Shown one piece after another: positions 1 through 64,000 of a DNA stretch of 64,000 nucleotides (positions within the stretch are counted from its first letter, which is position 1; every line of letters begins with the position of its first letter). Origin of the DNA: Buxus sempervirens (taxonomy: Eukaryota > Streptophyta > Magnoliopsida > Buxales > Buxaceae). The stretch covers positions 9,599,402 to 9,663,401 of the forward strand of contig OX387183.1 of the NCBI GenBank assembly GCA_947561395.2. The letters are read 5' to 3'. The translations under genes and the position numbers were made by a program. The notes beneath the pieces were generated by a model. It was given only the letters and a program-made list of their open reading frames with translations. It ran no database searches and was not told the DNA's origin.

Positions 1-160
1 GATTTCAAGACAAAAATAGGATTTTTGAGAAAATAGTAAGAATTATAGCACATTTCTTTTTGCTCCTTTTTAAACCCAATGCAAAGAATTGAAAATTCCA
101 ATAATATATTCCTTTCCTTCAAGATTTATCAAAAATCGTGCAAATTTTGGGGTGTCTACA
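1..160 (-). repeat. 3' LTR of the Tat element, first 160 bp only
   Basis: Read on the minus strand, the LTR opens with TGTAGACACCCC at 160 and runs off the window at 1. The same terminus occurs at 15457 and 19115, and on the plus strand at 50241. Only the first roughly 20 bases match the LTR ending at 15457. Confidence 0.7.
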
Positions 161-180
161 ACTTCCCCTCTTTGCTGGAG
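161..180 (-). other. Polypurine tract next to the 3' LTR
   Basis: The minus strand reads AAAGAGGGGAAGT directly before TGTAGACACC. A purine run abutting the 3' LTR is where plus-strand DNA synthesis is primed in LTR retrotransposons. Its position fixes both element orientation and LTR edge. Confidence 0.65.
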
Positions 181-560
181 TCGTAACACAATGAACAGCA
201 AAGAATAGACACAACTCAAAATTGCACGTTTGAAAGACACCTCATTAATTGAACTTGCTTTGGTCAAACAAATGAGTGATAAAAGACATGAATTTGAAGA
301 TAGCCAATGAAACCCCTGCTGTGTATAGTCTGACGGGGTGGCGTCTCTTCCTTATCTCAGATTTCTTTGAGCTCTCGTGGCTATGAAAAGAAATCTGAGA
401 CAAGCAAATTTTGAAAAGAATGTGGATTTAAAATTGACCTCTGCAAACTCAATTGCTTTTGATGTCCTTCAACAATAAGGAAGGAAATATTTTATTGAAT
501 TTTCCTGATTGATTTTCCTATTTGATTTACCTGGGTGCCATTTGATGCCCAAACCTGTGC
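181..560. other. Non-coding part of the Tat element, with a 14-bp perfect hairpin at 355-400
   Basis: No convincing gene lies here. An inverted repeat with arms TCTCAGATTTCTTT (355-368) and its exact complement (387-400) is separated by 18 bases. Upstream exons of the antisense gene could lie here, but I could not identify any. Confidence 0.5.
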
Positions 561-1640
561 TTGAATATTCTGCAACTTGCTTTTGCTTTTTCATTTTCTT
601 GCTCTCTCAATAAGGATGTAGGTGCCATTGTTGCCCATAACCTGCAGGTAAAAAAATATTTTTTTATTTTTTATTTTTGCTTTTTTTTTGCTTTCTTTTT
701 GTTTTTTGTTTTTTTTTTTTTTTGCTTTTTTCTTTTTACAATGTGTTGATATATCTCTCTTTCTTTGCAGCTTTGGCTACTTGATCATTTGAGCCAGATT
801 GAAAAAATCAATCGACACTTCTTCCCGAGTCTAAAAGTCCCTCTCTTGATGAGCAACAGGGGGTACCCCGATATTCTAGGGGGCAAACAGGGCTGGTTCA
901 CTTTCTTGGGCTCGCTTCAGGATGACCAGGTGAGATGGCCTGGTACTTATCAGCTTAATGCGGAGACAGTGATTAGCTTCCGTGATCGCAACTTTCTGAT
1001 TCTAGCGGGCCTGAAGCATGCAGTGCTGTATCTTCCTCTGCGGGTTCTTCGTCAGTTCCGTGCAACCCAGGGGATTATCATCCCATGTGGATATGAGGAT
1101 CGTCTTGGGCCCCTTTCTATGAAGCTGAATGCCTGGTTGATGAAGGAGTGGTCTTATGTCCGCTTTATGCATGGTCCAGTCTTCTCGGAAGCCCATGTGA
1201 AGGATTATCTCTTCTGGATCAAGGAACAGATACAGACTCAGGCCCCAGTACCCGAAGATCCTCCTGTAGTCTTGGCTCCCACCTATGAGGACATTCTAGA
1301 GTCCGAGCGGGCTTCTCATAAGCGGCTTCAGCAGATATGGGTGCGGGAGGCCCAGGAGCTCAGGATACAGGGCGCTTATCTGGAGAGGCAGCTTGAGGAG
1401 CAGGTCTCACGCCGTATTGCCGTGGAAGAGAAGCTGGAGGAGCAGAGGCAGGCTCGTTGCTTTGAGGTCCGTATGATCCGGCAGAAGTACCAGGCTACTT
1501 TGGCCAACCTTAGGAGTATGAGGATCCAGCAGGCCCTTTCGGATGAGGTCATTTCCTTCTTGAGTGATCCCGCTGCAGAGGGGGCTTCAGGAGTCATTGC
1601 AGCTCGGATTCGGGAGCTTGAGGAGCGGCTAGGAGATTAG
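561..1640 (+). CDS. Antisense extra ORF of the Tat element: DUF7745 / plant-mobile-domain-like protein, spliced, probably 5'-incomplete
   Basis: The protein resembles the DUF7745/plant mobile domain family, whose function is unknown; relatives occur both as host proteins and as antisense ORFs in Tat elements. Two exons are supported: one ending at 647 (CAG|GTAAAA) and one starting at 771 after a T-rich tract ending TTTGCAG. Both sit in the same phase, so joining them removes a 123-bp intron without a frame change. Family-like segments include LWLLDHL just after the junction and the VLRQFRATQGI region. The last ~115 residues are charged and heptad-like (coiled coil), ending ARIRELEERLGD. No ATG opens the first exon; the in-frame stop upstream is at 543, so an earlier exon or truncation is likely. 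The ORF runs against gag-pol, between integrase and the 3' LTR. Confidence 0.7.
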
Positions 1641-2570
1641 CTTTATTTCCTGCACATTTTTCATACCTTTGTACAAAATTGAACTCCAATAGTGGAAATA
1701 CAAAGGATTTAATTCAAAATAAAGTTTTTATATTATTGGCCTCAGAATGCTCAGATGCTTGTAAAAACAAAGGTTTTATGAAAAGTATTTGATTTCTCAT
1801 CACTGGCCAAAGTATAATTTTTCCTTTTTATATTTTTTTTTTGAAATTTGGTCCATGCACTTAATCACCTATAATTAAAGGAATTAGAACCAGGTTAAAT
1901 AATGAAAAGGGTAGTCCAGAAAATACTGAGGGATCAGAACCGTCCATCTGAGGACCTTTAGAGTCATCCCCAACTGCCAAAACTGCCCCATTCTGCTCAT
2001 GCCGATTTTGCTTCAATCCATGATCAACTCAACCTCTGATTTTCTTTCATTTTTCTTATTATTTTTTTCTTTTTGCCTTTTTGCCAATATTGCCCCTAGC
2101 GCCAGTTACGGTTTTCACTAGGGCCGGCTTCTGAATTCCGTCATTACTCATCTTACTCTGATATTTAAATGAACAAGCTAAGATCACCGAGGGCTTAAAA
2201 ATAGGACGAAACAAAGGCTAGGCTCAGTTTATGAAAGAAAGGGTATTAAAGGCCCAAAAATTTTCAAGTGCGGAGATAGGTCAACCGGATTTACAGTCAT
2301 GATGAATTTATCCATTTTTCCCCAAATTGCATTTTTTGCATTTTTCTTTTTTTTCACACTTGGCTTTCATTTGCCATTTCCATTGCTTTTCCTCTCTTTT
2401 CCTTTTTCTTTCCTTACTTTGCCCCAATTGATTTTGCCCCAATTTAAGACTGTAAATCCGGTTTGGGTTTACCAAAGAAACGAACCGGCTCAATTTGGCT
2501 AGACTAGGGATTTGAATTTTTGAAGGAAATAAAGAAAAATGGCCTCGGATCATTTCCTAGAAATATTCAC
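1641..2570. other. Non-coding spacer between the convergent antisense ORF and pol
   Basis: This is AT- and T-rich sequence between the stop of the plus-strand extra ORF and the stop of minus-strand pol. No coding feature was recognised. Converging transcripts from the two units would end or overlap here. Confidence 0.5.
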
Positions 2571-5500
2571 TCAAGGAAAATACCTTTTTACCGCATCAGA
2601 GTTAATGGGCTCAGGAAAATCTGACCCATCCATTTCTGCTAAGATGAGTGCTCCCCCTGATAGGACTTTCTTGACGACATATGGGCCTTCCCAATTGGGC
2701 TTGAACTTACCACGAGGGTCTTCCAAAAATGGTAAGATTTTCTTTAGCACTAAGTTTCCTTCTTGGAAAGTTCTGGGCCTCACTTTCTTATTGTAAGCCC
2801 GGGCCATTCTCTTCTGGTACAACTGTCCATGGCAAAGCGCTTTCAACCGCTTTTCTTCTATCAGGTTAAGTTGATCATGTCTCGACTGGATCCATTCGGC
2901 TTCTTCTAGTTCTGCTTCCATGAGCACTCGGAGTGATGGGATCTCTACTTCCACGGGCAAGACTGCTTCCATCCCATAGACTAGGGAGTATGGGGTTGCC
3001 CCAGTTGAAGTCCGGATCGAGGTTCTGTAGGCATGTAGAGCAAGTGGTAGCATTTCATGCCAATCCTTGTAGCTTACTACCATCTTCTGGATGATTTTCT
3101 TTATATTTTTATTGGCTGCCTCTACTGCCCCATTCATCTTTGGCCTGTACGGAGCTGACTTATGGTGGGTGATCTGAAACTGCTCACACATTTTCTTCAT
3201 GTCCTTGTTCTTAATATTTGAAGCATTGTCTGATACTATGGCATTTGGCAGTCCATAGCGACAAATGATATTGTGCTTCAAAAATTTAATAACATGATTG
3301 CTTGTGATATTTGCATATGAGGCTGCTTCCACCCACTTAGTGAAGTAGTCAATCGCTACTAGGATGAATCTGTGCCCGTTCGATGCCTTAGGGGAGATCA
3401 TGCCGATGACATCTATGCCCCACATAGAGAAGGGCCAGGGTGATGTCATGTTGTGTAGCTCGCCTGGGGGTGCATGCTTGTTATCTGCATATATCTGGCA
3501 TTGATGGCACCTCCTGACATGTATACAGCAATCATGCTCCATGGTCGTCCAGTAGTATCCCAGCCTCAGGATCTTCTTAGCCAACATGTGTCCACTCATA
3601 TGGGGCCCACAGACTCCTCCATGTACCGTCTCGATTAACCTTTCCGATTCAGCCTTGGCTACGCATCTTAGCAGAATGTCATTATGTGACCTCTTGTACA
3701 CATGTCCACCACTTAGCAGAAATTGACCAGCCAATCTCTGTATTGTCCTCTTCTCAGTAGCAGTGGCATTTTCTGGCAAACTCCGATTGTTCAAGAAATT
3801 TTTGATATCTTGAAACCATGGTGTTTCTTCTTCTGGTGCTCCCTCTAGAGCGAGACAGTAAGCCGGTTCATCACGGACCTCAATTTCCAGTGGTCTGATG
3901 TCTACTCCTTCTGATATGCTGACCATTGAAGCCAAGGTTGCTAGAGCATCCGCAAACTGATTCTTGGCCCTTGGCATATAGTTGAAGGAAATTCGAGTGA
4001 AATTTGTGCTTATTTCTTCCAAATACTGGTGATAGGGGATCAATTTGTAATCCTTGGTTTTCCACTCACCAGTTGTTTGGAAGATGATAAGACTCGAATC
4101 CCCGTATACGTCAAGTTCCTCTACTTCATGATCCATGGCTGCTTGCAATCCAATTATGCAGGCTTCATATTCTGCTATGTTATTGGTGCACTGGAATCTC
4201 AGCTTTACTGCAATCGGGATGTGTGAACCATCTGGTTTGACCAAGACTGCCCCTATTCCGTTTCCATTCATGTTGGCAGCCCCATCGAAGAACATCTGCC
4301 AAGAACTCTCATTTTCCTCCTCTTCAGTGTACAGAATCGCCTCATCGGGAAAGTTGGTCTTCAAGGGTTGATATTCCGGCAGAGGATGTGCAGCCAGGTG
4401 ATCAGCTATGGCTTGACCCTTGATTGCCTTCTGAGTGATGTACGTGAGGTCAAACTCGGACAATAGCAGTTGCCACTTTGCCGTCCTGCCAGTCAGTGCC
4501 GATTTCTCAAATAAATACTTCAGCGGGTCCATCCGGGATATCAATAGTGTGGAGTGACTAAGGAAATAATGCCTTAGCCTCTGAGTGGCCCACACTAGAG
4601 CACAGCAAGTCTTTTCCAATGGTGAGTACTTGGCTTCATATTCCGTGAATTTTTTACTCAGATAGTAAATTGCCCTTTCTTTTCTACCAGTCTCATCATG
4701 TTGCCCCAAGACACATCCCATCGACATTTCCAACACTGACAAGTACAGGATCAGTGGTCTTCCTGGAGTTGGTGGCACTAGCACAGGTGGGTTCAGCAAA
4801 TACCTATTTATTGTGTCAAATGCCTGCTGGCAGTCCTCATTCCAGACCGTAGGGTTATCTTTCCTCAAAAGTTTGAAAATTGGTTCACAGATAGCAGTGA
4901 GCTGTGCTATGAACCGGCTTATGTATTGAATCCTTCCAAGAAAGCCCCTGACCTCCTTCTCGGTTCTGGGTGCTGGCATTTCAATTATGGCCTTGGCTTT
5001 AGCCGGGTCAATTTCGATTCCTCTTCGGCTCACTATAAACCCCAGTAGCTTCCCTGATGTAGCCCCAAAGACGCACTTAGCCGGGTTAAGCCGTAGACTG
5101 TACTTCCTGAGCCGATCAAACACTTTCTTCAGATTGATCAAGTGGTCCTCCTCTTTGCAGGATTTGGCAATCATATCGTCCACATAGACCTCCATCTCCT
5201 TATGGATCATGTCCTGGAATAGTGCAGTCATGGCCCGCTGGTATGTTGCCCCAGCGTTCTTAAGTCCGAATGGCATGACTGTATAGTGGAATGTGCCCCA
5301 AGGTGTGATAAATGCTGTTTTTTCTTGATCCTCCTTAGCCATCTTGATCTGATTATATCCCGAGAAACCATCAATGAAGGAAAACAGGCTATGTACCGCA
5401 GTATTATCGACTAGAATGTCGATGTGTGGAAGCGTAAAGTCGTCCTTTGGGCTTGCCCTGTTTAAGTCTCTATAGTCCACGCACATTCGGACCTTCCCGT

Positions 5501-6104
5501 CCTTCTTTGGTACTGGTACTATGTTTGCGAGCCACTTCGGGTACGTAGAGACTGCCAAAAATCCTGCTTGGAACTGTTTGACCACTTCATCCTTGACCTT
5601 TAGAGTCCACTCAGGTTTCAATCTTCTCAGCTTCTGCTTAATCGGCTTAACCCCTGGCAAAATTGGCAACTTGTGCACCACCATGTCAGTGTCCAACCCC
5701 GGCATGTCCCGATACGACCAAGCAAACACATCCTTGTAGTCTGCCAAGAACTGTGACATTTCATTTTTCTGCACATCAAACAAGCATGACCCGATTTTTA
5801 CAATTTTTGGGTCCTCTTCGGTCCCAAGGTTTATGGATATGGTCTCCTCAATATTTGGTTGGACCCCCTTTTCATGACGTTCCAATTGGTATTCAATTTC
5901 TTTTGGAACATCTTCTTCTTCGACCTCGGTCTCTTCTTCGACCCCCATGAGATCAAAGTCGAGCTCAAGGTCGAAGTCATATTCAACCTGGTCCAATTCG
6001 GTCTGATTATATGGCTCATAAGTGGTTTGGACCTTTTTGAAAAAATTAAATTTCCTAGAAAAAATAGAAAAATCTTTTTGGTTTTTTGTGGGCCTTCTAA
6101 ACAT
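2571..6104 (-). CDS. pol: Tat retrotransposon pol: reverse transcriptase, dual RNase H, integrase (1177 aa, intact frame)
   Basis: This polyprotein copies element RNA and integrates the cDNA. After an acidic N-terminus, RT spans about residues 145-400 with YVDD at 307-310. A first, degenerate gypsy-type RNase H (about 448-535) is followed by a second archaeal-type RNase H (about 601-725, starting FFDGAANMNG). Integrase has the HHCC zinc motif (about 828-869) and D898, D959 and E995, the last two separated by 35 residues as expected. The segment after D959 reads SDNASN rather than the more usual SDNGT/SDNGS type. There is no stop over 3.5 kb, which suggests limited age. The frame is the same as that of the shifted gag tail upstream, separated by stops at 6387 and 6138 and one more just before the ATG; in Ogre elements such a region is removed as an intron, but splicing here is only a possibility. 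Confidence 0.93.
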   Translation of the reverse strand: MFRRPTKNQKDFSIFSRKFNFFKKVQTTYEPYNQTELDQVEYDFDLELDFDLMGVEEETEVEEEDVPKEIEYQLERHEKGVQPNIEETISINLGTEEDPKIVKIGSCLFDVQKNEMSQFLADYKDVFAWSYRDMPGLDTDMVVHKLPILPGVKPIKQKLRRLKPEWTLKVKDEVVKQFQAGFLAVSTYPKWLANIVPVPKKDGKVRMCVDYRDLNRASPKDDFTLPHIDILVDNTAVHSLFSFIDGFSGYNQIKMAKEDQEKTAFITPWGTFHYTVMPFGLKNAGATYQRAMTALFQDMIHKEMEVYVDDMIAKSCKEEDHLINLKKVFDRLRKYSLRLNPAKCVFGATSGKLLGFIVSRRGIEIDPAKAKAIIEMPAPRTEKEVRGFLGRIQYISRFIAQLTAICEPIFKLLRKDNPTVWNEDCQQAFDTINRYLLNPPVLVPPTPGRPLILYLSVLEMSMGCVLGQHDETGRKERAIYYLSKKFTEYEAKYSPLEKTCCALVWATQRLRHYFLSHSTLLISRMDPLKYLFEKSALTGRTAKWQLLLSEFDLTYITQKAIKGQAIADHLAAHPLPEYQPLKTNFPDEAILYTEEEENESSWQMFFDGAANMNGNGIGAVLVKPDGSHIPIAVKLRFQCTNNIAEYEACIIGLQAAMDHEVEELDVYGDSSLIIFQTTGEWKTKDYKLIPYHQYLEEISTNFTRISFNYMPRAKNQFADALATLASMVSISEGVDIRPLEIEVRDEPAYCLALEGAPEEETPWFQDIKNFLNNRSLPENATATEKRTIQRLAGQFLLSGGHVYKRSHNDILLRCVAKAESERLIETVHGGVCGPHMSGHMLAKKILRLGYYWTTMEHDCCIHVRRCHQCQIYADNKHAPPGELHNMTSPWPFSMWGIDVIGMISPKASNGHRFILVAIDYFTKWVEAASYANITSNHVIKFLKHNIICRYGLPNAIVSDNASNIKNKDMKKMCEQFQITHHKSAPYRPKMNGAVEAANKNIKKIIQKMVVSYKDWHEMLPLALHAYRTSIRTSTGATPYSLVYGMEAVLPVEVEIPSLRVLMEAELEEAEWIQSRHDQLNLIEEKRLKALCHGQLYQKRMARAYNKKVRPRTFQEGNLVLKKILPFLEDPRGKFKPNWEGPYVVKKVLSGGALILAEMDGSDFPEPINSDAVKRYFP

Positions 6105-6137
6105 AATTCCCCTGAAGACGAAGGCCCATTAGAACCT

Positions 6138-6810
6138 TCAGGGAAATGGCAATCCACTATTGGAGTTTTTTTTGGAAGCCGCGTCAGTTTGCCGAACTAA
6201 CGCTGCTTCAAAGGTAAGGGGAGTTTCCTCCCAATTGTTCAGTACAAAATTTTGGGGAGCAGGGGAAATAGGGAAAGCCTGCTCTTCAAACCCAGAATCC
6301 GATGCCATCATCACCGGGTGGGTACTGCCCTTTTCTGTTGCGGGGCCCAATCCAGAAATGACCTTGTCTGGAACCTTTACTGCGGCTCAGTCAATAAATG
6401 GCAGTTCCATGTCTGCCCCTGTCTTTTCGCCTTCAGTCATGGCGAAGAATGCACCAACATCTTCAGAAAAGTCCCTCTGCTGCTCGGGCTGTGGTCCAGG
6501 CCCATCTGCTGCTCCCAGTATTGGAGATGGGTTATAGGGTTGTAGGGCCGAAACAACGGGCTTTTGGAATGGGTTGATGTTGTAGTAGGGAGGCTTGGAC
6601 TGGTCCATGGGAGGAGAAATTTGGATTATGTAGGAGGGTTTTGGAAAGTTCACCCTCAGATGCGGGAGTTTTCCTTTGCTTCTGCTTTCCCCTTCTTCGT
6701 GCTTCATTCTCCTCCAACCTCTGGGCTCAAAGCCCAACCCTACCTTGGGGATCAGTTTCTTAGCCGTGATTGGCTCCACCATCCCCTGCAGATTGATCCC
6801 AGGCCTTTCC
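6138..6810 (-). pseudogene. Displaced C-terminal part of gag-pro (G-patch tail and proline-rich linker)
   Basis: About 6808 the gag-pro frame is lost by what looks like a one-base deletion: HFHPGKGLG is in the gag frame, while the matching continuation (GMVEPITAKK, then KVGLGFEP) is in the neighbouring frame. Together they look like the G-patch-like segment that follows the protease in Tat elements. The shifted frame is proline- and glutamine-rich, meets a TGA at 6387-6389, reopens, and closes at 6138. It is in the pol frame, so before decay gag-pro-pol may have been continuous or joined by splicing. Confidence 0.6.
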
Positions 6811-9800
6811 CTGGGTGAAAGTGGTATTTCTCCATCACTTTCTTGACCATCTTTTCTGCAGTGGTCCCCTTTTCCTTCTTTTTATCACACCCCCCAGGTA
6901 TGTAATTTACCGCCTCAAATTGAAATGAGTGGAATGCAATCTTGTCGACAGTTAGGTCCACATTGATCAAGGGTACATCAGGTGACACGATGGGCGGCAC
7001 CAAGTTTTCGGCTAGGACTGTTATCACCCTTTGCCATCTTACGTATTTCACCCTCTGGTGGAGCGTGGATGGTATTGCCCTAGCCGAATGTATCCACGGC
7101 CTTCCTAGGAGCAGATTGAAAGCTGCGGGTATATCCATCACCTCAAATGTGATGTTAAAGATATTCGGCTCAATTGTGACCGGCAGTTCAATCTCCCCTA
7201 GGGAGTGGGTCTTGGAGCTATCAAAAGCCCTCACTATCCACCCATTTCTTTTGATCCTTGACTGGTCCAGACCCAGCTTGGTAAAAGTGATTAACGGGCA
7301 AACGTTTAACGCTGACCCGTTGTCAATTAAAACCCGTGCAACCATGCAGCCCTTACAAAGCACAGTGATGTGCAAAGGGTCCACATGATAACACCCACCT
7401 GGGCTGATCTCACCCTCTGAGAAACTTATCACATTATGTGACAAGATTTGACCAACCATTTTACCAAGCTGGTCCGGATCAATTGTTTGGGACACGGGTG
7501 CACTTTGTAGCACCCTTAACAATGCATCCCTATGCTTTTCGGAATTCAGCAAAAGGCCCAATATTGAAATTTGGGCCGGGACCTTGTTTAGCTGATCCAC
7601 AAGATTGAATTCACTCTTTTTTATTATTTTTATGAGGTCTGCTGCCTCATTTTTTGCACCCTGGGGGGTGTCTTCTCCTACTTTATTTTTTCCTTTTTGT
7701 TTTCTTTTTTCTTCATTTTCTTTTTTTTCTTTCTCTACTTCTGTCTCTTTTTCTTTCTCTTCACCCCCTGCACATCTCCCTGACCTCGTCATGAGGTTCA
7801 CCTCCTCCTGGTTCGGGTTTCTAACCGCTGGAACCGTAGCCGTGATTCCCTCGTTGTAGTTCCATGGTACAGCGGCCTCTGAATAGGCTAATTTAGGGAT
7901 GTCAACCACTAGTAGCTGGAGTTTGGACCGGGATGTATGGGCCGGTTTAGGGATAGTATGGGCTGGCTGCACATTTACAACCAAGGGTTGAAGTTTGGAT
8001 TTGGTAGGGACAGAAGAAGTGATGGAAGCAGTGGTGGGGTCAAGATTGATGACCAGTGGAGCCTTAGACGGCTTGGATGGGGAATAAGTGGGTGGACTGC
8101 AATTGAAGACCAATGCGGGCCTTGCAGTATTCATCTGGGCCATGAGTGAAGAGACCCGGTTTAGAGAGGAACTTATGTCCTCAGCAGCAAGATTACTATT
8201 TTTTTGGGAGACCATGTTGATCTCCTCCTCTTCCTCTTCTTGGAAGAAACGGACCTGGACAGTGGTCCCCACGGGAGCTATGAGCTGTGATGGGTCAAAG
8301 GCCCTTCTGGTGGTGGATATGGCAGTGATGGAGTTGGATGGGCCTGCCCCATTGTGGTAAGGCAAAGGGTTCTGCCCAATATCATTCCCGGACGGGGCCG
8401 GTGCAACAGTGTTAAAGACCAAAGCCTTCTGGTCCAACAGGTCCTGGACCGCATGCTTCAGCACCCAGCAGGTATCTGTAGAGTGCCCCTGTGCACCCAT
8501 GTGGAAGTCACAGGTGACCGATGTGTCAAAATTTCTCCCCTTCGGGGCATTTGGGTTAGGCTCCTTCAGAGTCAAGTATTCCCCTTTCAGCAGGGTTGGC
8601 AGTAGTTGGGACAGAGATATGGGTAGAGGGGTGAAAACCCGGTTCTTTCTTGCTGTGAACCAGGCATCCCGCTCCTCCTTAGAAAAAGTCCTCCTTGTGT
8701 TAGCTGGCACAGAGGGAGAGAAGTTGACATTCAGCGGGGTCTGGTACGACTGCTGGGCCTGCTGGGCCTGTTGGGGTGCCGAGATGTTGACGTGAAGTGG
8801 CTTCTTGGCTGGAGGAGCCTGGACCAGGTTCACCTCCCCTTCTTTCCGGGCCCCCGTCTTTTTAAACCCGGCCCCTTTCTTCTGGGCCATGGAGGCAGAG
8901 GAATCAGACTGCCCAGTCAGAGTAGAGTAGTCTATCAGCCGTCCTGACCTGACCCCTTCCTCAATCCGGTCCGCCACTTGTACCAGGGCTGCAAAGTTGG
9001 TGGTGATCTGACCCACCAGATGGTTGTAAAAGGGCTGCCCCAGTGTGCCCATAAATGTGGAGATCATCTCCGGCTCTTGCATAGGTGGCCTGACCTGGGA
9101 GGCGGCCTCTCTCCATCTCTTGGCGTACTGCCGTACCGGTTCATCTTTCCCCTTGGTCATCCTCATCATGTCGTACCGGTCTGGCACGATCTCCGAGTTG
9201 AACTTGTACTGGTCCAGGAAAGCGTCGGCTAGGTCCTTCCACCTCCTGATCCTTCCATGGTCCACTGTAGCGAACCACCGAAGGGCTGACTCGGTCAGAC
9301 TCCTCTGGAAGAGCTGGATCAGTATGCCATCATCCCGGCCAAACTGGCACAGGGCCCCGCAGTATAGTTTCAGATGGCTTAATGGGCAGCCCGTGCCATC
9401 AAACTTGTCGAAGTCTGGGCACCTGAACTTAGCCGGTAGACAGACGTCCGGGTACATGCACAGGTCCTCGAAGGTGGTGCCTGCATGGCTGCCTCCCCCC
9501 TTCACTTCCTTCAGCTCTGCCTGGATTCTTTCTATCCTCAGCAGCATTTTCCTTTCAGTTTCTTCCCTGGCCTTTTCCTTCTCCAGTTCTTTCTCGGATT
9601 CTGCTGTATTTTCCCTGATCAGAATGGGTTCAGGGACTGGTTCAGAAATGGGCTCAGGCATGGGTTGAGCCGGAAGCGGAATGTAGGCCTGAGGTGGTGG
9701 TGCTTGATGGGAAGTCGATGCTTGGTTTTGGGCCTAGGCCTGTTGGGCCTGAGCCGCCAGTAGGTCTCCCAGCATTTTGGCCAGACCGGCCACTTGCTCC

Positions 9801-9970
9801 TGCAGTTGAGTAAAGTCCTGAGCAGGGACGGTAGCTTGGGCTTGGTTCTCTTCAGTATTCATTGTTCTGGCTTTGGATCTAGTTACTGGAGCAATGATTG
9901 CAAGTAAGTGCACCTGGGTCGAAAGTAAATGTACCTGAGGAAAAAATGAATAGAACATGTTAGCTTCCAT
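6752..9970 (-). pseudogene. gag: Tat retrotransposon gag-protease, with in-frame TAG and 3' frameshift
   Basis: The protein is the capsid/nucleocapsid precursor plus aspartic protease. The frame opens at ATG 9970, is cut by a TAG at 9734-9736 and continues in the same frame from an ATG at 9661 to 6752 (969 aa). The retrotransposon gag domain begins near PDFDKFDG and includes FMGTLGQPFYN. A zinc-knuckle-like CDFHMGAQGHSTDTC follows, then a low-complexity linker rich in E and K. The protease has the Tat-type active site LIDNGSALNV near residue 780 of the 969-aa part, and LLLGRPW later. The in-frame stop lies in an A/Q-rich stretch and could be a C-to-T change of a CAG codon. The real start is uncertain between 9970 and an internal ATG at the MNTEENQ segment. 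Confidence 0.85.
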
Positions 9971-10069
9971 TTAACTTGAGTCACACCCCTATATATGTAA
10001 ACCAGTAGGTTAGGTGAACACCAATCCAGATTTTTTTTGTTTTTTTGTTTTTTTTTTTGTTGTTTTGAT

Positions 10070-11345
10070 TTTGTGTTGGAATATTCTAGGGCTTCCAAGG
10101 GTCCCATAATTTTTTTTTTGATTTGATTGATAAAAATAACCAACCAAGGTTTTTATGGAATATTCTAGGGCTTCCAAGGGTCCCCATTTTTTTTTTGATT
10201 TGATAAAAATAACCAACCAAGGTTTTCATGGAATATTCTAGGGCTTCCAAGGGTCCCAATTTTTTTTTTTGATTTGATTGATAAAAATAACCAACCAAAG
10301 GTTTCATGGAATATTTTAGGGCTTCCAAATGTCCCACTTTTTTTTTTGATTTGATTGATAAAAATAACCAACCAAAGGTTTTCATTCATTTTTTTTTATT
10401 TTGATTTGATTGATAAAAATAACCAACCAAAGGTGTCTTGGAATATTCTAGGGCTTCCAAGTATCCCACAAATGTTTTGATTTGATTGATAAAAATAACC
10501 AACCAAAGGTGTCTTGGAATATTCTATCCAAGTATCCCACAAATGTTTTGATTTGATTGATAAAAATAACCAACCAAAGGTGTCTTGGAATATTCTAGGG
10601 CTTCCAAGTATCCCACAAATGTTTTGATTTGATTGATAAAAATAACCAACCAAAGGTGTCTTGGAATATTCTAGGGCTTCCAAGTATCCCACAAATGTTT
10701 TGATTTGATTGATAAAAATAACCAACCAAAGGTTTTCATCTTTTTTTTTATTTGATTTGATTGATAAAAATAACCAACCAAGGTTTTCATGGAATATTCT
10801 AGGGCTTCCAAGTGTCCCACTTTTTTTTGATTTGATTGATAAAAATAACCAACCAAGGTTTTCATGGAATATTCTAGGGCTTCCAAGTGTCCCACTTTTT
10901 TGATTTGATTGATAAAAATAACCAACCAAGGTTTTCATTTTTTTTTTTGATTTGATTGATAAAAATAACCAACCAAAGGTTTTCATGGAATATTCTAGGG
11001 CTTCCAAGTGTCCCATTTTTTTTGAAAATAACCAACCAAGGTTTTCATTTTTTTTTTATTTGATTTGATTGATAAAAATAACCAACCAAGGTTTTCATGG
11101 AATATTCTAGGGCTTCCAAGTGTCCCACTTTTTTTTGATTTGATTGATAAAAATAACCAACCAAGGTTTTCATTTTTTTTTTATTTGATTTGATTGATAA
11201 AAATAACCAACCAAGGTTTTCATGGAATATTCTAGGGCTTCCAAGTGTCCCACTTTTTTTGATTTGATTGATAAAAATAACCAACCAAGGTTTTCATTTT
11301 TTTTTTTTTGATTTGATTGATAAAAATAACCAACGAAAGGTTTTT
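10070..11345. repeat. Minisatellite in the Tat leader, roughly 50- and 75-bp units
   Basis: About 18-19 copies of a core containing ATAAAAATAACCAACCAA occur head to tail. Two modules alternate: A (the core plus GGTTTTCAT) and B (GGAATATTCTAGGGCTTCC). Some units lack B, giving short units; long poly-T runs sit between units. It lies between the primer site and gag. Short ORFs through it are repeat artefacts. Confidence 0.9.
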
Positions 11346-12540
11346 TTTTTTTCTTCTTCAAATTTGCTGAATTTTCTCAGTTTTCAAGTTCCAGAGTTTG
11401 ATTGACACATGTTTGAGTTGAGTTGGTGTCACAAAAATATGACACCTTGGTTTCCTCTTTGATTTTCAGACTTAGGTTAAACCCTGAAAGAATATTTTAT
11501 TTTATTTTTTTTGTTTTTTTTTCTTTTGTATTTTTTTTTTTGATTTTGTATTTTTGGGAACATTTCTTATGTTTTTTTCGGGGTGCCTAAGGATTATCCA
11601 CAGTGTTTTAGGCATTTTATTCTGAAAATTTGGGCTGAACAGCCAATTTGTGCATTTTTTGAATGTATCCGGTATACTATTCCGGATAAGAATATGCCTT
11701 ATTGTATCCGGTCATCATAACCGGATATATGCATATGCCTTTGTATCCGGAAATATATACCGGATATGATTAGAGCTGTTATTAACCGGCCTGAGTTACC
11801 GGTTATTGCCGAAATGGCCCTTTTTGATTTTTTTCATCAGATTTGACTTTTTTTCATTTTCACTTGATGTTCACCTTAATTTGACCTTCAAAACTTGCCC
11901 CAAATTGGGCTTGGACATTATATTTGCAAAATCCCCAAATTCATGAAAAGAACATGGTTTTACCTTGCCACCTTGTATTACCTTCATTTAATATGGTATT
12001 CACATTATACCTTGGCCTGTAAAACATGCACACGGCCTTCCCACATTTACACCCAATTTCCCCAAACGCAATTGTGTGCTTTTAGCCGAAAACGTGTTTC
12101 TCCACCTTCAAGCGTATGGTTTTTGGGTTTTGGCTTAATTGGCAACTTAGAACTCAAGTCTAGTGATGCCCGGAATCGAATCACAGATCCCATTGTCATC
12201 ACATCATTGACTCAAATTCTAAGGTAAATGTTTTCACTTTCGCTTTCCGAAGTCACGACCTCGGTGCGCCAAGCTACACACATTCATGGTTCAACTTCCT
12301 AGTAGGTAAAGGGTAGGCTGTGCAAATTGTTTCAAGTGCTCAAGTGCAATTTTAAATTGTGGTAACATTCACAACGTCCCAGCCCCTTGCCACTCTTTTT
12401 CGTAGCCATGCATTCAATTTCAAGCCAAGGTACAAATGACAAAAATAATGAAGCTAAATACAAGCAAGCAAGCACCAAAACAACTAAATATGCACAAAAA
12501 TATTACATGCCCAAAAAGTGGTATACAAAACATGTCATTT
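11346..12540. other. Tat leader, non-coding, with a TATCCGG inverted-repeat cluster at about 11660-11800
   Basis: No gene was recognised. A cluster of short palindromic motifs (GTATCCGG paired with CCGGATA, ending with ACCGG pairs) spans about 140 bp. Similar clusters with the same motif occur in the LTR at about 15230-15370. Confidence 0.55.
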
Positions 12541-12559
12541 GTATAAACAACAATTAAAT

Positions 12560-12945
12560 CATGTAAGCATGCTTGAAACCCCAAAAGCATTCCTAAAATT
12601 CCAGATTTCATGCTCTTTTTCATGCTCAAAGTGTACCATTTCTACCCAAATTGGAGCCTAAAATTTTAGCACTTACTTGGCATGGTACAAGAAAGGTTTT
12701 GATGATTTAAGCATGCTTGAAAACCCCCAAGTATACACTGAAATTTCCAGATTTTTTGTTCTTCATTTTTTTGTGCTCAAATGACATTGTTTTATGCCCA
12801 AATCAAAGCCTAAAAATTTAATACCTAACATATGGCACAATAAAGGTTTGAATTGAAGGAAAACATGCTTGGGAACCCCAAAAATATACATTGAGTTGCT
12901 GGATTTTTTTTTATTTTCATGCTCAAAACATGGTACTAAAACCTC
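12560..12945. repeat. Three degenerate ~145-bp tandem repeats in the Tat leader
   Basis: Units begin near 12568, 12711 and 12861, each with a CATGCTTG...CCCC start followed by a CAGATTT/GGATTTT segment and a CATGCTCAAA or GTGCTCAAA segment. They are clearly diverged from one another. Confidence 0.6.
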
Positions 12946-13171
12946 CTAAAACAAGGTACACCAAAAAAAACAAGTAGGCATGCCCAACAAGGTAAGGCCA
13001 TAAACATAAGCATAATCCAACCATACACACATGCCTTTATCAATGTAAAATTTAAAAGCATCCCAATCAGATTTAGAATACCACATTATGCACAAATAAA
13101 ACAAACAAAATAGCAAGCATTCAAAAGTGATGAAAAAGCATGAATATACACAAAATGGCTTAAATCCACAA

Positions 13172-13190
13172 GTCCCCAGCAGAGTCGCCA
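13172..13190 (-). other. Primer binding site, tRNA-Arg type
   Basis: The minus strand reads TGGCGACTCTGCTGGGGAC two bases after the LTR end. Tat/Ogre elements typically use TGGCGACTCCACTGGGG, complementary to a tRNA-Arg 3' end; this copy differs at two positions. It is the site where minus-strand cDNA synthesis would be primed. Confidence 0.7.
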
Positions 13191-13192
13191 GT

Positions 13193-15457
13193 TGTGAAAC
13201 ATGGGAAAAAATCACCGGAGTGATCGTCCCTCCGTCAACACACGGGCTCAACGCAAAAATTGGGAGAGTCGCCACCATTCATGATTTTGGGGTGAGAATG
13301 GACACCAAAAGATTCAAAAGTAGGCAAAAATAGCCAAAAGACAAATTCTAGGATAAAAATAACCCTACTTGAAAATCAAATCCAGAGATGGGTAAGGGGA
13401 TTAGATTATGAACGGGGGAAGGTGTTAGGCACCCCCATTCATCCACACGAAGTGGTTGCCAAGTGTATGTTCATGCAAAAAATAAAGTAAGAAAGCTTGC
13501 TAAAAATCATAGAAAACCTTGAAAAAGGAACAATGTATGATATTTTCACATGAAGATCTAAATGGATTTTATATCCTCTCTTATGTCAATATCATTTCTG
13601 GAATATCTCAAAAGATGGAAATCAAAGCACAAATTGCTCAAAACCAAGTTAAATCAAATTCGGAAAATTTGGTAAAAAGTATACCATTTGCCTTGAAATC
13701 ATTCAAATCCAATTCTAAATTGACCCAAACCAAATCCATTTGAAAGATTAAGGTAAATAAGAGTTTCATGCAAAATTTCACTTCATTCCGATGAACAATC
13801 TAGGAGTTATGCTCCTTTGAAGTTGCTGTTGGGGATTTTTAAAAGTGGTAAGTGGGCAACTTTGGAAAATTATCTAGAAAAATCCACTACACAGAAATCC
13901 GTGAAATTTGGTGTGATTGAAGTCTGTATGGCCATCTTTCCAGAGAAACTAGCCTCATACAAAAATCCCTTCGGATGTGCCTAGGGTGGTCTCCCGAACA
14001 GGCCCCGAAGATCACAGATTTACCCAGAAAAGTGCAAATGAGCAGTTCTGAGTAAATCGGCTACCAATAATTCAAATGGAGTTCAAAAATTATGAAACCA
14101 ACTGGATTTGAAAATAGACTCATAAAGGAGTACTCAGAAATAAAAATCACTCGAATCGGATTTAAAACGAACACATGGCGGTCCGTCGAAGTGACAAGTT
14201 CTGTACTTGGACCTGAACTGTCCACTTAACTTCGACAGAAAAGTGTCAAAAATCGGCTAGACAGAAATTCATGAAATTTGGTGGACATAAACTAGACAGC
14301 CACACCTTTCCCATGGTTTTGGAATCGCCCCAAAATTCATCCGGATGATGAAGTTACGGACGTCCGAAGTAAGGGTACAGGTGCTGTCAAGCTAAGCCAT
14401 TTTTGAGTAAAACCAAGTCCGAAAATTGATAAAAATGAAATTCGTGTAAGATGAACACAAATACTTTAAAATCATCCGAAAGGCATTTCAGAATTGATTG
14501 AGGTCATTCATTTGAGTTTTATCACAATAAATGCAATAAACCCCAAATATGAGCCTACCCCGCCAAAATAGTGATATGTATGTGCAAGAGTGTAAAACCA
14601 AGCAAGATCAATACAACATGCATATATTCAACAAAATAGGTTCTAGCATAGCCTAGGGTTCCGTTCCATTATCGTTTCCCTCTGTTCTCTTTAAGATAAT
14701 CAAGGGTACTTTGAATATGGAACGGTTTACAATCAATCAAAAAGGCCTTATGCTACATAGGTTCTAGCACTAGGGTCAATCCCCAGTCTCGTTTCTCCTA
14801 GATCCGCCTTCACGTTTTACGGCTAGGGGAGTCTTGAGATACTTTGAGCCGGGGAAGGATTTCCACACATACAAACAAGGCTTTACACTACAGAAAGGTA
14901 GAAGAAGAGATCTAGATCTAGGAATGTAAAGACAGAAAATAAAAAGAAAAGTTGAGGCTTACCTGAGTGCTGGAGGCGATTTCACAGCGGTTTTCTTCTT
15001 CTCTTGGAGTTCTTCTTTGCGAGAATTCAAAACAAGAGTTGTGTGCCCTTTGCTCAAGGAGGAGGCTCCTATTTATAGGCAAAGGCTAAGGTCATTGGTA
15101 GACACAAATTAATGTCTAGAACCCCTCCAACCTAAACCCTAAGGTTATTTCCGCGATTTCCCCTCATTTAATGAGGGACATGATGGTAAAAGTGAAAAGC
15201 TCTCGGAAAACCCTAATTTTGAGCAAACTTAAGGTATCCGGTATATCAGGCCGGATAACAAAGGGCTTTAAGGTATCCGGTACATGGTACCGGATACGCT
15301 AAGGCTCACATGTATCCGGTATGAGTATCTGGATACGGGAAGGAGTACTTGTTGAGTATCCGGATACAGGTAAAAGTTTATTTTCTCCAAATTCTGTGCT
15401 GGCTTTCTAGGAGATAATGATTTTTGATGATTATTTGTGCAATTTGGGGTGTCTACA
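13193..15457 (-). repeat. 5' LTR of a Tat element, 2265 bp
   Basis: On the plus strand it runs from TGTGAAACATGGG to GGTGTCTACA, so the ends are TG...CA. The primer site lies immediately inside (13190-13172), making it a 5' LTR on the minus strand. The adjacent 5-mers (CCAGT on the internal side, CAGGG outside) do not match, as expected for an LTR that still has internal sequence. It contains a TATCCGG palindrome cluster (15230-15370) and a hairpin with CTTCACGTTTTACGGCTAGG (about 14800-14830). Confidence 0.8.
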
Positions 15458-17312
15458 CAGGGCTCATTTTTGGGTTTTCAGTTGACCCGGAAACCTTGCT
15501 TGTTTTCCTGGTTTAATTAAAACACATCAACAAATAAACAAGAATAAAAAAAACTGGTTTTTGGAAATTTTTAGATGTAGCCGAAAATAGATTTCGGCTA
15601 AACTAAAATATAATGTGACCGAAATTAATTTTCGGTCACATTGTATTTTAATCTTAACTGAAATTAATTTTCGATTATGTATTGAAACCTTGTTTGCCGA
15701 CCTGAGCCTTCGGTAAACCTGAAAATCAATTTTTTTGCCATCTTTTGCAGGGGACTGATTCTAGAGGGTTTAGGACTTGCTTAGGGTCTGTGTGGGCCCC
15801 TATGCGGGCCCATAGTGGCTCAAGTGGAGGCATACGGCCCTCTTTTGGGGTGATTTGAAATCTAATAGGCAAGGGGAAGGCTTGGGTTTAGCCTTCCCTT
15901 TCTTTTTACCAAAACACTTGGAGGTCCCTGTCTTGATCTTTTCCAATCCACATATCAGCAAACAATATACACAAAAAGAAGAAAAAAAAAACAAATCAAA
16001 TGGACTCCGGAAACATGCTTCACATTAAGGTAAAATGTGTGTGCATTTTTCTATGTTAATAAGTCGAAAAGTATGCTTACATGCATGCTAAAGTCAGATG
16101 ATGATATCAACAAAAGATGGCCTGATCATACCTCTATGGAGTGGGTGTATGAGCATACATATGGAGTATATAAAAAAAATAGGTAGGACTGATTTCACAT
16201 AGGCAAAACAGTAGCTAAAAAAAAAGAATAAAACTATGGTAAAGATGCACAAAATAGTGAAAAGAAGAGGAAAGAAGCACGTTTACATAATCCTAATACA
16301 TGAGCATATTCAATGTGCATGAGTTAAAAGGGGAAGAATGGTGTACAAGGTACCTCCTACAGCAGCTAAAAGGATGTCATAACAAAGGGGTATGGGAAGA
16401 CATATGCTCCAAAATACATGTGAATGAAAAGCCTAAACCTAAACAAGTATTTACCACACCGTATGACCTATTCAACAATCATCAAACTAAGATGTAAAAC
16501 CAAGCAAAAGAAGGGATGAGAGGGGGAGTTAAGGGGGTACAAAAGAGTCAAAAATAAAGGGAACAAGCTCCTCTTTTGAATGAAAAAAGAAAAGTAGCAA
16601 AACATAAGCTTAAAGGTCCTGAAACTCAAATTTAAAGGTCTCTCACCCTCCTTCGAATTCAACCGAAGCCTTCCCCTTACCATAGGAAGTTGCTTGCATG
16701 TAAAAACGAAGAATATGAGAAGAAAAAGTAAGTAAGCAAGTCATCACAATGAAAAACAGTAGGTATGTAGTATGAAAAGAACACAAAAGTACTCATACTT
16801 CATTCAACTTCAACTATGTTAATTAAGAGATACAAAAGAGATCACCTTGGGGTCTTAGAATCACACTTGAAGGTGTTGAGCTCTCTTGGAAGTAGGAGCA
16901 GCACTTTAAGTCCTCTTCTCCAAGCACCAAATGGCACCAAATAGATTCCTTGAGGTGAGAGTGAAGGAGAAAGAGAATATGAAGGGCTTTTTGATTGACT
17001 TGAAGAGGTTTAGTGGGGTTAAAGAGGTAAAGGGGAGGGGTCAGACTATGTTGGGGAGAATGGAGGAAGAGGGGGCCAGCCTTGGGATGGAGGGGTGAGT
17101 GAGGAGAGAGAGGTGGGAGAGATAGGAGGGGGTTCGGCTTCCTTGACCTTCTTTCTAGCTTGGGTGAAGAAAGAGGAAGGTAGGTTGAAAGAAGAATATG
17201 GTTTGGGAGAGGCTTGATAGCCTTGGAGTGAAGTGGGAAGGAGAAGGAGGGGGTCGTTCAAGAGGAAAGGGGGAGAGAAGGGAGGGGGTTCGGCTTCACC
17301 AAAGAATGGGGG
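15458..17312. repeat. Old LTR-like DNA left of the solo LTR insertion
   Basis: No gene is supported. It carries a palindrome cluster at 15580-15720 (for example GTGACCGAAA paired with TTTTCGGTCAC) and, at 16900-17310, purine-rich DNA in which GAGGGGGTTCGGCTTC appears twice (near 17130 and 17284). I infer it is the other part of the LTR-like sequence that ends at 20031, split by the solo LTR at 17318-19115. The left edge was not found. Confidence 0.35.
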
Positions 17313-17317
17313 GTAAC

Positions 17318-19115
17318 TGTGAGACATGGGAAAAAATCAATTTAATGACTTTCCTGATCATCACGCGGGATTCATTAAAAACACAGAGTCGCCACCATTC
17401 TGTTTAGGTATGAATGGACACCAAAATATTAAATAAGCACAAAAGGCAAATTTAGGGCAAAATATCCCTCCTAAAAAAACAACCAGAGATGGGTAAGGGG
17501 ATTAAGTTATGAACAGGGGAAGGTGTTAGGCACCCCTATTCATCCACAAAAAGTGGTTGCCAGGTATTGTTCATGTTAAAATAAAGGAAAAAAGCTTGCT
17601 ATAAAAATCACGAAAAAACACAAAAAAGACAAACATGTATGGTTTTTTCATATGAATAGTCTGATTGATCCAGAACTTTCAAATATGATCATGCCATTCC
17701 CAGGGTTTCATGATCAAGGTAAAACTGAGATAAAATCAAATAAAACCAATCTAAAGTGAAAAATCCAAAAATCTGGCTTCAAGTAAAATTCTAGAAATCT
17801 AAAAAAATATGATTTTTATGAAATATTTCAAAATTGAACTTGAACAGTCCAGGACATAAATAAAGCCCAAATTTCACATTAAATCCAGAAATAAAAACCA
17901 AAATATTCACATTAATGAAAAACATCAAAAGGGGAGAACTTAGACCGCAGAGTCTTATCTCAAAAATGGAAAAACAACATCATGAAACCTTAGAATTTAC
18001 TTTCAGGCTTCTAGATCTAGATATATCATATTGATCATGATAGATCCAGGATCTTAGCCTAAAATCCCAAAAATCACGAAAACAGGGCTATAGGTGTAAA
18101 AGTGATGAAAATCCAAATTTTAGGAGAAAAATAGGATTTCATGCTATAATCATCATGAACTCATATGATTAATCCAGATATAAAATAAAATCAGTAAAAC
18201 ATGATCAGGATATCAAAAACAGACATATCTCACAGATTAGAGCACATGGGGCCTATCCTACGGATCCACCTGTTCTCTTTTCCCCTAGCTCTCTCTTCAC
18301 GTTTTACGGCTAGAGAGACTCTTGAGGTACTTGGAGGTAGGTTTGGATACACAAACACAATCAAAGGCCTTATTCTAAAAAAAAAAGAGAAAAAACAGAT
18401 TATGGGGTTCTATTCTAGGGATCCACCTGTTCTCTTTTCCCCTAGCTCTCTCTTCACGTTTTACGGCTAGAGAGACTCTTGAGGTACTTAGAGACAAGTT
18501 TAGGAATACAGAATAGAATAGATGGCCTTATTCTACAGCAATGGATAAGATCCTATTACTTCTAGAATTGAAAATATGAAATAAAAGGGAAAAGGGACTT
18601 ACCTGGATTCAGCAAGCAGAGCAGCAGGGATTCCTTTCCTTCTCTTGGAGCTCTTGATTCTTCAAAATTTCGTGGCCCTTAGCCTAAGGAACTGCCCTCT
18701 ATTTATAGGCAAGCACAGGGGCAAGGCTAGTTCAGAAGGATATATCCTGATCCTCAGGATAGAGTGAAAGTTAGAGATAATGCCTATCCATAGCCAACCA
18801 AGGTGACTTCAGCGAATAAAAGACATAATTCGCTCATTTAAAGGGATATAGGACTAAAGATAAAGCTCGGAAATCGAGAGAAGAACAAAACTCGCACGAG
18901 TCTTTAGTGACCGTAGATCACTTACGGTCCAATCGTGCCCGTATTTCCAATACGGGCTCGCCTGTCCGTATAGATATTTCGGGCGCGACCGGCCCGTGAA
19001 TGAAATACGGGCAAAGTATGCTTAGTCAATTTTTATGCATTTTCGACCTGTTTTAAGCTCTAATTACATGCTTTTATTATTTTCTCACTCTGTAGTGCAA
19101 TTTGGGGTGTCTACA
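17318..19115 (-). repeat. Solo LTR, 1798 bp, with GTAAC target-site duplication
   Basis: It starts TGTGAGACATGGG and ends GGTGTCTACA on the plus strand, matching the ends of the 13193-15457 LTR. GTAAC lies on both sides (17313-17317 and 19116-19120), and no primer site or polypurine/internal sequence is attached. That is the signature of LTR-LTR recombination that removed the interior. Confidence 0.85.
18250..18495. repeat. Tandem duplication inside the solo LTR, period about 158 bp
   Basis: A block containing GGATCCACCTGTTCTC and CTTCACGTTTTACGGCTAG is present twice (about 18255-18335 and 18412-18492). Each copy has CTCTCT and AGAGAG arms around the conserved loop. One copy of the related block lies in the other LTR near 14800. 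Confidence 0.8.
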
Positions 19116-19120
19116 GTAAC

Positions 19121-20031
19121 CCCCCTTTTATAATGAAAAAAATGAACCAAAAGTAAATTCTAATCACACTTGTTGACCAAATTTTAATTTTATATTTAAT
19201 GTAACTAAAACTTAAATAATTTTTATTCTTATCTTGGACACCTCATGGGGGACACGTATCCCCCATGTGCAAAAATGTTTAATATTTTATTATTTCTTAA
19301 TATCTTTTATTTTCTAATTATCTAAATTACTTGATATTTTTAGATTTTCTTATTATTTTATTTAGATCTTTGTTTCGGTTTTTGAGCACATGCGTGCTTT
19401 GATTTTTTATTTTCTTTTTCCTTTATTTTAAACCTTTTAATTAGGTGCTGTATGAAAATATTATTATTTTAATTGAAGATTCTTTTCTTTTTATTGTTTT
19501 TGCCACATATGTAGATTTTCTGAAACTTTGACTGCTCATATTTCTTTCATCTGGTATCCGATTTCAACAAACTCAGTGGCATTGGAATAAGCTCGAGATT
19601 CCTTATCTACTGAACTGGAGTTTAGCAGCAAATTCAGGTTTTTTAGCAGAAGTGCAAAGTTGCGTCCTGGAGCTAGTTTTGGTCATATCTCCTTATCCGA
19701 GACTCCGATTCCGGTAAACTTAGTTGCGTCGGGATCGTGTCGAGATGCTCTTTCTGTTGGTATTAAATTGAGCAGCTAATTTAGAGTTTTGCAGAAAGCC
19801 GATTTCTGCTATTTCTAGATTTGACCAGCCCATAACTTCTTTATCCAGACTTTGATTTGAGCAAACTCAGTTGCGTTAGAATCGTATCGAAGTCCTCTTT
19901 CCAATGGTATGAAGTTTAGTAGTCAATTAGCACCCAATCAAAAAGTCAACTTTTTGACTCCTTCAGGTTTGACTTTTTCAAATAGGGTTTTATTCTTACA
20001 TTTTTGGGGGTGCAAAAATGAGGTGCTGACA
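19121..20031 (-). repeat. LTR-like terminus of a different retrotransposon family, with three ~140-bp degenerate repeats
   Basis: On the minus strand this opens TGTCAGCACCTCATTTTTGC at 20031. A related terminus, TGTAAGCACCTAG, lies at 60652. At 19545-19930 a unit with AACTCAGTTGCGTT-like and TCTTTATCC-like parts occurs three times. No protein domain was seen. Probably the edge of an old LTR nested by the solo LTR at 17318-19115. Confidence 0.45.
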
Positions 20032-20089
20032 CTTGGCTTACATGAAGTACCTTAAACTTATTTTAGAAGGTACCTACCATGATTTAGGG

Positions 20090-20280
20090 AGGTAGCTTTG
20101 GGTATAGTGGGGTACCTCAGGTACCCCGTATTTGATAGAGGTACTCTATTGTTAGGCGGGAGGTACTTCCATGAAGATGATCGGGTACTCCCATGTTTGC
20201 CTGAGGTACCACAGTATTTTGACAGAGGTACCCCATTATTTGCCTGAGGTGCCCCATATTTAATAGCCTTCGTTTAATTT
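20090..20280. repeat. Array of degenerate GAGGTACCCC units
   Basis: GGTACC/GGTACT-containing units (such as GAGGTACCCCATT and GAGGTACTCTATT) recur about every 20-40 bases. No coding sequence was seen. It lies about 200 bp upstream of the PPR start. Confidence 0.5.
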
Positions 20281-20416
20281 GATCTAACGTTTGGACCGTT
20301 GGATTGTGTTTCACTGAGGATCCGCTTTACGATCCGTTTCCTATACCCCAAATCATGCCCAGAAATTCTTTTCTCCAGCTCCACTTCTACCTTTAAGTTA
20401 CGAACAGCAAGTCCAA

Positions 20417-20488
20417 GGTCTAACTGAAATATTTATATGACGCTCTCGTGGTGGTCTAACTGAAATATTTATATGATGCTCTCGTGGT
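20417..20488. repeat. 36-bp tandem duplication at the PPR start codon
   Basis: Two adjacent 36-bp copies (20417-20452, 20453-20488) differ by one base. The second holds the PPR start ATGATG (20473); the first holds ATGACG (20437), which opens an eight-codon upstream ORF ending in TGA. Confidence 0.85.
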
Positions 20489-20602
20489 GGAGGGCTCCTC
20501 TTGCCTTCCATTTCATTCATTGCACTGCAACGTTATCATCTCTCATTCCTCGAAAGCTCCTCTTCCTCCAAGCTTCTGGGCAATCGACACAGACTCGTTT
20601 TC

Positions 20603-20841
20603 TATTAAATTATAAGTCAAAATTCAGTAAAGACAAATCAATTTGTTATTCTGTTATTAGTCTGTTGGTCTCTCTGTTAGTTAGTTAGCTAGTCTGTTGG
20701 TCTCTGTTATGACAATCAGCTATCAATGTTTATAAATAGAGATCTGTCTCATGTAAAGAAGGAACAAAGACAATACAACTTCGTCATTTTTCTCTCCAAT
20801 ATTTCTCTTTGCTTTCTTGCAAATCTTTCCTTCTTCTGATA
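20603..20841 (+). repeat. 5' LTR of the copia element (239 bp)
   Basis: It starts TATTAAATTATAAG and ends CTTCTGATA, directly against the primer site. TATAAATAG near 20730 is a plausible TATA box for the element's transcript. A one-base shift of both edges is possible because of repeated T's. Confidence 0.92.
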
Positions 20842-20853
20842 TGGTATCAGAGC
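20842..20853 (+). other. Primer binding site, tRNA-iMet type
   Basis: TGGTATCAGAGC abuts the 5' LTR. This is the standard initiator methionine tRNA primer site of plant copia elements. Confidence 0.92.
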
Positions 20854-20882
20854 TTATTTTGTTCTGATTTTTTTTCTTTTAT

Positions 20883-23800
20883 ATGAGTTCTTCCGCATCT
20901 GCAAACAACTCTGTTCTGGAGGATTTTTCCAATCCTTATTTTCTTCATCATGGAGAAAGCCCTGGTTCAATCTTGGTTTCTCAGCCTTTGAATGATGAGA
21001 ACTATTATACGTGGAGCAGATCAATGTTGACAGCTCTCAATGCCAAGAACAAGATGGGGTTCGTGGATGGAACGTTCTCTCGACCTCAAAATCAATCTGA
21101 TCCACTGTATATTCTGTGGTTTCGTTGCAATAACATGGTCCTTTCATGGATTCTTAATTCTCTTACAAAAGAAATTGCAGCCAGTGTCATCAGCACTCCA
21201 GTTGCTGAAGAAGTTTGGAGGAATCTGAAAACAAGATTCACTCAAGGTAATGGTCCTAGCCTATTTCAACTCAAGAAAGATCTCGCTTCATTAGTTCAAG
21301 ATCAATCTTCAGTAAGTTCCTATTACACGAAATTGAAAGCTATATGGGATGAGTTTTCCACTGTGAAACCAATTCCTAGTTGTTCTTGTAATCCGGGCTA
21401 TTCTTGTGGAGCTTTAAAGACTATAATTGATCAACATCAAAAAGAATATGTTGTTCAATTTTTGATGGGTCTAAATGACTCTTTTACACACATTCGTGGC
21501 CAAATTCTATTAATGGATCCAATGCCATCCATTGACAAAGTTTTATCCCTTACTTTACAAGAAGAAAAGCAAAGAAAGGTGATGGGATCATCTTTGATGA
21601 CTGAAACTGCTGCTTTGTTCAGCAAGAATGTTAATGTTCCTGGCACAATGCTCAAGAATTATCAGAAGCAACGTTCTAAGCCAGTTTGTACTCATTGTGG
21701 TCTCACTGGGCATACAGTTGATAGATGCTACAAGTTACATGGATATCCAATTGGGTATCGTCAGAATCCAAGAACCAAAACATCTTCTGTACATCAAGTT
21801 TCATTATCTTCCACTGGTTTTGATGAAGCATCCATGGCTTCAGATTCAGCTCCTCATTTCCCTTTCACCAAAGAACAATGTCAGGAACTTCTTTCCTTCC
21901 TACAGCATTCGTCACAGACAACTCAGCCTACAGCAATGAATGCTATGAGCAATTTATCTTCTGCTTCAAACTCTTTGAGTTTATCAGGTATGATTAATTC
22001 ACCTGATTTTGTTTCTAAGCAATCAAATTCCTGGATAATTGATAGTGGTGCTACTGATCATATGGTCAGTTCTATTTCACATTTCACTACAATTACCTCT
22101 ACTATAAACACTTCAGTAAAGTTACCAAATGGAACATGTGTCCCCGTCACACATGTTGGAATTGTACAACTATCAGACTCATTAGTTCTTCATAATGTTC
22201 TGTATGTTCCATCTTTTTCTTTTAATCTCATCTCAGTCAAAAGGCTCACAGAAAATTCTTGTTGTTTTCTGTTTCTTTCTCATTCTTGTTTCATACAGGA
22301 CCTACACTCATTGAAGACGATTGGAGTGGCTAAACAAGTAGCTGGGTTATATTTGTTGCAAGCATCTGTTTTAGATTCTAGTGTTTTTTCTGCTGTAAAT
22401 CTTTCTTCCTTTGATCTTTGGCATTTTAGGCTAGGCCATCCCTCTCTTAATAAGATTCAAACACTACAAAAGTTGTTGCCTGATATACATACTCCTTCAA
22501 ATTTCAATTGTAATATCTGTCCATTGGCAAAACATAAAAGATTGCCATTCAATACTAGTCATTCCATCAGAAATAAAATTTTTGACTTGATACATTGTGA
22601 CATTTGGGGTCCCCTCAATGTTGAGTCAATCACTGGTTTTAGATATTTTCTTACAATTATGGATGATTACTCACGTTGCACTTGGGTATATCTGATGAAA
22701 AATAAATCTGACACTCGCTCTCTAGTTCAGTCATTTTTTAAACTCATAGAGACACAATTTGATATTCATATCAAAACTATAAGGACTGATAGAGGGGCTG
22801 AGTTTGATATGCCAGAATTTTATTCTTCTAAAGGAGTCTTACATCAACAAACATGTGTTGCTACACCTCAACAAAATGGTGTAGTTGAGCGTAAACACCA
22901 ACATCTCTTAAATGTGGCAAGATCTCTTAGATTCCATGCAAATTTACCCCTTGTATTCTGGAGTGAATGTGTTCTCACAGCAACGTACTTAATAAATAGA
23001 ACACCCTCTCCTCTACTATCCAATAAAACACCATATGAGGTCTTATTCTCAAAATCACCAAATTATTCTCATCTTAGAGTATTTGGTTGCCTCTGTTTTG
23101 CATCAACCTTATCTCATAATCGCTCTAAATTTGCACCTAGAGCTCATCCCTGTGTTTTTCTTGGATACCCATATGGCACTAAGGGATACAAACTCTATGA
23201 TTTAGAAACAAATGCCATCTTCTTATCTAGAGATGTCATTTTTCGAGAATCTGTTTTTCCATTCAAAACTGGGCATGATCTTTCCACTCAGTCAGTAGTC
23301 ATACCAGTTCCTCAAACAGATGATCTTATTCCTATTGATACATTCACATCTCCTACAAATCAGATTGCTCAAGATATTATTCCCAACTCCATGAATGAAC
23401 CCACAAATAATACAGTTCCAACACACATACCAGTTCCAACTCAAATACCAGTTCCAAATGTTTCTCAACAAAATTCAATAAATCCACAGCCTAAAATTAG
23501 AAAATCCACTAGAGTTCACAAAAATCCATCATATCTTGAAGATTACCATTGTAACTTAGCTAATGCTGCAGAGGCCACTTCATCATCTGATTCTTTGAGT
23601 AAAGGTTCTATCTCAGGTACTCAATATCCAATATCTTCTTTTTTATCATATTCTAATCTTTCTTGTGCTCATAAAGCATTTACACTGTCCATTTCTTCCC
23701 AAAAAGAACCAACATCTTTTAGACAAGCCATTCAATATACTCAGTGGTGTGATGCCATGGCTGATGAGATTAAAGCCTTGGAAGATAATAAAACTTGGAC

Positions 23801-25298
23801 TATAACTCACTTACCTCCCAATAAACAAGCTGTAGGATGTAAGTGGGTTTACAAGATCAAATATAAATCAGATGGGTCTGTGGAAAGATACAAAGCACGA
23901 TTAGTTGCTAAGGGCTATACACAGCAAGAAGGATTGGACTACCTAGAAACTTTTTCACCTGTTGCCAAGTTAGTCACTGTACGGGTTCTGTTAGCCATAG
24001 CTGCATCCAAAAACTAGTCTTTGCATCAATTGGATATCAACAATGCATTTTTGCATGGAGACTTAGAAGAAGAGGTTTACATGTCTTTACCTCCTGGATT
24101 TCATTGCAATTCGAAGGCATCATCTGCTCAGGGGGAGTTTCTACCTTCTGCTCGAGCTAATTCCACTAGATCTCAGTTTGTATGCAGACTAAATAAGTCT
24201 TTATATGGCCTCAAACAGGCATCAAGACTGTGGTTCTCAAAGTTTTCATCTGCTTTGATAGCTCATGGTTTTATCCAATCTTCAGCTGATCACACTTTGT
24301 TCACTCGACAGAAAAATAATTCATTCATTGCATTATTGGTTTATGTAGATGATATAATCATCACCAGTAATGATGAAGCTGCTGTAGATGATTTAAAGAG
24401 ATTTCTTCATTCCCAATTTAAGCTCAAAGACCTTGGGCCTTTGAAATACTTTCTTGGTCTTGAGATTGCTCGTTCCACAAAAGGCATTACAGTTTCACAG
24501 AGAAAGTATGCTCTTGAAATATTGTCTGATTCAGGCTTTTTGGCATGTAAACCAGCCTCATTTCCTATGGACCAGAATTTGAGATTATCCAAAACAGAAG
24601 GAAAGCCTCTTCTGGATCCACTTTGTTACAGAAGATTGGTGGGTAGACTTCTCTACTTAACCATTACAAGGCCTGATTTATCATTTTCTGTTCAAATATT
24701 AAGTCAGTATGTTGCAAGTCCCACTGAAGTTCATTTGGCAGCTGCTCATCATGTACTGAGATACATCAAAAGCAACCCTGGCCAAGGCCTATTCTTCCCA
24801 TCAGCAAATGATCTACAACTGAAGGCATTCTGTGATGCAGATTGGGCTGCCTGCAGAGATACTAGAAAATCTATTACTGGTTTTTGTATATTTCTTGGAC
24901 AATCACTCATTTCATGGAAATCCAAGAAGCAAAATACAGTGTCCAGGTCTACAGCAGAGGCTGAATACCGTGCTATGGCAACAACAACATGTGAAATTAC
25001 TTGGCTGCAACACTTGTTGAAAGACTTCTTTGCACCACAATTCAAACCAGCTGTGCTTTTTTGTGATAATCAGGCTGCCATGCACATAGCAGCCAACCCA
25101 GTTTTTCATGAACGTACAAAACATATAGATATAGATTGTCATATTGTTAGAGAAAAACTGTTGGCAGGAACTATAAAAACATTGCATGTTTCCTCAACAG
25201 GGCAGCTAGCAGATATTTTGACTAAGCCTCTTGGCTACAATCTCTTCTCTAATATTCTTTCCAAGATGGGTGTTATTAACATTTACACTCCATCTTGA
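20883..25298 (+). pseudogene. Copia gag-pol polyprotein, single frame with one TAG in reverse transcriptase
   Basis: One frame from ATG 20883 to TGA 25296-25298, about 1471 codons, is interrupted only by TAG at 24015-24017. Order: gag (UBN2-like) with zinc knuckle CTHCGLTGHTVDRC; protease site DSGATDHM; integrase with HHCC (HFRLGHPSLNK, CNICPLAKHK) and DDE residues (HCDIWGPL, RTDRGAEF, GVVERKH); RT starting KWVYKIKYKSDGS with YVDD in [11 protein letters not shown]; RNase H with FCDADWA and [11 protein letters not shown]. The TAG lies in RT between ASKN and [14 protein letters not shown], where the family usually has Trp, so TGG to TAG is the likely change. Because the LTRs look identical, the mutation is recent or the copy was mobilised by enzymes from another element. 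Confidence 0.95.
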
Positions 25299-25305
25299 GG
25301 TGGAG

Positions 25306-25544
25306 TATTAAATTATAAGTCAAAATTCAGTAAAGACAAATCAATTTGTTATTCTGTTATTAGTCTGTTGGTCTCTCTGTTAGTTAGTTAGCTAGTCTGT
25401 TGGTCTCTGTTATGACAATCAGCTATCAATGTTTATAAATAGAGATCTGTCTCATGTAAAGAAGGAACAAAGACAATACAACTTCGTCATTTTTCTCTCC
25501 AATATTTCTCTTTGCTTTCTTGCAAATCTTTCCTTCTTCTGATA
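25306..25544 (+). repeat. 3' LTR of the copia element (239 bp)
   Basis: It appears identical to the 5' LTR over all 239 bases. It is preceded by the purine-rich TTGAGGTGGAG (about 25295-25305), the plus-strand primer. Confidence 0.95.
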
Positions 25545-26970
25545 TTTTCTGCAACAGTTAAAGCCACCATCAGATCCAGAACTTTTACTCTCTCAATTAC
25601 TTAAACACCCAACAAGGCGCCCATCAACTCAAATCCATGCCCAGTGGATCACAACTGGATGGTTGTACCAGTACCCCGCCAAGAGCCACGAAGGAATGCT
25701 GGTGTGGAACGGTTTGATTAGAGTGTATTCGTATGGTATCTTCCCTGAAGAAGCTTTGAAACTCTACAAACAAATGCAAGGGATTTCTTCTTCTTCTCCG
25801 ACTTATCCCAGGGTGGATAGCTTTACTTGCTCTTTTCTACTTAAGGCTTGTGCTAATTTGCTCCAACCCATCAAAGGAAATCAAATTCATGCGTGTATTA
25901 TCAAGGTGGGATTAGAATTTCATGTCTATGTGCAAACAGCTTTGATAAATATGTATGCCGTTTGCGGGTGCATAGGCCAAGCTAAAAGAATGTTCGATGA
26001 AATGCCTGAGAGAAACTCAGTGACTTGGAATGTTATGATCACCGGTCTAACTAAACAGGGTGAGCTCCATCTTGCACGAATGCTCTTTGATGAGATGCCG
26101 AACAAGACAGTTATCTCATGGACTGGTATGATTGATGGCTATAGTCGAACAAATCGGACTGTGGAAGCTCTTGCTTTGTTTTGTCAAATGATGAGAGAGG
26201 AAGGTATAAAACCAAACGAAATTACAATTCTAGCTATCCTTCCGGCCATTTGGAACATCAGAGCTCTTAAAATTTGTCAGTCAATTCACTCCTATGGGGA
26301 GAAAAATGGGTTCAATGCCTTTGAAATCCGAGTTACAAATTCTCTTATAGATGCATATGCGAAGTGTGGGTGTATAGAGAGTGCATTTAGAGTATTTGAG
26401 GAGATTTCAGCTGGAAGGAGGAACTTGGTGTCGTGGACATCAATAATCTCTGGTTTTGCAATGCATGGAATGGCAAAAGAAGCAGTGGAACAGTTTGAGA
26501 ACATGGAGAAGACATGTAGTATGAACCCGAATCAAGTGACATTCCTAAGTGTTTTAAATTCTTGCAGCCATGGAGGACTGATCGAGGAGGGGCTTAGTTT
26601 TTTCTCAAATATGGTTAACAGGTATAAAATTCTGCCAGATATCAAGCATTATGGGTCCTTAATAGACATGTTGGGGAGGGCTGGGAGGTTAGATGAGGCA
26701 GAGAAGCTGGTGCTGGAGATGCCTATGGAGACGGTCAATGTGGTGATTTGGAGGACTCTTTTAGGTGCTTGTAGCTTCCATGGGAATGCAGAAATGGGTG
26801 AGAGAGTAATGAGAAAAATATTGGAGATGGGTGAGAAAGGGTATGGTGGTGATTATGTGCTATTGTCCAACATCTTTTCTGGTGTTGGAAGGTTTAGGGA
26901 TGCTGAGAGAGTGAGGAGATTGTTGGATGAAAACAATGCCTCCAAAGTTTCAGGCCATAGTTTGTTTTGA

Positions 26971-28540
26971 TTTTGATTCATGTGAACTATTAGAAAAGTT
27001 ACAGAAAGATCAGAGAGAGTTGGTGAATTGGGGAAACTGAAGATTTAGAGCTTGCTTCCAGAAGTTTGAAGGGGAGCTGTAATTTTTGGTGAGCTATCAC
27101 CTGGTAAGTCCCTATCTCAAATAGTGGCAACACTAGAATTTTTTTAGAGCTATTGTTGGAAATAGTGGTTCATATTCTGGGTCCAAGGGTACATGGTATT
27201 TTTGGGATTTAAAAAATTACTGGGTTTAGGATTGGTAAATATACATTGATCTTACGCTAATTGAATTTTCCTTAGTAGAAATTTCACCGTACACTTAAAT
27301 TTTGCTTGTTCTTGTTCTTGTTCTTCTCTGTTCTTTACTATTCACATTGCATGATTTTTTTCAACAGCTGTCTTACTGCGGCTTCTTTCTATAAATCATA
27401 AAATTATGTTTTTCCTTTCCTCTTAACAAAATCCTAGAAGACATTCAGCTATTTTATACTGAGTAATATTGACTAGGTTGGTTTGAACATTACTTGATTG
27501 ATCACTTGTAAAGACAAGGTTGTGTGATCTCTCAGAGAATAAAATAAGGGCATCTTCATTCTTCATTCTTCAGTATTTTCAAGGAAATTCTAGCTTTTTT
27601 GTATATGTTAACAAGTACATATTTTTTACTAGAGTGGCTGAGAAATTTTGCTTCCCTTGGAAAGCTTACCAGTAAGGTATGCTCAGTTGTAGAATCTGTG
27701 CCACAAGTGATTCAATGCCTCACAAAGTTGGGAAAGCTATATCTTCTCAGATGCTTACAATTACAAAGCTGATGCAAGAGGGACATAGCCGAGGATTGGC
27801 CTAAGATTGTTCACATCCCATATGTTTTGGTACATGACTGATTGGCATCTTCAATGAGTATAATTAACTGTGTACTCATGTCCTCACCAGCAACCTCTTG
27901 CTCCTTCAAGTTTAATTTCCTGTTTGTGCTTGTTAGCAGTAGGAAGCCAACAAAGTTCAGCAATAGAAGTAAACCAAAGTTCACGAGTTGGCATCTCCAA
28001 ATTCATTATGCTCTCATGGGAACTTCCTTTAAGAAAAAGGTGATGGTATAACGATTTCATTTCCTCTATATTTTTTCCATTCTTTTATAGACTCTTATTT
28101 GACCTTCCACCATACACGTAAAAATGTTCTATGTTTTATATGTGCCTTGTTTATTGTCCTTCCAGGTTTTTTTCTTTTTGGTTCTTTTATAATTTTCGTC
28201 CTTGGGTATTTGGAAAGTTCAATTTCAATATCATTTTCACATTATTTTTGTGTTCAAAAGATTAATAATTTGTTTTCGGGAGATATATCATTCTGTTCTC
28301 TACCTCTATCAATGTCTGATTTTAGTCTTACAATCCTTCAAAATGTAGTAGGTCACTTATAAAATTAATCCAATTAAGAACACCTATAACTTTACTGATA
28401 ATTATCCTCTTTTCCTTTTCTCCTTTGAAAGATTGGCAAAAATTTAGCCCCAACTTCTATTCTTCTAAAGGGAAAATGGGAGATTCTAGCTTGAGATTCT
28501 CTTTTCATTGTATACCCTTTAAAATTTATTAAAGAATAAT
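26971..28540. other. PPR 3' flank and intergenic DNA
   Basis: No gene can be supported. A short stretch near 27690-27780 would translate to leucine-rich text resembling an LRR relic (KLGKLYLLRC), but it has stops on both sides and no domain context. Confidence 0.45.
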
Positions 28541-28548
28541 GTCCATTG

Positions 28549-29582
28549 TAGGGGTGCTAAACGGGTCAGCCCGGCACGGCCTGGGCCCGTTTAGCGTGTG
28601 CCCGGCGTGCCGTGGCTCGCCAAGCCCATTACCCAAATACCCTTGCATGGCCCAGCCCTGAGCACGCTTGGGGTTGGGCCGGCTGTGCCGGGCTGGTGGC
28701 GGCTAGGGTCATTTTCTCAAAAAAAAAACAAAAAGAAATTGGAAAAAAAAGTAAAAAATCATAAAATTCTAAAAAATATGTTTATTATTCAGAAAATTGT
28801 TTTACACATACTGGGATATATTTTGCTCAAAAAATGTAAATAAATTAATTATTACAAGTAAAGTACAAGTTACCTCTTGAATCATGCCGAAATGAGGAAT
28901 TGCAAAAGTATTACTTGCATCTATTATCGTTTGATTGTCCAAGCAGTAATCGACATAAGTAACACTTTTGCAACTCTTATGTAAATGTAAAGTCATTAAA
29001 CATGACTCTAACTCTTTAAGAAGAAAATGAAGAAAAAAAAATTCATAACTTTCTTATAGTCTTATTTAGAGATTTGCTAATGGTTGACCTAGAAACGCCC
29101 CCATGTGAGCAATTTGCCGAGTCTGCCGACCATTGGCCAAGTCACTAAATAGGATCCTAAGAAAGTAAGAAGAGATTGTAGAAGAGGCGTGGTTTGGAGT
29201 GGGAAGGTTTAGGCTTATTTATAGAAAACCAAAAGTGGCTTTTTACCACATCTACCTTCTAATATAATTGTTATTTGGCAGTTGGAAGGGTAGAAATGGT
29301 CATTTACAGCCAATTACAAGCATACCCCCTAATATGGTTGTTATATAGTTGTTAGGGGGTAAAATAGTCAAATAAAGTAGTAAAAACAACTTTTAGAGGG
29401 GAAAAACGGTTAGCCAACCTGCCGGGCCCAACGGGCAAGCACGTGGGCAACCCACCGGCCTGCTGGCGTGACACGGCACGGCTCCTTGGGTGGGCCGTGC
29501 CGTGCTTGGGCCGACCCGGGTACGCGTTAGGCGTGTTGGGCTGTGCCAGGCTCGTGTCGGCACAGCCCAATAAGCACCCCTA
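28549..29582. mobile_element. Non-autonomous hAT element, 1034 bp
   Basis: Termini are TAGGGGTGCT and, inverted, AGCACCCCTA. GTCCATTG precedes it at 28541-28548; the matching right duplication is at 32963-32970 because a second hAT landed on its right end. Both subterminal regions are GC-rich with repeated GGCCCG-type motifs. Internal sequence is shared with the larger element next door, so it looks like an internally deleted relative. It has no transposase. Confidence 0.85.
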
Positions 29583-29584
29583 GT

Positions 29585-32500
29585 TAGGGTTGCTAAACAG
29601 GCCAATCCGGCAAGGCCTGAGCCTGTTTAGCGCGGGTTTGGTGTGTCGCACGTTGGGCACGTGGCCCGCCCGGCCCATTTAACAAAAACCTAAGCACGGC
29701 GGGCTGCTGCCGAGGCTGGGTTAAAAAAAAAAGGAAAATTAGAAAGAAATAGTAAAAAATCACAAAAAAATTTTGAAAAATATGTTTATTATTCATAAAA
29801 TTGTCTTACACATATTGGGATTGATTTTGCTCAAAAAAATATAAATTAATTAATTATTACAAGTACAAGTACAACTTTGCAAATAATACATAATCACTTA
29901 CGCAAATAATACTGCATCACTATAGTATGAGTACATCCCAACTAGGTTGGCACCCACTCATCTATCTTTCATTTACAGTTTAAAAGGAAAAAAAAAAAAG
30001 AAAAAGTAAAGTTCCTAAACTTTGATTACAAAAAATATAATAAAACTTAGACTAATCTGAAAGACTAAATTCATCAAGATTCAAATCATTGAAGTCTCCA
30101 GCAAGTTGATCATCCACATATTTCTGATCTCTCGGTTCCGCCTTTAACCAATCTGTAAGACAAACACATACTTACACCATCTTCGGCGTTAATCTACTCA
30201 TGTAGTCGTCCACCGTTTGTTCACTTGCACTAAAAGCTGATTCCGATGCAATTGTGAACACCAGAATCGTTAGTAGATCACGTGCCATGGCGAAAAGCAC
30301 AGGATAACTAACTTGATTTTGCTTCCACCATGTCAAAATGTTAAAATAACTATGCTCTTCCATAGTATGTAAAAGTATTAGGGGGCTTTCTAAATAAATC
30401 TTTAACTCAGATGATCTCCCACTACCAGATGTTGATTATTTTCCTTTTCTTCTCCCACTTAAAAAATTCTAGGGGGAATTATCTGGTAGTGTTTCTTGGG
30501 TCTGAATTTGACATTGTCTGCTACCGCTAGTATCATATTCAGAAAAACGTCTTTTTAGTAGGATTCTTATATTGTATATATCTATTTGAAAAGTAGAATT
30601 CATATTCTCATTTATTCCATTTATTAAGTCTTCCACTCCTAATTTAATCCTAGGGTTCATTGTACTAACTAAACAATATAAACTAGGCATATCTTGCCAA
30701 TATTTTAAAAATATAGCTTCCATTGCAGGGCAAATATCCTTAGCAACGGGCGTGTTGCTATATTGTTTAAAACAAATACTTATTTGATATAAACAATTTA
30801 AAATATTCGTGGATGTTGGGTAATAAACCCCTGATAAATATTTTGTTGTATCATAAAAACTTTTAAAAAATCTCTTAAAATTTCTTCTATTTGCTAATCA
30901 AGTTTTTCTAGTTCACTTTGAGGCACTTTTGTTTTATAAAATAGTGTAAGTTCTTGTTTTAATTCTAGTGCAGCTTCTAGCATTAAATATATTGAGTTCC
31001 ACCTATGTTCAACATCTAGGGTAATTTTTTTAGGTTGTTTTCCTAAACTTGCACAATAATTTTTAGATTCTCTGGCAATTGTGCTAGATTGTTTTAAATA
31101 TTTTTATTGCATCTCTAATATTTGTTAAATGATATTGGACAATTTTTAAGCCATCTTGTACAACTACATTTAGGATGTGACAAGCACACCTAACATGAAA
31201 TAAACATCCATCTATATTTAAGTGTTGTTTTAATATGTCAATTGCAACATTATTAGCACTTGCATTATCAAGTGCTAGAGCCATTGTTTTATTTTGTATT
31301 TTATATTTTCTTATATTATGTGCTATAGCATTTGCTATAGCTGGACCAGAATGTTTAGAATCTAAGGTCGCAAAAGTTAGTATTCTTTTTTCCATACTCC
31401 AATTCTCATCTATATGATGTGTAGTTATAGCTAAATAACTTATTTGTTGTCTACTTGTCCAGATATCTGATTTTAAAGCCACCTTAAAACTATTGTTTGA
31501 AAAAGTTTCTATTAATGCGGTTTTCATGTTTCGATATAATGTTATAGCATCATTTCTTAACGTATGGCGTGAGAAAGGTTTATATCCTGGTGCTAGATAT
31601 TTGATTATTAGACGATTAAATCTTTTAGATTCTATTAATCTAAAGGGTAATTCTTCTTGTATTACCCACTTTACTATTTCAAGCCTAGTTTCTTCTTGAT
31701 TAAAAACAAAATTACCCATATTAACACTACTGCTAGAAATTTGGGCTTGCCTAGACATTTGGCTATGTTTTGGAAGGCATTTCTGCAAATGCCATTGTAA
31801 GTAGCCTGTACCACTTTTTCTTTTGCAACTAAAATTTTTTTTTATAGTGGTTACAAACTGTCCTCTCTTCACTCCCTATAGTTTCAATTGTAAAATTTAG
31901 CAAGACACCAGAGGTTTTACTCCTCTTGGTACTCCTAGGTGGTAAGGAAGATGATCCCATTTCTTGGGAAGGCAACTTAGGTTTATGATCTTGGATGGGA
32001 GGGTTACCATATAGGGATTGGGTCACATCATCAGAAAAATTTGGGTCAGAATAGGGTTTAAGAAATTCCCTTTTCTCAACGTTAAAGTACATAGGATGCT
32101 TGGGGTCCATTATCAAATTTCGGAAAAAACTTTCTTAATAAATAATATAATAATAAATTTTTGGTGATACACTACCTATAGTAAAGTGAGGAATAATGTA
32201 TGCAAAATTCCACCAGGAAAATTCCTAGGTAAGTGGAGGGGTCACAAATGGTCCCGCTTAAAATCCACTTTTCTTAGGCAATTATCTCGTCCTTTATGAC
32301 AGAATTTTCTTATAGATGCACTTAGTTGCACAATATTCACCCGCTATACTAGGCTTTAAAATAATAAGAAAGGTAGAAGGAGAGACTTATATATATATAT
32401 AATATTTATACTAATTTTAAAATCAGAAAATTAAATATAAGAATACTTCTTTAAAATGAAACTTGAACTTTGCAGTTGAAGCTTTCAACCTCTAGAGTCC

Positions 32501-32956
32501 AATTTCTCACATTTGATGCTTGAACAATTTAAGCAAAGTAACTATTTCTTGATAGGCTAGAGAGATTGTAGAAGAGAATAAGAGATTGTAGAAGAGGTGT
32601 GGTTTGGAGTGGGAAAGGGTAGGCCTATTTATAGAAAACCAAAAGTAACTTTTTACCACCTCTACTCTCCAATATGATTGTTATTTGACAGTTGAAAGAG
32701 TAAAAAAGGCCATTTATAGTCAATTACATCCATACCCCTCTAATATGACTGTTATATAGCTGTTGGGGCGTAAAAGTGCCAAAAAAGTGGTTAAAACCAC
32801 TTTTTTGGAGGGAAGCTTCGACGCGGGCCTGTGCTGCCCACGAGCCACGGCCTGTCGGGCTGCGTGCCTTGGCGGGCCTTGCCTAAACGGGCCGAAAGCC
32901 CATATACTATGGCCCGGTGACATGCCTGGGCCGGCACAACCTAGTTAGCGACCCTG
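29585..32956 (-). mobile_element. hAT element with decayed transposase, 3372 bp, nested at the end of another hAT
   Basis: Termini are TAGGGTTGCTAA and, inverted, CAGGGTCGCTAA. CCCCTAGT flanks it on both sides (29577-29584, 32957-32964); this 8-mer is the last six bases of the first hAT plus the first two of that element's target duplication. Subterminal GC-rich repeats mirror those of the neighbour. It contains the minus-strand transposase remnant. Confidence 0.88.
30172..32116 (-). pseudogene. hAT transposase pseudogene (BED finger, RNase H-like core, dimerisation domain)
   Basis: Reading leftwards, the N-terminal piece (32116-31829) ends with the start of a BED-type zinc finger (VCNHYKKKF). 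A frame change near 31830-31870 leads to CKRKSGTGYLQWHLQKC and a 262-aa piece (31872-31084) with VALKSDIWTS and ALDNASANNVA, typical of the hAT catalytic core. Further pieces, broken by stops, cover 30723-30469. The last piece (30363-30172) holds the dimerisation signature (YPVLFAMARDLL, ASESAFSASEQTVDDY). Several stops and shifts make it inactive. Confidence 0.88.
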
Positions 32957-32962
32957 CCCCTA

Positions 32963-33142
32963 GTCCATTGTCATTTGGCTACATTCAATACCATACATAC
33001 ACCGACTGGTTCAAAATTAAAGCAAAAGGCAATCTCATAGATGGGGACAATCTCTGTCCTTAAAGGAAATGTCCATTGTCATCTAGCTACATTCAATACT
33101 ATACTTACACCGACTGGTTCAAAATTAAAGCAAAAGGCAATT
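32963..33142. repeat. Tandem duplication of about 108 bp containing the hAT target
   Basis: GTCCATTGTCAT followed by matching sequence (CGACTGGTTCAAAATTAAAG in both) occurs at 32963 and again at 33071. The copies differ at a few bases. The first hAT landed in the left copy. Confidence 0.8.
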
Positions 33143-33269
33143 TCTATAAATTATTGCAGTTTCCAAATTAAGGTTGACTTTAATTAATCTTTATTATTAT
33201 TATTATTATTATTTATGAACTGATTTGGGAATACACATAACTGGCGGGGACAAAAATGTCCACAAGAAA
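33143..33269. other. Flanking DNA with a (TTA)n microsatellite
   Basis: An ATT/TTA microsatellite lies near 33192-33213. No gene was seen before the Helitron terminus. Confidence 0.6.
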
Positions 33270-33438
33270 TCTATTATATAAAGGGAAAGGGACTTGGATC
33301 GTCTACGGTCGGACTTGTAATTTTGACCAACCTGTAACCAATTATGTGGTGCCATATCAGCAAATTTGCAGTATCAGGGCCACGTGATCACAAAACTCAA
33401 ACGGCGTTAGACATTTACCTAAAAATATTAATTTTTTA

Positions 33439-33705
33439 TTAGAGCGCGACAATCGATGGCTGCGCCTCGACTGACGCGCCCTCTCCTCGACTACGACAAA
33501 CCTCTTCCACTCTTCCAAAACGACCACCTTTCCCTAACCTCTGTTTCTCTCTCTCTCTCCTTTCATCGGTTTTTAGACACCGTTTCACAAACATCAGCTG
33601 ATCGAGTAAGGTCCTTCGTCTCCTCCTTTCATCTGCAAACTCTTCCACAATACCTTCTATAGAGTTCTGAAGCTCCAGATCGGAAGCACAAGAAAACGAA
33701 CTAAG
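33439..33705 (-). other. ORF in the MULE arm, duplicated in the other arm (unidentified)
   Basis: The predicted peptide is highly charged (SIEGIVEEFADERRRRR), with an equally open plus-strand frame (33456-33662) across the same DNA. Both frames are conserved in the second arm (37461-37730), so conservation does not decide the strand. I do not recognise it. It could be captured coding sequence or 5' UTR. Confidence 0.35.
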
Positions 33706-33740
33706 CAATCTCTTTTTCCGGTTTATTCAGAAAAGGACAT

Positions 33741-33845
33741 ATGGAGGAAATTCAATCCTCGCGTTTCAGTGGTCGAGATGATGACGTGTTCTACGAAATG
33801 ATCAAAGCGCCCAAGTTTGTGGATTTCACGGTCTCCGATCTTTAA
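33741..33845 (+). pseudogene. Captured first exon of an unidentified plant gene (broken copy)
   Basis: It begins ATGGAGGAA and reads SSRFSGRDDDVFYEMI, then PKFVDFT, and stops at TAA 33843-33845. The copy in the right arm (minus strand, from 37428) stays open to 37186. The text resembles, from memory, the N-terminus of a conserved plant protein of unknown function; a GT-type donor may follow the DDRSW segment. A protein search with the right-arm copy would test this. Confidence 0.4.
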
Positions 33846-34509
33846 TTTCCCGACGATCGTTCCTGGGTTTGCCTGGGGGTGGGTCTGTTCTTTATTTCGC
33901 ACTCTACCTTTCCTGATAATTTCATGATTCGTTTCGTTCAATTAAAAGCGCATCATTTTCCGCTTTTCCCATTGATTCCGTAAGCTCCTACATCCTGTTT
34001 ATAAGCATTTGTGTTTGATTATTTCTCATTTCAACCCTAAAAACAACTTTTGCAAAGCTATGCTTGATATTCAGATTTTCCGTGTAAGTTTATCTCTCTC
34101 TTTTTGAGCTCTCATTTGACTTTTCTTGAGCACCCAGAAACCGAGAAAACCTGTAGGGATCACGAAGATTATTAAGAAAATATAACGAAAGCCGAAAATG
34201 TATGGTTGATTCAATCTTGTTTTTTCTTCACTTTTTATTTTATTGATTCACACCAAATGGATGGGCTTCAAAATCTGCTTCTGTTTCCTAAAACATTGTA
34301 GATATCTCTGGAATTATGGATTTCTGGGTCCTGAATTCTACAGGTTGTGTGTAAAAATCTCATTGGTTTTAATCAATCAAGGCAATAGGAGCATCATATT
34401 GATGACACAATAGGCTAATAGTACAATAAAATGTAGGGTTCTTCTGCTTCTTTCTTGGGATCAATATAGTTCTGATCTTTATTCTCTCTTCTTTTCTTGA
34501 TTACTGTAG

Positions 34510-35350
34510 GATGGACCGGTTGGTGCAAGACCAGAATAAACAATTCACCATTTTCTATAATGGGCATGTTTGTATCTCCGATGCAACAGAGATTAAGGTA
34601 CCTATACGCAATAATTTTTATACCTTTTGCAAGAGATTTACATTATCTTTATGTAAAGCTTGGAATTCTCATGACTCAGTTCGGGGTGGGAAGTGTCCTT
34701 ATAGACCTAGCACAAATCTTGTTCGAACCCATGAAATAGGGTTTTAAGGGATCAAGTAAACACAACCACACCATCACAATCCAAAAGGGATCCTTGATTA
34801 ATTCTATACCCAAAGATGATAGATTCATGACTTAATATATTACCGAAAATTTCTTTTTTATTTAAGAAGACGAAGAAGAATTCAATTTCATGCAATTGTG
34901 ATATTCAAAATTCTTGCATTATTTGTTTGAATTGCTAATTGTTACATTATAATATACTTGTATCGAAACTGAGCTTTGTATATATTTGAAGAAAGGGAGT
35001 GAAGTGGTTATAACCAATTAGTAATTTTGTTTTTGAAATGCAGGCTAAAGCTCTGATAAAGTTTTTAAGTCAACAAACTGAAAGAAAGATGGACACGCCA
35101 CAATAGGAACCCGTTTCGCAGACCATGCAATCTCTGGGGTACAGCCCTCCAAGTTTTCGTGAAAAGATCACTGCAAAGGTTTCTCCAAAAGAAAGAACAG
35201 AATCCAGGCAGCTTCCCCCTACAATTGATTGTAGAATTTACAGTGCTAAATTTTGGGGAGATACCAAAGTAGGAGTTCCTTTTAGCAGAAGGGCATGTAA
35301 CAAAAAAGATGTGTTTGGTGGGGAGATACCAAGTAGGAATTCCTTTTAGC
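34510..35350 (+). pseudogene. Captured TIFY/JAZ-like gene fragment (two exons)
   Basis: TIFY-domain proteins include JAZ repressors of jasmonate signalling. After an acceptor TACTGTAG, the exon 34510-34597 encodes QFTIFYNGHVCISDA, with the exact TIFYxG core. It ends ATTAAG|GTACC. The next exon starts at 35044 after AAATGCAG, in phase, with AKALIKFLSQQT. This intron position, just before an AKA-like alanine run, matches JAZ genes. A TAG then follows after about 20 codons (near 35104), and the frame reopens to 35347. No Jas motif was recognised. It is a fragment in a transposon, so it should not be counted as a functional JAZ gene. Confidence 0.68.
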
Positions 35351-36257
35351 GAAAGGGATGTAACAAAAAAGATGTGTTTGGTAATGTAAATGCATAAATG
35401 CTTATCCATAACACAACCAAAAAAGCTTTAAAAGCATTTATTCAAAAAATTCAACTTTATGTGGTGCTTAAATTTTAACATAGTTCATCCTTAGATTATT
35501 GAGTTCTAGATATTGATGCTAAATGTTAGTTAAAACCATTTTTTTTTTAAAAAAATGCTGCTTTGCTTAATGATATTCCGTTTTATAATTGAAAATTTAT
35601 TTTGGCCTGAAACTTACAATTTAGAGCTGGTTTGTGGCACACATAAAAAGAGCTCTCCGAATAAGCTAACTCATGTGTGTTACCTACCTTTATAATATAG
35701 TTAATACAAAAACAAATCCATTTTTCTTTTCATAATGTTTTTTTTATAGACAATCCCTCATCATTTGTGACAAAACCACTCTTGCTTTATCAGGCTTCAT
35801 TCCCTCATATATAAAGATTGGAAGCAAATTAAAGGTTTGAGGTTGGAAGTTTTGCCCACGGAGGAAAGATTCACGTTATACATTCAAGTGTCAAAAATGA
35901 TCTCCATTATTTTTGGACTTGATACCCACCCGAATGATCATTTGGCTTTGCATAAACTTAGTATTTCAACTATGATGATCTGAAATTTGTTTGTTTTGTT
36001 TTGTGTGTGACCTTATTTGGGCTTCTTACATCCATCTATCTCTCACCTAGGCTCCCAAAGAATAAAGTGATCGATTGAACCGAATTGCTCCGGTATCCTA
36101 TTTTGAGTGTTCCATGCTTGCAAAATTTAAGTGACCTGTGAGAAATTATGTTGCTTTTGGAATTGTGGTCATCTCAATGTGATCACTAAGGCCAAAATAG
36201 AATGTAAATTACTTCCTTTGAATTCAAGTTGCAAGACAATGAATAAGGAAGACATCT
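35351..36257. other. Pack-MULE middle, no gene recognised
   Basis: AT-rich sequence, including a repeated GTAACAAAAAAGATGTGTTTGG (two copies near 35300 and 35355, given here as their shared GTAACAAAAAAG start). No protein similarity was recognised. Confidence 0.45.
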
Positions 36258-36690
36258 TTAATGAACAAGCTCCCTGTAAAACCTTATTTCTGCCTCAACC
36301 CAAACAATGAAACTATAACAAAAAAATTGGTTACAAGTGATTTCGTTGAGGATACAGCATCCATTTAACGCCATAGTCAACTCAAACTCATCATGTAGCA
36401 TTTGGAGCACCTTTCTTATTCCACACTCACCTTCAGCAGCCAAAGAGAACACCACAGACCTTCCAATCCGAGATATAAAGCAGGATCAACTGGTAAAATC
36501 GCCTACAAGAAGAGAAAGTATAGGAGCTTACGGAACTCATCTTGTGCAGCTTTGACAACCTTAAAATACAGCAATAATGAAAAGTTATATCAAATAAATA
36601 CTAACTGATATTTTGAGTAAATAGAAGAATTGACAATTACCTCTTCCAGAGCCATAATAGTTGCACGACCATTCCCTCTTTCAAAGCAGC
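36258..36690 (-). pseudogene. Captured glycolate oxidase fragment
   Basis: Glycolate oxidase is the peroxisomal photorespiratory FMN enzyme. On the minus strand, exon text ATIMALEE ends at a GTAATT donor (36640), VVKAAQ begins after TTTTAAG (36560), and [19 protein letters not shown] then [13 protein letters not shown] follows (36455 onward). These match the C-terminal part of plant glycolate oxidases. The segment between VVKAAQ and [10 protein letters not shown] is missing or scrambled, so about 40 residues are lost. The frame ends in unrelated sequence at 36258. It is a gene scrap carried by the MULE. Confidence 0.78.
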
Positions 36691-36730
36691 ATAAAGAAAA
36701 TCTATTGTTTTAAACAGGATGGAGGACCCT

Positions 36731-37885
36731 ACATTGCATTGTACTACAATTAGTCTATTGTGTCATCAATATGATGCTACTATTGCCTCTAATTGATTAA
36801 AACCCATGAGATTTTTAGACACAACCTGTAGAATTCAGGACCCAGAAATCCATAATTCCAGAGATATCTACAATGTTTTAGGAAACAGAAGCAGATTTTG
36901 AAGCCCATCCATTTGGTGTGAATCAATAAAATAAAAAGTGAAGAAAAAACAAGATTGAATCAAGCATACATTTTCGGCTTTCGTTATATTTTCTTAATAA
37001 TCTTCGTGATCCCTACAGGTTTTCTCGGTTTCTGGGTGCTCAAGAAAAGTCAAATGAGAGCTCAAAAAGAGAGAGATAAACTTATACGGAAAATCTGAAT
37101 ATCAAGCATAGCTTCGCAAAAGTTGTTTTTAGGGTTGAAATGAGAAATAATCAAACACAAATGGTTATAAACAGGATGTAGGAGCTTACGGAATCGATGG
37201 GAAAAGCGGAAAATAATGCGCTTTTAATTGAACGAAACGAATCATGAAATTATCAGGAAAGGTAGAGTGCGAAATAAAGAACAGACCCATCCCCAGGCAA
37301 ACCCAGGAACGATCGTCGGGAAATGAAAGATTGAAGACCGTGAAATCCACAAACTTGAGCGCTTTGATCATTTCGTAGAACACATCATCATCTCGACCAC
37401 TGAAACGCGAGGATTGAAGTTCCTCCATATGTCCTTTTCTGAATAAACCGGAAAAAGAGATTGCTTAGTTCGTTTTCTCGTGATTCCGATCTGGGGCTTC
37501 AGAACTCTATAGAAGGTATTGTGGAAGAGTTTGCAGATGAAAGGAGGAGACGAAGGACCTTACTCGATCAGCTGCTGTTTGTGAAACGGTGTCTGAAAAC
37601 CGATGAAAGGAGAGAAAGAGAGAAACGGAGGTTAGGGAAAGGTGGTCGTTTTGGAATAGTGGAAGAGGTTTGTCGCAGTCGAGGAGAGGGCGCGTCAGTC
37701 GAGGCACAGCCATCGACTGTCGCGCTCTAATAAAAAATTAATATTTTTAGGTAAATGTCTAACGTCGTCGGAGTTTTGGCTTCTGATCACGTGGCACTGA
37801 TACCGCAAATTTGCTGATATGGCACCACATAATTGGTTACGGGTTGGTCAAAATTATGAGTCCGACCGGTAGATAATCCAAGTCC
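36731..37885 (-). repeat. Right terminal inverted arm of the Pack-MULE
   Basis: It is the inverted partner of 33290-34440. It carries the less damaged copy of the captured first exon (37428 to 37186, minus) and the charged ORF (37461-37730, plus). Confidence 0.85.
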
Positions 37886-38033
37886 AAGGAAAAGAGGCTC
37901 GGGCTTACGTGGCTGCCTCGTCCAGCCACGCTCACCTGAGCCTCTGTGTTATTATTTGTTTTTCTTTTTTATTAAAATATCGTTCTGTTTTTTTCTTCTT
38001 TCTTTCTCTTTTTTTCTCTCATCTAACCCATCT

Positions 38034-38185
38034 TTCTCTTTCTCACCTGTCATTCTCTTCCTCACTCCCTCATCCATCTACACCATATTAGGTGCAATTG
38101 CAGGTCACCTTCTCGAATGTTCTAACGAGTTGGCAGTGAAGAAGGCAAATTGTTGGGATTTTTTCTCATTTTTTCCTCTCTTAAC

Positions 38186-38225
<40 letters not shown>

Positions 38226-38345
38226 TGTTGTTCTCTTCCTCACTCCATCATCAGTCTACAGCGTATTATGTGCGATTGCAGGTCACCTTCTCGAATGTAC
38301 TAACGAGTCGGCGGTGAAGAAGGCAAATCGTTGGGATTTTTCTCA
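38034..38345. repeat. Tandem duplication (period about 184 bp) with a (TC)n tract
   Basis: A block with CACCTGTCATTCTCTTCCTC / CACCTGTTGTTCTCTTCCTC and GCAGGTCACCTTCTCGAATG occurs twice. A TC dinucleotide run lies at about 38190-38222 between them. Within the Helitron. Confidence 0.75.
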
Positions 38346-39894
38346 CTCTAAAATATAAGCCCCAAAACAACTCTTTTCCTAATCCCACCACCTCCCTTCT
38401 CTTAAACAAAGATGACACACTTGAAGATGAACTAGCCGAAGTCGAAAATCATACACCGGTTCCTTGATTTCCAAAGTGCAAATCAAGCTATTCGCCATTA
38501 AAGCTGCGAAGAAGAAGTTCGTGGGGATCTATTTGTACGGGCAGCCGTGGGAGTTTCTGAGCTCAAGAAATGTCGGTGTCCGAGTCATATGGAGGTCGAA
38601 TATAATCTCAGCCTTGGAGTGACTCAGCTTCATCGTCGGTTAACCGTGGATAAAGTTTTTTTATGTGTATAGCATTTCAGCCAATTCCGAAATGGACTTC
38701 AAAGACGAGACTGCATTTCTTGGAACTCGATATAACCAATTAGAAGCACCTCAATCCATATCAATGCGGTAAGGGAGAATGGAAGAGAAAACCCTAGGTA
38801 CGCCCCCTCAGTCAGCTCTATCTGATTGAGCAAACCAAGGAGACCCCATATTCCGGCCTTCCGCGATTTTCAGAGGATTGGTAAGGAGACCCCATCTTTC
38901 TTTATTCTCTAAATCTGATTTTTTTTTCTCTATTCTCTCAAATTCTTTTATTTTATTAGGAGCCATCGGCTGCGTAAAGGGAAGAGATACTCTAAACAAT
39001 TCTTCTCTTCAATAAACAACCCTAGGTGGGAAACTCAACCCCATATTTCTTCTCTAATCTCCCTATCTCTTTTATTTTTTTCCTCTATGCTCTAAATCCC
39101 CATATTTCAGAGAGCTTGAGCAGAGCAAAGCATGGCTTTGAGAACTGCGATTTTCAAAAGATTGATCTGGAGACAATCGGTGTGGGTTCAACACAATAAT
39201 ATGCAGATAGGAAGGTTGAAATAGACGTGGATGCTATTTTGTTTGTCTAATTGATGATTTTGTTATAGATTGGCCGATCTTGATTCTTCTTGCCAAATTC
39301 CAGAAGGTTCGAATCGAAATAAAAATTAACCCATGTTTTGTTTTGTTTTATGTTTTTTTCGTTTAGGTTTTAATCGGTTGTGTCATTTGTTTTAGATCTC
39401 ATTGTTATTCTATTTGCATTTTGAGTTTGGTTGTGTAACGATTCTTTGATTAGTTTTTCCTTTTTTACTGTTAATATGTTATTGTATTTACTGCGAAAAT
39501 TTTGTTATTAGTCATGTATTCATGTTGTGCTGAATTTGTTTATTGATGAATTACATATGTAATTTGATTTAGGAGTTCAAATTTTGTTTCTTTGCTAATG
39601 AATTTCCAGGTTAAATCATTTAGATTTTATAACTCTACTGTTGTGCGCCTGGTAGTTCACTGTGTAAGAGTCCAGCTTTTCATGGTGGGTTGCTTGATCC
39701 ATCTGTTCTTGGCGCTTTTCACGGTGGGTTGCTTGATCCATTTGTTTTAGAAATCAAATCGCCCAGTGATGTAGTTACTTTACAGCTGATTTATTGATTG
39801 GATGAATTGATCTACGATTTGCTTGATTTAAGTTTAGTGATTGGTTTGGTAGACTTCTACAAATGCTTGATCTCCTGATTTGATGTTTTTTTAG
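38346..39894. other. Helitron interior, coding-like scraps not identified
   Basis: A stretch near 38480-38620 could encode a short basic peptide (IKLFAIKAAKKKF), and one near 39131 begins ATGGCTTTGAGAACTGC. A 30-bp phrase around GGTGGGTTGCTTGATCCAT is repeated (about 39685 and 39725). None is recognised. Confidence 0.35.
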
Positions 39895-40913
39895 GTGGAT
39901 GTTAAACTATCAAATGGTTGCTTAGCTAGAGCTGCTCTTCAAAGCGGTGGATCCACAGGTAACCAAAGGATCTCTGATTCCATCATCAAAATTTCAGGTT
40001 TTTTATAAATGAATCCAGAATATTTTGGTGTTAAAGTGTTTCAAAATTGAAAGATTTGTGGCGATGAGTATGGTAGTTATGTTAAAGTTTTTGGAGTTGC
40101 ATATAATGTGATAAAAGTTAAAAACCTCATATATAAGTAAAGTTTTTGCTGATGGTGTAATTGTTTAGCTTACAGATCTTTACTTCGTGGATTGCTCATA
40201 GCTCATAGACGGCATTAATTTTCAGGAACTTATGAAGCACTTGAACTAAAAGATGGAGGGTCTGACTACCTTGGAAAAGGTGTATTGAAGGTCGGTCCTT
40301 TTATTTTTTTTTTCAACTCGAGATTGTGATGGTACACAAATCCTTATCAGCCATGTTTGTTTATAAAAAGATAATTAACATTGTTAGTATTCCCATCAAA
40401 TGCTTCTTCCGAATATAAGCTGATGCTTTTAATTTTTATACGTGCATGTGTAGGCTGTTGAGAATGTTAGTACAATTATTGGACCTGCATTGATCAGAAA
40501 CGTTTGTTGGTCGATCATTTTTTTTTAATTTATTCCATCAATATTAGTATAATCAGACATTGAGAAGCCAACCCTCATGATCAAGGTTTAAGGGGCATAC
40601 TGACTTGAGAAATTATTCTCAATTTTATGATGTTCACTTCTAACTTGGCACTTGGGTCTCTCCAACCATAATTGGCTTGGATAACTTCCAACTTGATCAG
40701 TGAAGTGTTTTAACTTTTGTAGTATTTGATTGAAAGTTAAGAAGTATATGATTATGTGAAAATTTTCATTTTACAATTAATTTGTGTCTTTTGATCCACT
40801 TAGGCGAAGTCTCTTTCATTAAGCAGGATCCAACTGAACAGACCAGTATTGACAACTTTATGGCACAAAAACTTGATGGAATAGTAAATGAGTGAGGTCG
40901 GTGCAAACAAAAG
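39895..40913 (+). pseudogene. Captured enolase fragment, four exons
   Basis: Enolase converts 2-phosphoglycerate to phosphoenolpyruvate. Four exons with GT-AG borders match the plant enzyme near its N-terminus: 39895-39958 (VDVKLSNGCLARAA), 40226-40290 ([18 protein letters not shown]), 40454-40501 (AVENVSTIIGPALI) and 40827-40913 (DPTEQTSIDNFM, KLDGIVNE). Exon phases agree. Replacements such as LQSGGSTG for the usual VPSGASTG, and TGA at the Trp codon after VNE, show it is dead. The first exon and the catalytic C-terminal barrel are absent. This is typical of Helitron gene capture, introns retained. Confidence 0.85.
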
Positions 40914-42190
40914 GTAAATGAGTATACTGCTCTTCCTTCCCTCATCTCCAATTTCATCGCCTTCCTTCTTTAATCTTCTCGCATTTCCATATCCCTTTCA
41001 ACTTTGTTTTTTAGAGTTTTTGTTTTTAGTGTTTTTGTTTGTGCTGCCTTTGTTGGTTCTGCTGTTCTTTTCTTTGTTTTGCAGGTTGTTGTAGTGCACA
41101 CAATTGGGCATATTGCTACGCGACGAGTATGTCAAAGGTGGCGGTTTCTTTACTCACATCATCAAGAGTGGTGAGCCTGCCTTAAGTGTTATGGTCTTGA
41201 GGTTTCTCTTGCCTGCAGTGTTTTTGGTTTTATGGACAAAGACAGAGATGGTAAACTTCTCCTTAAAGTGAAGGTCCCAGAATGGCAAAGAAGGGGCTGC
41301 TAGAGTGACTGAACAGCTGGTTTCCAGGAGCCTCTGCCCAAACCTGTTTCCGAAACAACCGAACTAGAACCAGAAATTCTAGCACAAATGAATAGCAGAG
41401 CTCATCCTAGCTGAGGATGAAGACTCTCTCCCTTTGAATGAAAATTTTGATTTTGATTTTTGTTTGAATGTTTTTTTTATCCCTTTTTTTAAGGAGTCCT
41501 TTACTTAGTTGTTGATGAAGATCGTAGATATGTGTGAATTGAGGAGATTGGGATCTCAGGGAATAGCATATGGTGCCGAAATTCGTTCCATCTATGGAAG
41601 GTATTTAATTCTTTATCCAATCTTTATGGTTATTATATTTTAGAATTTTAAATTAAAGACCAGAAGAGGTTTATTTAAAATATATTTAAGTTGTATTGCT
41701 TATGTGATGTAATAAAAAAAAGGGGTTGGGAAAGAAGAGAAAACAATGACAGAAAATAGGTAGGGGAAAGAAATAAAATTTAGGTCACTACAATAAAAGC
41801 ATTGAGAGGGGAAAAAAAAGACATAAAGACGAAGTAGCATGGATAAAATGATGTGAGTCCATACTAACTTAATTTGGTTATGCAATTTACACAAGTTAGT
41901 CTATCATTAATGACCAACTTAATCTATGGTGAATTTGTGTATATAAATTTAAAATACACATTTTATTTTCTGTTGGAAATACTTCAGTTCTGCATTACTT
42001 TTAACAACATTTCCTATTATTTCCTTCTGTATATTTATATCAACGTTGTTATCTCAATTAGATTGGTTCTTTATCATCAAAAAATAAAGAAATTAGATGT
42101 CACAAAAAATTAGGAAAAATAGAATAATGAGAAAAAAGGGTGTGAAGCTATAAAAGAGAATACATAGGAAGAAATAAAAGATTAATAAAG
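40914..42190. other. Helitron interior, unidentified coding-like pieces
   Basis: At 41085-41240 a frame after a TTTGCAG border reads LLRDEYVKGGGFFTH. At 41240-41420 are KVKVPEWQRRG-like and EPEILAQMNSRAHPS-like pieces in different frames. They look like captured exons, but I cannot name the genes. The rest is AT-rich. Confidence 0.3.
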
Positions 42191-42194
42191 GGGG

Positions 42195-42540
42195 AATTGG
42201 TTTTTAGTGATACTTTTTAAAAATAGCTTTGATTCAATCACTAAATTTTTGATAATTAGGAATTAGTAATACTTTTAAAAAATAGGTGAGACTAAGAATC
42301 ATTTTAATGTTTACATAGGACCTCTTCCAAAAATGCCCTCAAAACACGTCTTAACCTAATTAAAACATGATAATAAACAAATCATTTTACAAGTATGTTG
42401 AGGGCATTTTTTGAAGAAGTCCTTCGTCAACAGTAAAATGATAGTGATTCACAATTATTTCTAGAAAAGTATCACTAAATTTCAATTACTAACAATTTTG
42501 TGATTGAATCAAGATTATTATTAAAAAGTATAATGAGACA
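42195..42540. repeat. Foldback MITE, about 340 bp
   Basis: Two arms of about 150 bp are inverted copies. Shared parts include GATTCAATCAC, TAGTGATACTTTT and AAAAATGCCCTCAA. It lies inside the Helitron. Diverged relatives are at 46955-47090 and 63105-63240. Confidence 0.65.
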
Positions 42541-43640
42541 ATCGGTTAATGATGATGTGAATTTTGTTCCCAACCGAAGCATTATTTCCCATTGAACATG
42601 ATCTTTTTCATTTTCACAATCTCATTCAAGTTTCTATGGTATCTTTATTCCAAGAAATAAAGGAACTATATCTCTAGTCTCTTATTTGATCATTGTTTAC
42701 AACACTAAGCATTTTTCATGACTTATTTGTGCTAAGAATCATGAAGATGGATTCTTCCTTCAAGTGACAATATATGTTGTTAATTTTTCCATCTTTGAAT
42801 AGACATTTTCTTTTTAGAGGATCAGTTTTTTTAATTGAGTTACTTTTATGTACTATAGGCATATGGTAACAGGGCAAAACTAGGAGCATGAACTAAAGGT
42901 ATTAAGGATGCTGAGAAGTGTATTGTGCTTCATCTAACACTTTTTGAAGTTTGCAGAGGAAAGTAGTCCAGTTTTGCATGAAGTTATATGACAAAGCTTT
43001 GGAGACTTACGAGGAGTGACTAAATGATGTCCTACTAATCAGGAGCTGTTGGATGGTGTTAAACTGTAATATTGATTGAGTATGCATTACAGTTATCAGA
43101 GTTTTACTATTCTGTATATAGTGTTTGAATCATTAATATTGTAATATTTTCACAAATCTGAATTTTTTTTATGTCATATTTACTCTCAGCAAAAGTCACG
43201 CAAAGATTTTTAGGACTTCATTTGTAAGTTCATTTGCCTTGACTGTCATATTTAAACCTGTAAATATGACAAAATTGTGACAGTTATAGAAGTGTCGTGT
43301 GCTTTTTCGAGCCCACATTTATTTAATTCCTTCATTCCTTTGCTGAATATGTGATATGCCTTGCCTTTCATCATGTTACTTATAAGCATTTATATGTTTA
43401 TAGTTAAAAGATAATTTTTATATAGATCCAATTTCCTCTTAACCCAGCAACCTTTAATTAGTTCTTTCACAAAATTGTCTTGCCTTTTATCGAAGTAAAC
43501 TATAAATATTTGAATGTTGATTATCTAAAAATCTCAATTTTTTTTGGAAAATTAAAAAAATTTATACAAATATCTATGTTAATAATTGCTTTTCTTATAT
43601 TTCCTAATGTTTATAAAAAATTTTTTCAAACTATCATATG
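42541..43640. other. Helitron 3' interior, no gene seen
   Basis: AT-rich DNA. A few coding-like words near 42880-43030 could not be assigned. Confidence 0.4.
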
Positions 43641-43653
43641 TATTAAATATATT

Positions 43654-43683
43654 TCCCGTGAATAGCACGGGTTCCAATGCTAA
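43654..43683 (+). terminator. Helitron 3' terminus: hairpin plus CTAA
   Basis: CCCGTG, a short loop ending in a G, and CACGGG form a hairpin, with CTAA ten bases later and T beyond. This is the transposition terminator of Helitrons, not a transcription terminator. Confidence 0.7.
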
Positions 43684-44161
43684 TATAAAAGAAAGTGAAA
43701 CACTCTCTTTTATATATAGGAATAAGATAGATAGAATAGATCTCGCACAAGTGATGATTGTTGCACTTGGATAGTAGGGAACTTAATATGGTGCCTCATG
43801 GCCGAAGCAGAGGGGACGTTGCAGGCAAAGGTGACGGATGATTTCATCTTTTTGTTTTTTTCTTTTTTCTGATGAACTAGCCATGCTATGCACTTTCATT
43901 AACAAATAACAATAATACAAGAGCATTGGCCAATAGCCAGGATAACACATTGATCAAACAAAAACCATAAAAAGAAGATGCAGGATAACATAGCATCTAA
44001 AAACTCAAACCAAACTGTTGCAAATCTTAACCAAATGTTGGACTTGATGTCAAAACCACATAAAATCACCCAAAAAATAGGGGTAAGATCTGATGAAGGG
44101 GTTTGTATACAAACGGATTAGAGATCCCAAAAGAAGGGCTAAAATCATCACCGTCAAAGAC
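43684..44161. other. Intergenic DNA, no gene seen
   Basis: AT-rich sequence between the Helitron end and the small hAT MITE. No feature could be supported. Confidence 0.5.
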
Positions 44162-44169
44162 ATGATGAG

Positions 44170-44486
44170 CAGTGGCGGAACCACGTTGGGTGTAGGGGGC
44201 GCAATTGCCCCCCCTAAATTTTTGGAATTTTAATAAAAATTTTTTTATATCAAATATCTTATTTGCCCCCTTGTAATTTTTATTTGCCCCCACCTAAATT
44301 ATTTTCTCTCTTGACTCTCACTGCATCCAACTCTCGCCCTAAGCCCGTCTCTCCATCTCTCTCATTTCCCTACCCTCATCTAAATTACTTTGTAATGTAG
44401 TATTTTTAATGTAAGATTTTTTTTTTCAATTAACTCATTTGATATATTATTTTGCCCCTAGATTTGGAGTCTTGGTTCTGCTACTG
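44170..44486. mobile_element. hAT MITE, 317 bp, ATGATGAG target duplication
   Basis: Ends are CAGTGGCGGAACC and, inverted, CAGTAGCAGAACC. ATGATGAG flanks it exactly at 44162-44169 and 44487-44494. It has no coding capacity; GCCCCC-type runs lie inside. Confidence 0.9.
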
Positions 44487-44720
44487 ATGATGAGGGATAG
44501 GAGAATAATTGGAGAACTGATACTCATCCCAGTAAAGAAATGCAACTGGTAGAGTGTTTGAAAGATGCCATGGAACTAGCGTCTCCCTTTGACAAAACCT
44601 TCCAAATAAAATAACCAGAAATACAAACTAAAAAAGACACACGAAATCGAATCCACCGACAGGGAGCTGCTCCAACAAAACCATCCATTTCCCAGGGCCG
44701 AAAAAACCCACAAAAAACCA

Positions 44721-44894
44721 TCAACAAACACTCTCAATATGAGCGATGCAACCAGCAACCAACAAAAGCAAACCAAGGGAAAGGATAAACATGGGGGTTG
44801 CATTATCTGATGATCCACCAATGCTTAAACATCTGCAGCCCCCCTCGTCGTCCCCATCAAGGTCGTCTGAATCATCCTCCATTTTAGTAGCCAT
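44721..44894 (-). CDS. Possible 57-aa acidic single-pass membrane peptide
   Basis: Starting at ATG 44894, the peptide has an acidic stretch (MEDDSDDLDGDDEGG), a Cys-Arg-Cys motif, and a hydrophobic C-terminal segment (MFILSLGLLLLVAGCIA). The frame is open further upstream to 45368, but that part is low-complexity and unconvincing. I do not recognise a family; it could be a gene relic or chance. Confidence 0.22.
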   Translation of the reverse strand: MATKMEDDSDDLDGDDEGGCRCLSIGGSSDNATPMFILSLGLLLLVAGCIAHIESVC

Positions 44895-45644
44895 CCGCGA
44901 AGGATTCAAAATGGCAACCACCAAACTTGAACGAACTGCTTGGTGAAAACCCTTGTTGCAGATGGCTTTGTCTTTTTTCTTCTTGTCTAGTGCCCGTAAC
45001 GAAGCGCCTCGAAAGAACCAACAGGCTCCACCAGAATGAGAAGGAAACACAACCAAACAAAGGAAAGAAAGGAACGAGACGTAAGCAAAGGAAAAGAGCA
45101 GGGCGAAGAGGCGAGATGGAGCTTGATTGGAGAAAAAACCAGAAGCAGGAGCTAGCAGGTTGTCGAGATAGAACAAAACTAGCAAAAAAAAACCTAGGAA
45201 GAAACGACCTGCAAGACAGAGGAATGACCCAAAACCGCCAAACAAAACGAATAGAGAGTGGTTTACTAGGGGGAAGGAGGAAACCGAACATCTCATCTCG
45301 TGTCGCATTTTTTCCTCAAGACATTTAATTTGCTTGCTATGTAACATATTAGCACTCCAATGTAACATAATCGCGAATCATAGGTACTGGTGCGACAAGT
45401 TCACGGTATGCCATCATGGAAGAAAATTTTTAAGTGATTTATGGGATTCTAAAAACAAAATTGCAAGAAAGATTTAGTGAAGCCTGATGGTCAAGTTTTC
45501 TATTTTACGAATTTTGGCTAAATCAAATGAATTAAAATGAATTGGAGGAGTGAAAGAGCAAAACAACAACAACAAAAAAAGAAAAAAAGAAGAGAGAAGG
45601 GCGATCGACCCTTCCAAAGTTAATTTTTATTTGAGCCTAGCACT

Positions 45645-46850
45645 TCACGGTCCTCCAAACTCGCCGAACTGTCGGACAATTTGATTAGCTGCTTCACTTT
45701 CTGTTGCTCTGAATCTCTTCTTCCCCAGTGCCTGAGCAGCTGATGGGAGTCCTCCACAATTTTCAACAATTTCATCCTTCAAACTCGTTAAATCCGAATT
45801 ATCAAATTCCATTCCTTGATTCTGGGCTGTCTGTATGAATATGGACCAGATATCTGTATCTTTCAGAGGCTGCAAGCGGTACAAGTTAGTCTCTCCGACC
45901 ATTCTTTTCGCCACCTCTTCCAGCCTACTTGTGACGATGATTCCGCAGCCATGGCTCTTTGGCAGTCCGTACGTGAGCCGGTGACCACTCTCTGTGTGCT
46001 GAGAAGGCTCATCCAATTCGGGAACAGCCAAGCCCTCGTACCACTCGCTTACGCGCCAGACGTCGTCCAGTACAATTAGATACCGCTTGCCTTTAAGCCG
46101 TTGACGAAGGCCAAGTAAGAGCTGGTCTAGGCCACAACCACCATTACCATCAATTAAGAAAGATAAAGTGTCTTCGTCTTCACCCAGCTGCTCCATCATA
46201 TACTCCACCAGCGTCGACCTTATTGCATCCGGATCATCGTTATATGTCCTGGACAAACATATCCATATCCTTGGAAAGTACACGCTTTGCACGTTGGGGC
46301 TGTTGAAAACCAGTTGAGCAAGCGTGGTTTTGCCTGCACCGCCCATTCCGACGATCCCGATTGTCTTCGTCTTATCAGAACCTCGATCTTGAAGGAGCAG
46401 TTCTTCCAATTTCTTCACCTGGTCATCGAACCCATAGATCCCGGAGACGTTCACCAAGGAATCGGATCGCCGATCGATGATGGATGAAACGTTGGCCGTG
46501 CTCGATGACCCTGCCGCGCAATCCGGAATACTGGCGAGAGCTTTTCTGACTTCAAGCAGCCGACTCTCGATTTTGAGACGCGAAAGTGATTCTTTAAAAT
46601 GGTTTAGACAGAAGGAATTGTTTTGCTTGGTATCTGGGCGCTTCTCCGATATCATCTGGCAATCCTCCAATATGTAGTTGAGATTGCGCAGTAAATCCAC
46701 GGTCACTGAGGGACTGTTTTTCTTCTTTTCAACCATTTCTTTGATTTCCGTAAAAGTCGAGCGGAAAGGAAGTCGCTTGGAATCGATTTGCGCTTCCTCA
46801 AGGTCGCGGATGAATTTGCTAATGAAAAGATCAACAATCTCCTTTCCCAT
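45645..46850 (-). CDS. Truncated CC-NB-ARC resistance-type protein (no winged helix, no LRR)
   Basis: NLR proteins are intracellular immune receptors. From ATG 46850 (401 aa; an upstream in-frame TTG is less likely) there is a helical N-terminus of about 130 residues, then NB-ARC: P-loop GMGGAGKTT near 168-176, kinase-2 LIVLDDVW near 258-265, RNBS-B IIVTSR near 304 and GLPL-type CGGLPSAAQALG near 365. The protein then ends within about 25 residues, with no MHD, winged-helix or LRR. It lies 0.8 kb downstream of, and on the same strand as, a gene with just those missing parts. It may be a nucleotide-binding helper, a truncated relic, or one half of a split receptor. Confidence 0.85.
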   Translation of the reverse strand: MGKEIVDLFISKFIRDLEEAQIDSKRLPFRSTFTEIKEMVEKKKNSPSVTVDLLRNLNYILEDCQMISEKRPDTKQNNSFCLNHFKESLSRLKIESRLLEVRKALASIPDCAAGSSSTANVSSIIDRRSDSLVNVSGIYGFDDQVKKLEELLLQDRGSDKTKTIGIVGMGGAGKTTLAQLVFNSPNVQSVYFPRIWICLSRTYNDDPDAIRSTLVEYMMEQLGEDEDTLSFLIDGNGGCGLDQLLLGLRQRLKGKRYLIVLDDVWRVSEWYEGLAVPELDEPSQHTESGHRLTYGLPKSHGCGIIVTSRLEEVAKRMVGETNLYRLQPLKDTDIWSIFIQTAQNQGMEFDNSDLTSLKDEIVENCGGLPSAAQALGKKRFRATESEAANQIVRQFGEFGGP

Positions 46851-46954
46851 TTTGCTTGTAACTCCCTTGCCCAAAATGTTCGGCTCCCAACTCCGGAAGG
46901 AATCTCACCCTTTCTCCGTTGCGATTATCGGAAGAAATTTGGACTTGCGGGGGA

Positions 46955-47090
46955 GAGTAAAATTAAAATGACACTGATTCTTAATTATTTTAAAAATTAT
47001 CACTAATTATTAATAAATGAGAATTGGGTGACTGAATCTAAATTATTTTTAAACAGCATAATTTAAAACCCATTTTCCTTTAAGCAAACT
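46955..47090. repeat. MITE fragment beside the NLR start
   Basis: It shares GTGACTGAATCTAAATTAT-like and TTTTTAAACAGCAT-like pieces with 63105-63240, and with the foldback MITE at 42195-42540. It lies about 100 bp upstream of the NB-ARC gene's ATG. Confidence 0.5.
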
Positions 47091-47649
47091 TATGTTATCT
47101 TGAAACCTTTTTGTAAAAGCAGTGGAATGACACTCATAATCAATTATCTTAAAAAAGGTATCATTATTTATCAACTACCAAAAATTAGGCAAATCTTAAA
47201 AAATTTAACGTTTCAGACTGTTTTGAGTCAACCACCAATTTGCTTATTGCTTTGTAATCATGTCATATGGGAGGTGAGGTTTCTCTTAATTGGCATTGCC
47301 TTTTGGCTTTGTTTTGTATTTGTTGGTTTGCAAGCAAGATATATAAGCTAAGGAAAATAAGAACATCAATTGCGAAATTATTAATTTGGCTCCAAAAATC
47401 CATTCCATCACAGATTCGGGAAATTTGAACTGATAATTGTTAGTGAAATTCAGAAAGCTTCTTAATTAGTTGCTTTTTGTGTAAGTTTTTGGGCGTTCTC
47501 ATAATTAAGCAGTAGCAGTCATTTGGGAGAAATCAAGTACAGTACAATTTAATCAATTAACATTCTTCAACTTTGGAAGAGCATGACCCAACTAGTTCTT
47601 GTGGCATTCCGTTCTGTTCCAATGTAAAATATCAAAACAATTAAAAGCT
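47091..47649. other. Spacer between the two NLR halves
   Basis: AT-rich with no ORF of note. It would hold the promoter of the NB-ARC half and the 3' end of the LRR half. Confidence 0.5.
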
Positions 47650-49647
47650 TTACATGATCGTCGTCGGTGCCCCCTTGGTCCATCTGGCACCGGCAACTTC
47701 TTTTCTCCATACTCCGTCATCTCTCATTTCTGCACAACACTCGTCGCATAGAAACCTTTCACATTTAACCTTCTCAAAGTAAGTCAGATTCGGAAAAGCT
47801 GACTCCACATCCTTCCATTTGATTTCCATGTCTTTGAGGTGCTTCAAACGCAGAGTTGTAACTTTATTCTCCGGGACGTCCAAGCTACGCAGTTTCCCTC
47901 CCCTGATGTACAGCTTCTCCAGATTCAACAATTTACTAGCTCTCAACCAATCTGGTGCCACGGTACGAGGGAAGCATCGAAGGTCCAGCTTTCGGAGGCT
48001 GGTAGGAATCGATGGGGAAGACTTCTTAGTCATGGATTCCTTCTTACTAAGCTGTCGGATTGCCCTCTTGAATTCGATAGATCGTCCTCCCCATGATATT
48101 GTTAGGATGCGAAGTGCTTTGAAGTCGGACAAATTACTGAGCTCGTCTTCTTGATTTTCTACCGCGCTCCCCATATATATACTCAGTTTTCTCAGCTTTG
48201 GCCATTCTGCAAGCTTGCGGAGGTCACAACCATCTTTATCTGAACTGCTATGCACAACAAATCCCTTGAGCACCTGGAGTCCAGAGAGCTTTTCGAGCTC
48301 CTTGGGCATGCTTTCCAGCAAATAACACTCGGATACATCCAGGTGTGTCAGTTTCTTCAGTGAGCCGATGCAGGAGGGCAATCGACCCAGATTGTGGCAT
48401 GCTCGAAGGTCCAAGATTCTAAGGTTCTCTAGTTTCGCAATGGAGTCTGGTAATTCCATGATTCTAGAAATCCCTCCAAGGCTAAAGTACTTGAGGTGTT
48501 TCTGAGTCTCCAAACCCTTCATGAATTCGTCATCCACTACCTCGATATGATGAGTAGTCGATTTCTGCCATCTTCCCAAGTGAAGAACTATCATATTTCT
48601 CGCATTTGACAGCCACTGACGGTCAAGTTTTAAGTACTGCTCGTTTACATTGAACAGTGTCTGCAAATCTTCAGGTTTTGGAATTTCTTTTTCTACTTCT
48701 TTCTGCTGAGAAGTTCCGGATCCTCCTTTGTAGTCCTTGGATACCAAGCATGCACGGCCGGATGACGAGAAACTAGTCGGCGGTGTTGCCTTCGTCATAT
48801 CGAAGTCAAAGAACTCAGCTTTTTGGGCAGCTGAGATCAACATGCGACGGATCCAGGGATGCATTGTACAGCTACTAAAACTGGGGCTCAGCTTTTCATT
48901 GTGGGGTTTGATCATGCCCTTTCTTATCAGCTCCCGGAAGACGTGTTCTCCTTCTTCTTCTGCAGTATTATTATCTTTGGCGGTTACAAAGCCTTCTCCT
49001 ATCCACCAGTAGATTAAAGGTCTCTTCTTTATAACTGTGTTGTCGGTGAAGATGGAGAAGCAGAGCAAGCAGAGCTTCAAGCGCTGTTCGAGGACTTCAT
49101 AACTCAAAGTAAGACTAGTGATGGTAGAGCTTGTAAGAATATACTCTTCCATGCGATGCTTCTGCCAATATTCTGATGCTGCTTTTTTAGCTTGATCCTT
49201 GACTGCCGGCAGCTTGTCAGTTTTCCGACGGAGCAGTACTTTGGTTTTCAAATCAATGATGGACAGTTGATCTTTTATGGTTCTAATTTTTTCTTCAGTG
49301 CTGCGAAGATTGGATTCCGATATGGAAGGCCTGTTTTGCATTTCCTCACTTGAATTGCGATTCTCATAGACACCATCTTGGATTTCTTGTACCAATTGTC
49401 CGACTTCCCGGATCATACTCACCAATTCTTTGAATTCCTTGATCATATTCTCTTCCCACCCCTGGACACTGGGCAAGATGGGTTTCATATATTCAAGCCC
49501 ATCCTCTACAGACTTGAACAACTCCTTTATCCGTGACGAGTTCTCACTGTTACTGTTGTGGTCGACAAGGGCAATACTTCTCTTGGCCTCACTCAGCCAA
49601 CCCTGCAAAATCGGCATGGCTGCTTCTGGATTCCTGTGCACCGGCAT
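47650..49647 (-). CDS. NLR-like protein with winged-helix and LRR but no NB-ARC P-loop (665 aa)
   Basis: The first ~170 residues are helical, with charged heptads. A winged-helix segment follows at about 176-270 (LTLSYEVLEQRLKLCLLCFS, KRPLIYWWIGEGFV), which in full NLRs lies after NB-ARC. LRRs fill about 345-640 (LRILDLRACHNLGRLP, LTHLDVSECYLLESMP). No P-loop, kinase-2 or GLPL is present, and there is no stop or shift, so it looks intact rather than decayed. The style recalls RPP13-like protein 4 (ZAR1-type) relatives. TGTGCAG just before the ATG could be a splice acceptor, so an upstream exon is possible. Its missing module is present in the neighbouring gene at 45645-46850. Confidence 0.85.
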   Translation of the reverse strand: MPVHRNPEAAMPILQGWLSEAKRSIALVDHNSNSENSSRIKELFKSVEDGLEYMKPILPSVQGWEENMIKEFKELVSMIREVGQLVQEIQDGVYENRNSSEEMQNRPSISESNLRSTEEKIRTIKDQLSIIDLKTKVLLRRKTDKLPAVKDQAKKAASEYWQKHRMEEYILTSSTITSLTLSYEVLEQRLKLCLLCFSIFTDNTVIKKRPLIYWWIGEGFVTAKDNNTAEEEGEHVFRELIRKGMIKPHNEKLSPSFSSCTMHPWIRRMLISAAQKAEFFDFDMTKATPPTSFSSSGRACLVSKDYKGGSGTSQQKEVEKEIPKPEDLQTLFNVNEQYLKLDRQWLSNARNMIVLHLGRWQKSTTHHIEVVDDEFMKGLETQKHLKYFSLGGISRIMELPDSIAKLENLRILDLRACHNLGRLPSCIGSLKKLTHLDVSECYLLESMPKELEKLSGLQVLKGFVVHSSSDKDGCDLRKLAEWPKLRKLSIYMGSAVENQEDELSNLSDFKALRILTISWGGRSIEFKRAIRQLSKKESMTKKSSPSIPTSLRKLDLRCFPRTVAPDWLRASKLLNLEKLYIRGGKLRSLDVPENKVTTLRLKHLKDMEIKWKDVESAFPNLTYFEKVKCERFLCDECCAEMRDDGVWRKEVAGARWTKGAPTTIM

Positions 49648-49744
49648 TTCTGCACAACCGAGAAAAGATAGATAAGTTTGTCAAGAAAAGCAAGTCGAAG
49701 AATCAACAAATTCTCTAAATCTAGAAGAATAATATAAGTCTACA

Positions 49745-50225
49745 ACTAGGAATGGCAATTGTGTGGGTTAAATGGCTAACCCGGCTGGCACCTAATGTTT
49801 AGGGTTTGATATGTTATAAATTGAGTTAGGATTTAGCTCAACACTTATTAAAATATTGTTTTCCATATATATCATATATAAAATACATATTTCATAAATA
49901 AATATATTATTAATTTGCATATTCCATTTAAACTCATTTATATTTTTACTAGTATACTCTGGTCAACCCCGAGTAATCTCATTACTAACCTTATAGGGGT
50001 AGGAGCAAGGCTAAACCCTTATGGGAATAGGTTAGGGTTTGCCAAAACCCAGCTCCCAACTGGCTTTATTGCTATCTGTATTGCATGCTTGTGGGGTGCA
50101 CGTGACAAGGTCGCAACATGCGAATGTTGGTGTATGAAGTCGCCACAACCTGAAATGGTGAAAATAAACACCTGGTTTAATATGGCTAAGTTTGCAATCA
50201 AAGAATCGGGTAAAAAATCCGGTTG
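49745..50225. repeat. AT-rich MITE-like relic (GGAATGGCAA type)
   Basis: Phrases such as GGAATGGCAATTGTGTGGG followed by AACCCGG resemble the starts at 60719 and the inverted end at 62717. The ends were not resolved. No gene was seen. Confidence 0.35.
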
Positions 50226-50240
50226 AGAACTAGAGAAGTC

Positions 50241-50910
50241 TGTAGACACCCCGGTTCACGCTGTCTTAAGATAGGTTCGCTTGGTCACTCAATCTAGACT
50301 TATCGAGTCAATCTACTCACTTTAATCCTAATCCATCATGTCTCTTTTTGGCCCAGATTTGGGCCTCATGGGTCTGGCCCGATTCTGTTATTTTTATTCA
50401 TGTTTAATTCAAGTGAAATGAGTCAACTTGAGTGGGCCCCATTGGAAGGCCCACCGGTTCATGTAAGGCCCAAGGTGGAGTCTAAGTCCGTTAAGAAAAT
50501 GGCCTGGCTGAAGTGGACCGTGCTAATTTCCCCTTAAGTGGTGATTGGAACCACTTTTAATGTAATTGAAGGCTTTGGTTTGAGGAATGTGAGAGGATTA
50601 AGCTTCCACCTGCTTGGGAACTGCGTTTCCCAGACATGGCTTTATGGTGTAATCATCCTCTCCTGAGAAAGAGGTGACTTAGGCTCGATAAGCCTGCCAT
50701 CAGGCATAGCCACACCACACACGCTATAAGGGAGAGGATAAGGCATGATATAGACAATGATGCAGTGCTCTTTGTGTGCATGAGTGTGTAGATGAGCATG
50801 CTAATAACATTTAAAGCATAACAATCTAACGAGCGTGTGCTTGTACGCATGAGATCATGCTTAGCAAGCAACATAGACATATGGATGTGTGTTAGTGTGA
50901 GCTCAATCAC
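50241..50910 (+). repeat. Plus-strand LTR fragment
   Basis: TGTAGACACCCCGG begins at about 50241 on the plus strand, matching the terminal motif of the Tat-type LTRs at 160, 15457 and 19115 but in the opposite orientation. No internal region or right end was recognised. The stretch is rich in GGCCCA words. Confidence 0.45.
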
Positions 50911-52075
50911 TCAAAACGAAAAGCGATGGGCTCAAATTCCTCAATCAATATAGTGGCATTTCAATGACAATTTCTAAAGAATGAAAAATATGAAAGGGAA
51001 TTCAACCACTATACAAAGCAACAAATTCTAGAGCTTATTACCATTAAAAGGACTAAACAGGGGGCGTCTAGGCTTTTAGACCGAACATCCCAGTTAGAAA
51101 CTTCAACATTCAAAAGTAAGCAAACCCCATCTGATGTATTGCAATTCCAAGAGTCTTCAGCAAAATAATATAGATTCCAAAATTTTCAGATAGGTATAAA
51201 TCCATCTTAAAATTGCTACTCATGGTCTTGCGTTTGGTGTTAGAAACCGAAACGAGTGATTTGGTTTATCAAACAAACACTTCGTTTGATAGTTCCAAAT
51301 CCAAAATCTGGATACCCATTTTTATATAACATGCTAGTGAGGGTTAAGAATGCATAAACAATATTTTTGGACGAAAAGCCCTCATTTGGGCAAAAAATGA
51401 ACTGCCAAATGCTGAACAGAAATGTTCATTCCTCATAGGAAAACGACCAATTTTTGTTTCTCAAATCAACATAAAAAATCCACAACCAAAATGTCATCAA
51501 ATATTTAGGCAATACAAAAACAAATAACTCGAATTTTCAAGGCATTTAAATGAACGAAAAATCTACAAACCTGAAGATGCTACTTCGGTATGGTTTTGAG
51601 CTCCTGCGATGCGAACAGCGAGTTCTCTCTTAAGAGCTCGTTTCTCTTTCCAAAGCAATTCGCCGCACTCCAATGAGGTGGAGGAAGATGAGGTTTTAAG
51701 GAAAAAATTTTACTCTCAAGGAAGAGGAAGAAATCAAGTTCCGAAACACTCAGCTTCTCTCGCGTAGACCAGCTTTTTTCGCAGGCCCTTACCTCTTCCA
51801 TTTATCTCTCGCCCTCTCCTCTCCCATTTTTTTTCTTCCCTTCTTCTCTCACGTCACTCTCCTTCTCCACCTTCTCTAGCAAGGCCACTCCTTTTCTCTT
51901 CTCTCTGCTTTCCTCTTTCTCACGCCTCTTCTCCTCCTCCTGCGCAGCACTCCCTTTTCGCCCTCTTTTCTCTCTTGCCTGCGCCCTCTCTCTTTTATTC
52001 TCTCTTCTCCTTTCCTTCTTCTCTCCCAGCCTGCGCAGAATCCCTTTTCCCTCCCTATCTCTCTCTCCGTGAGCA
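50911..52075. other. Non-coding DNA, CT-rich to the right
   Basis: No gene is supported. 51780-52075 is a strongly CT-rich tract; charged ORFs on its minus strand are low-complexity artefacts. It may be part of the LTR or of the left flank of the hAT element. Confidence 0.45.
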
Positions 52076-52295
52076 GACCCCTCTCTTCCATTTTGTCGTC
52101 CCCTCCCTCTGTTCTTGTCGGTCCCATGGGGAATCATGGTCGGGGGGAGGTGACCGTGGCCCTTTCCCTCTTACCAAAATTACCAGAGAGACCCCTCTCT
52201 TCCATTTTGTCGTCCTCCCTCTCTTCTTGTCGGTCCCATGGGGAATCATGGGGCGGGGGTAGGTGACCGTGGGCCTTTCCCTCTTGAGTCTTCAT
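52076..52295. repeat. Two-copy tandem repeat, about 115 bp
   Basis: AGACCCCTCTCTTCCATTTT followed by GTCGGTCCCATGGGGAATCA occurs twice in tandem with small differences. Confidence 0.8.
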
Positions 52296-52299
52296 GGGC

Positions 52300-52780
52300 G
52301 ACGTTTTAAATTTTGGCGGCACGCCGCGGCCGAAATTTCGGTAAGGAGACACCAGCGATGCGTTTCGCGGGGAAAATCACTGGGGTTGTGCCCCCAGTGA
52401 TTTGCATCGAAATGCCAACGAAACTGAGAGAAATTTCACTCGGTTTCAGTTGGCATTTTTTTTAAAAACAAAACGAGCGCACGTGTGCGATTCGCACATG
52501 TGCGCGTGGCTTTTAGTTGACGCGCTATCGCCCAAATCTACCTGTAAAAAAAAAAAAAAAAAGAGGGGGTGACGAACCAGTGCTTGGGGGGGGGGGGGGG
52601 GATTTTTGCTTGGATTTAAGCTCGTTTTTTGTCGTTTTTCATCATATAGCAAGATTAAAGTTGTTTGAGCCAAGGTTTTGTAAATTTGGAGGAGATTAAA
52701 GCCACGTTCATCGCACACTTTGGGTAAGGTCATTTTTTTTCAATTTTTTTGACCTAAAGCTTGTGGAATGTCTTGATTTC
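52300..52780. repeat. Left hAT region with palindromes and a poly-G run
   Basis: Palindromic pairs include AATCACTGGGG with CCCCCAGTGATT and GCCAACGAAACTGAG with CGGTTTCAGTTGGC. A G homopolymer of about 17 lies near 52585-52601. No gene was seen. Confidence 0.5.
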
Positions 52781-52939
52781 ATTATATGTTGAAGTCCGAC
52801 ACCCGATATACAGATGGGTATCGGCATTTTATTTTTTGCCCAAAAAATTTATTTTTAGCAATTATTATATCCAAAAATGCATATAATTTTTTTAATTCAT
52901 TTAAATTAGATAAATAATGTTTTGGTTATGATAATTATA

Positions 52940-53720
52940 TATGTTATATGGGGACACCTGATCTACAAATGGGTGCCCCAGGATTAATTTTTTTTTAAAT
53001 TATTTTTTTTAATTTTTAAATCCGAAAATTGATATATTATTTATAAAATGAAGAAAAATAGATAAGTTGCCAAATTTAATTCATAAAATTGATTTATTTA
53101 TTGTAGAATTATTTATGTTAAGAAATTTGAGTTTATATAATTTTTTATGTATTTTTGATTTTTTGGAATTAATTAATCCAAAAATTAATTAATTATTAAT
53201 AAAATTAGTAAAAAAAGATAAATACTCAAATTAAATTCATAAAATTGATTTATTTATTGTAGAATGATTTATGTTAAATAATTGGCGCTTATATAATTTT
53301 TTTATATATTTTTGATTTTTTGGAATTAATTAATCCGAAAATTAATTAATTATTAATAAAATTAATAAAAAAAGATAAATACTCAAATTAAATTCATAAA
53401 ATTGATTTATTTATTGTAGAATGATTTATGTTAAGAAATCGGAATTTATATAATTTTTTATGTATTTATGAATTTTTTGAATTAATTAATCCGAAAATTG
53501 GTTAATTATTTATAAAATTAATAAAAAAATATAAGTACTCAAATTAAATTCCTAAAGATAATTTGTTTATTATAGAACAATTTATTTTAAAGAATCAGAG
53601 TTTTATAATTTTTTTATATAATTATGATTTTTCGAATTAATTTATGCCAAAATTAATAAATTATTCATAAATAATAATATAGTTTATAAATTATAAATAA
53701 GAAATTATAATTAGTTGGTA
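52940..53720. repeat. AT-rich tandem repeats, period about 146-157 bp
   Basis: TCATAAAATTGATTTATTTA recurs at 53091, 53237 and 53394, with a degenerate copy at 53550. Each unit also has a TTAATTAATCCGAAAATT-like part. They lie upstream of the hAT transposase start, in its 5' untranslated region. Confidence 0.8.
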
Positions 53721-55134
53721 ATGTTAGTATTGTCTAATGTGGATTAATATTTATAATTTGTTATTATGCTCTATTACTGACTTACTGTGCGTTTGTGCAG
53801 GTGTTCGGATTCCAGTGTAGTGCTTCTTGTTCTTGGTTAGTCTGTTAGAGACAATTAGATGGATAGACAGTATGGCATCTGGCAGTGATAGTGGAGAGGG
53901 TAGAGATGGTGGTAGGAGGCATGATATTGGTTGGGTCCATTGCACGAGATACGAGGGAGACGGAAATAAGACGGTTTGCAACTATTGCCGCCAAATCATA
54001 AAGGGTGGTGGAGTATCATGGTTGAAGCAGCATTTGGCACACGGCTACAATAACGTGGCCAACTATCATCAAGTCCCTCCAGAGGTTCAGAGGCGGATGA
54101 GAGAGCATTTACAATTAGGGAGTGCAGCTAGGGAGGGGAAGAGGCATGCACAGGAAGAGGTTAGACGTGGATTGGTAGAGCCCATCCGACCCTCTGTGGC
54201 TGCTGATATTGATGACGACGATGACATGGTGTACCCAGCCGAGTATGTGACAGAGGGAGAGATGGCAGCATTTAGAGCCTCTGTACAAGCATCCTTGCAA
54301 TATGAGTTTGAGAGGACAGAGGCTGCGAGGCATGGATTTCACAGGGGTGGTACTTCTAAAGGAGATGCAGGTGCAGCTGATGTTGATGCTCCTACTCCTA
54401 GTTCTAGACATAGGGCTGGGGCTGGTGTCACGCCCTGAAACCACACATCACGTATAAATATACGCATGTGGGTCTGGACGTAACTCTGCTCGTAAGCGAA
54501 TATAACCTATAATTTATTTCGTCTCGAAACATGAAATTCTCATTAATAAACTTAATGATCAGAGTTATAGCGGAATATCATAAATAAAATATCAATCCAA
54601 ACCAAGCTTAAACCACCTAGCTATTACACGAAGCCAAACATAACACCAAAAGTTCAAATCCTAAATAGTACTTGTTCATAAGATTCACTAAACATCATAA
54701 ATTCAATAACTTCTCATTTCTTCTCGTCTCCACGGTTATGATAGTTTCCTGTAAAATAATAAGGGGTGAGTTTACATAAAACTCAGTAAGTGGAGTTAAT
54801 GCACTCCATATGATTACATGCTGAATTTCCACTTTACTTAATATAACTACAATCAATATTATATATGTATATGTATAATAAACTGTACTCATGCATGTGT
54901 TTCCTATGTTCATTTATAGTCAATATATATATACCGTATACATAAATCTTAATATAAAGGATCATGCTCTCTATCAAATCAACTATTAATTTAACAATTA
55001 ACATCACAAGAATTTAACAGAATATATTAAGAATGAAATTTAACCATTTACCTAATAACCAGTAATAACAATAACAATAGACAAAAATAAAGATTTAAAT
55101 GATTTATTGAACTAAGCCCACAATAAGATCAGAA

Positions 55135-55610
55135 TACCATGTCTCAACTTCCCAAGAGACCATTCGGTCACTGGGTACTCTGACTAGTTATTTACACTAG
55201 GAGTATCACATAGCCACATTTCCCAGTAGACCTGAAGTCACACCGGGTACTCATACCAGCACTATAAGCCAGGAGTACTCATCAATATTTATATCCCAGT
55301 AGGCGTCCCTCACTGGGTACTCAACTAGGTAATGCACTAGGAGTACGATCCTCCCATCGGTAATCCTTGTGGGTACTTAACTAATATGTGGCAAATACTA
55401 GAAGTACATCAAATAACATCCCACAAGTGTTCCCAATTGGGTACTGAACTAGTATCTCAACTAGCAGTACAATCATCATAAATCTCCCAACGTTTATTCA
55501 CGGTGGGTACTGTACTAGTATTTTAACTAGCAGTACAACTCATCCCAGCAATACTTTTACTGGGTACTGAACTAGTAGTTTTCTCTCTAGCAGTACACCC
55601 ATCTCAAGAA
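55135..55610. repeat. Degenerate ~60-bp repeats in the solo LTR
   Basis: Six to eight units each carry GGGTACT, an ACTAGTA- or ACTAGG-type word and AGTAC. Spacing drifts between about 55 and 75 bases. Confidence 0.7.
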
Positions 55611-55929
55611 ACAGATTTCAAAATAAAATATCCCAAAGTTCACAACTGAGTATTTCCATGTCATTCCGTAATCTCACGGAAATCACAATAACTCATAACA
55701 CACGGATGAAAGTAAGATAATTAAAAATGAGGTTCACCCAAAAAGCTGCCCATGACTTAAAAGTAAATTAAATTAAAAATCAGGTTCGTCCAAAAGTTAC
55801 TGACGAATGAAAAGTAAAGTAATCAAATTTTAGGTTCAATCAAAAAGTGGAAGTGTAAAGTAATTACAAATAAGGTTTAACTTCAAAAGAATAACCAGAA
55901 TAAAGACAATGATTTCAACTCAAAATCGA

Positions 55930-56110
55930 CTGTTCACTGTTTACCATAAAACTAATTGAAATCTGGTTCAACCCAATCGACTGTTCACTGTTCATCATAA
56001 AACTAATTGAAATCTAGTTCAACCCAAATCGACTATTCGACTGTTCATCATAAACTAATTGAAATCTAGTTCAACATAAACTAATTGAAATCTAGTTCAA
56101 CCCAATGTTA
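55930..56110. repeat. Short tandem repeats in the solo LTR (CTAATTGAAATCTAGTTC units)
   Basis: CTAATTGAAATCTAGTTC or CTAATTGAAATCTGGTTC occurs four times, most with a GACTGTTCA block before it. Units vary in length. Confidence 0.75.
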
Positions 56111-58803
56111 ACAGGACGAATTGAATCTACTGCATTCTCTAAACTTGTCGACCCTTTACAACAAAAGTAATTGAAATCTAGTTCTCTCTGAATTATACCT
56201 TCACGTTCTATCATGTTTCCCAAATTCTTCAATTCCCAAAAACATGAAATCAACAGTAACATACATTCAACCAATAAATCAAAGAAAACTTCATATTCCT
56301 CTTTATACATGATCTCAAATACTACCTTGTTTATAATTCCTAAAATATAATGTTATTCTCTTAGATTCATATTAACACATTAAGAGCCTTTAAAAAACCC
56401 AGATTCATATAAGAATAAATCAATGATGATGATAAGAGAGATTAAGCATTATAAGCATAAAAAAATGGATTAAAACCACTTACCTTCAATCAAGCTCTGA
56501 TCCAAATCAACAAATCCAAGGTTCTTTAGCACTTTTCTTCTCAAACCCTTCCCCAAAATGGCTGGTTTCTCCCAAAAACGAAAATAGGTTATTGGGACTC
56601 TTCCTCTTCTTAATTCAACCCTAATTCCCTTCATTAAAGGAGAATAGATCTTAGCCGTTGATTTTCTTTCAATCTCAATATGATAAATATGATACGGTGT
56701 GTGTGCATCTATAAATACCACTATACACAACCAATAGAAATTTGTAATATTGAGGACTCATAGTCTTGGTCAAAGTCTTACTAGCATTAATTTAGTATAT
56801 TTAACCAGGTCCTTACAGCTGGACCTAGCACCAGGATGCCCAATTATCCCATGGAGCCAAGTATGTGGTGTTCATCTTGTGTCGAGCAGAAGAAATTGAA
56901 GGATGTGTGGAGCAAGGGCACTGTCAGGGAGAAAATAGGGAAGTTTATATCTAAATTTTTTATCTTGAATCACATTCCAGCGAATGCAGCAGGGAGCCCC
57001 CATTTCAAGAACATGGTCGATATTATCCAAGAGTCGGGTCAGGGAGTCTTGCCTCCTACACTACGGGAGATTATGGGTGCGTACTTGGATTAGGAGGAGA
57101 CAGAGATGAAAGAGTTTATTACATCGCTACGACCCCACTGGGAGCAGTTTGGAGTTACGATCATGTGTGATGGATGGACAGGTCCTACTAAACTGTCAAT
57201 CATCAATTTCATGGTGTATTGTAGAGTCAGGACAGTGTTCTTGAGATCTGTTGACGCATCACACAATATCAAGGATGTGCCATATATTACCAGCTTATTA
57301 GAGAGTGTGGTACAAAAGGTTAGCCCTGAGAACGTCGTTCAGATTGTGACAGACAGTGCCAGTGCGTTCAAGAAAGCCAGCGAGACATTACAGCAGCGGG
57401 ATGCACGAGCACTCACCACATTTGTGTACAACCATAATTTTGTACTAGCGAAGATGAGAGAGAGATGTGGTGGGGACATAGTTCGGCTAAGGATTTCCAG
57501 ATTCGATACGAACTATATTGCATTAAATAGTATTCTGAGCCACAAGCAGGGATTGAGACCTTTATTTACCAGTGACGATTGGACGAGTTGTGCTCAGAGT
57601 TGCAAAGAGACTGGGATGAGAGTAGAGGACATTGTTTTGTCTAGCTCTTTTTGGGAGCATGTGCGAGAGTTGATTGCTATACTGCACCCCATATACCGTA
57701 TATTGCGGTTACTTGACACAGATTTCTATCCTACGGTAGGATCCATTTATAAGTGTATGGCGGTGATAAAAGCTCAGATTAAGGCCGGATCACCCAAATC
57801 ATATCAGTGGGTACTCAAGATTGTTAACGACATATGGTACAAGTCGCTAGGTCATCCTTTGCATGCAGCAAGTATAATTACAATTTTATTTGAATCATTT
57901 TATGTTTAATCATGTTTATAATTATATTTTAATTATTGTACTAATGTTTTTTCTTGTAATCGTCAATGCAGTATATTATTTGAATCCAAAATATCATTAT
58001 AAGGATAATCTTGGCGCACAACACAAACTCTGCGCTCGTGTCCACGAGGTTTACATAAAGTTGGACCCCCATTCAGAATCGGTTGGGGAATTTGGAAACG
58101 AGGTAGGGGTTATAGCATTTAACTTCATTTATGTTATGGATATCACTTCTTCTTAATAGTTATATTAATCATTAAGTATTGACCCTTTTAAATTATTCCA
58201 CTACCAGCTGATATAATTTAGAGATACGATGGGCTCATTCGGGTTGACTACGGCGATTGCATCGAGGGACAAGATGATGTCGTGTAAGTGACAAGGAATT
58301 ATGAATATTAATATTTTAAATTTCTAATTTCTAAATAATTTTTAATATTTTCTATTTGTAAATCTAGGTGAATGGTGGGCGATGCATGGTACAAGTGCCC
58401 CTACACTGAGGAAGTTAGCGTGTCGAATATTGGCTCAAACAGCATCCTCTTCTGCTTCTGAGCGCAATTCGAGTACGTTCGCACTCATACACACGAAGCA
58501 GAGGAACTGGCTAGCTTATCAGAGATTACAGAAGTTGGTCTTCTGCCATTATAACATGAGGCTGAGGACGAAGCAGTTAGAGATAGAGCACGGCACCACC
58601 GCTGCGATTGTGAAGGATCCTTTGGATGTGTTATTCAGTAATGAAGTCGATGACGAGGATCCATTTGTAGAGTGAGTTAGATGTGTTGAGATGGATTAGC
58701 CTGATCGTAGTCCTAGCCCAGTCATTGCACACGCTGCAATAGAGTTGGGCATCGATGTAGACGCAGCTATGGAGGAGGATAGGGGGAGGTTCGCGGAGAC
58801 TCA

Positions 58804-59682
58804 TTGGACAACCTCATCAGAGTTGTTCCTTCCTCTGCTACTGCGACGATACTAGCCCCAGTCCCAGTCCGTAGGCATGTTTCATCGTTAGAGGAGGAGG
58901 AGGAGGAGGAGGAGACAGATGATGATGATGAGTTCGGATCTTCAGATGATGATGATGGAGATGGTGGTGCTAGTGGTGGTTATGGTGGTGTTGGCATCAA
59001 TGGTCTGGGGTTGAGCCCATTTACTGGAGAGGCGGCTTTCCATCATACTAACGGAGATAGAGATTGTGATGGGAGTGGGGGATATTCCTTTCAGAGGAGG
59101 AAAGGCAAGGAGAGACAGCATACAGGGATGTACGATGACTCATCTTCCGTGGCACAGAGTTTCGAATCTTTAGATGTTAGAGGATCATCGAGTTCTTATG
59201 GAGAGCAGTATCCTCACTATCCACCACAGCTGACCCAGGGACACTATCCAACCTACTATCCTCAGAAGCTTGGGCCAGTAGATTCATCAGATAGTAGTAG
59301 TTACAGTACATCATACGGATATCCTGGAGCACACATGCAAACATCTGATCCATTTGGGATCTTTCCAGTGAATCCATATCCGTATGGCTATTATCCTATG
59401 CTTGTTGTACCTATTGGTATTGGAGCTGCAGCAGTAACCCCTCCATACAAGCATCTCGATTATCCTGCACCGTCTCCTCCGTCACCACAAGAGCAAGAGA
59501 CGTGCTACTATTATGATGATTTCCCTCCAGTTGGTATCATGGCTCACATGACACAGGAGGAGTATGAGCACCATGCCCGTGCATATCAGAGAGAATACAG
59601 ATTTCGGATGGGATGGAAGCGCTACTATCATTTTATTGGCGAGAGATCAGGGTTTGAGCCACGTCGTTCATTTCATGTCTGA
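58804..59682 (+). pseudogene. C-terminal tail of the hAT transposase gene, frame-shifted from the body
   Basis: A 292-codon open frame is acidic (a run of Glu, then Asp), then Gly-, Ser- and Tyr-rich, ending EEYEHHARAYQREYR and a short tail. Long low-complexity tails are common in plant BED/DUF659 hAT proteins. The dimerisation exon's own frame passes a TGA at 58673 and carries on (for example HAAIELGIDVDAAMEE) until a +2 shift near 58810-58830 brings this frame into play. No domain is recognised, so it is probably part of the same dead gene. Confidence 0.55.
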
Positions 59683-59959
59683 TTTGACGGTATGGTTATA
59701 TGTTTTTTACTTTATATATTGTTGTTTTAGTTTAATTTAAAATTTGGATCCTCTTTGTTATTTTTTATTTAAAGTTTAAACACAGCGCACACAGCATCAC
59801 CCTGATGGGCCTGATCATTACATTTATATTCTACATTGTGTTTTCATGATTTTTGAGATATATTATTGATGCTTGTGGTATTTTAAGTGCAATTTTGAAG
59901 TATATAACTTATGCTTGTTGAGTTGTTGTAAATTTAGCATTTTTTTTGAAAAAAATGCA

Positions 59960-60652
59960 CCCAGAAATGTTTCTGGCGTGGCGTGCCGACGAAATTTTGT
60001 TCAATTCGTCGGAATACATAGGAAAATATGTTTTCCGGCTAATCGACGGTGCCCTGGGCGGCATGCCCAGGTGCACTGAAATTCAAAACCTTGTTCACGG
60101 GGGAGGAGACTTGTTCTCCCCTTTTCTTTTGAAGAGAGCCGAAGAGCAAGGGTTCTCTCTTCTCTTCCCTAAACTCATTTTTTTATTTTTCTTTTATCTT
60201 TTGTTTTATTTTATTATTTTATTTGATCCTTTTCTTTTTCTTTGTTTTTTGTTTGATTTTTTTTTATATATTTTAAGGTTTTTTTTCTTTCTTTCTTATC
60301 ATTTTTGTCTTATCTATTTTATTTAACTATTTTTTTTGCCTTTTTGGTGAATTATGACTTGATTTCACAACGTGGCAATTATTCAACCGCAGTTTGTTAA
60401 TTTAGTGCAATTTATGCATTTATTCATAATTTTGCCCATTTGAATTGTTTTGGCAATAACTTTCTTATTTGAACTCCGATTCACGCATAGTCAGTGGTGT
60501 TGAAATTGTACAAATTTTTTTTTATAAAATGATGTGAGAAGCATAGGTCAAAGCAGCCTCTGGAAAAATACAAAATTTTGATTCAAGGGTTCAGCCAATT
60601 CTTTTAGGGTTCTCTGGCAATTTTTAAAAGGTGCAAAAACTAGGTGCTTACA
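59960..60652 (-). repeat. LTR-like sequence ending TAGGTGCTTACA
   Basis: The minus strand opens TGTAAGCACCTAG at 60652, close to TGTCAGCACCTC at 20031, and both are followed by TTTTTGCACC. The left limit, and the overlap with the right end of the hAT element, are unresolved. It is T-rich, with inverted words such as GCCGACGAAATT with AATTCGTCGG. Confidence 0.45.
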
Positions 60653-60718
60653 CATATATCTAACACACATTAAGTTGTTTAATTAACTAGAGAACACCAC
60701 ACACTTACGTATATAATT

Positions 60719-61085
60719 AGAGATGGCAACAGGTCAAGTTTGGGGTGGCTTTTAGTTTATGAGTTTAGTTAATACCAAACCTTAACTCATCTCTATCGGG
60801 TTAGTAACGGGGTGGGTCAGGGTTGACTCGCTTGGAGTGTAGAATGCGAAAAAAACATGTTTTGAAAAATATAATATATATATTGTTAATATATTTATTA
60901 ATAAAATATGTATTTTTTATATATGATATATATGAAAATAATATTTAAAACATATAAAAATGATATTTTAACATATGAAGTTTGGGTTTTGGTAGGGTCA
61001 GGGCCAGTTATGCTAAACCCGAACTTGCCCCTAATCCGGTTTTAGCCATATCAATTAGTTGCATGGTGGAGCAGGCGTTTAACAT
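60719..61085. repeat. MITE-like element (GATGGCAACAGG type)
   Basis: It begins TAGAGATGGCAACAGG and ends with CCCCATTGCGATCCG, an imperfect inverted match (CGGATCGCAATGGGG). The AT-rich centre is similar to 62360-62717. Confidence 0.5.
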
Positions 61086-62355
61086 GCCCCATTGCGATCC
61101 GTATATATGATGGAAGCTTGAAGATATATTAATTCAGACAAGAACAATTGTTAAAAACAAACCACAAGCGTCATATGGGAAGAAGACTATTTTTGTATGA
61201 TAGACAAAGACTGTAGCAGAAAAAATCTGATCAGCATATTGCTCACATCTTATTTGTTAAAGCCAACCAAACATTTTATCTTGTCTTTTTTGGTGGAAAA
61301 AGCAATTTTATATTAATTTGCCTTTTTGGGTGGAAAAGGGGATTTTATATTAATTTGCACATATCCTAGCTTTAGTGCATCCCCTAACATCTGCGGGCCA
61401 CAGTTTTGTTAAAGTCCTAGTCGATGGTGACTAGAATACAGTGAGTGTAGACTTCCTTTCGCTTTCCCGTTCACTAAAGTTCTGTAAAATCATTTTGTCT
61501 TTTCGTATGATAACGAAGCTAGCTATGCGTTTCCAAATTCCAAGCACGTGAAGTCTGTCAAGGAATCTACGTTAAAGCAAGGAAAGTAAGAACAACAATC
61601 GTCGTTTTCTCTAGACACATGTGAATTGACAAAAGAGGGGATTGCATTATTTCTAGCGGGGAATCTACTTTAAAGCAAGGAAAGTGAAACACAGCCCATA
61701 GAATCGTCGTTTTCTCTTATCTCATGTACAAAAGAAAGGATTGCATTATTCCTGGGATACACACTTATAAATTCTTGAAAAATAAATTTTAGTTTCACTG
61801 GCACAAGATTATTGATGGGCATGTATATTCTCTGAGCTTTCTCAACCATATCTGTTGCCTTCTTCCATCCTTTGTCTTCATCTCTCTCTACACTTCTCCC
61901 AAATCTCGCGGAAATTCACAAGAACTCATATCAATGAGGAAGGGGAGAATGGAGGGATAGAGAGAATAGAATCCCTGCTGCAGACCCTACAACAACCGTA
62001 AGATGCGACCACGTACAGAATCCCGTGGCGGCAGTTTTCTTACGTTTTTAAATATGAAATTCAATTAATTGACATTTCATTTTGAAAAATATGAAAGTGA
62101 GATGTTACGTGCAGCATCCCATGAATGTTGTAAGGTCTGTTGCAGATGATTTCATCTTAGAAAGATTGGTCATCCAAGAGATTATATTCACTAAAACATA
62201 GCAATGTTTTCAATCAGTCCCTAAACATAGAGCACTAGGGACGCCAATTGAATTTTCAATCAAATCAAATCAGGACAATTATGAAAGCAATGTTGGATTT
62301 AAAAGAACAAATGTTGGATTTAAAGAAAGAAAGATAAACAATCACCCTTTCTCGT
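61086..62355. repeat. Intergenic DNA with two local tandem duplications
   Basis: At about 61287-61365 a ~40-bp unit (GGTGGAAAAAGCAATTTTAT / GGTGGAAAAGGGGATTTTAT) is doubled. At 61560-61765 a ~105-bp unit (AAAGCAAGGAAAGT, ATCGTCGTTTTCTCT, GGATTGCATTATT) is doubled. No gene was seen. Confidence 0.65.
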
Positions 62356-62359
62356 AAGT

Positions 62360-62717
62360 ACATTAAGAGGGCTGGTTTGGGATAGGTTTTGGTTAACCCG
62401 AACCCCCCTTTATAGGAGTTTAGCAAATACCATATCTTACCCCGCCTCTATCGGGTTGGTAACGGGTGGGGTGGGTCTGCCCTGATTGGTATATAGAATG
62501 AAAAAAAAAATGCTTTTCATAAGTAGAATATATACATTAATAATATATGCATTTTTATATGTAAAATATAAGAAATAATATTAAAAACATATAAAAAATA
62601 ATATTATAATACATGAAGGTCGGGCCCCTAACATGATTTTAGGCATACCAAATCCTAACCATCAGGGTTGGGACAGAGTAAGCTAAATTGGTAACTTGCC
62701 CCATTTCCATCCCTAGC
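62360..62717. repeat. MITE-like element (inverted GATGGAAATGGGG end)
   Basis: The right end reads CCCCATTTCCATCCCTA; the left part carries AACCCGAACCCCC. It is related to 60719-61085. The target duplication is not resolved. Confidence 0.45.
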
Positions 62718-62824
62718 ACGTAGTCTCAAAAAGCCAATTCTCATCTTATATCTTTAGTCCCACCCTTTTATCATTCTTGGGTGAAATTGATACATGTGCC
62801 CCCTAAGGGCTTTTTAATTACAAG

Positions 62825-63020
62825 ATAAAGCCTCTCAATTCATCTACGGTTGGATCCAACCGTAGCCAATGCCATGCTACCATATGGGCTGCATAGAGGG
62901 CAAGGACCTAATAGACCTGATATTTGTCAGGTCCTTGCCTGCCATGCAGCAGGTGGCTACATGTCATTGACTACGGTTGGACTATTTTACAAGTCCAAAT
63001 GTAGATGATTCAATCCCTTC
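62825..63020. repeat. MULE-type MITE, about 195 bp
   Basis: Inverted ends include CATCTACGGTTGGA on the left and, inverted, CATCTACATTTGGACTTGTA on the right, and then CCAACCGTAGYCAATG in both. An inner inverted pair AAGGACCTRA / TCAGGTCCTTG is present. The termini resemble the Pack-MULE at 33290 (GTCTACGGTCGGACTTGTA). Confidence 0.6.
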
Positions 63021-63104
63021 CTCTTATACCTTTGTCAGTCCTTCCTAATCGCAATATGTTAGCAAGTATTTAAAGAGTTTATAAATCTTTTAGGGCGCAT
63101 TTTA

Positions 63105-63240
63105 AAATAATTCCATCCAATTCTTCATAATTGATAATTAATGATATTTTGTTTAAATAATTGAGAAGAAGAATTGGATGACTGAATCTGAATTATTTTT
63201 AATAAGCATCACTAAAAACAAAATTTCCCAATCTTTTAAG
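63105..63240. repeat. MITE fragment related to 46955-47090
   Basis: It shares GAATTGGATGACTGAATCT and the CATCACTAAAAACAAA end with the other copies. Confidence 0.5.
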
Positions 63241-63781
63241 GGGTTTTTTTTTTAAAAAAAAAACATTAAAATGAGGATCTCAATCATTTAAAAAAGGGTT
63301 TTACTAATGGTTAATCATAAAGAATTTTTTGTTTTCTTTGGAAACTCAGGGTACGTATTTGACTCGTTTAAACCTTATTGACGTAGCCCAAAGGAATTGT
63401 GCACGTGAGACCTCAGGGAAACACATCTCTACGCCGACCATCAGGCCATCCTGCTCGGTTAACACTGAAACAGAATTATTTCGTAAAATACAGCATTCAA
63501 CTCAATTCTCTATCTTGAAACCCTTGCTTGTGCTAAGAGTCGGTGGCACTCCCACCGTCTGGGGGCGCCTGTACAAACCGGTCTTTACATCGATTAGTGG
63601 GGTTGATGTCTATCAATATCATTAGAGGCTGATAAAGGTTAGAAGAAATGCTCCCCGACAAAAAATGCAAAAAGTAATGGTGGTTGTTGCCATTTAAGAT
63701 CAATCTACATTATCTTAAGTAAGGCCGAAATTGAATCGATGATCGTTTGCGGAGGAGACTGGAGAGCAGAAATTAACTGGT
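63241..63781. promoter_or_regulatory. Upstream region of the DUF4220-like gene
   Basis: It presumably holds the promoter and 5' UTR. No clear TATA box can be asserted. An ORF at 63329-63625 has no recognisable similarity. Confidence 0.35.
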
Positions 63782-64000
63782 ATGGATCCCATCCCTCCTC
63801 ATATCAAGAAGCTCTGGAATACATGGAATCTCCGCATCTTCATTCTGGTTAGTTTGTTACTACAGTCCTTTTTAGTCCTGGTCGCATCCTTCAGGAAACG
63901 AAAGGCGCAAAAACGGATAAGCATGCTTGTATGGCTTTCTTACTTGCTTGCCGACTGGGTTGCGGCATTTGCAGTTGGACTCATATCAAACAGCCAAGGC
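63782..64000 (+). CDS. DUF4220-type membrane protein, first 73 codons (cut by window edge)
   Basis: The ATG at 63782 opens a frame that runs to the last base (73 codons). It begins MDPIPPHIKKLWNTWNLR, then a hydrophobic segment (FILVSLLLQSFLVLVASF), a basic loop (RKRKAQKR) and a second hydrophobic segment (ISMLVWLSYLLADWVAAFAV). This pattern, with the LWNTW and YLLADWVA words, matches the N-terminus of plant DUF4220/DUF594 proteins, multi-pass membrane proteins of unknown function. The rest lies beyond the window, so completeness cannot be judged. Confidence 0.82.
   Translation, partial: MDPIPPHIKKLWNTWNLRIFILVSLLLQSFLVLVASFRKRKAQKRISMLVWLSYLLADWVAAFAVGLISNSQG

Follow-up and report, generated by a model that had tools for sequence, protein, structure and literature searches.

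The window, a stretch of 64,000 nucleotides from Buxus sempervirens, contains an element at positions 33290–37885 that begins with GGACTTGGAT and ends with the complement of this sequence. MULEs are characterized by long terminal inverted repeats and a target-site duplication of about 8–11 bp. The element has MULE-type repeats and host gene fragments between and within them, and no transposase family was found in the seven element frames scanned against Pfam; it is a Pack-MULE. Its features are as follows (window positions; JAZ, TIFY-containing gene; GLO, glycolate oxidase).

33281–33289, no strand: left target-site duplication, AAGGGAAAG, 8/9 against 37886–37894
33290–34442, plus: left arm, extended terminal inverted repeat, 95.5% to 36723–37885 (1163 columns)
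33290–33559, plus: MULE terminal repeat proper with the GGACTTGGAT end, shared by the family, from genome matches of the first 271 bp
33651–34024, plus: 5′ part of the C4 gene (5′UTR, exon 1, start of intron 1) in the left arm, 75.8% to C4:10332540-10332946
33741–33979, plus: arm ORF, left copy, stop at codon 35
34083–34834, plus: JAZ piece 1, intron 1, exon 2 (34510–34597, TIFY core) and start of intron 2, 82.9% to C14:18369579-18370316
34875–35223, plus: JAZ piece 2, intron 2 and exon 3 (from 35044), 80.1% to C14:18370415-18370753
35254–35382, plus: 66-bp tandem duplication of JAZ 3′ sequence, 92.4%, both copies matching around C14:18370844-18370886
35714–36325, plus: middle filler resembling C10:41742285-41742974, 84.4% and 72.9%
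36328–36672, minus: GLO piece, comprising exon parts and an intron and lacking one exon segment, 88.3% and 89.4% to C14:18373103-18373299 and 18373414-18373555, Pfam FMN_dh
36521–36534, plus: TAGGAGCTTACGGA where GLO is deleted; the same letters occur in the arms at 37179 and 33977 (inverted)
36723–37885, minus: right arm, 95.5% to 33290–34442 (1163 columns; arms ~1.15 kb)
36723–37084, minus: inverted copy of JAZ intron 1 within the right arm, 78.7% to C14:18369581-18369928
37145–37518, minus: inverted copy of the C4 gene piece within the right arm, 75.3% to C4:10332540-10332946
37190–37428, minus: arm ORF, right copy, without internal stop
37886–37894, no strand: right target-site duplication, AAGGAAAAG, 8/9 against AAGGGAAAG

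The initial annotation had described a Pack-MULE with these long inverted arms, ends and 9-bp flank match, and its coordinates proved exact. It had also counted pieces of at least three host genes; the three pieces are now assigned to a JAZ/TIFY gene, a glycolate oxidase gene and one unnamed gene on C4. The annotation had allowed for the absence of similar parent genes; loci similar to all three pieces are present in the same genome, so that breakpoints, order and filler DNA are directly comparable. Among same-spacing 9-mer pairs in the window, 22 of 59300 also reach 8/9 (22 of 59386 in a second count), which is the chance level of the flank match. No tRNA was found in the window, nor any Rfam family at the gathering threshold.

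Fragments of three host genes

The TIFY exon matches the Pfam tify profile both alone (E = 3.2e-7) and joined to the next exon (E = 2.4e-9), and the JAZ stretch of the element matches the span from intron 1 through exon 3 of a C14 JAZ gene in which both tify and Jas motifs are present, confirming the JAZ-like origin suggested earlier for the TIFY core. JAZ piece 2 contains an in-frame stop after TPQ, and its Jas region is frameshifted. The glycolate oxidase C-terminal words read previously on the opposite strand were also recovered: the minus-strand GLO piece matches Pfam FMN_dh (2.8e-9) and the plant glycolate oxidase 5zbm (2e-17 over 48 residues), covering positions 301–344 of the 350 in the FMN_dh profile, and the full dehydrogenase domain is absent. 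The window copy is unable to encode a JAZ protein or a GLO protein. The 0.94 kb between the JAZ and GLO pieces consists of other DNA, partly C10-like. The DNA between the JAZ and GLO genes on C14 was rejected as the source of this middle region, since that 2.2-kb stretch is absent from the element.

A first-exon-like ORF had been noted in both arms. Both copies are there, but the ORF overruns the parental exon: about the first 48 residues correspond to an exon in the C4 parent and the remainder lies in intron 1 (splice site placed by eye), and the left copy has a stop. When the C4 parent was spliced by eye, its protein gave no Pfam match at E ≤ 1. Against PDB, the arm ORF and the TIFY piece gave only weak, chance-level matches (E 0.71–0.87, a range covering both queries), and of the 18 word-sharing candidates that a joined arm/TIFY query retrieved from a large protein collection, none reached E ≤ 1. 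In viral_contigs, the arm ORF pattern occurred in two stretches, none of them confirmed, and the arm DNA word had 0 occurrences.

The JAZ and GLO neighbourhood on C14

An apparently complete GLO gene lies 2.2 kb from a JAZ gene on C14 in convergent orientation, and the order and orientation are the same in the element. This GLO gene is the best at the DNA level (88–89% vs 77.6% for C8). Among five tandem JAZ copies, the one adjoining GLO is the best over piece 1 (83% vs 71–76%); over piece 2, it is not the most similar in BLAST (80.1% vs 77.9–81.3% for the other four). In unrooted trees, the GLO-adjoining JAZ copy groups with all element copies (100/100 for the whole, 100/99 for piece 1 and 99/97 for piece 2), on a short uniting branch of 0.0084. 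The grouping held (96/95) when an exon tree was rooted on the JAZ gene of C8; in that tree, the outgroup is long and exon 2 of the C6 and C12 copies is partly misaligned.

Since the best donors are adjacent and convergent and their order and orientation are kept, a single C14 neighbourhood is the most likely source of both, as judged from sequence comparison. The initial annotation had seen two gene scraps from unrelated pathways packed together; with their best donors adjacent, capture from one neighbourhood is the better reading. Since intron 1 of the element diverges from the C14 donor by 17%, the allele that actually served as donor may no longer exist.

Copies, transposition and two end families

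Five copies were found in the genome, namely the window copy (on C3) and those on C9 (97.7%), C1 (95.9%), C6 (93.3%) and C12 (93.2%). The target duplications are 9/9 in C6 and C12, 8/8 in C1 and 7/8 in C9, the ends of which are eroded. At such spacings, exact 9/9 pairs occurred by chance in 0 of 59447 cases and 8/8 pairs in 1 of 59313. Flanks of 1.7–2.4 kb compared between the copies showed no similarity at E ≤ 1e-4. Five copies with different flanks and target duplications show that the element moved by transposition.

When the first 271 bp were compared with the host genome (676.5 Mb), 100 candidates were obtained; all 40 that were scored matched, and 30 of these lie elsewhere than in the five copies. 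The first 270 bp had no match in the C14 and C4 donor stretches read. Four terminal relatives were read at both ends, with target duplications of 9/9 (C15), 8/9 (C8) and 8/8 (C3:49.39) and none clear at C14:0.14 Mb. At C22:22254993-22260027, an 830-aa frame with Pfam MULE (PF10551, 5e-30), FAR1 (PF03101, 1.6e-25) and SWIM (PF04434, 4.3e-8) matches sits between GGACTTGGAT-type repeats that are 99.3% alike over 148 bp. The right-end bases of this transposase element are eroded, and no matched target duplication was found for it.

The C6 and C12 copies carry the same cargo, but between 135-bp CAGTTCAC ends of a second inverted-repeat family, which stand in both arms, up to one and the same arm position, where the GGACTTGGAT form has its outer 152 bp. 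The one CAGTTCAC-ended member read, C14:10893656-10900868, has 1285-bp arms that are 99.5% alike, a 9/9 target duplication and no frame over 189 aa. With these arms and with 9/9 duplications here and in C6 and C12, the CAGTTCAC family agrees with MULEs. A ribosomal protein S21 frame lies in each 1.28-kb arm of this member, a design (a gene frame in each arm) that it shares with the JAZ–GLO element.

Proposed assembly of the element and its relation to known systems

We consider it likely that this non-autonomous Pack-MULE was assembled stepwise, with JAZ and GLO coming from one C14 neighbourhood. In the order that we propose, a GGACTTGGAT-ended MULE would have borne the 5′ end of the C4 gene beside its terminal repeat, and then taken up C14 sequence, possibly by template switching in gap repair: JAZ from the intron-1 splice donor past exon 3, and GLO exons 2.2 kb off. 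One arm may then have been copied onto the other, placing the C4 exon and JAZ intron 1 in both arms, and the composite would have reached at least five sites through a transposase acting in trans. In the lineage of C6 and C12, the 135-bp ends of the second family would have taken the place of the outer 152 bp on either side, and this form would also have transposed. Since captured sequence and new outer ends lie symmetrically in both arms, they point to copying between the arms. We give about even chances to the idea that Pack-MULE cargo can switch transposon family, in which arm-to-arm copying would explain both the symmetric exchange and the exons in both arms; if so, such copying would make these elements two-way exon carriers.

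Capture of JAZ and GLO in two events is, in our view, unlikely. GLO would have entered another MULE first and JAZ would have been added later, and the C14 adjacency would reflect coincidence or a local hot spot. A GLO piece at C1:18.28, which lacks JAZ and the internal deletion of the element and has a divergent MULE end 2.6 kb away, is nearer to the element than the C14 GLO (90.4% over 167 bp) and clusters with the GLO pieces of the element (94/92), so that GLO may have travelled separately, and the JAZ–GLO spacer of the element is not C14 intergenic DNA. However, the donor stretches lie only 2.2 kb apart in a 676.5-Mb genome with their order and convergent orientation kept, and, of the five tandem JAZ copies, it is the GLO-adjoining one with which the element groups. 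A segmental duplication or palindrome resembling an element is far less probable still. Gene sequence in the arms could also occur in a palindromic duplication, and the initial annotation had considered ordinary duplication without MULE relatives, but the five copies share conserved ends and target duplications without shared flanks, and true MULE relatives exist, including all the scored terminal matches and one with a MULE transposase frame.

Transcription of captured pieces is reported for part of the Pack-MULEs, not all. A chimeric gene in use, in which the arm promoter and exon 1 would be spliced to the TIFY exon to give a short TIFY protein without Jas, or RNA acting on the parents (the sense or antisense RNA that the initial annotation had suggested for a transcribed chimera), seems very improbable from the sequence. 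With a predicted GTAAGC donor in the window, C9 and C1 copies, the reading frame of the arm ORF would continue into the TIFY exon, giving C9 and C1 an open frame of 129 codons, and the available text of one study reports that TIR promoters drive inner Pack-MULE sequence (PMC3310237). Against this, the window copy has the stop at codon 35, C6 and C12 have a broken TIFY, which is intact in the window copy, and a frameshift affects the Jas region of all five copies. The window arms differ by 8 nonsynonymous and 1 synonymous changes, and synonymous/nonsynonymous counts between copies, 8/15 (C9–C1), 4/17 (C3–C1) and 4/5 (C3–C9) over 79/311 sites, show no consistent constraint; selection on the arm–TIFY frame, tested by these substitution counts, was not supported. 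Few element 21-mers match the parent loci exactly, introns included (JAZ, 46/9152; GLO, 27/9152; C4 gene, 7/9152), which argues against RNA acting on the parents. The predicted splice donor reads ATAAGC in C6, C12 and the C4 parent.

The element is of a known kind, the Pack-MULE, and what sets it apart are two apparently neighbouring donors, the cargo in the arms and the same cargo behind two end families. In excerpts from studies of rice and other plants (PMC4858842, PMC3310237, PMC8903248, PMC8277862), Pack-MULEs are likewise non-autonomous, with long inverted repeats, short target duplications and host fragments, and 5–10% of MULE-derived putative genes in Oryza drew on at least two parents. 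Unlike the elements described there, the Buxus element has captured sequence in the arms as well as between them, two neighbouring donors and two end families. The route by which Pack-MULEs acquire host DNA is described as unsettled in part of this literature (PMC8277862); here, two adjacent convergent genes appear to have been acquired jointly. In the open-licence literature, under the wordings used, we found no report of a Pack-MULE with TIFY or with glycolate oxidase; among the papers listed for terminal-repeat exchange in MULEs there was a coral MITE analogue, and others were off the point by title. If cargo passes between end families, its spread would not be bound to the fate of one transposase.

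The tomato tandem-TIR Pack-MULE PM-ZIBP, as excerpted, also combines one cargo with copies of differing terminal architecture, but its extra repeats come from the same TIR family, whereas the outer ends in Buxus are replaced by those of another (PMC3310237). Turmoil-1 of C. elegans holds pieces of two host genes inside inverted terminal repeats, although it is described in the available text as a member of the Harbinger superfamily with its own transposase (PMC2572040). In coral CMITEs, the terminal repeats vary more between families than the inner region does; unlike the Buxus element, these are small non-coding MITEs linked to piggyBac, with an inner region of an origin unknown to the authors (PMC2872659).

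The Pack-MULE in the window and its copies

The initial annotation had read window 33290-37885 as a Pack-MULE carrying pieces of at least three host genes, including a TIFY/JAZ-like domain (JAZ) and glycolate oxidase (GLO). Its coordinates and protein words are correct for the ends, flanks, arms, TIFY exon and GLO piece.

33290-37885, element; GGACTTGGAT at the left end, its complement at the right
33290-34442, left arm (terminal inverted repeat), 95.5% identical to the right arm
36723-37885, right arm
34083-34834 and 34875-35223, JAZ pieces 1 and 2
34083-34442, JAZ intron 1, recurring inverted in the right arm at 36723-37084
35714-36325, segment between JAZ and GLO, 84% like C10:41742285-41742845

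The plus strand carries the TIFY exon (Pfam tify) and the minus strand the GLO piece (Pfam FMN_dh; PDB 5zbm, 2e-17). The flanks AAGGGAAAG and AAGGAAAAG agree at 8/9 positions, which is equalled or bettered by 22 of 59300 same-spacing pairs in the window. The element is a true Pack-MULE, a kind already known, and a worthwhile variant of it for a probable neighbour capture, gene-bearing arms and, above all, one cargo behind two end families. Tandem duplications lie on both sides of the insertion, at 38031-38341 and 32963-33144 (133 bp at 89%; 74 bp at 93%).

The window lies at C3:9599402-9663401 of a 676.5-Mb genome. A self search of this genome gave 104 matches; with 40 of 127 candidates scored, the number of copies is a minimum. 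In addition to the window copy, at least four near-full copies were found, on contigs C9 (97.7% identity), C1 (95.9%), C6 (93.3%) and C12 (93.2%); the C6 and C12 copies are 98.6% identical to each other. Arm-to-arm identity is 91.1% in C1, 97.2% in C6, 97.1% in C12, and 97.1% and 94.5% in two parts in C9, where an insert interrupts one arm. This ~1.27-kb insert (C9:43672760-43674034) has its own inverted ends of ~70 bp. Read by eye, the target duplications are ACAAAGGCA in C6 (9/9), CACCCTCAA in C12 (9/9) and TAGATTAA in C1 (8/8), and that of C9 agrees at 7/8 only when two eroded end bases per side are omitted. Flanks of 1.7-2.4 kb showed no similarity between copies at E≤1e-4. These target duplications and unrelated flanks indicate that the composite moved by transposition.

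With the terminal 271 bp as query, 100 candidates were found in the genome; all 40 scored match, and the five copies account for 10 of these. Among four relatives with both ends read, three have a target duplication (C15, 9/9; C8, 8/9; C3:49.39, 8/8), and the fourth, at C14:0.14 Mb, has no clear one. MULE transposase domains are abundant (1051 candidates; all 150 scored exceed the cut-off). At C22:22254993-22260027, GGACTTGGAT-type repeats enclose one 830-aa frame that contains the Pfam domains MULE, FAR1 and SWIM; the right end there is without its last bases, and a target duplication looked for at this locus was not found.

One cargo behind two end families

In C6 and C12, similarity to the window copy is confined to element positions 153 to 4438. 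Outside this range, each arm carries 135 bp starting with CAGTTCAC; the junction falls at the same point of the arm on each side, and exact 9-bp duplications lie beyond. Searching with this end extended by 25 bp of arm gave 60 candidates; all 40 scored match, four of them in C6/C12, and the remaining scored matches include at least 13 inward-facing pairs spaced 3.2-9.3 kb apart. One CAGTTCAC-family member, C14:10893656-10900868, has arms of 1285 bp that agree at 99.5% and is flanked by a 9/9 duplication, GAAGAAAGT; the element (C14:10893601-10900950) looks young. Only its first 135-140 bp are in common with the C6 copy. The two arms hold the same 189-aa frame; in the arm scanned, it contains a ribosomal S21 domain (Pfam PF01165, 4.9e-17).

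Arm positions 153-268 are part of the repeat of GGACTTGGAT relatives and are absent behind the CAGTTCAC end in the one family member read (C14:10893656-10900868), which suggests that the GGACTTGGAT ends came before the CAGTTCAC ends. A related MULE at C3:49392130-49395044 has ends 77-82% similar and cargo 95% similar (like window 35185-36263); judging from this locus, cargo also seems to have passed between members of a single end family that had diverged.

Donors of the captured pieces

The JAZ sequence starts within one base of the intron-1 donor (GTAAGTTTATC), spans exon 2, intron 2 and exon 3, and matches five tandem copies on C14. These JAZ-like copies (C14:18316276-18370886) end beside a glycolate oxidase gene. 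Piece 1 is closest to C14:18369579-18370316 (83%; the others 76, 75, 72 and 71%), and for piece 2 this copy is not the best (80.1%; the others 81.3, 81.2, 79.7 and 77.9%). It joins the element copies in an unrooted tree of both pieces (100/100) and in trees of each piece (100/99 and 99/97). The grouping recurs (96/95) in an exon 2+3 tree rooted with the C8 JAZ, a long outgroup, where C6/C12 exon 2 is partly misaligned owing to their deletion. Spliced by eye, the parent JAZ on C14 bears tify and Jas motifs.

The GLO piece is 88-89% identical to the gene at C14:18373096-18376859 and 77.6% to the C8 paralogue. Exons of the C14 gene span profile positions 1 to 349 of 350, some stretches between being without profile match, and further exons are readable in the locus. 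In the alignment, the GLO piece is without one exon segment, and a 14-bp word at this gap is identical to arm sequence, as template switching would leave. Microhomology-based gap filling has been reported for captures of this kind in animals and suggested for plants (PMC8277862).

On C14, a distance of 2.2 kb separates the convergent donor stretches of JAZ and GLO, and the element keeps their order and orientation; C8 has a looser pairing, 17.5 kb apart. JAZ and GLO were thus probably captured as neighbours. Separate captures, which we consider unlikely, would fit the DNA between JAZ and GLO in the element, where C14 intergenic DNA was looked for and not found. They would also fit a GLO piece at C1:18280633-18280862, without JAZ and without the element's gap, with a divergent MULE end (70%) 2.6 kb away. 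Over 167 bp this C1 piece is 90.4% identical to the element, and it clusters with the pieces of the element copies (94/92). Near the C1 piece, at C1:18292400-18298183, is a pair of CAGTTCAC-type ends.

The arm ORF, a first-exon-like frame in both arms, lies in a region 76% identical to C4:10332540-10332946, where a frame reads MEELQSSRLSDGDDDEFYEKIEAPKFVDFTDPDLSLPDDRSWFCLRVG and, further on, EQKHEEEMDPEALYRSFVLR. The C4 parent protein, spliced by eye, has no Pfam match; on that splicing, parental exon 1 would end ~48 residues in and the remainder of the 80-aa arm ORF would be parental intron. Since parts of the same C4 5' region occur at two further MULE ends (C3:49.39, 88% to C4 over 165 bp; C22:16.63, 85% over 67 bp), the C4 capture may be older. 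In the donor stretches read on C14 and C4, nothing matched the element's first 270 bp. Both arms hold the C4 piece as well as JAZ intron 1, so the arms have come to include captured DNA; the simplest account would be that one arm was copied onto the other.

Coding capacity and neighbouring features

The arm ORF of the window copy has a stop at its codon 35, a further stop (TPQ*) comes after TIFY, a frameshift disrupts the Jas region, and GLO is present as a fragment. The TIFY exon is broken in C6 and C12, whose GLO piece also contains a stop. C9 and C1 have a splice donor, not present in C6, C12 or the C4 parent, that would place the arm ORF and TIFY in one reading frame, giving a predicted open frame of 129 codons. 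Synonymous and nonsynonymous counts on the arm-TIFY frame between copies showed no consistent constraint. With introns counted, exact matches among the element's 9152 21-mers (both strands) number 46 for the JAZ locus, 27 for GLO and 7 for C4; with up to two mismatches allowed, they number 496, 200 and 191. Regulation of the parent genes by the element is possible but unsupported.

Elsewhere in the window, long frames at 2571-9661 and 20883-25298 belong to gypsy-type and copia-type LTR retrotransposons (the domain scan covered the frames other than those at 6752-9661 and 24021-25298), and 25663-26970 is an open 435-aa PPR protein frame with an E motif. Two minus-strand frames at 45645-49647, with NB-ARC and winged helix/LRR domains, are apparently pieces of disease-resistance genes.
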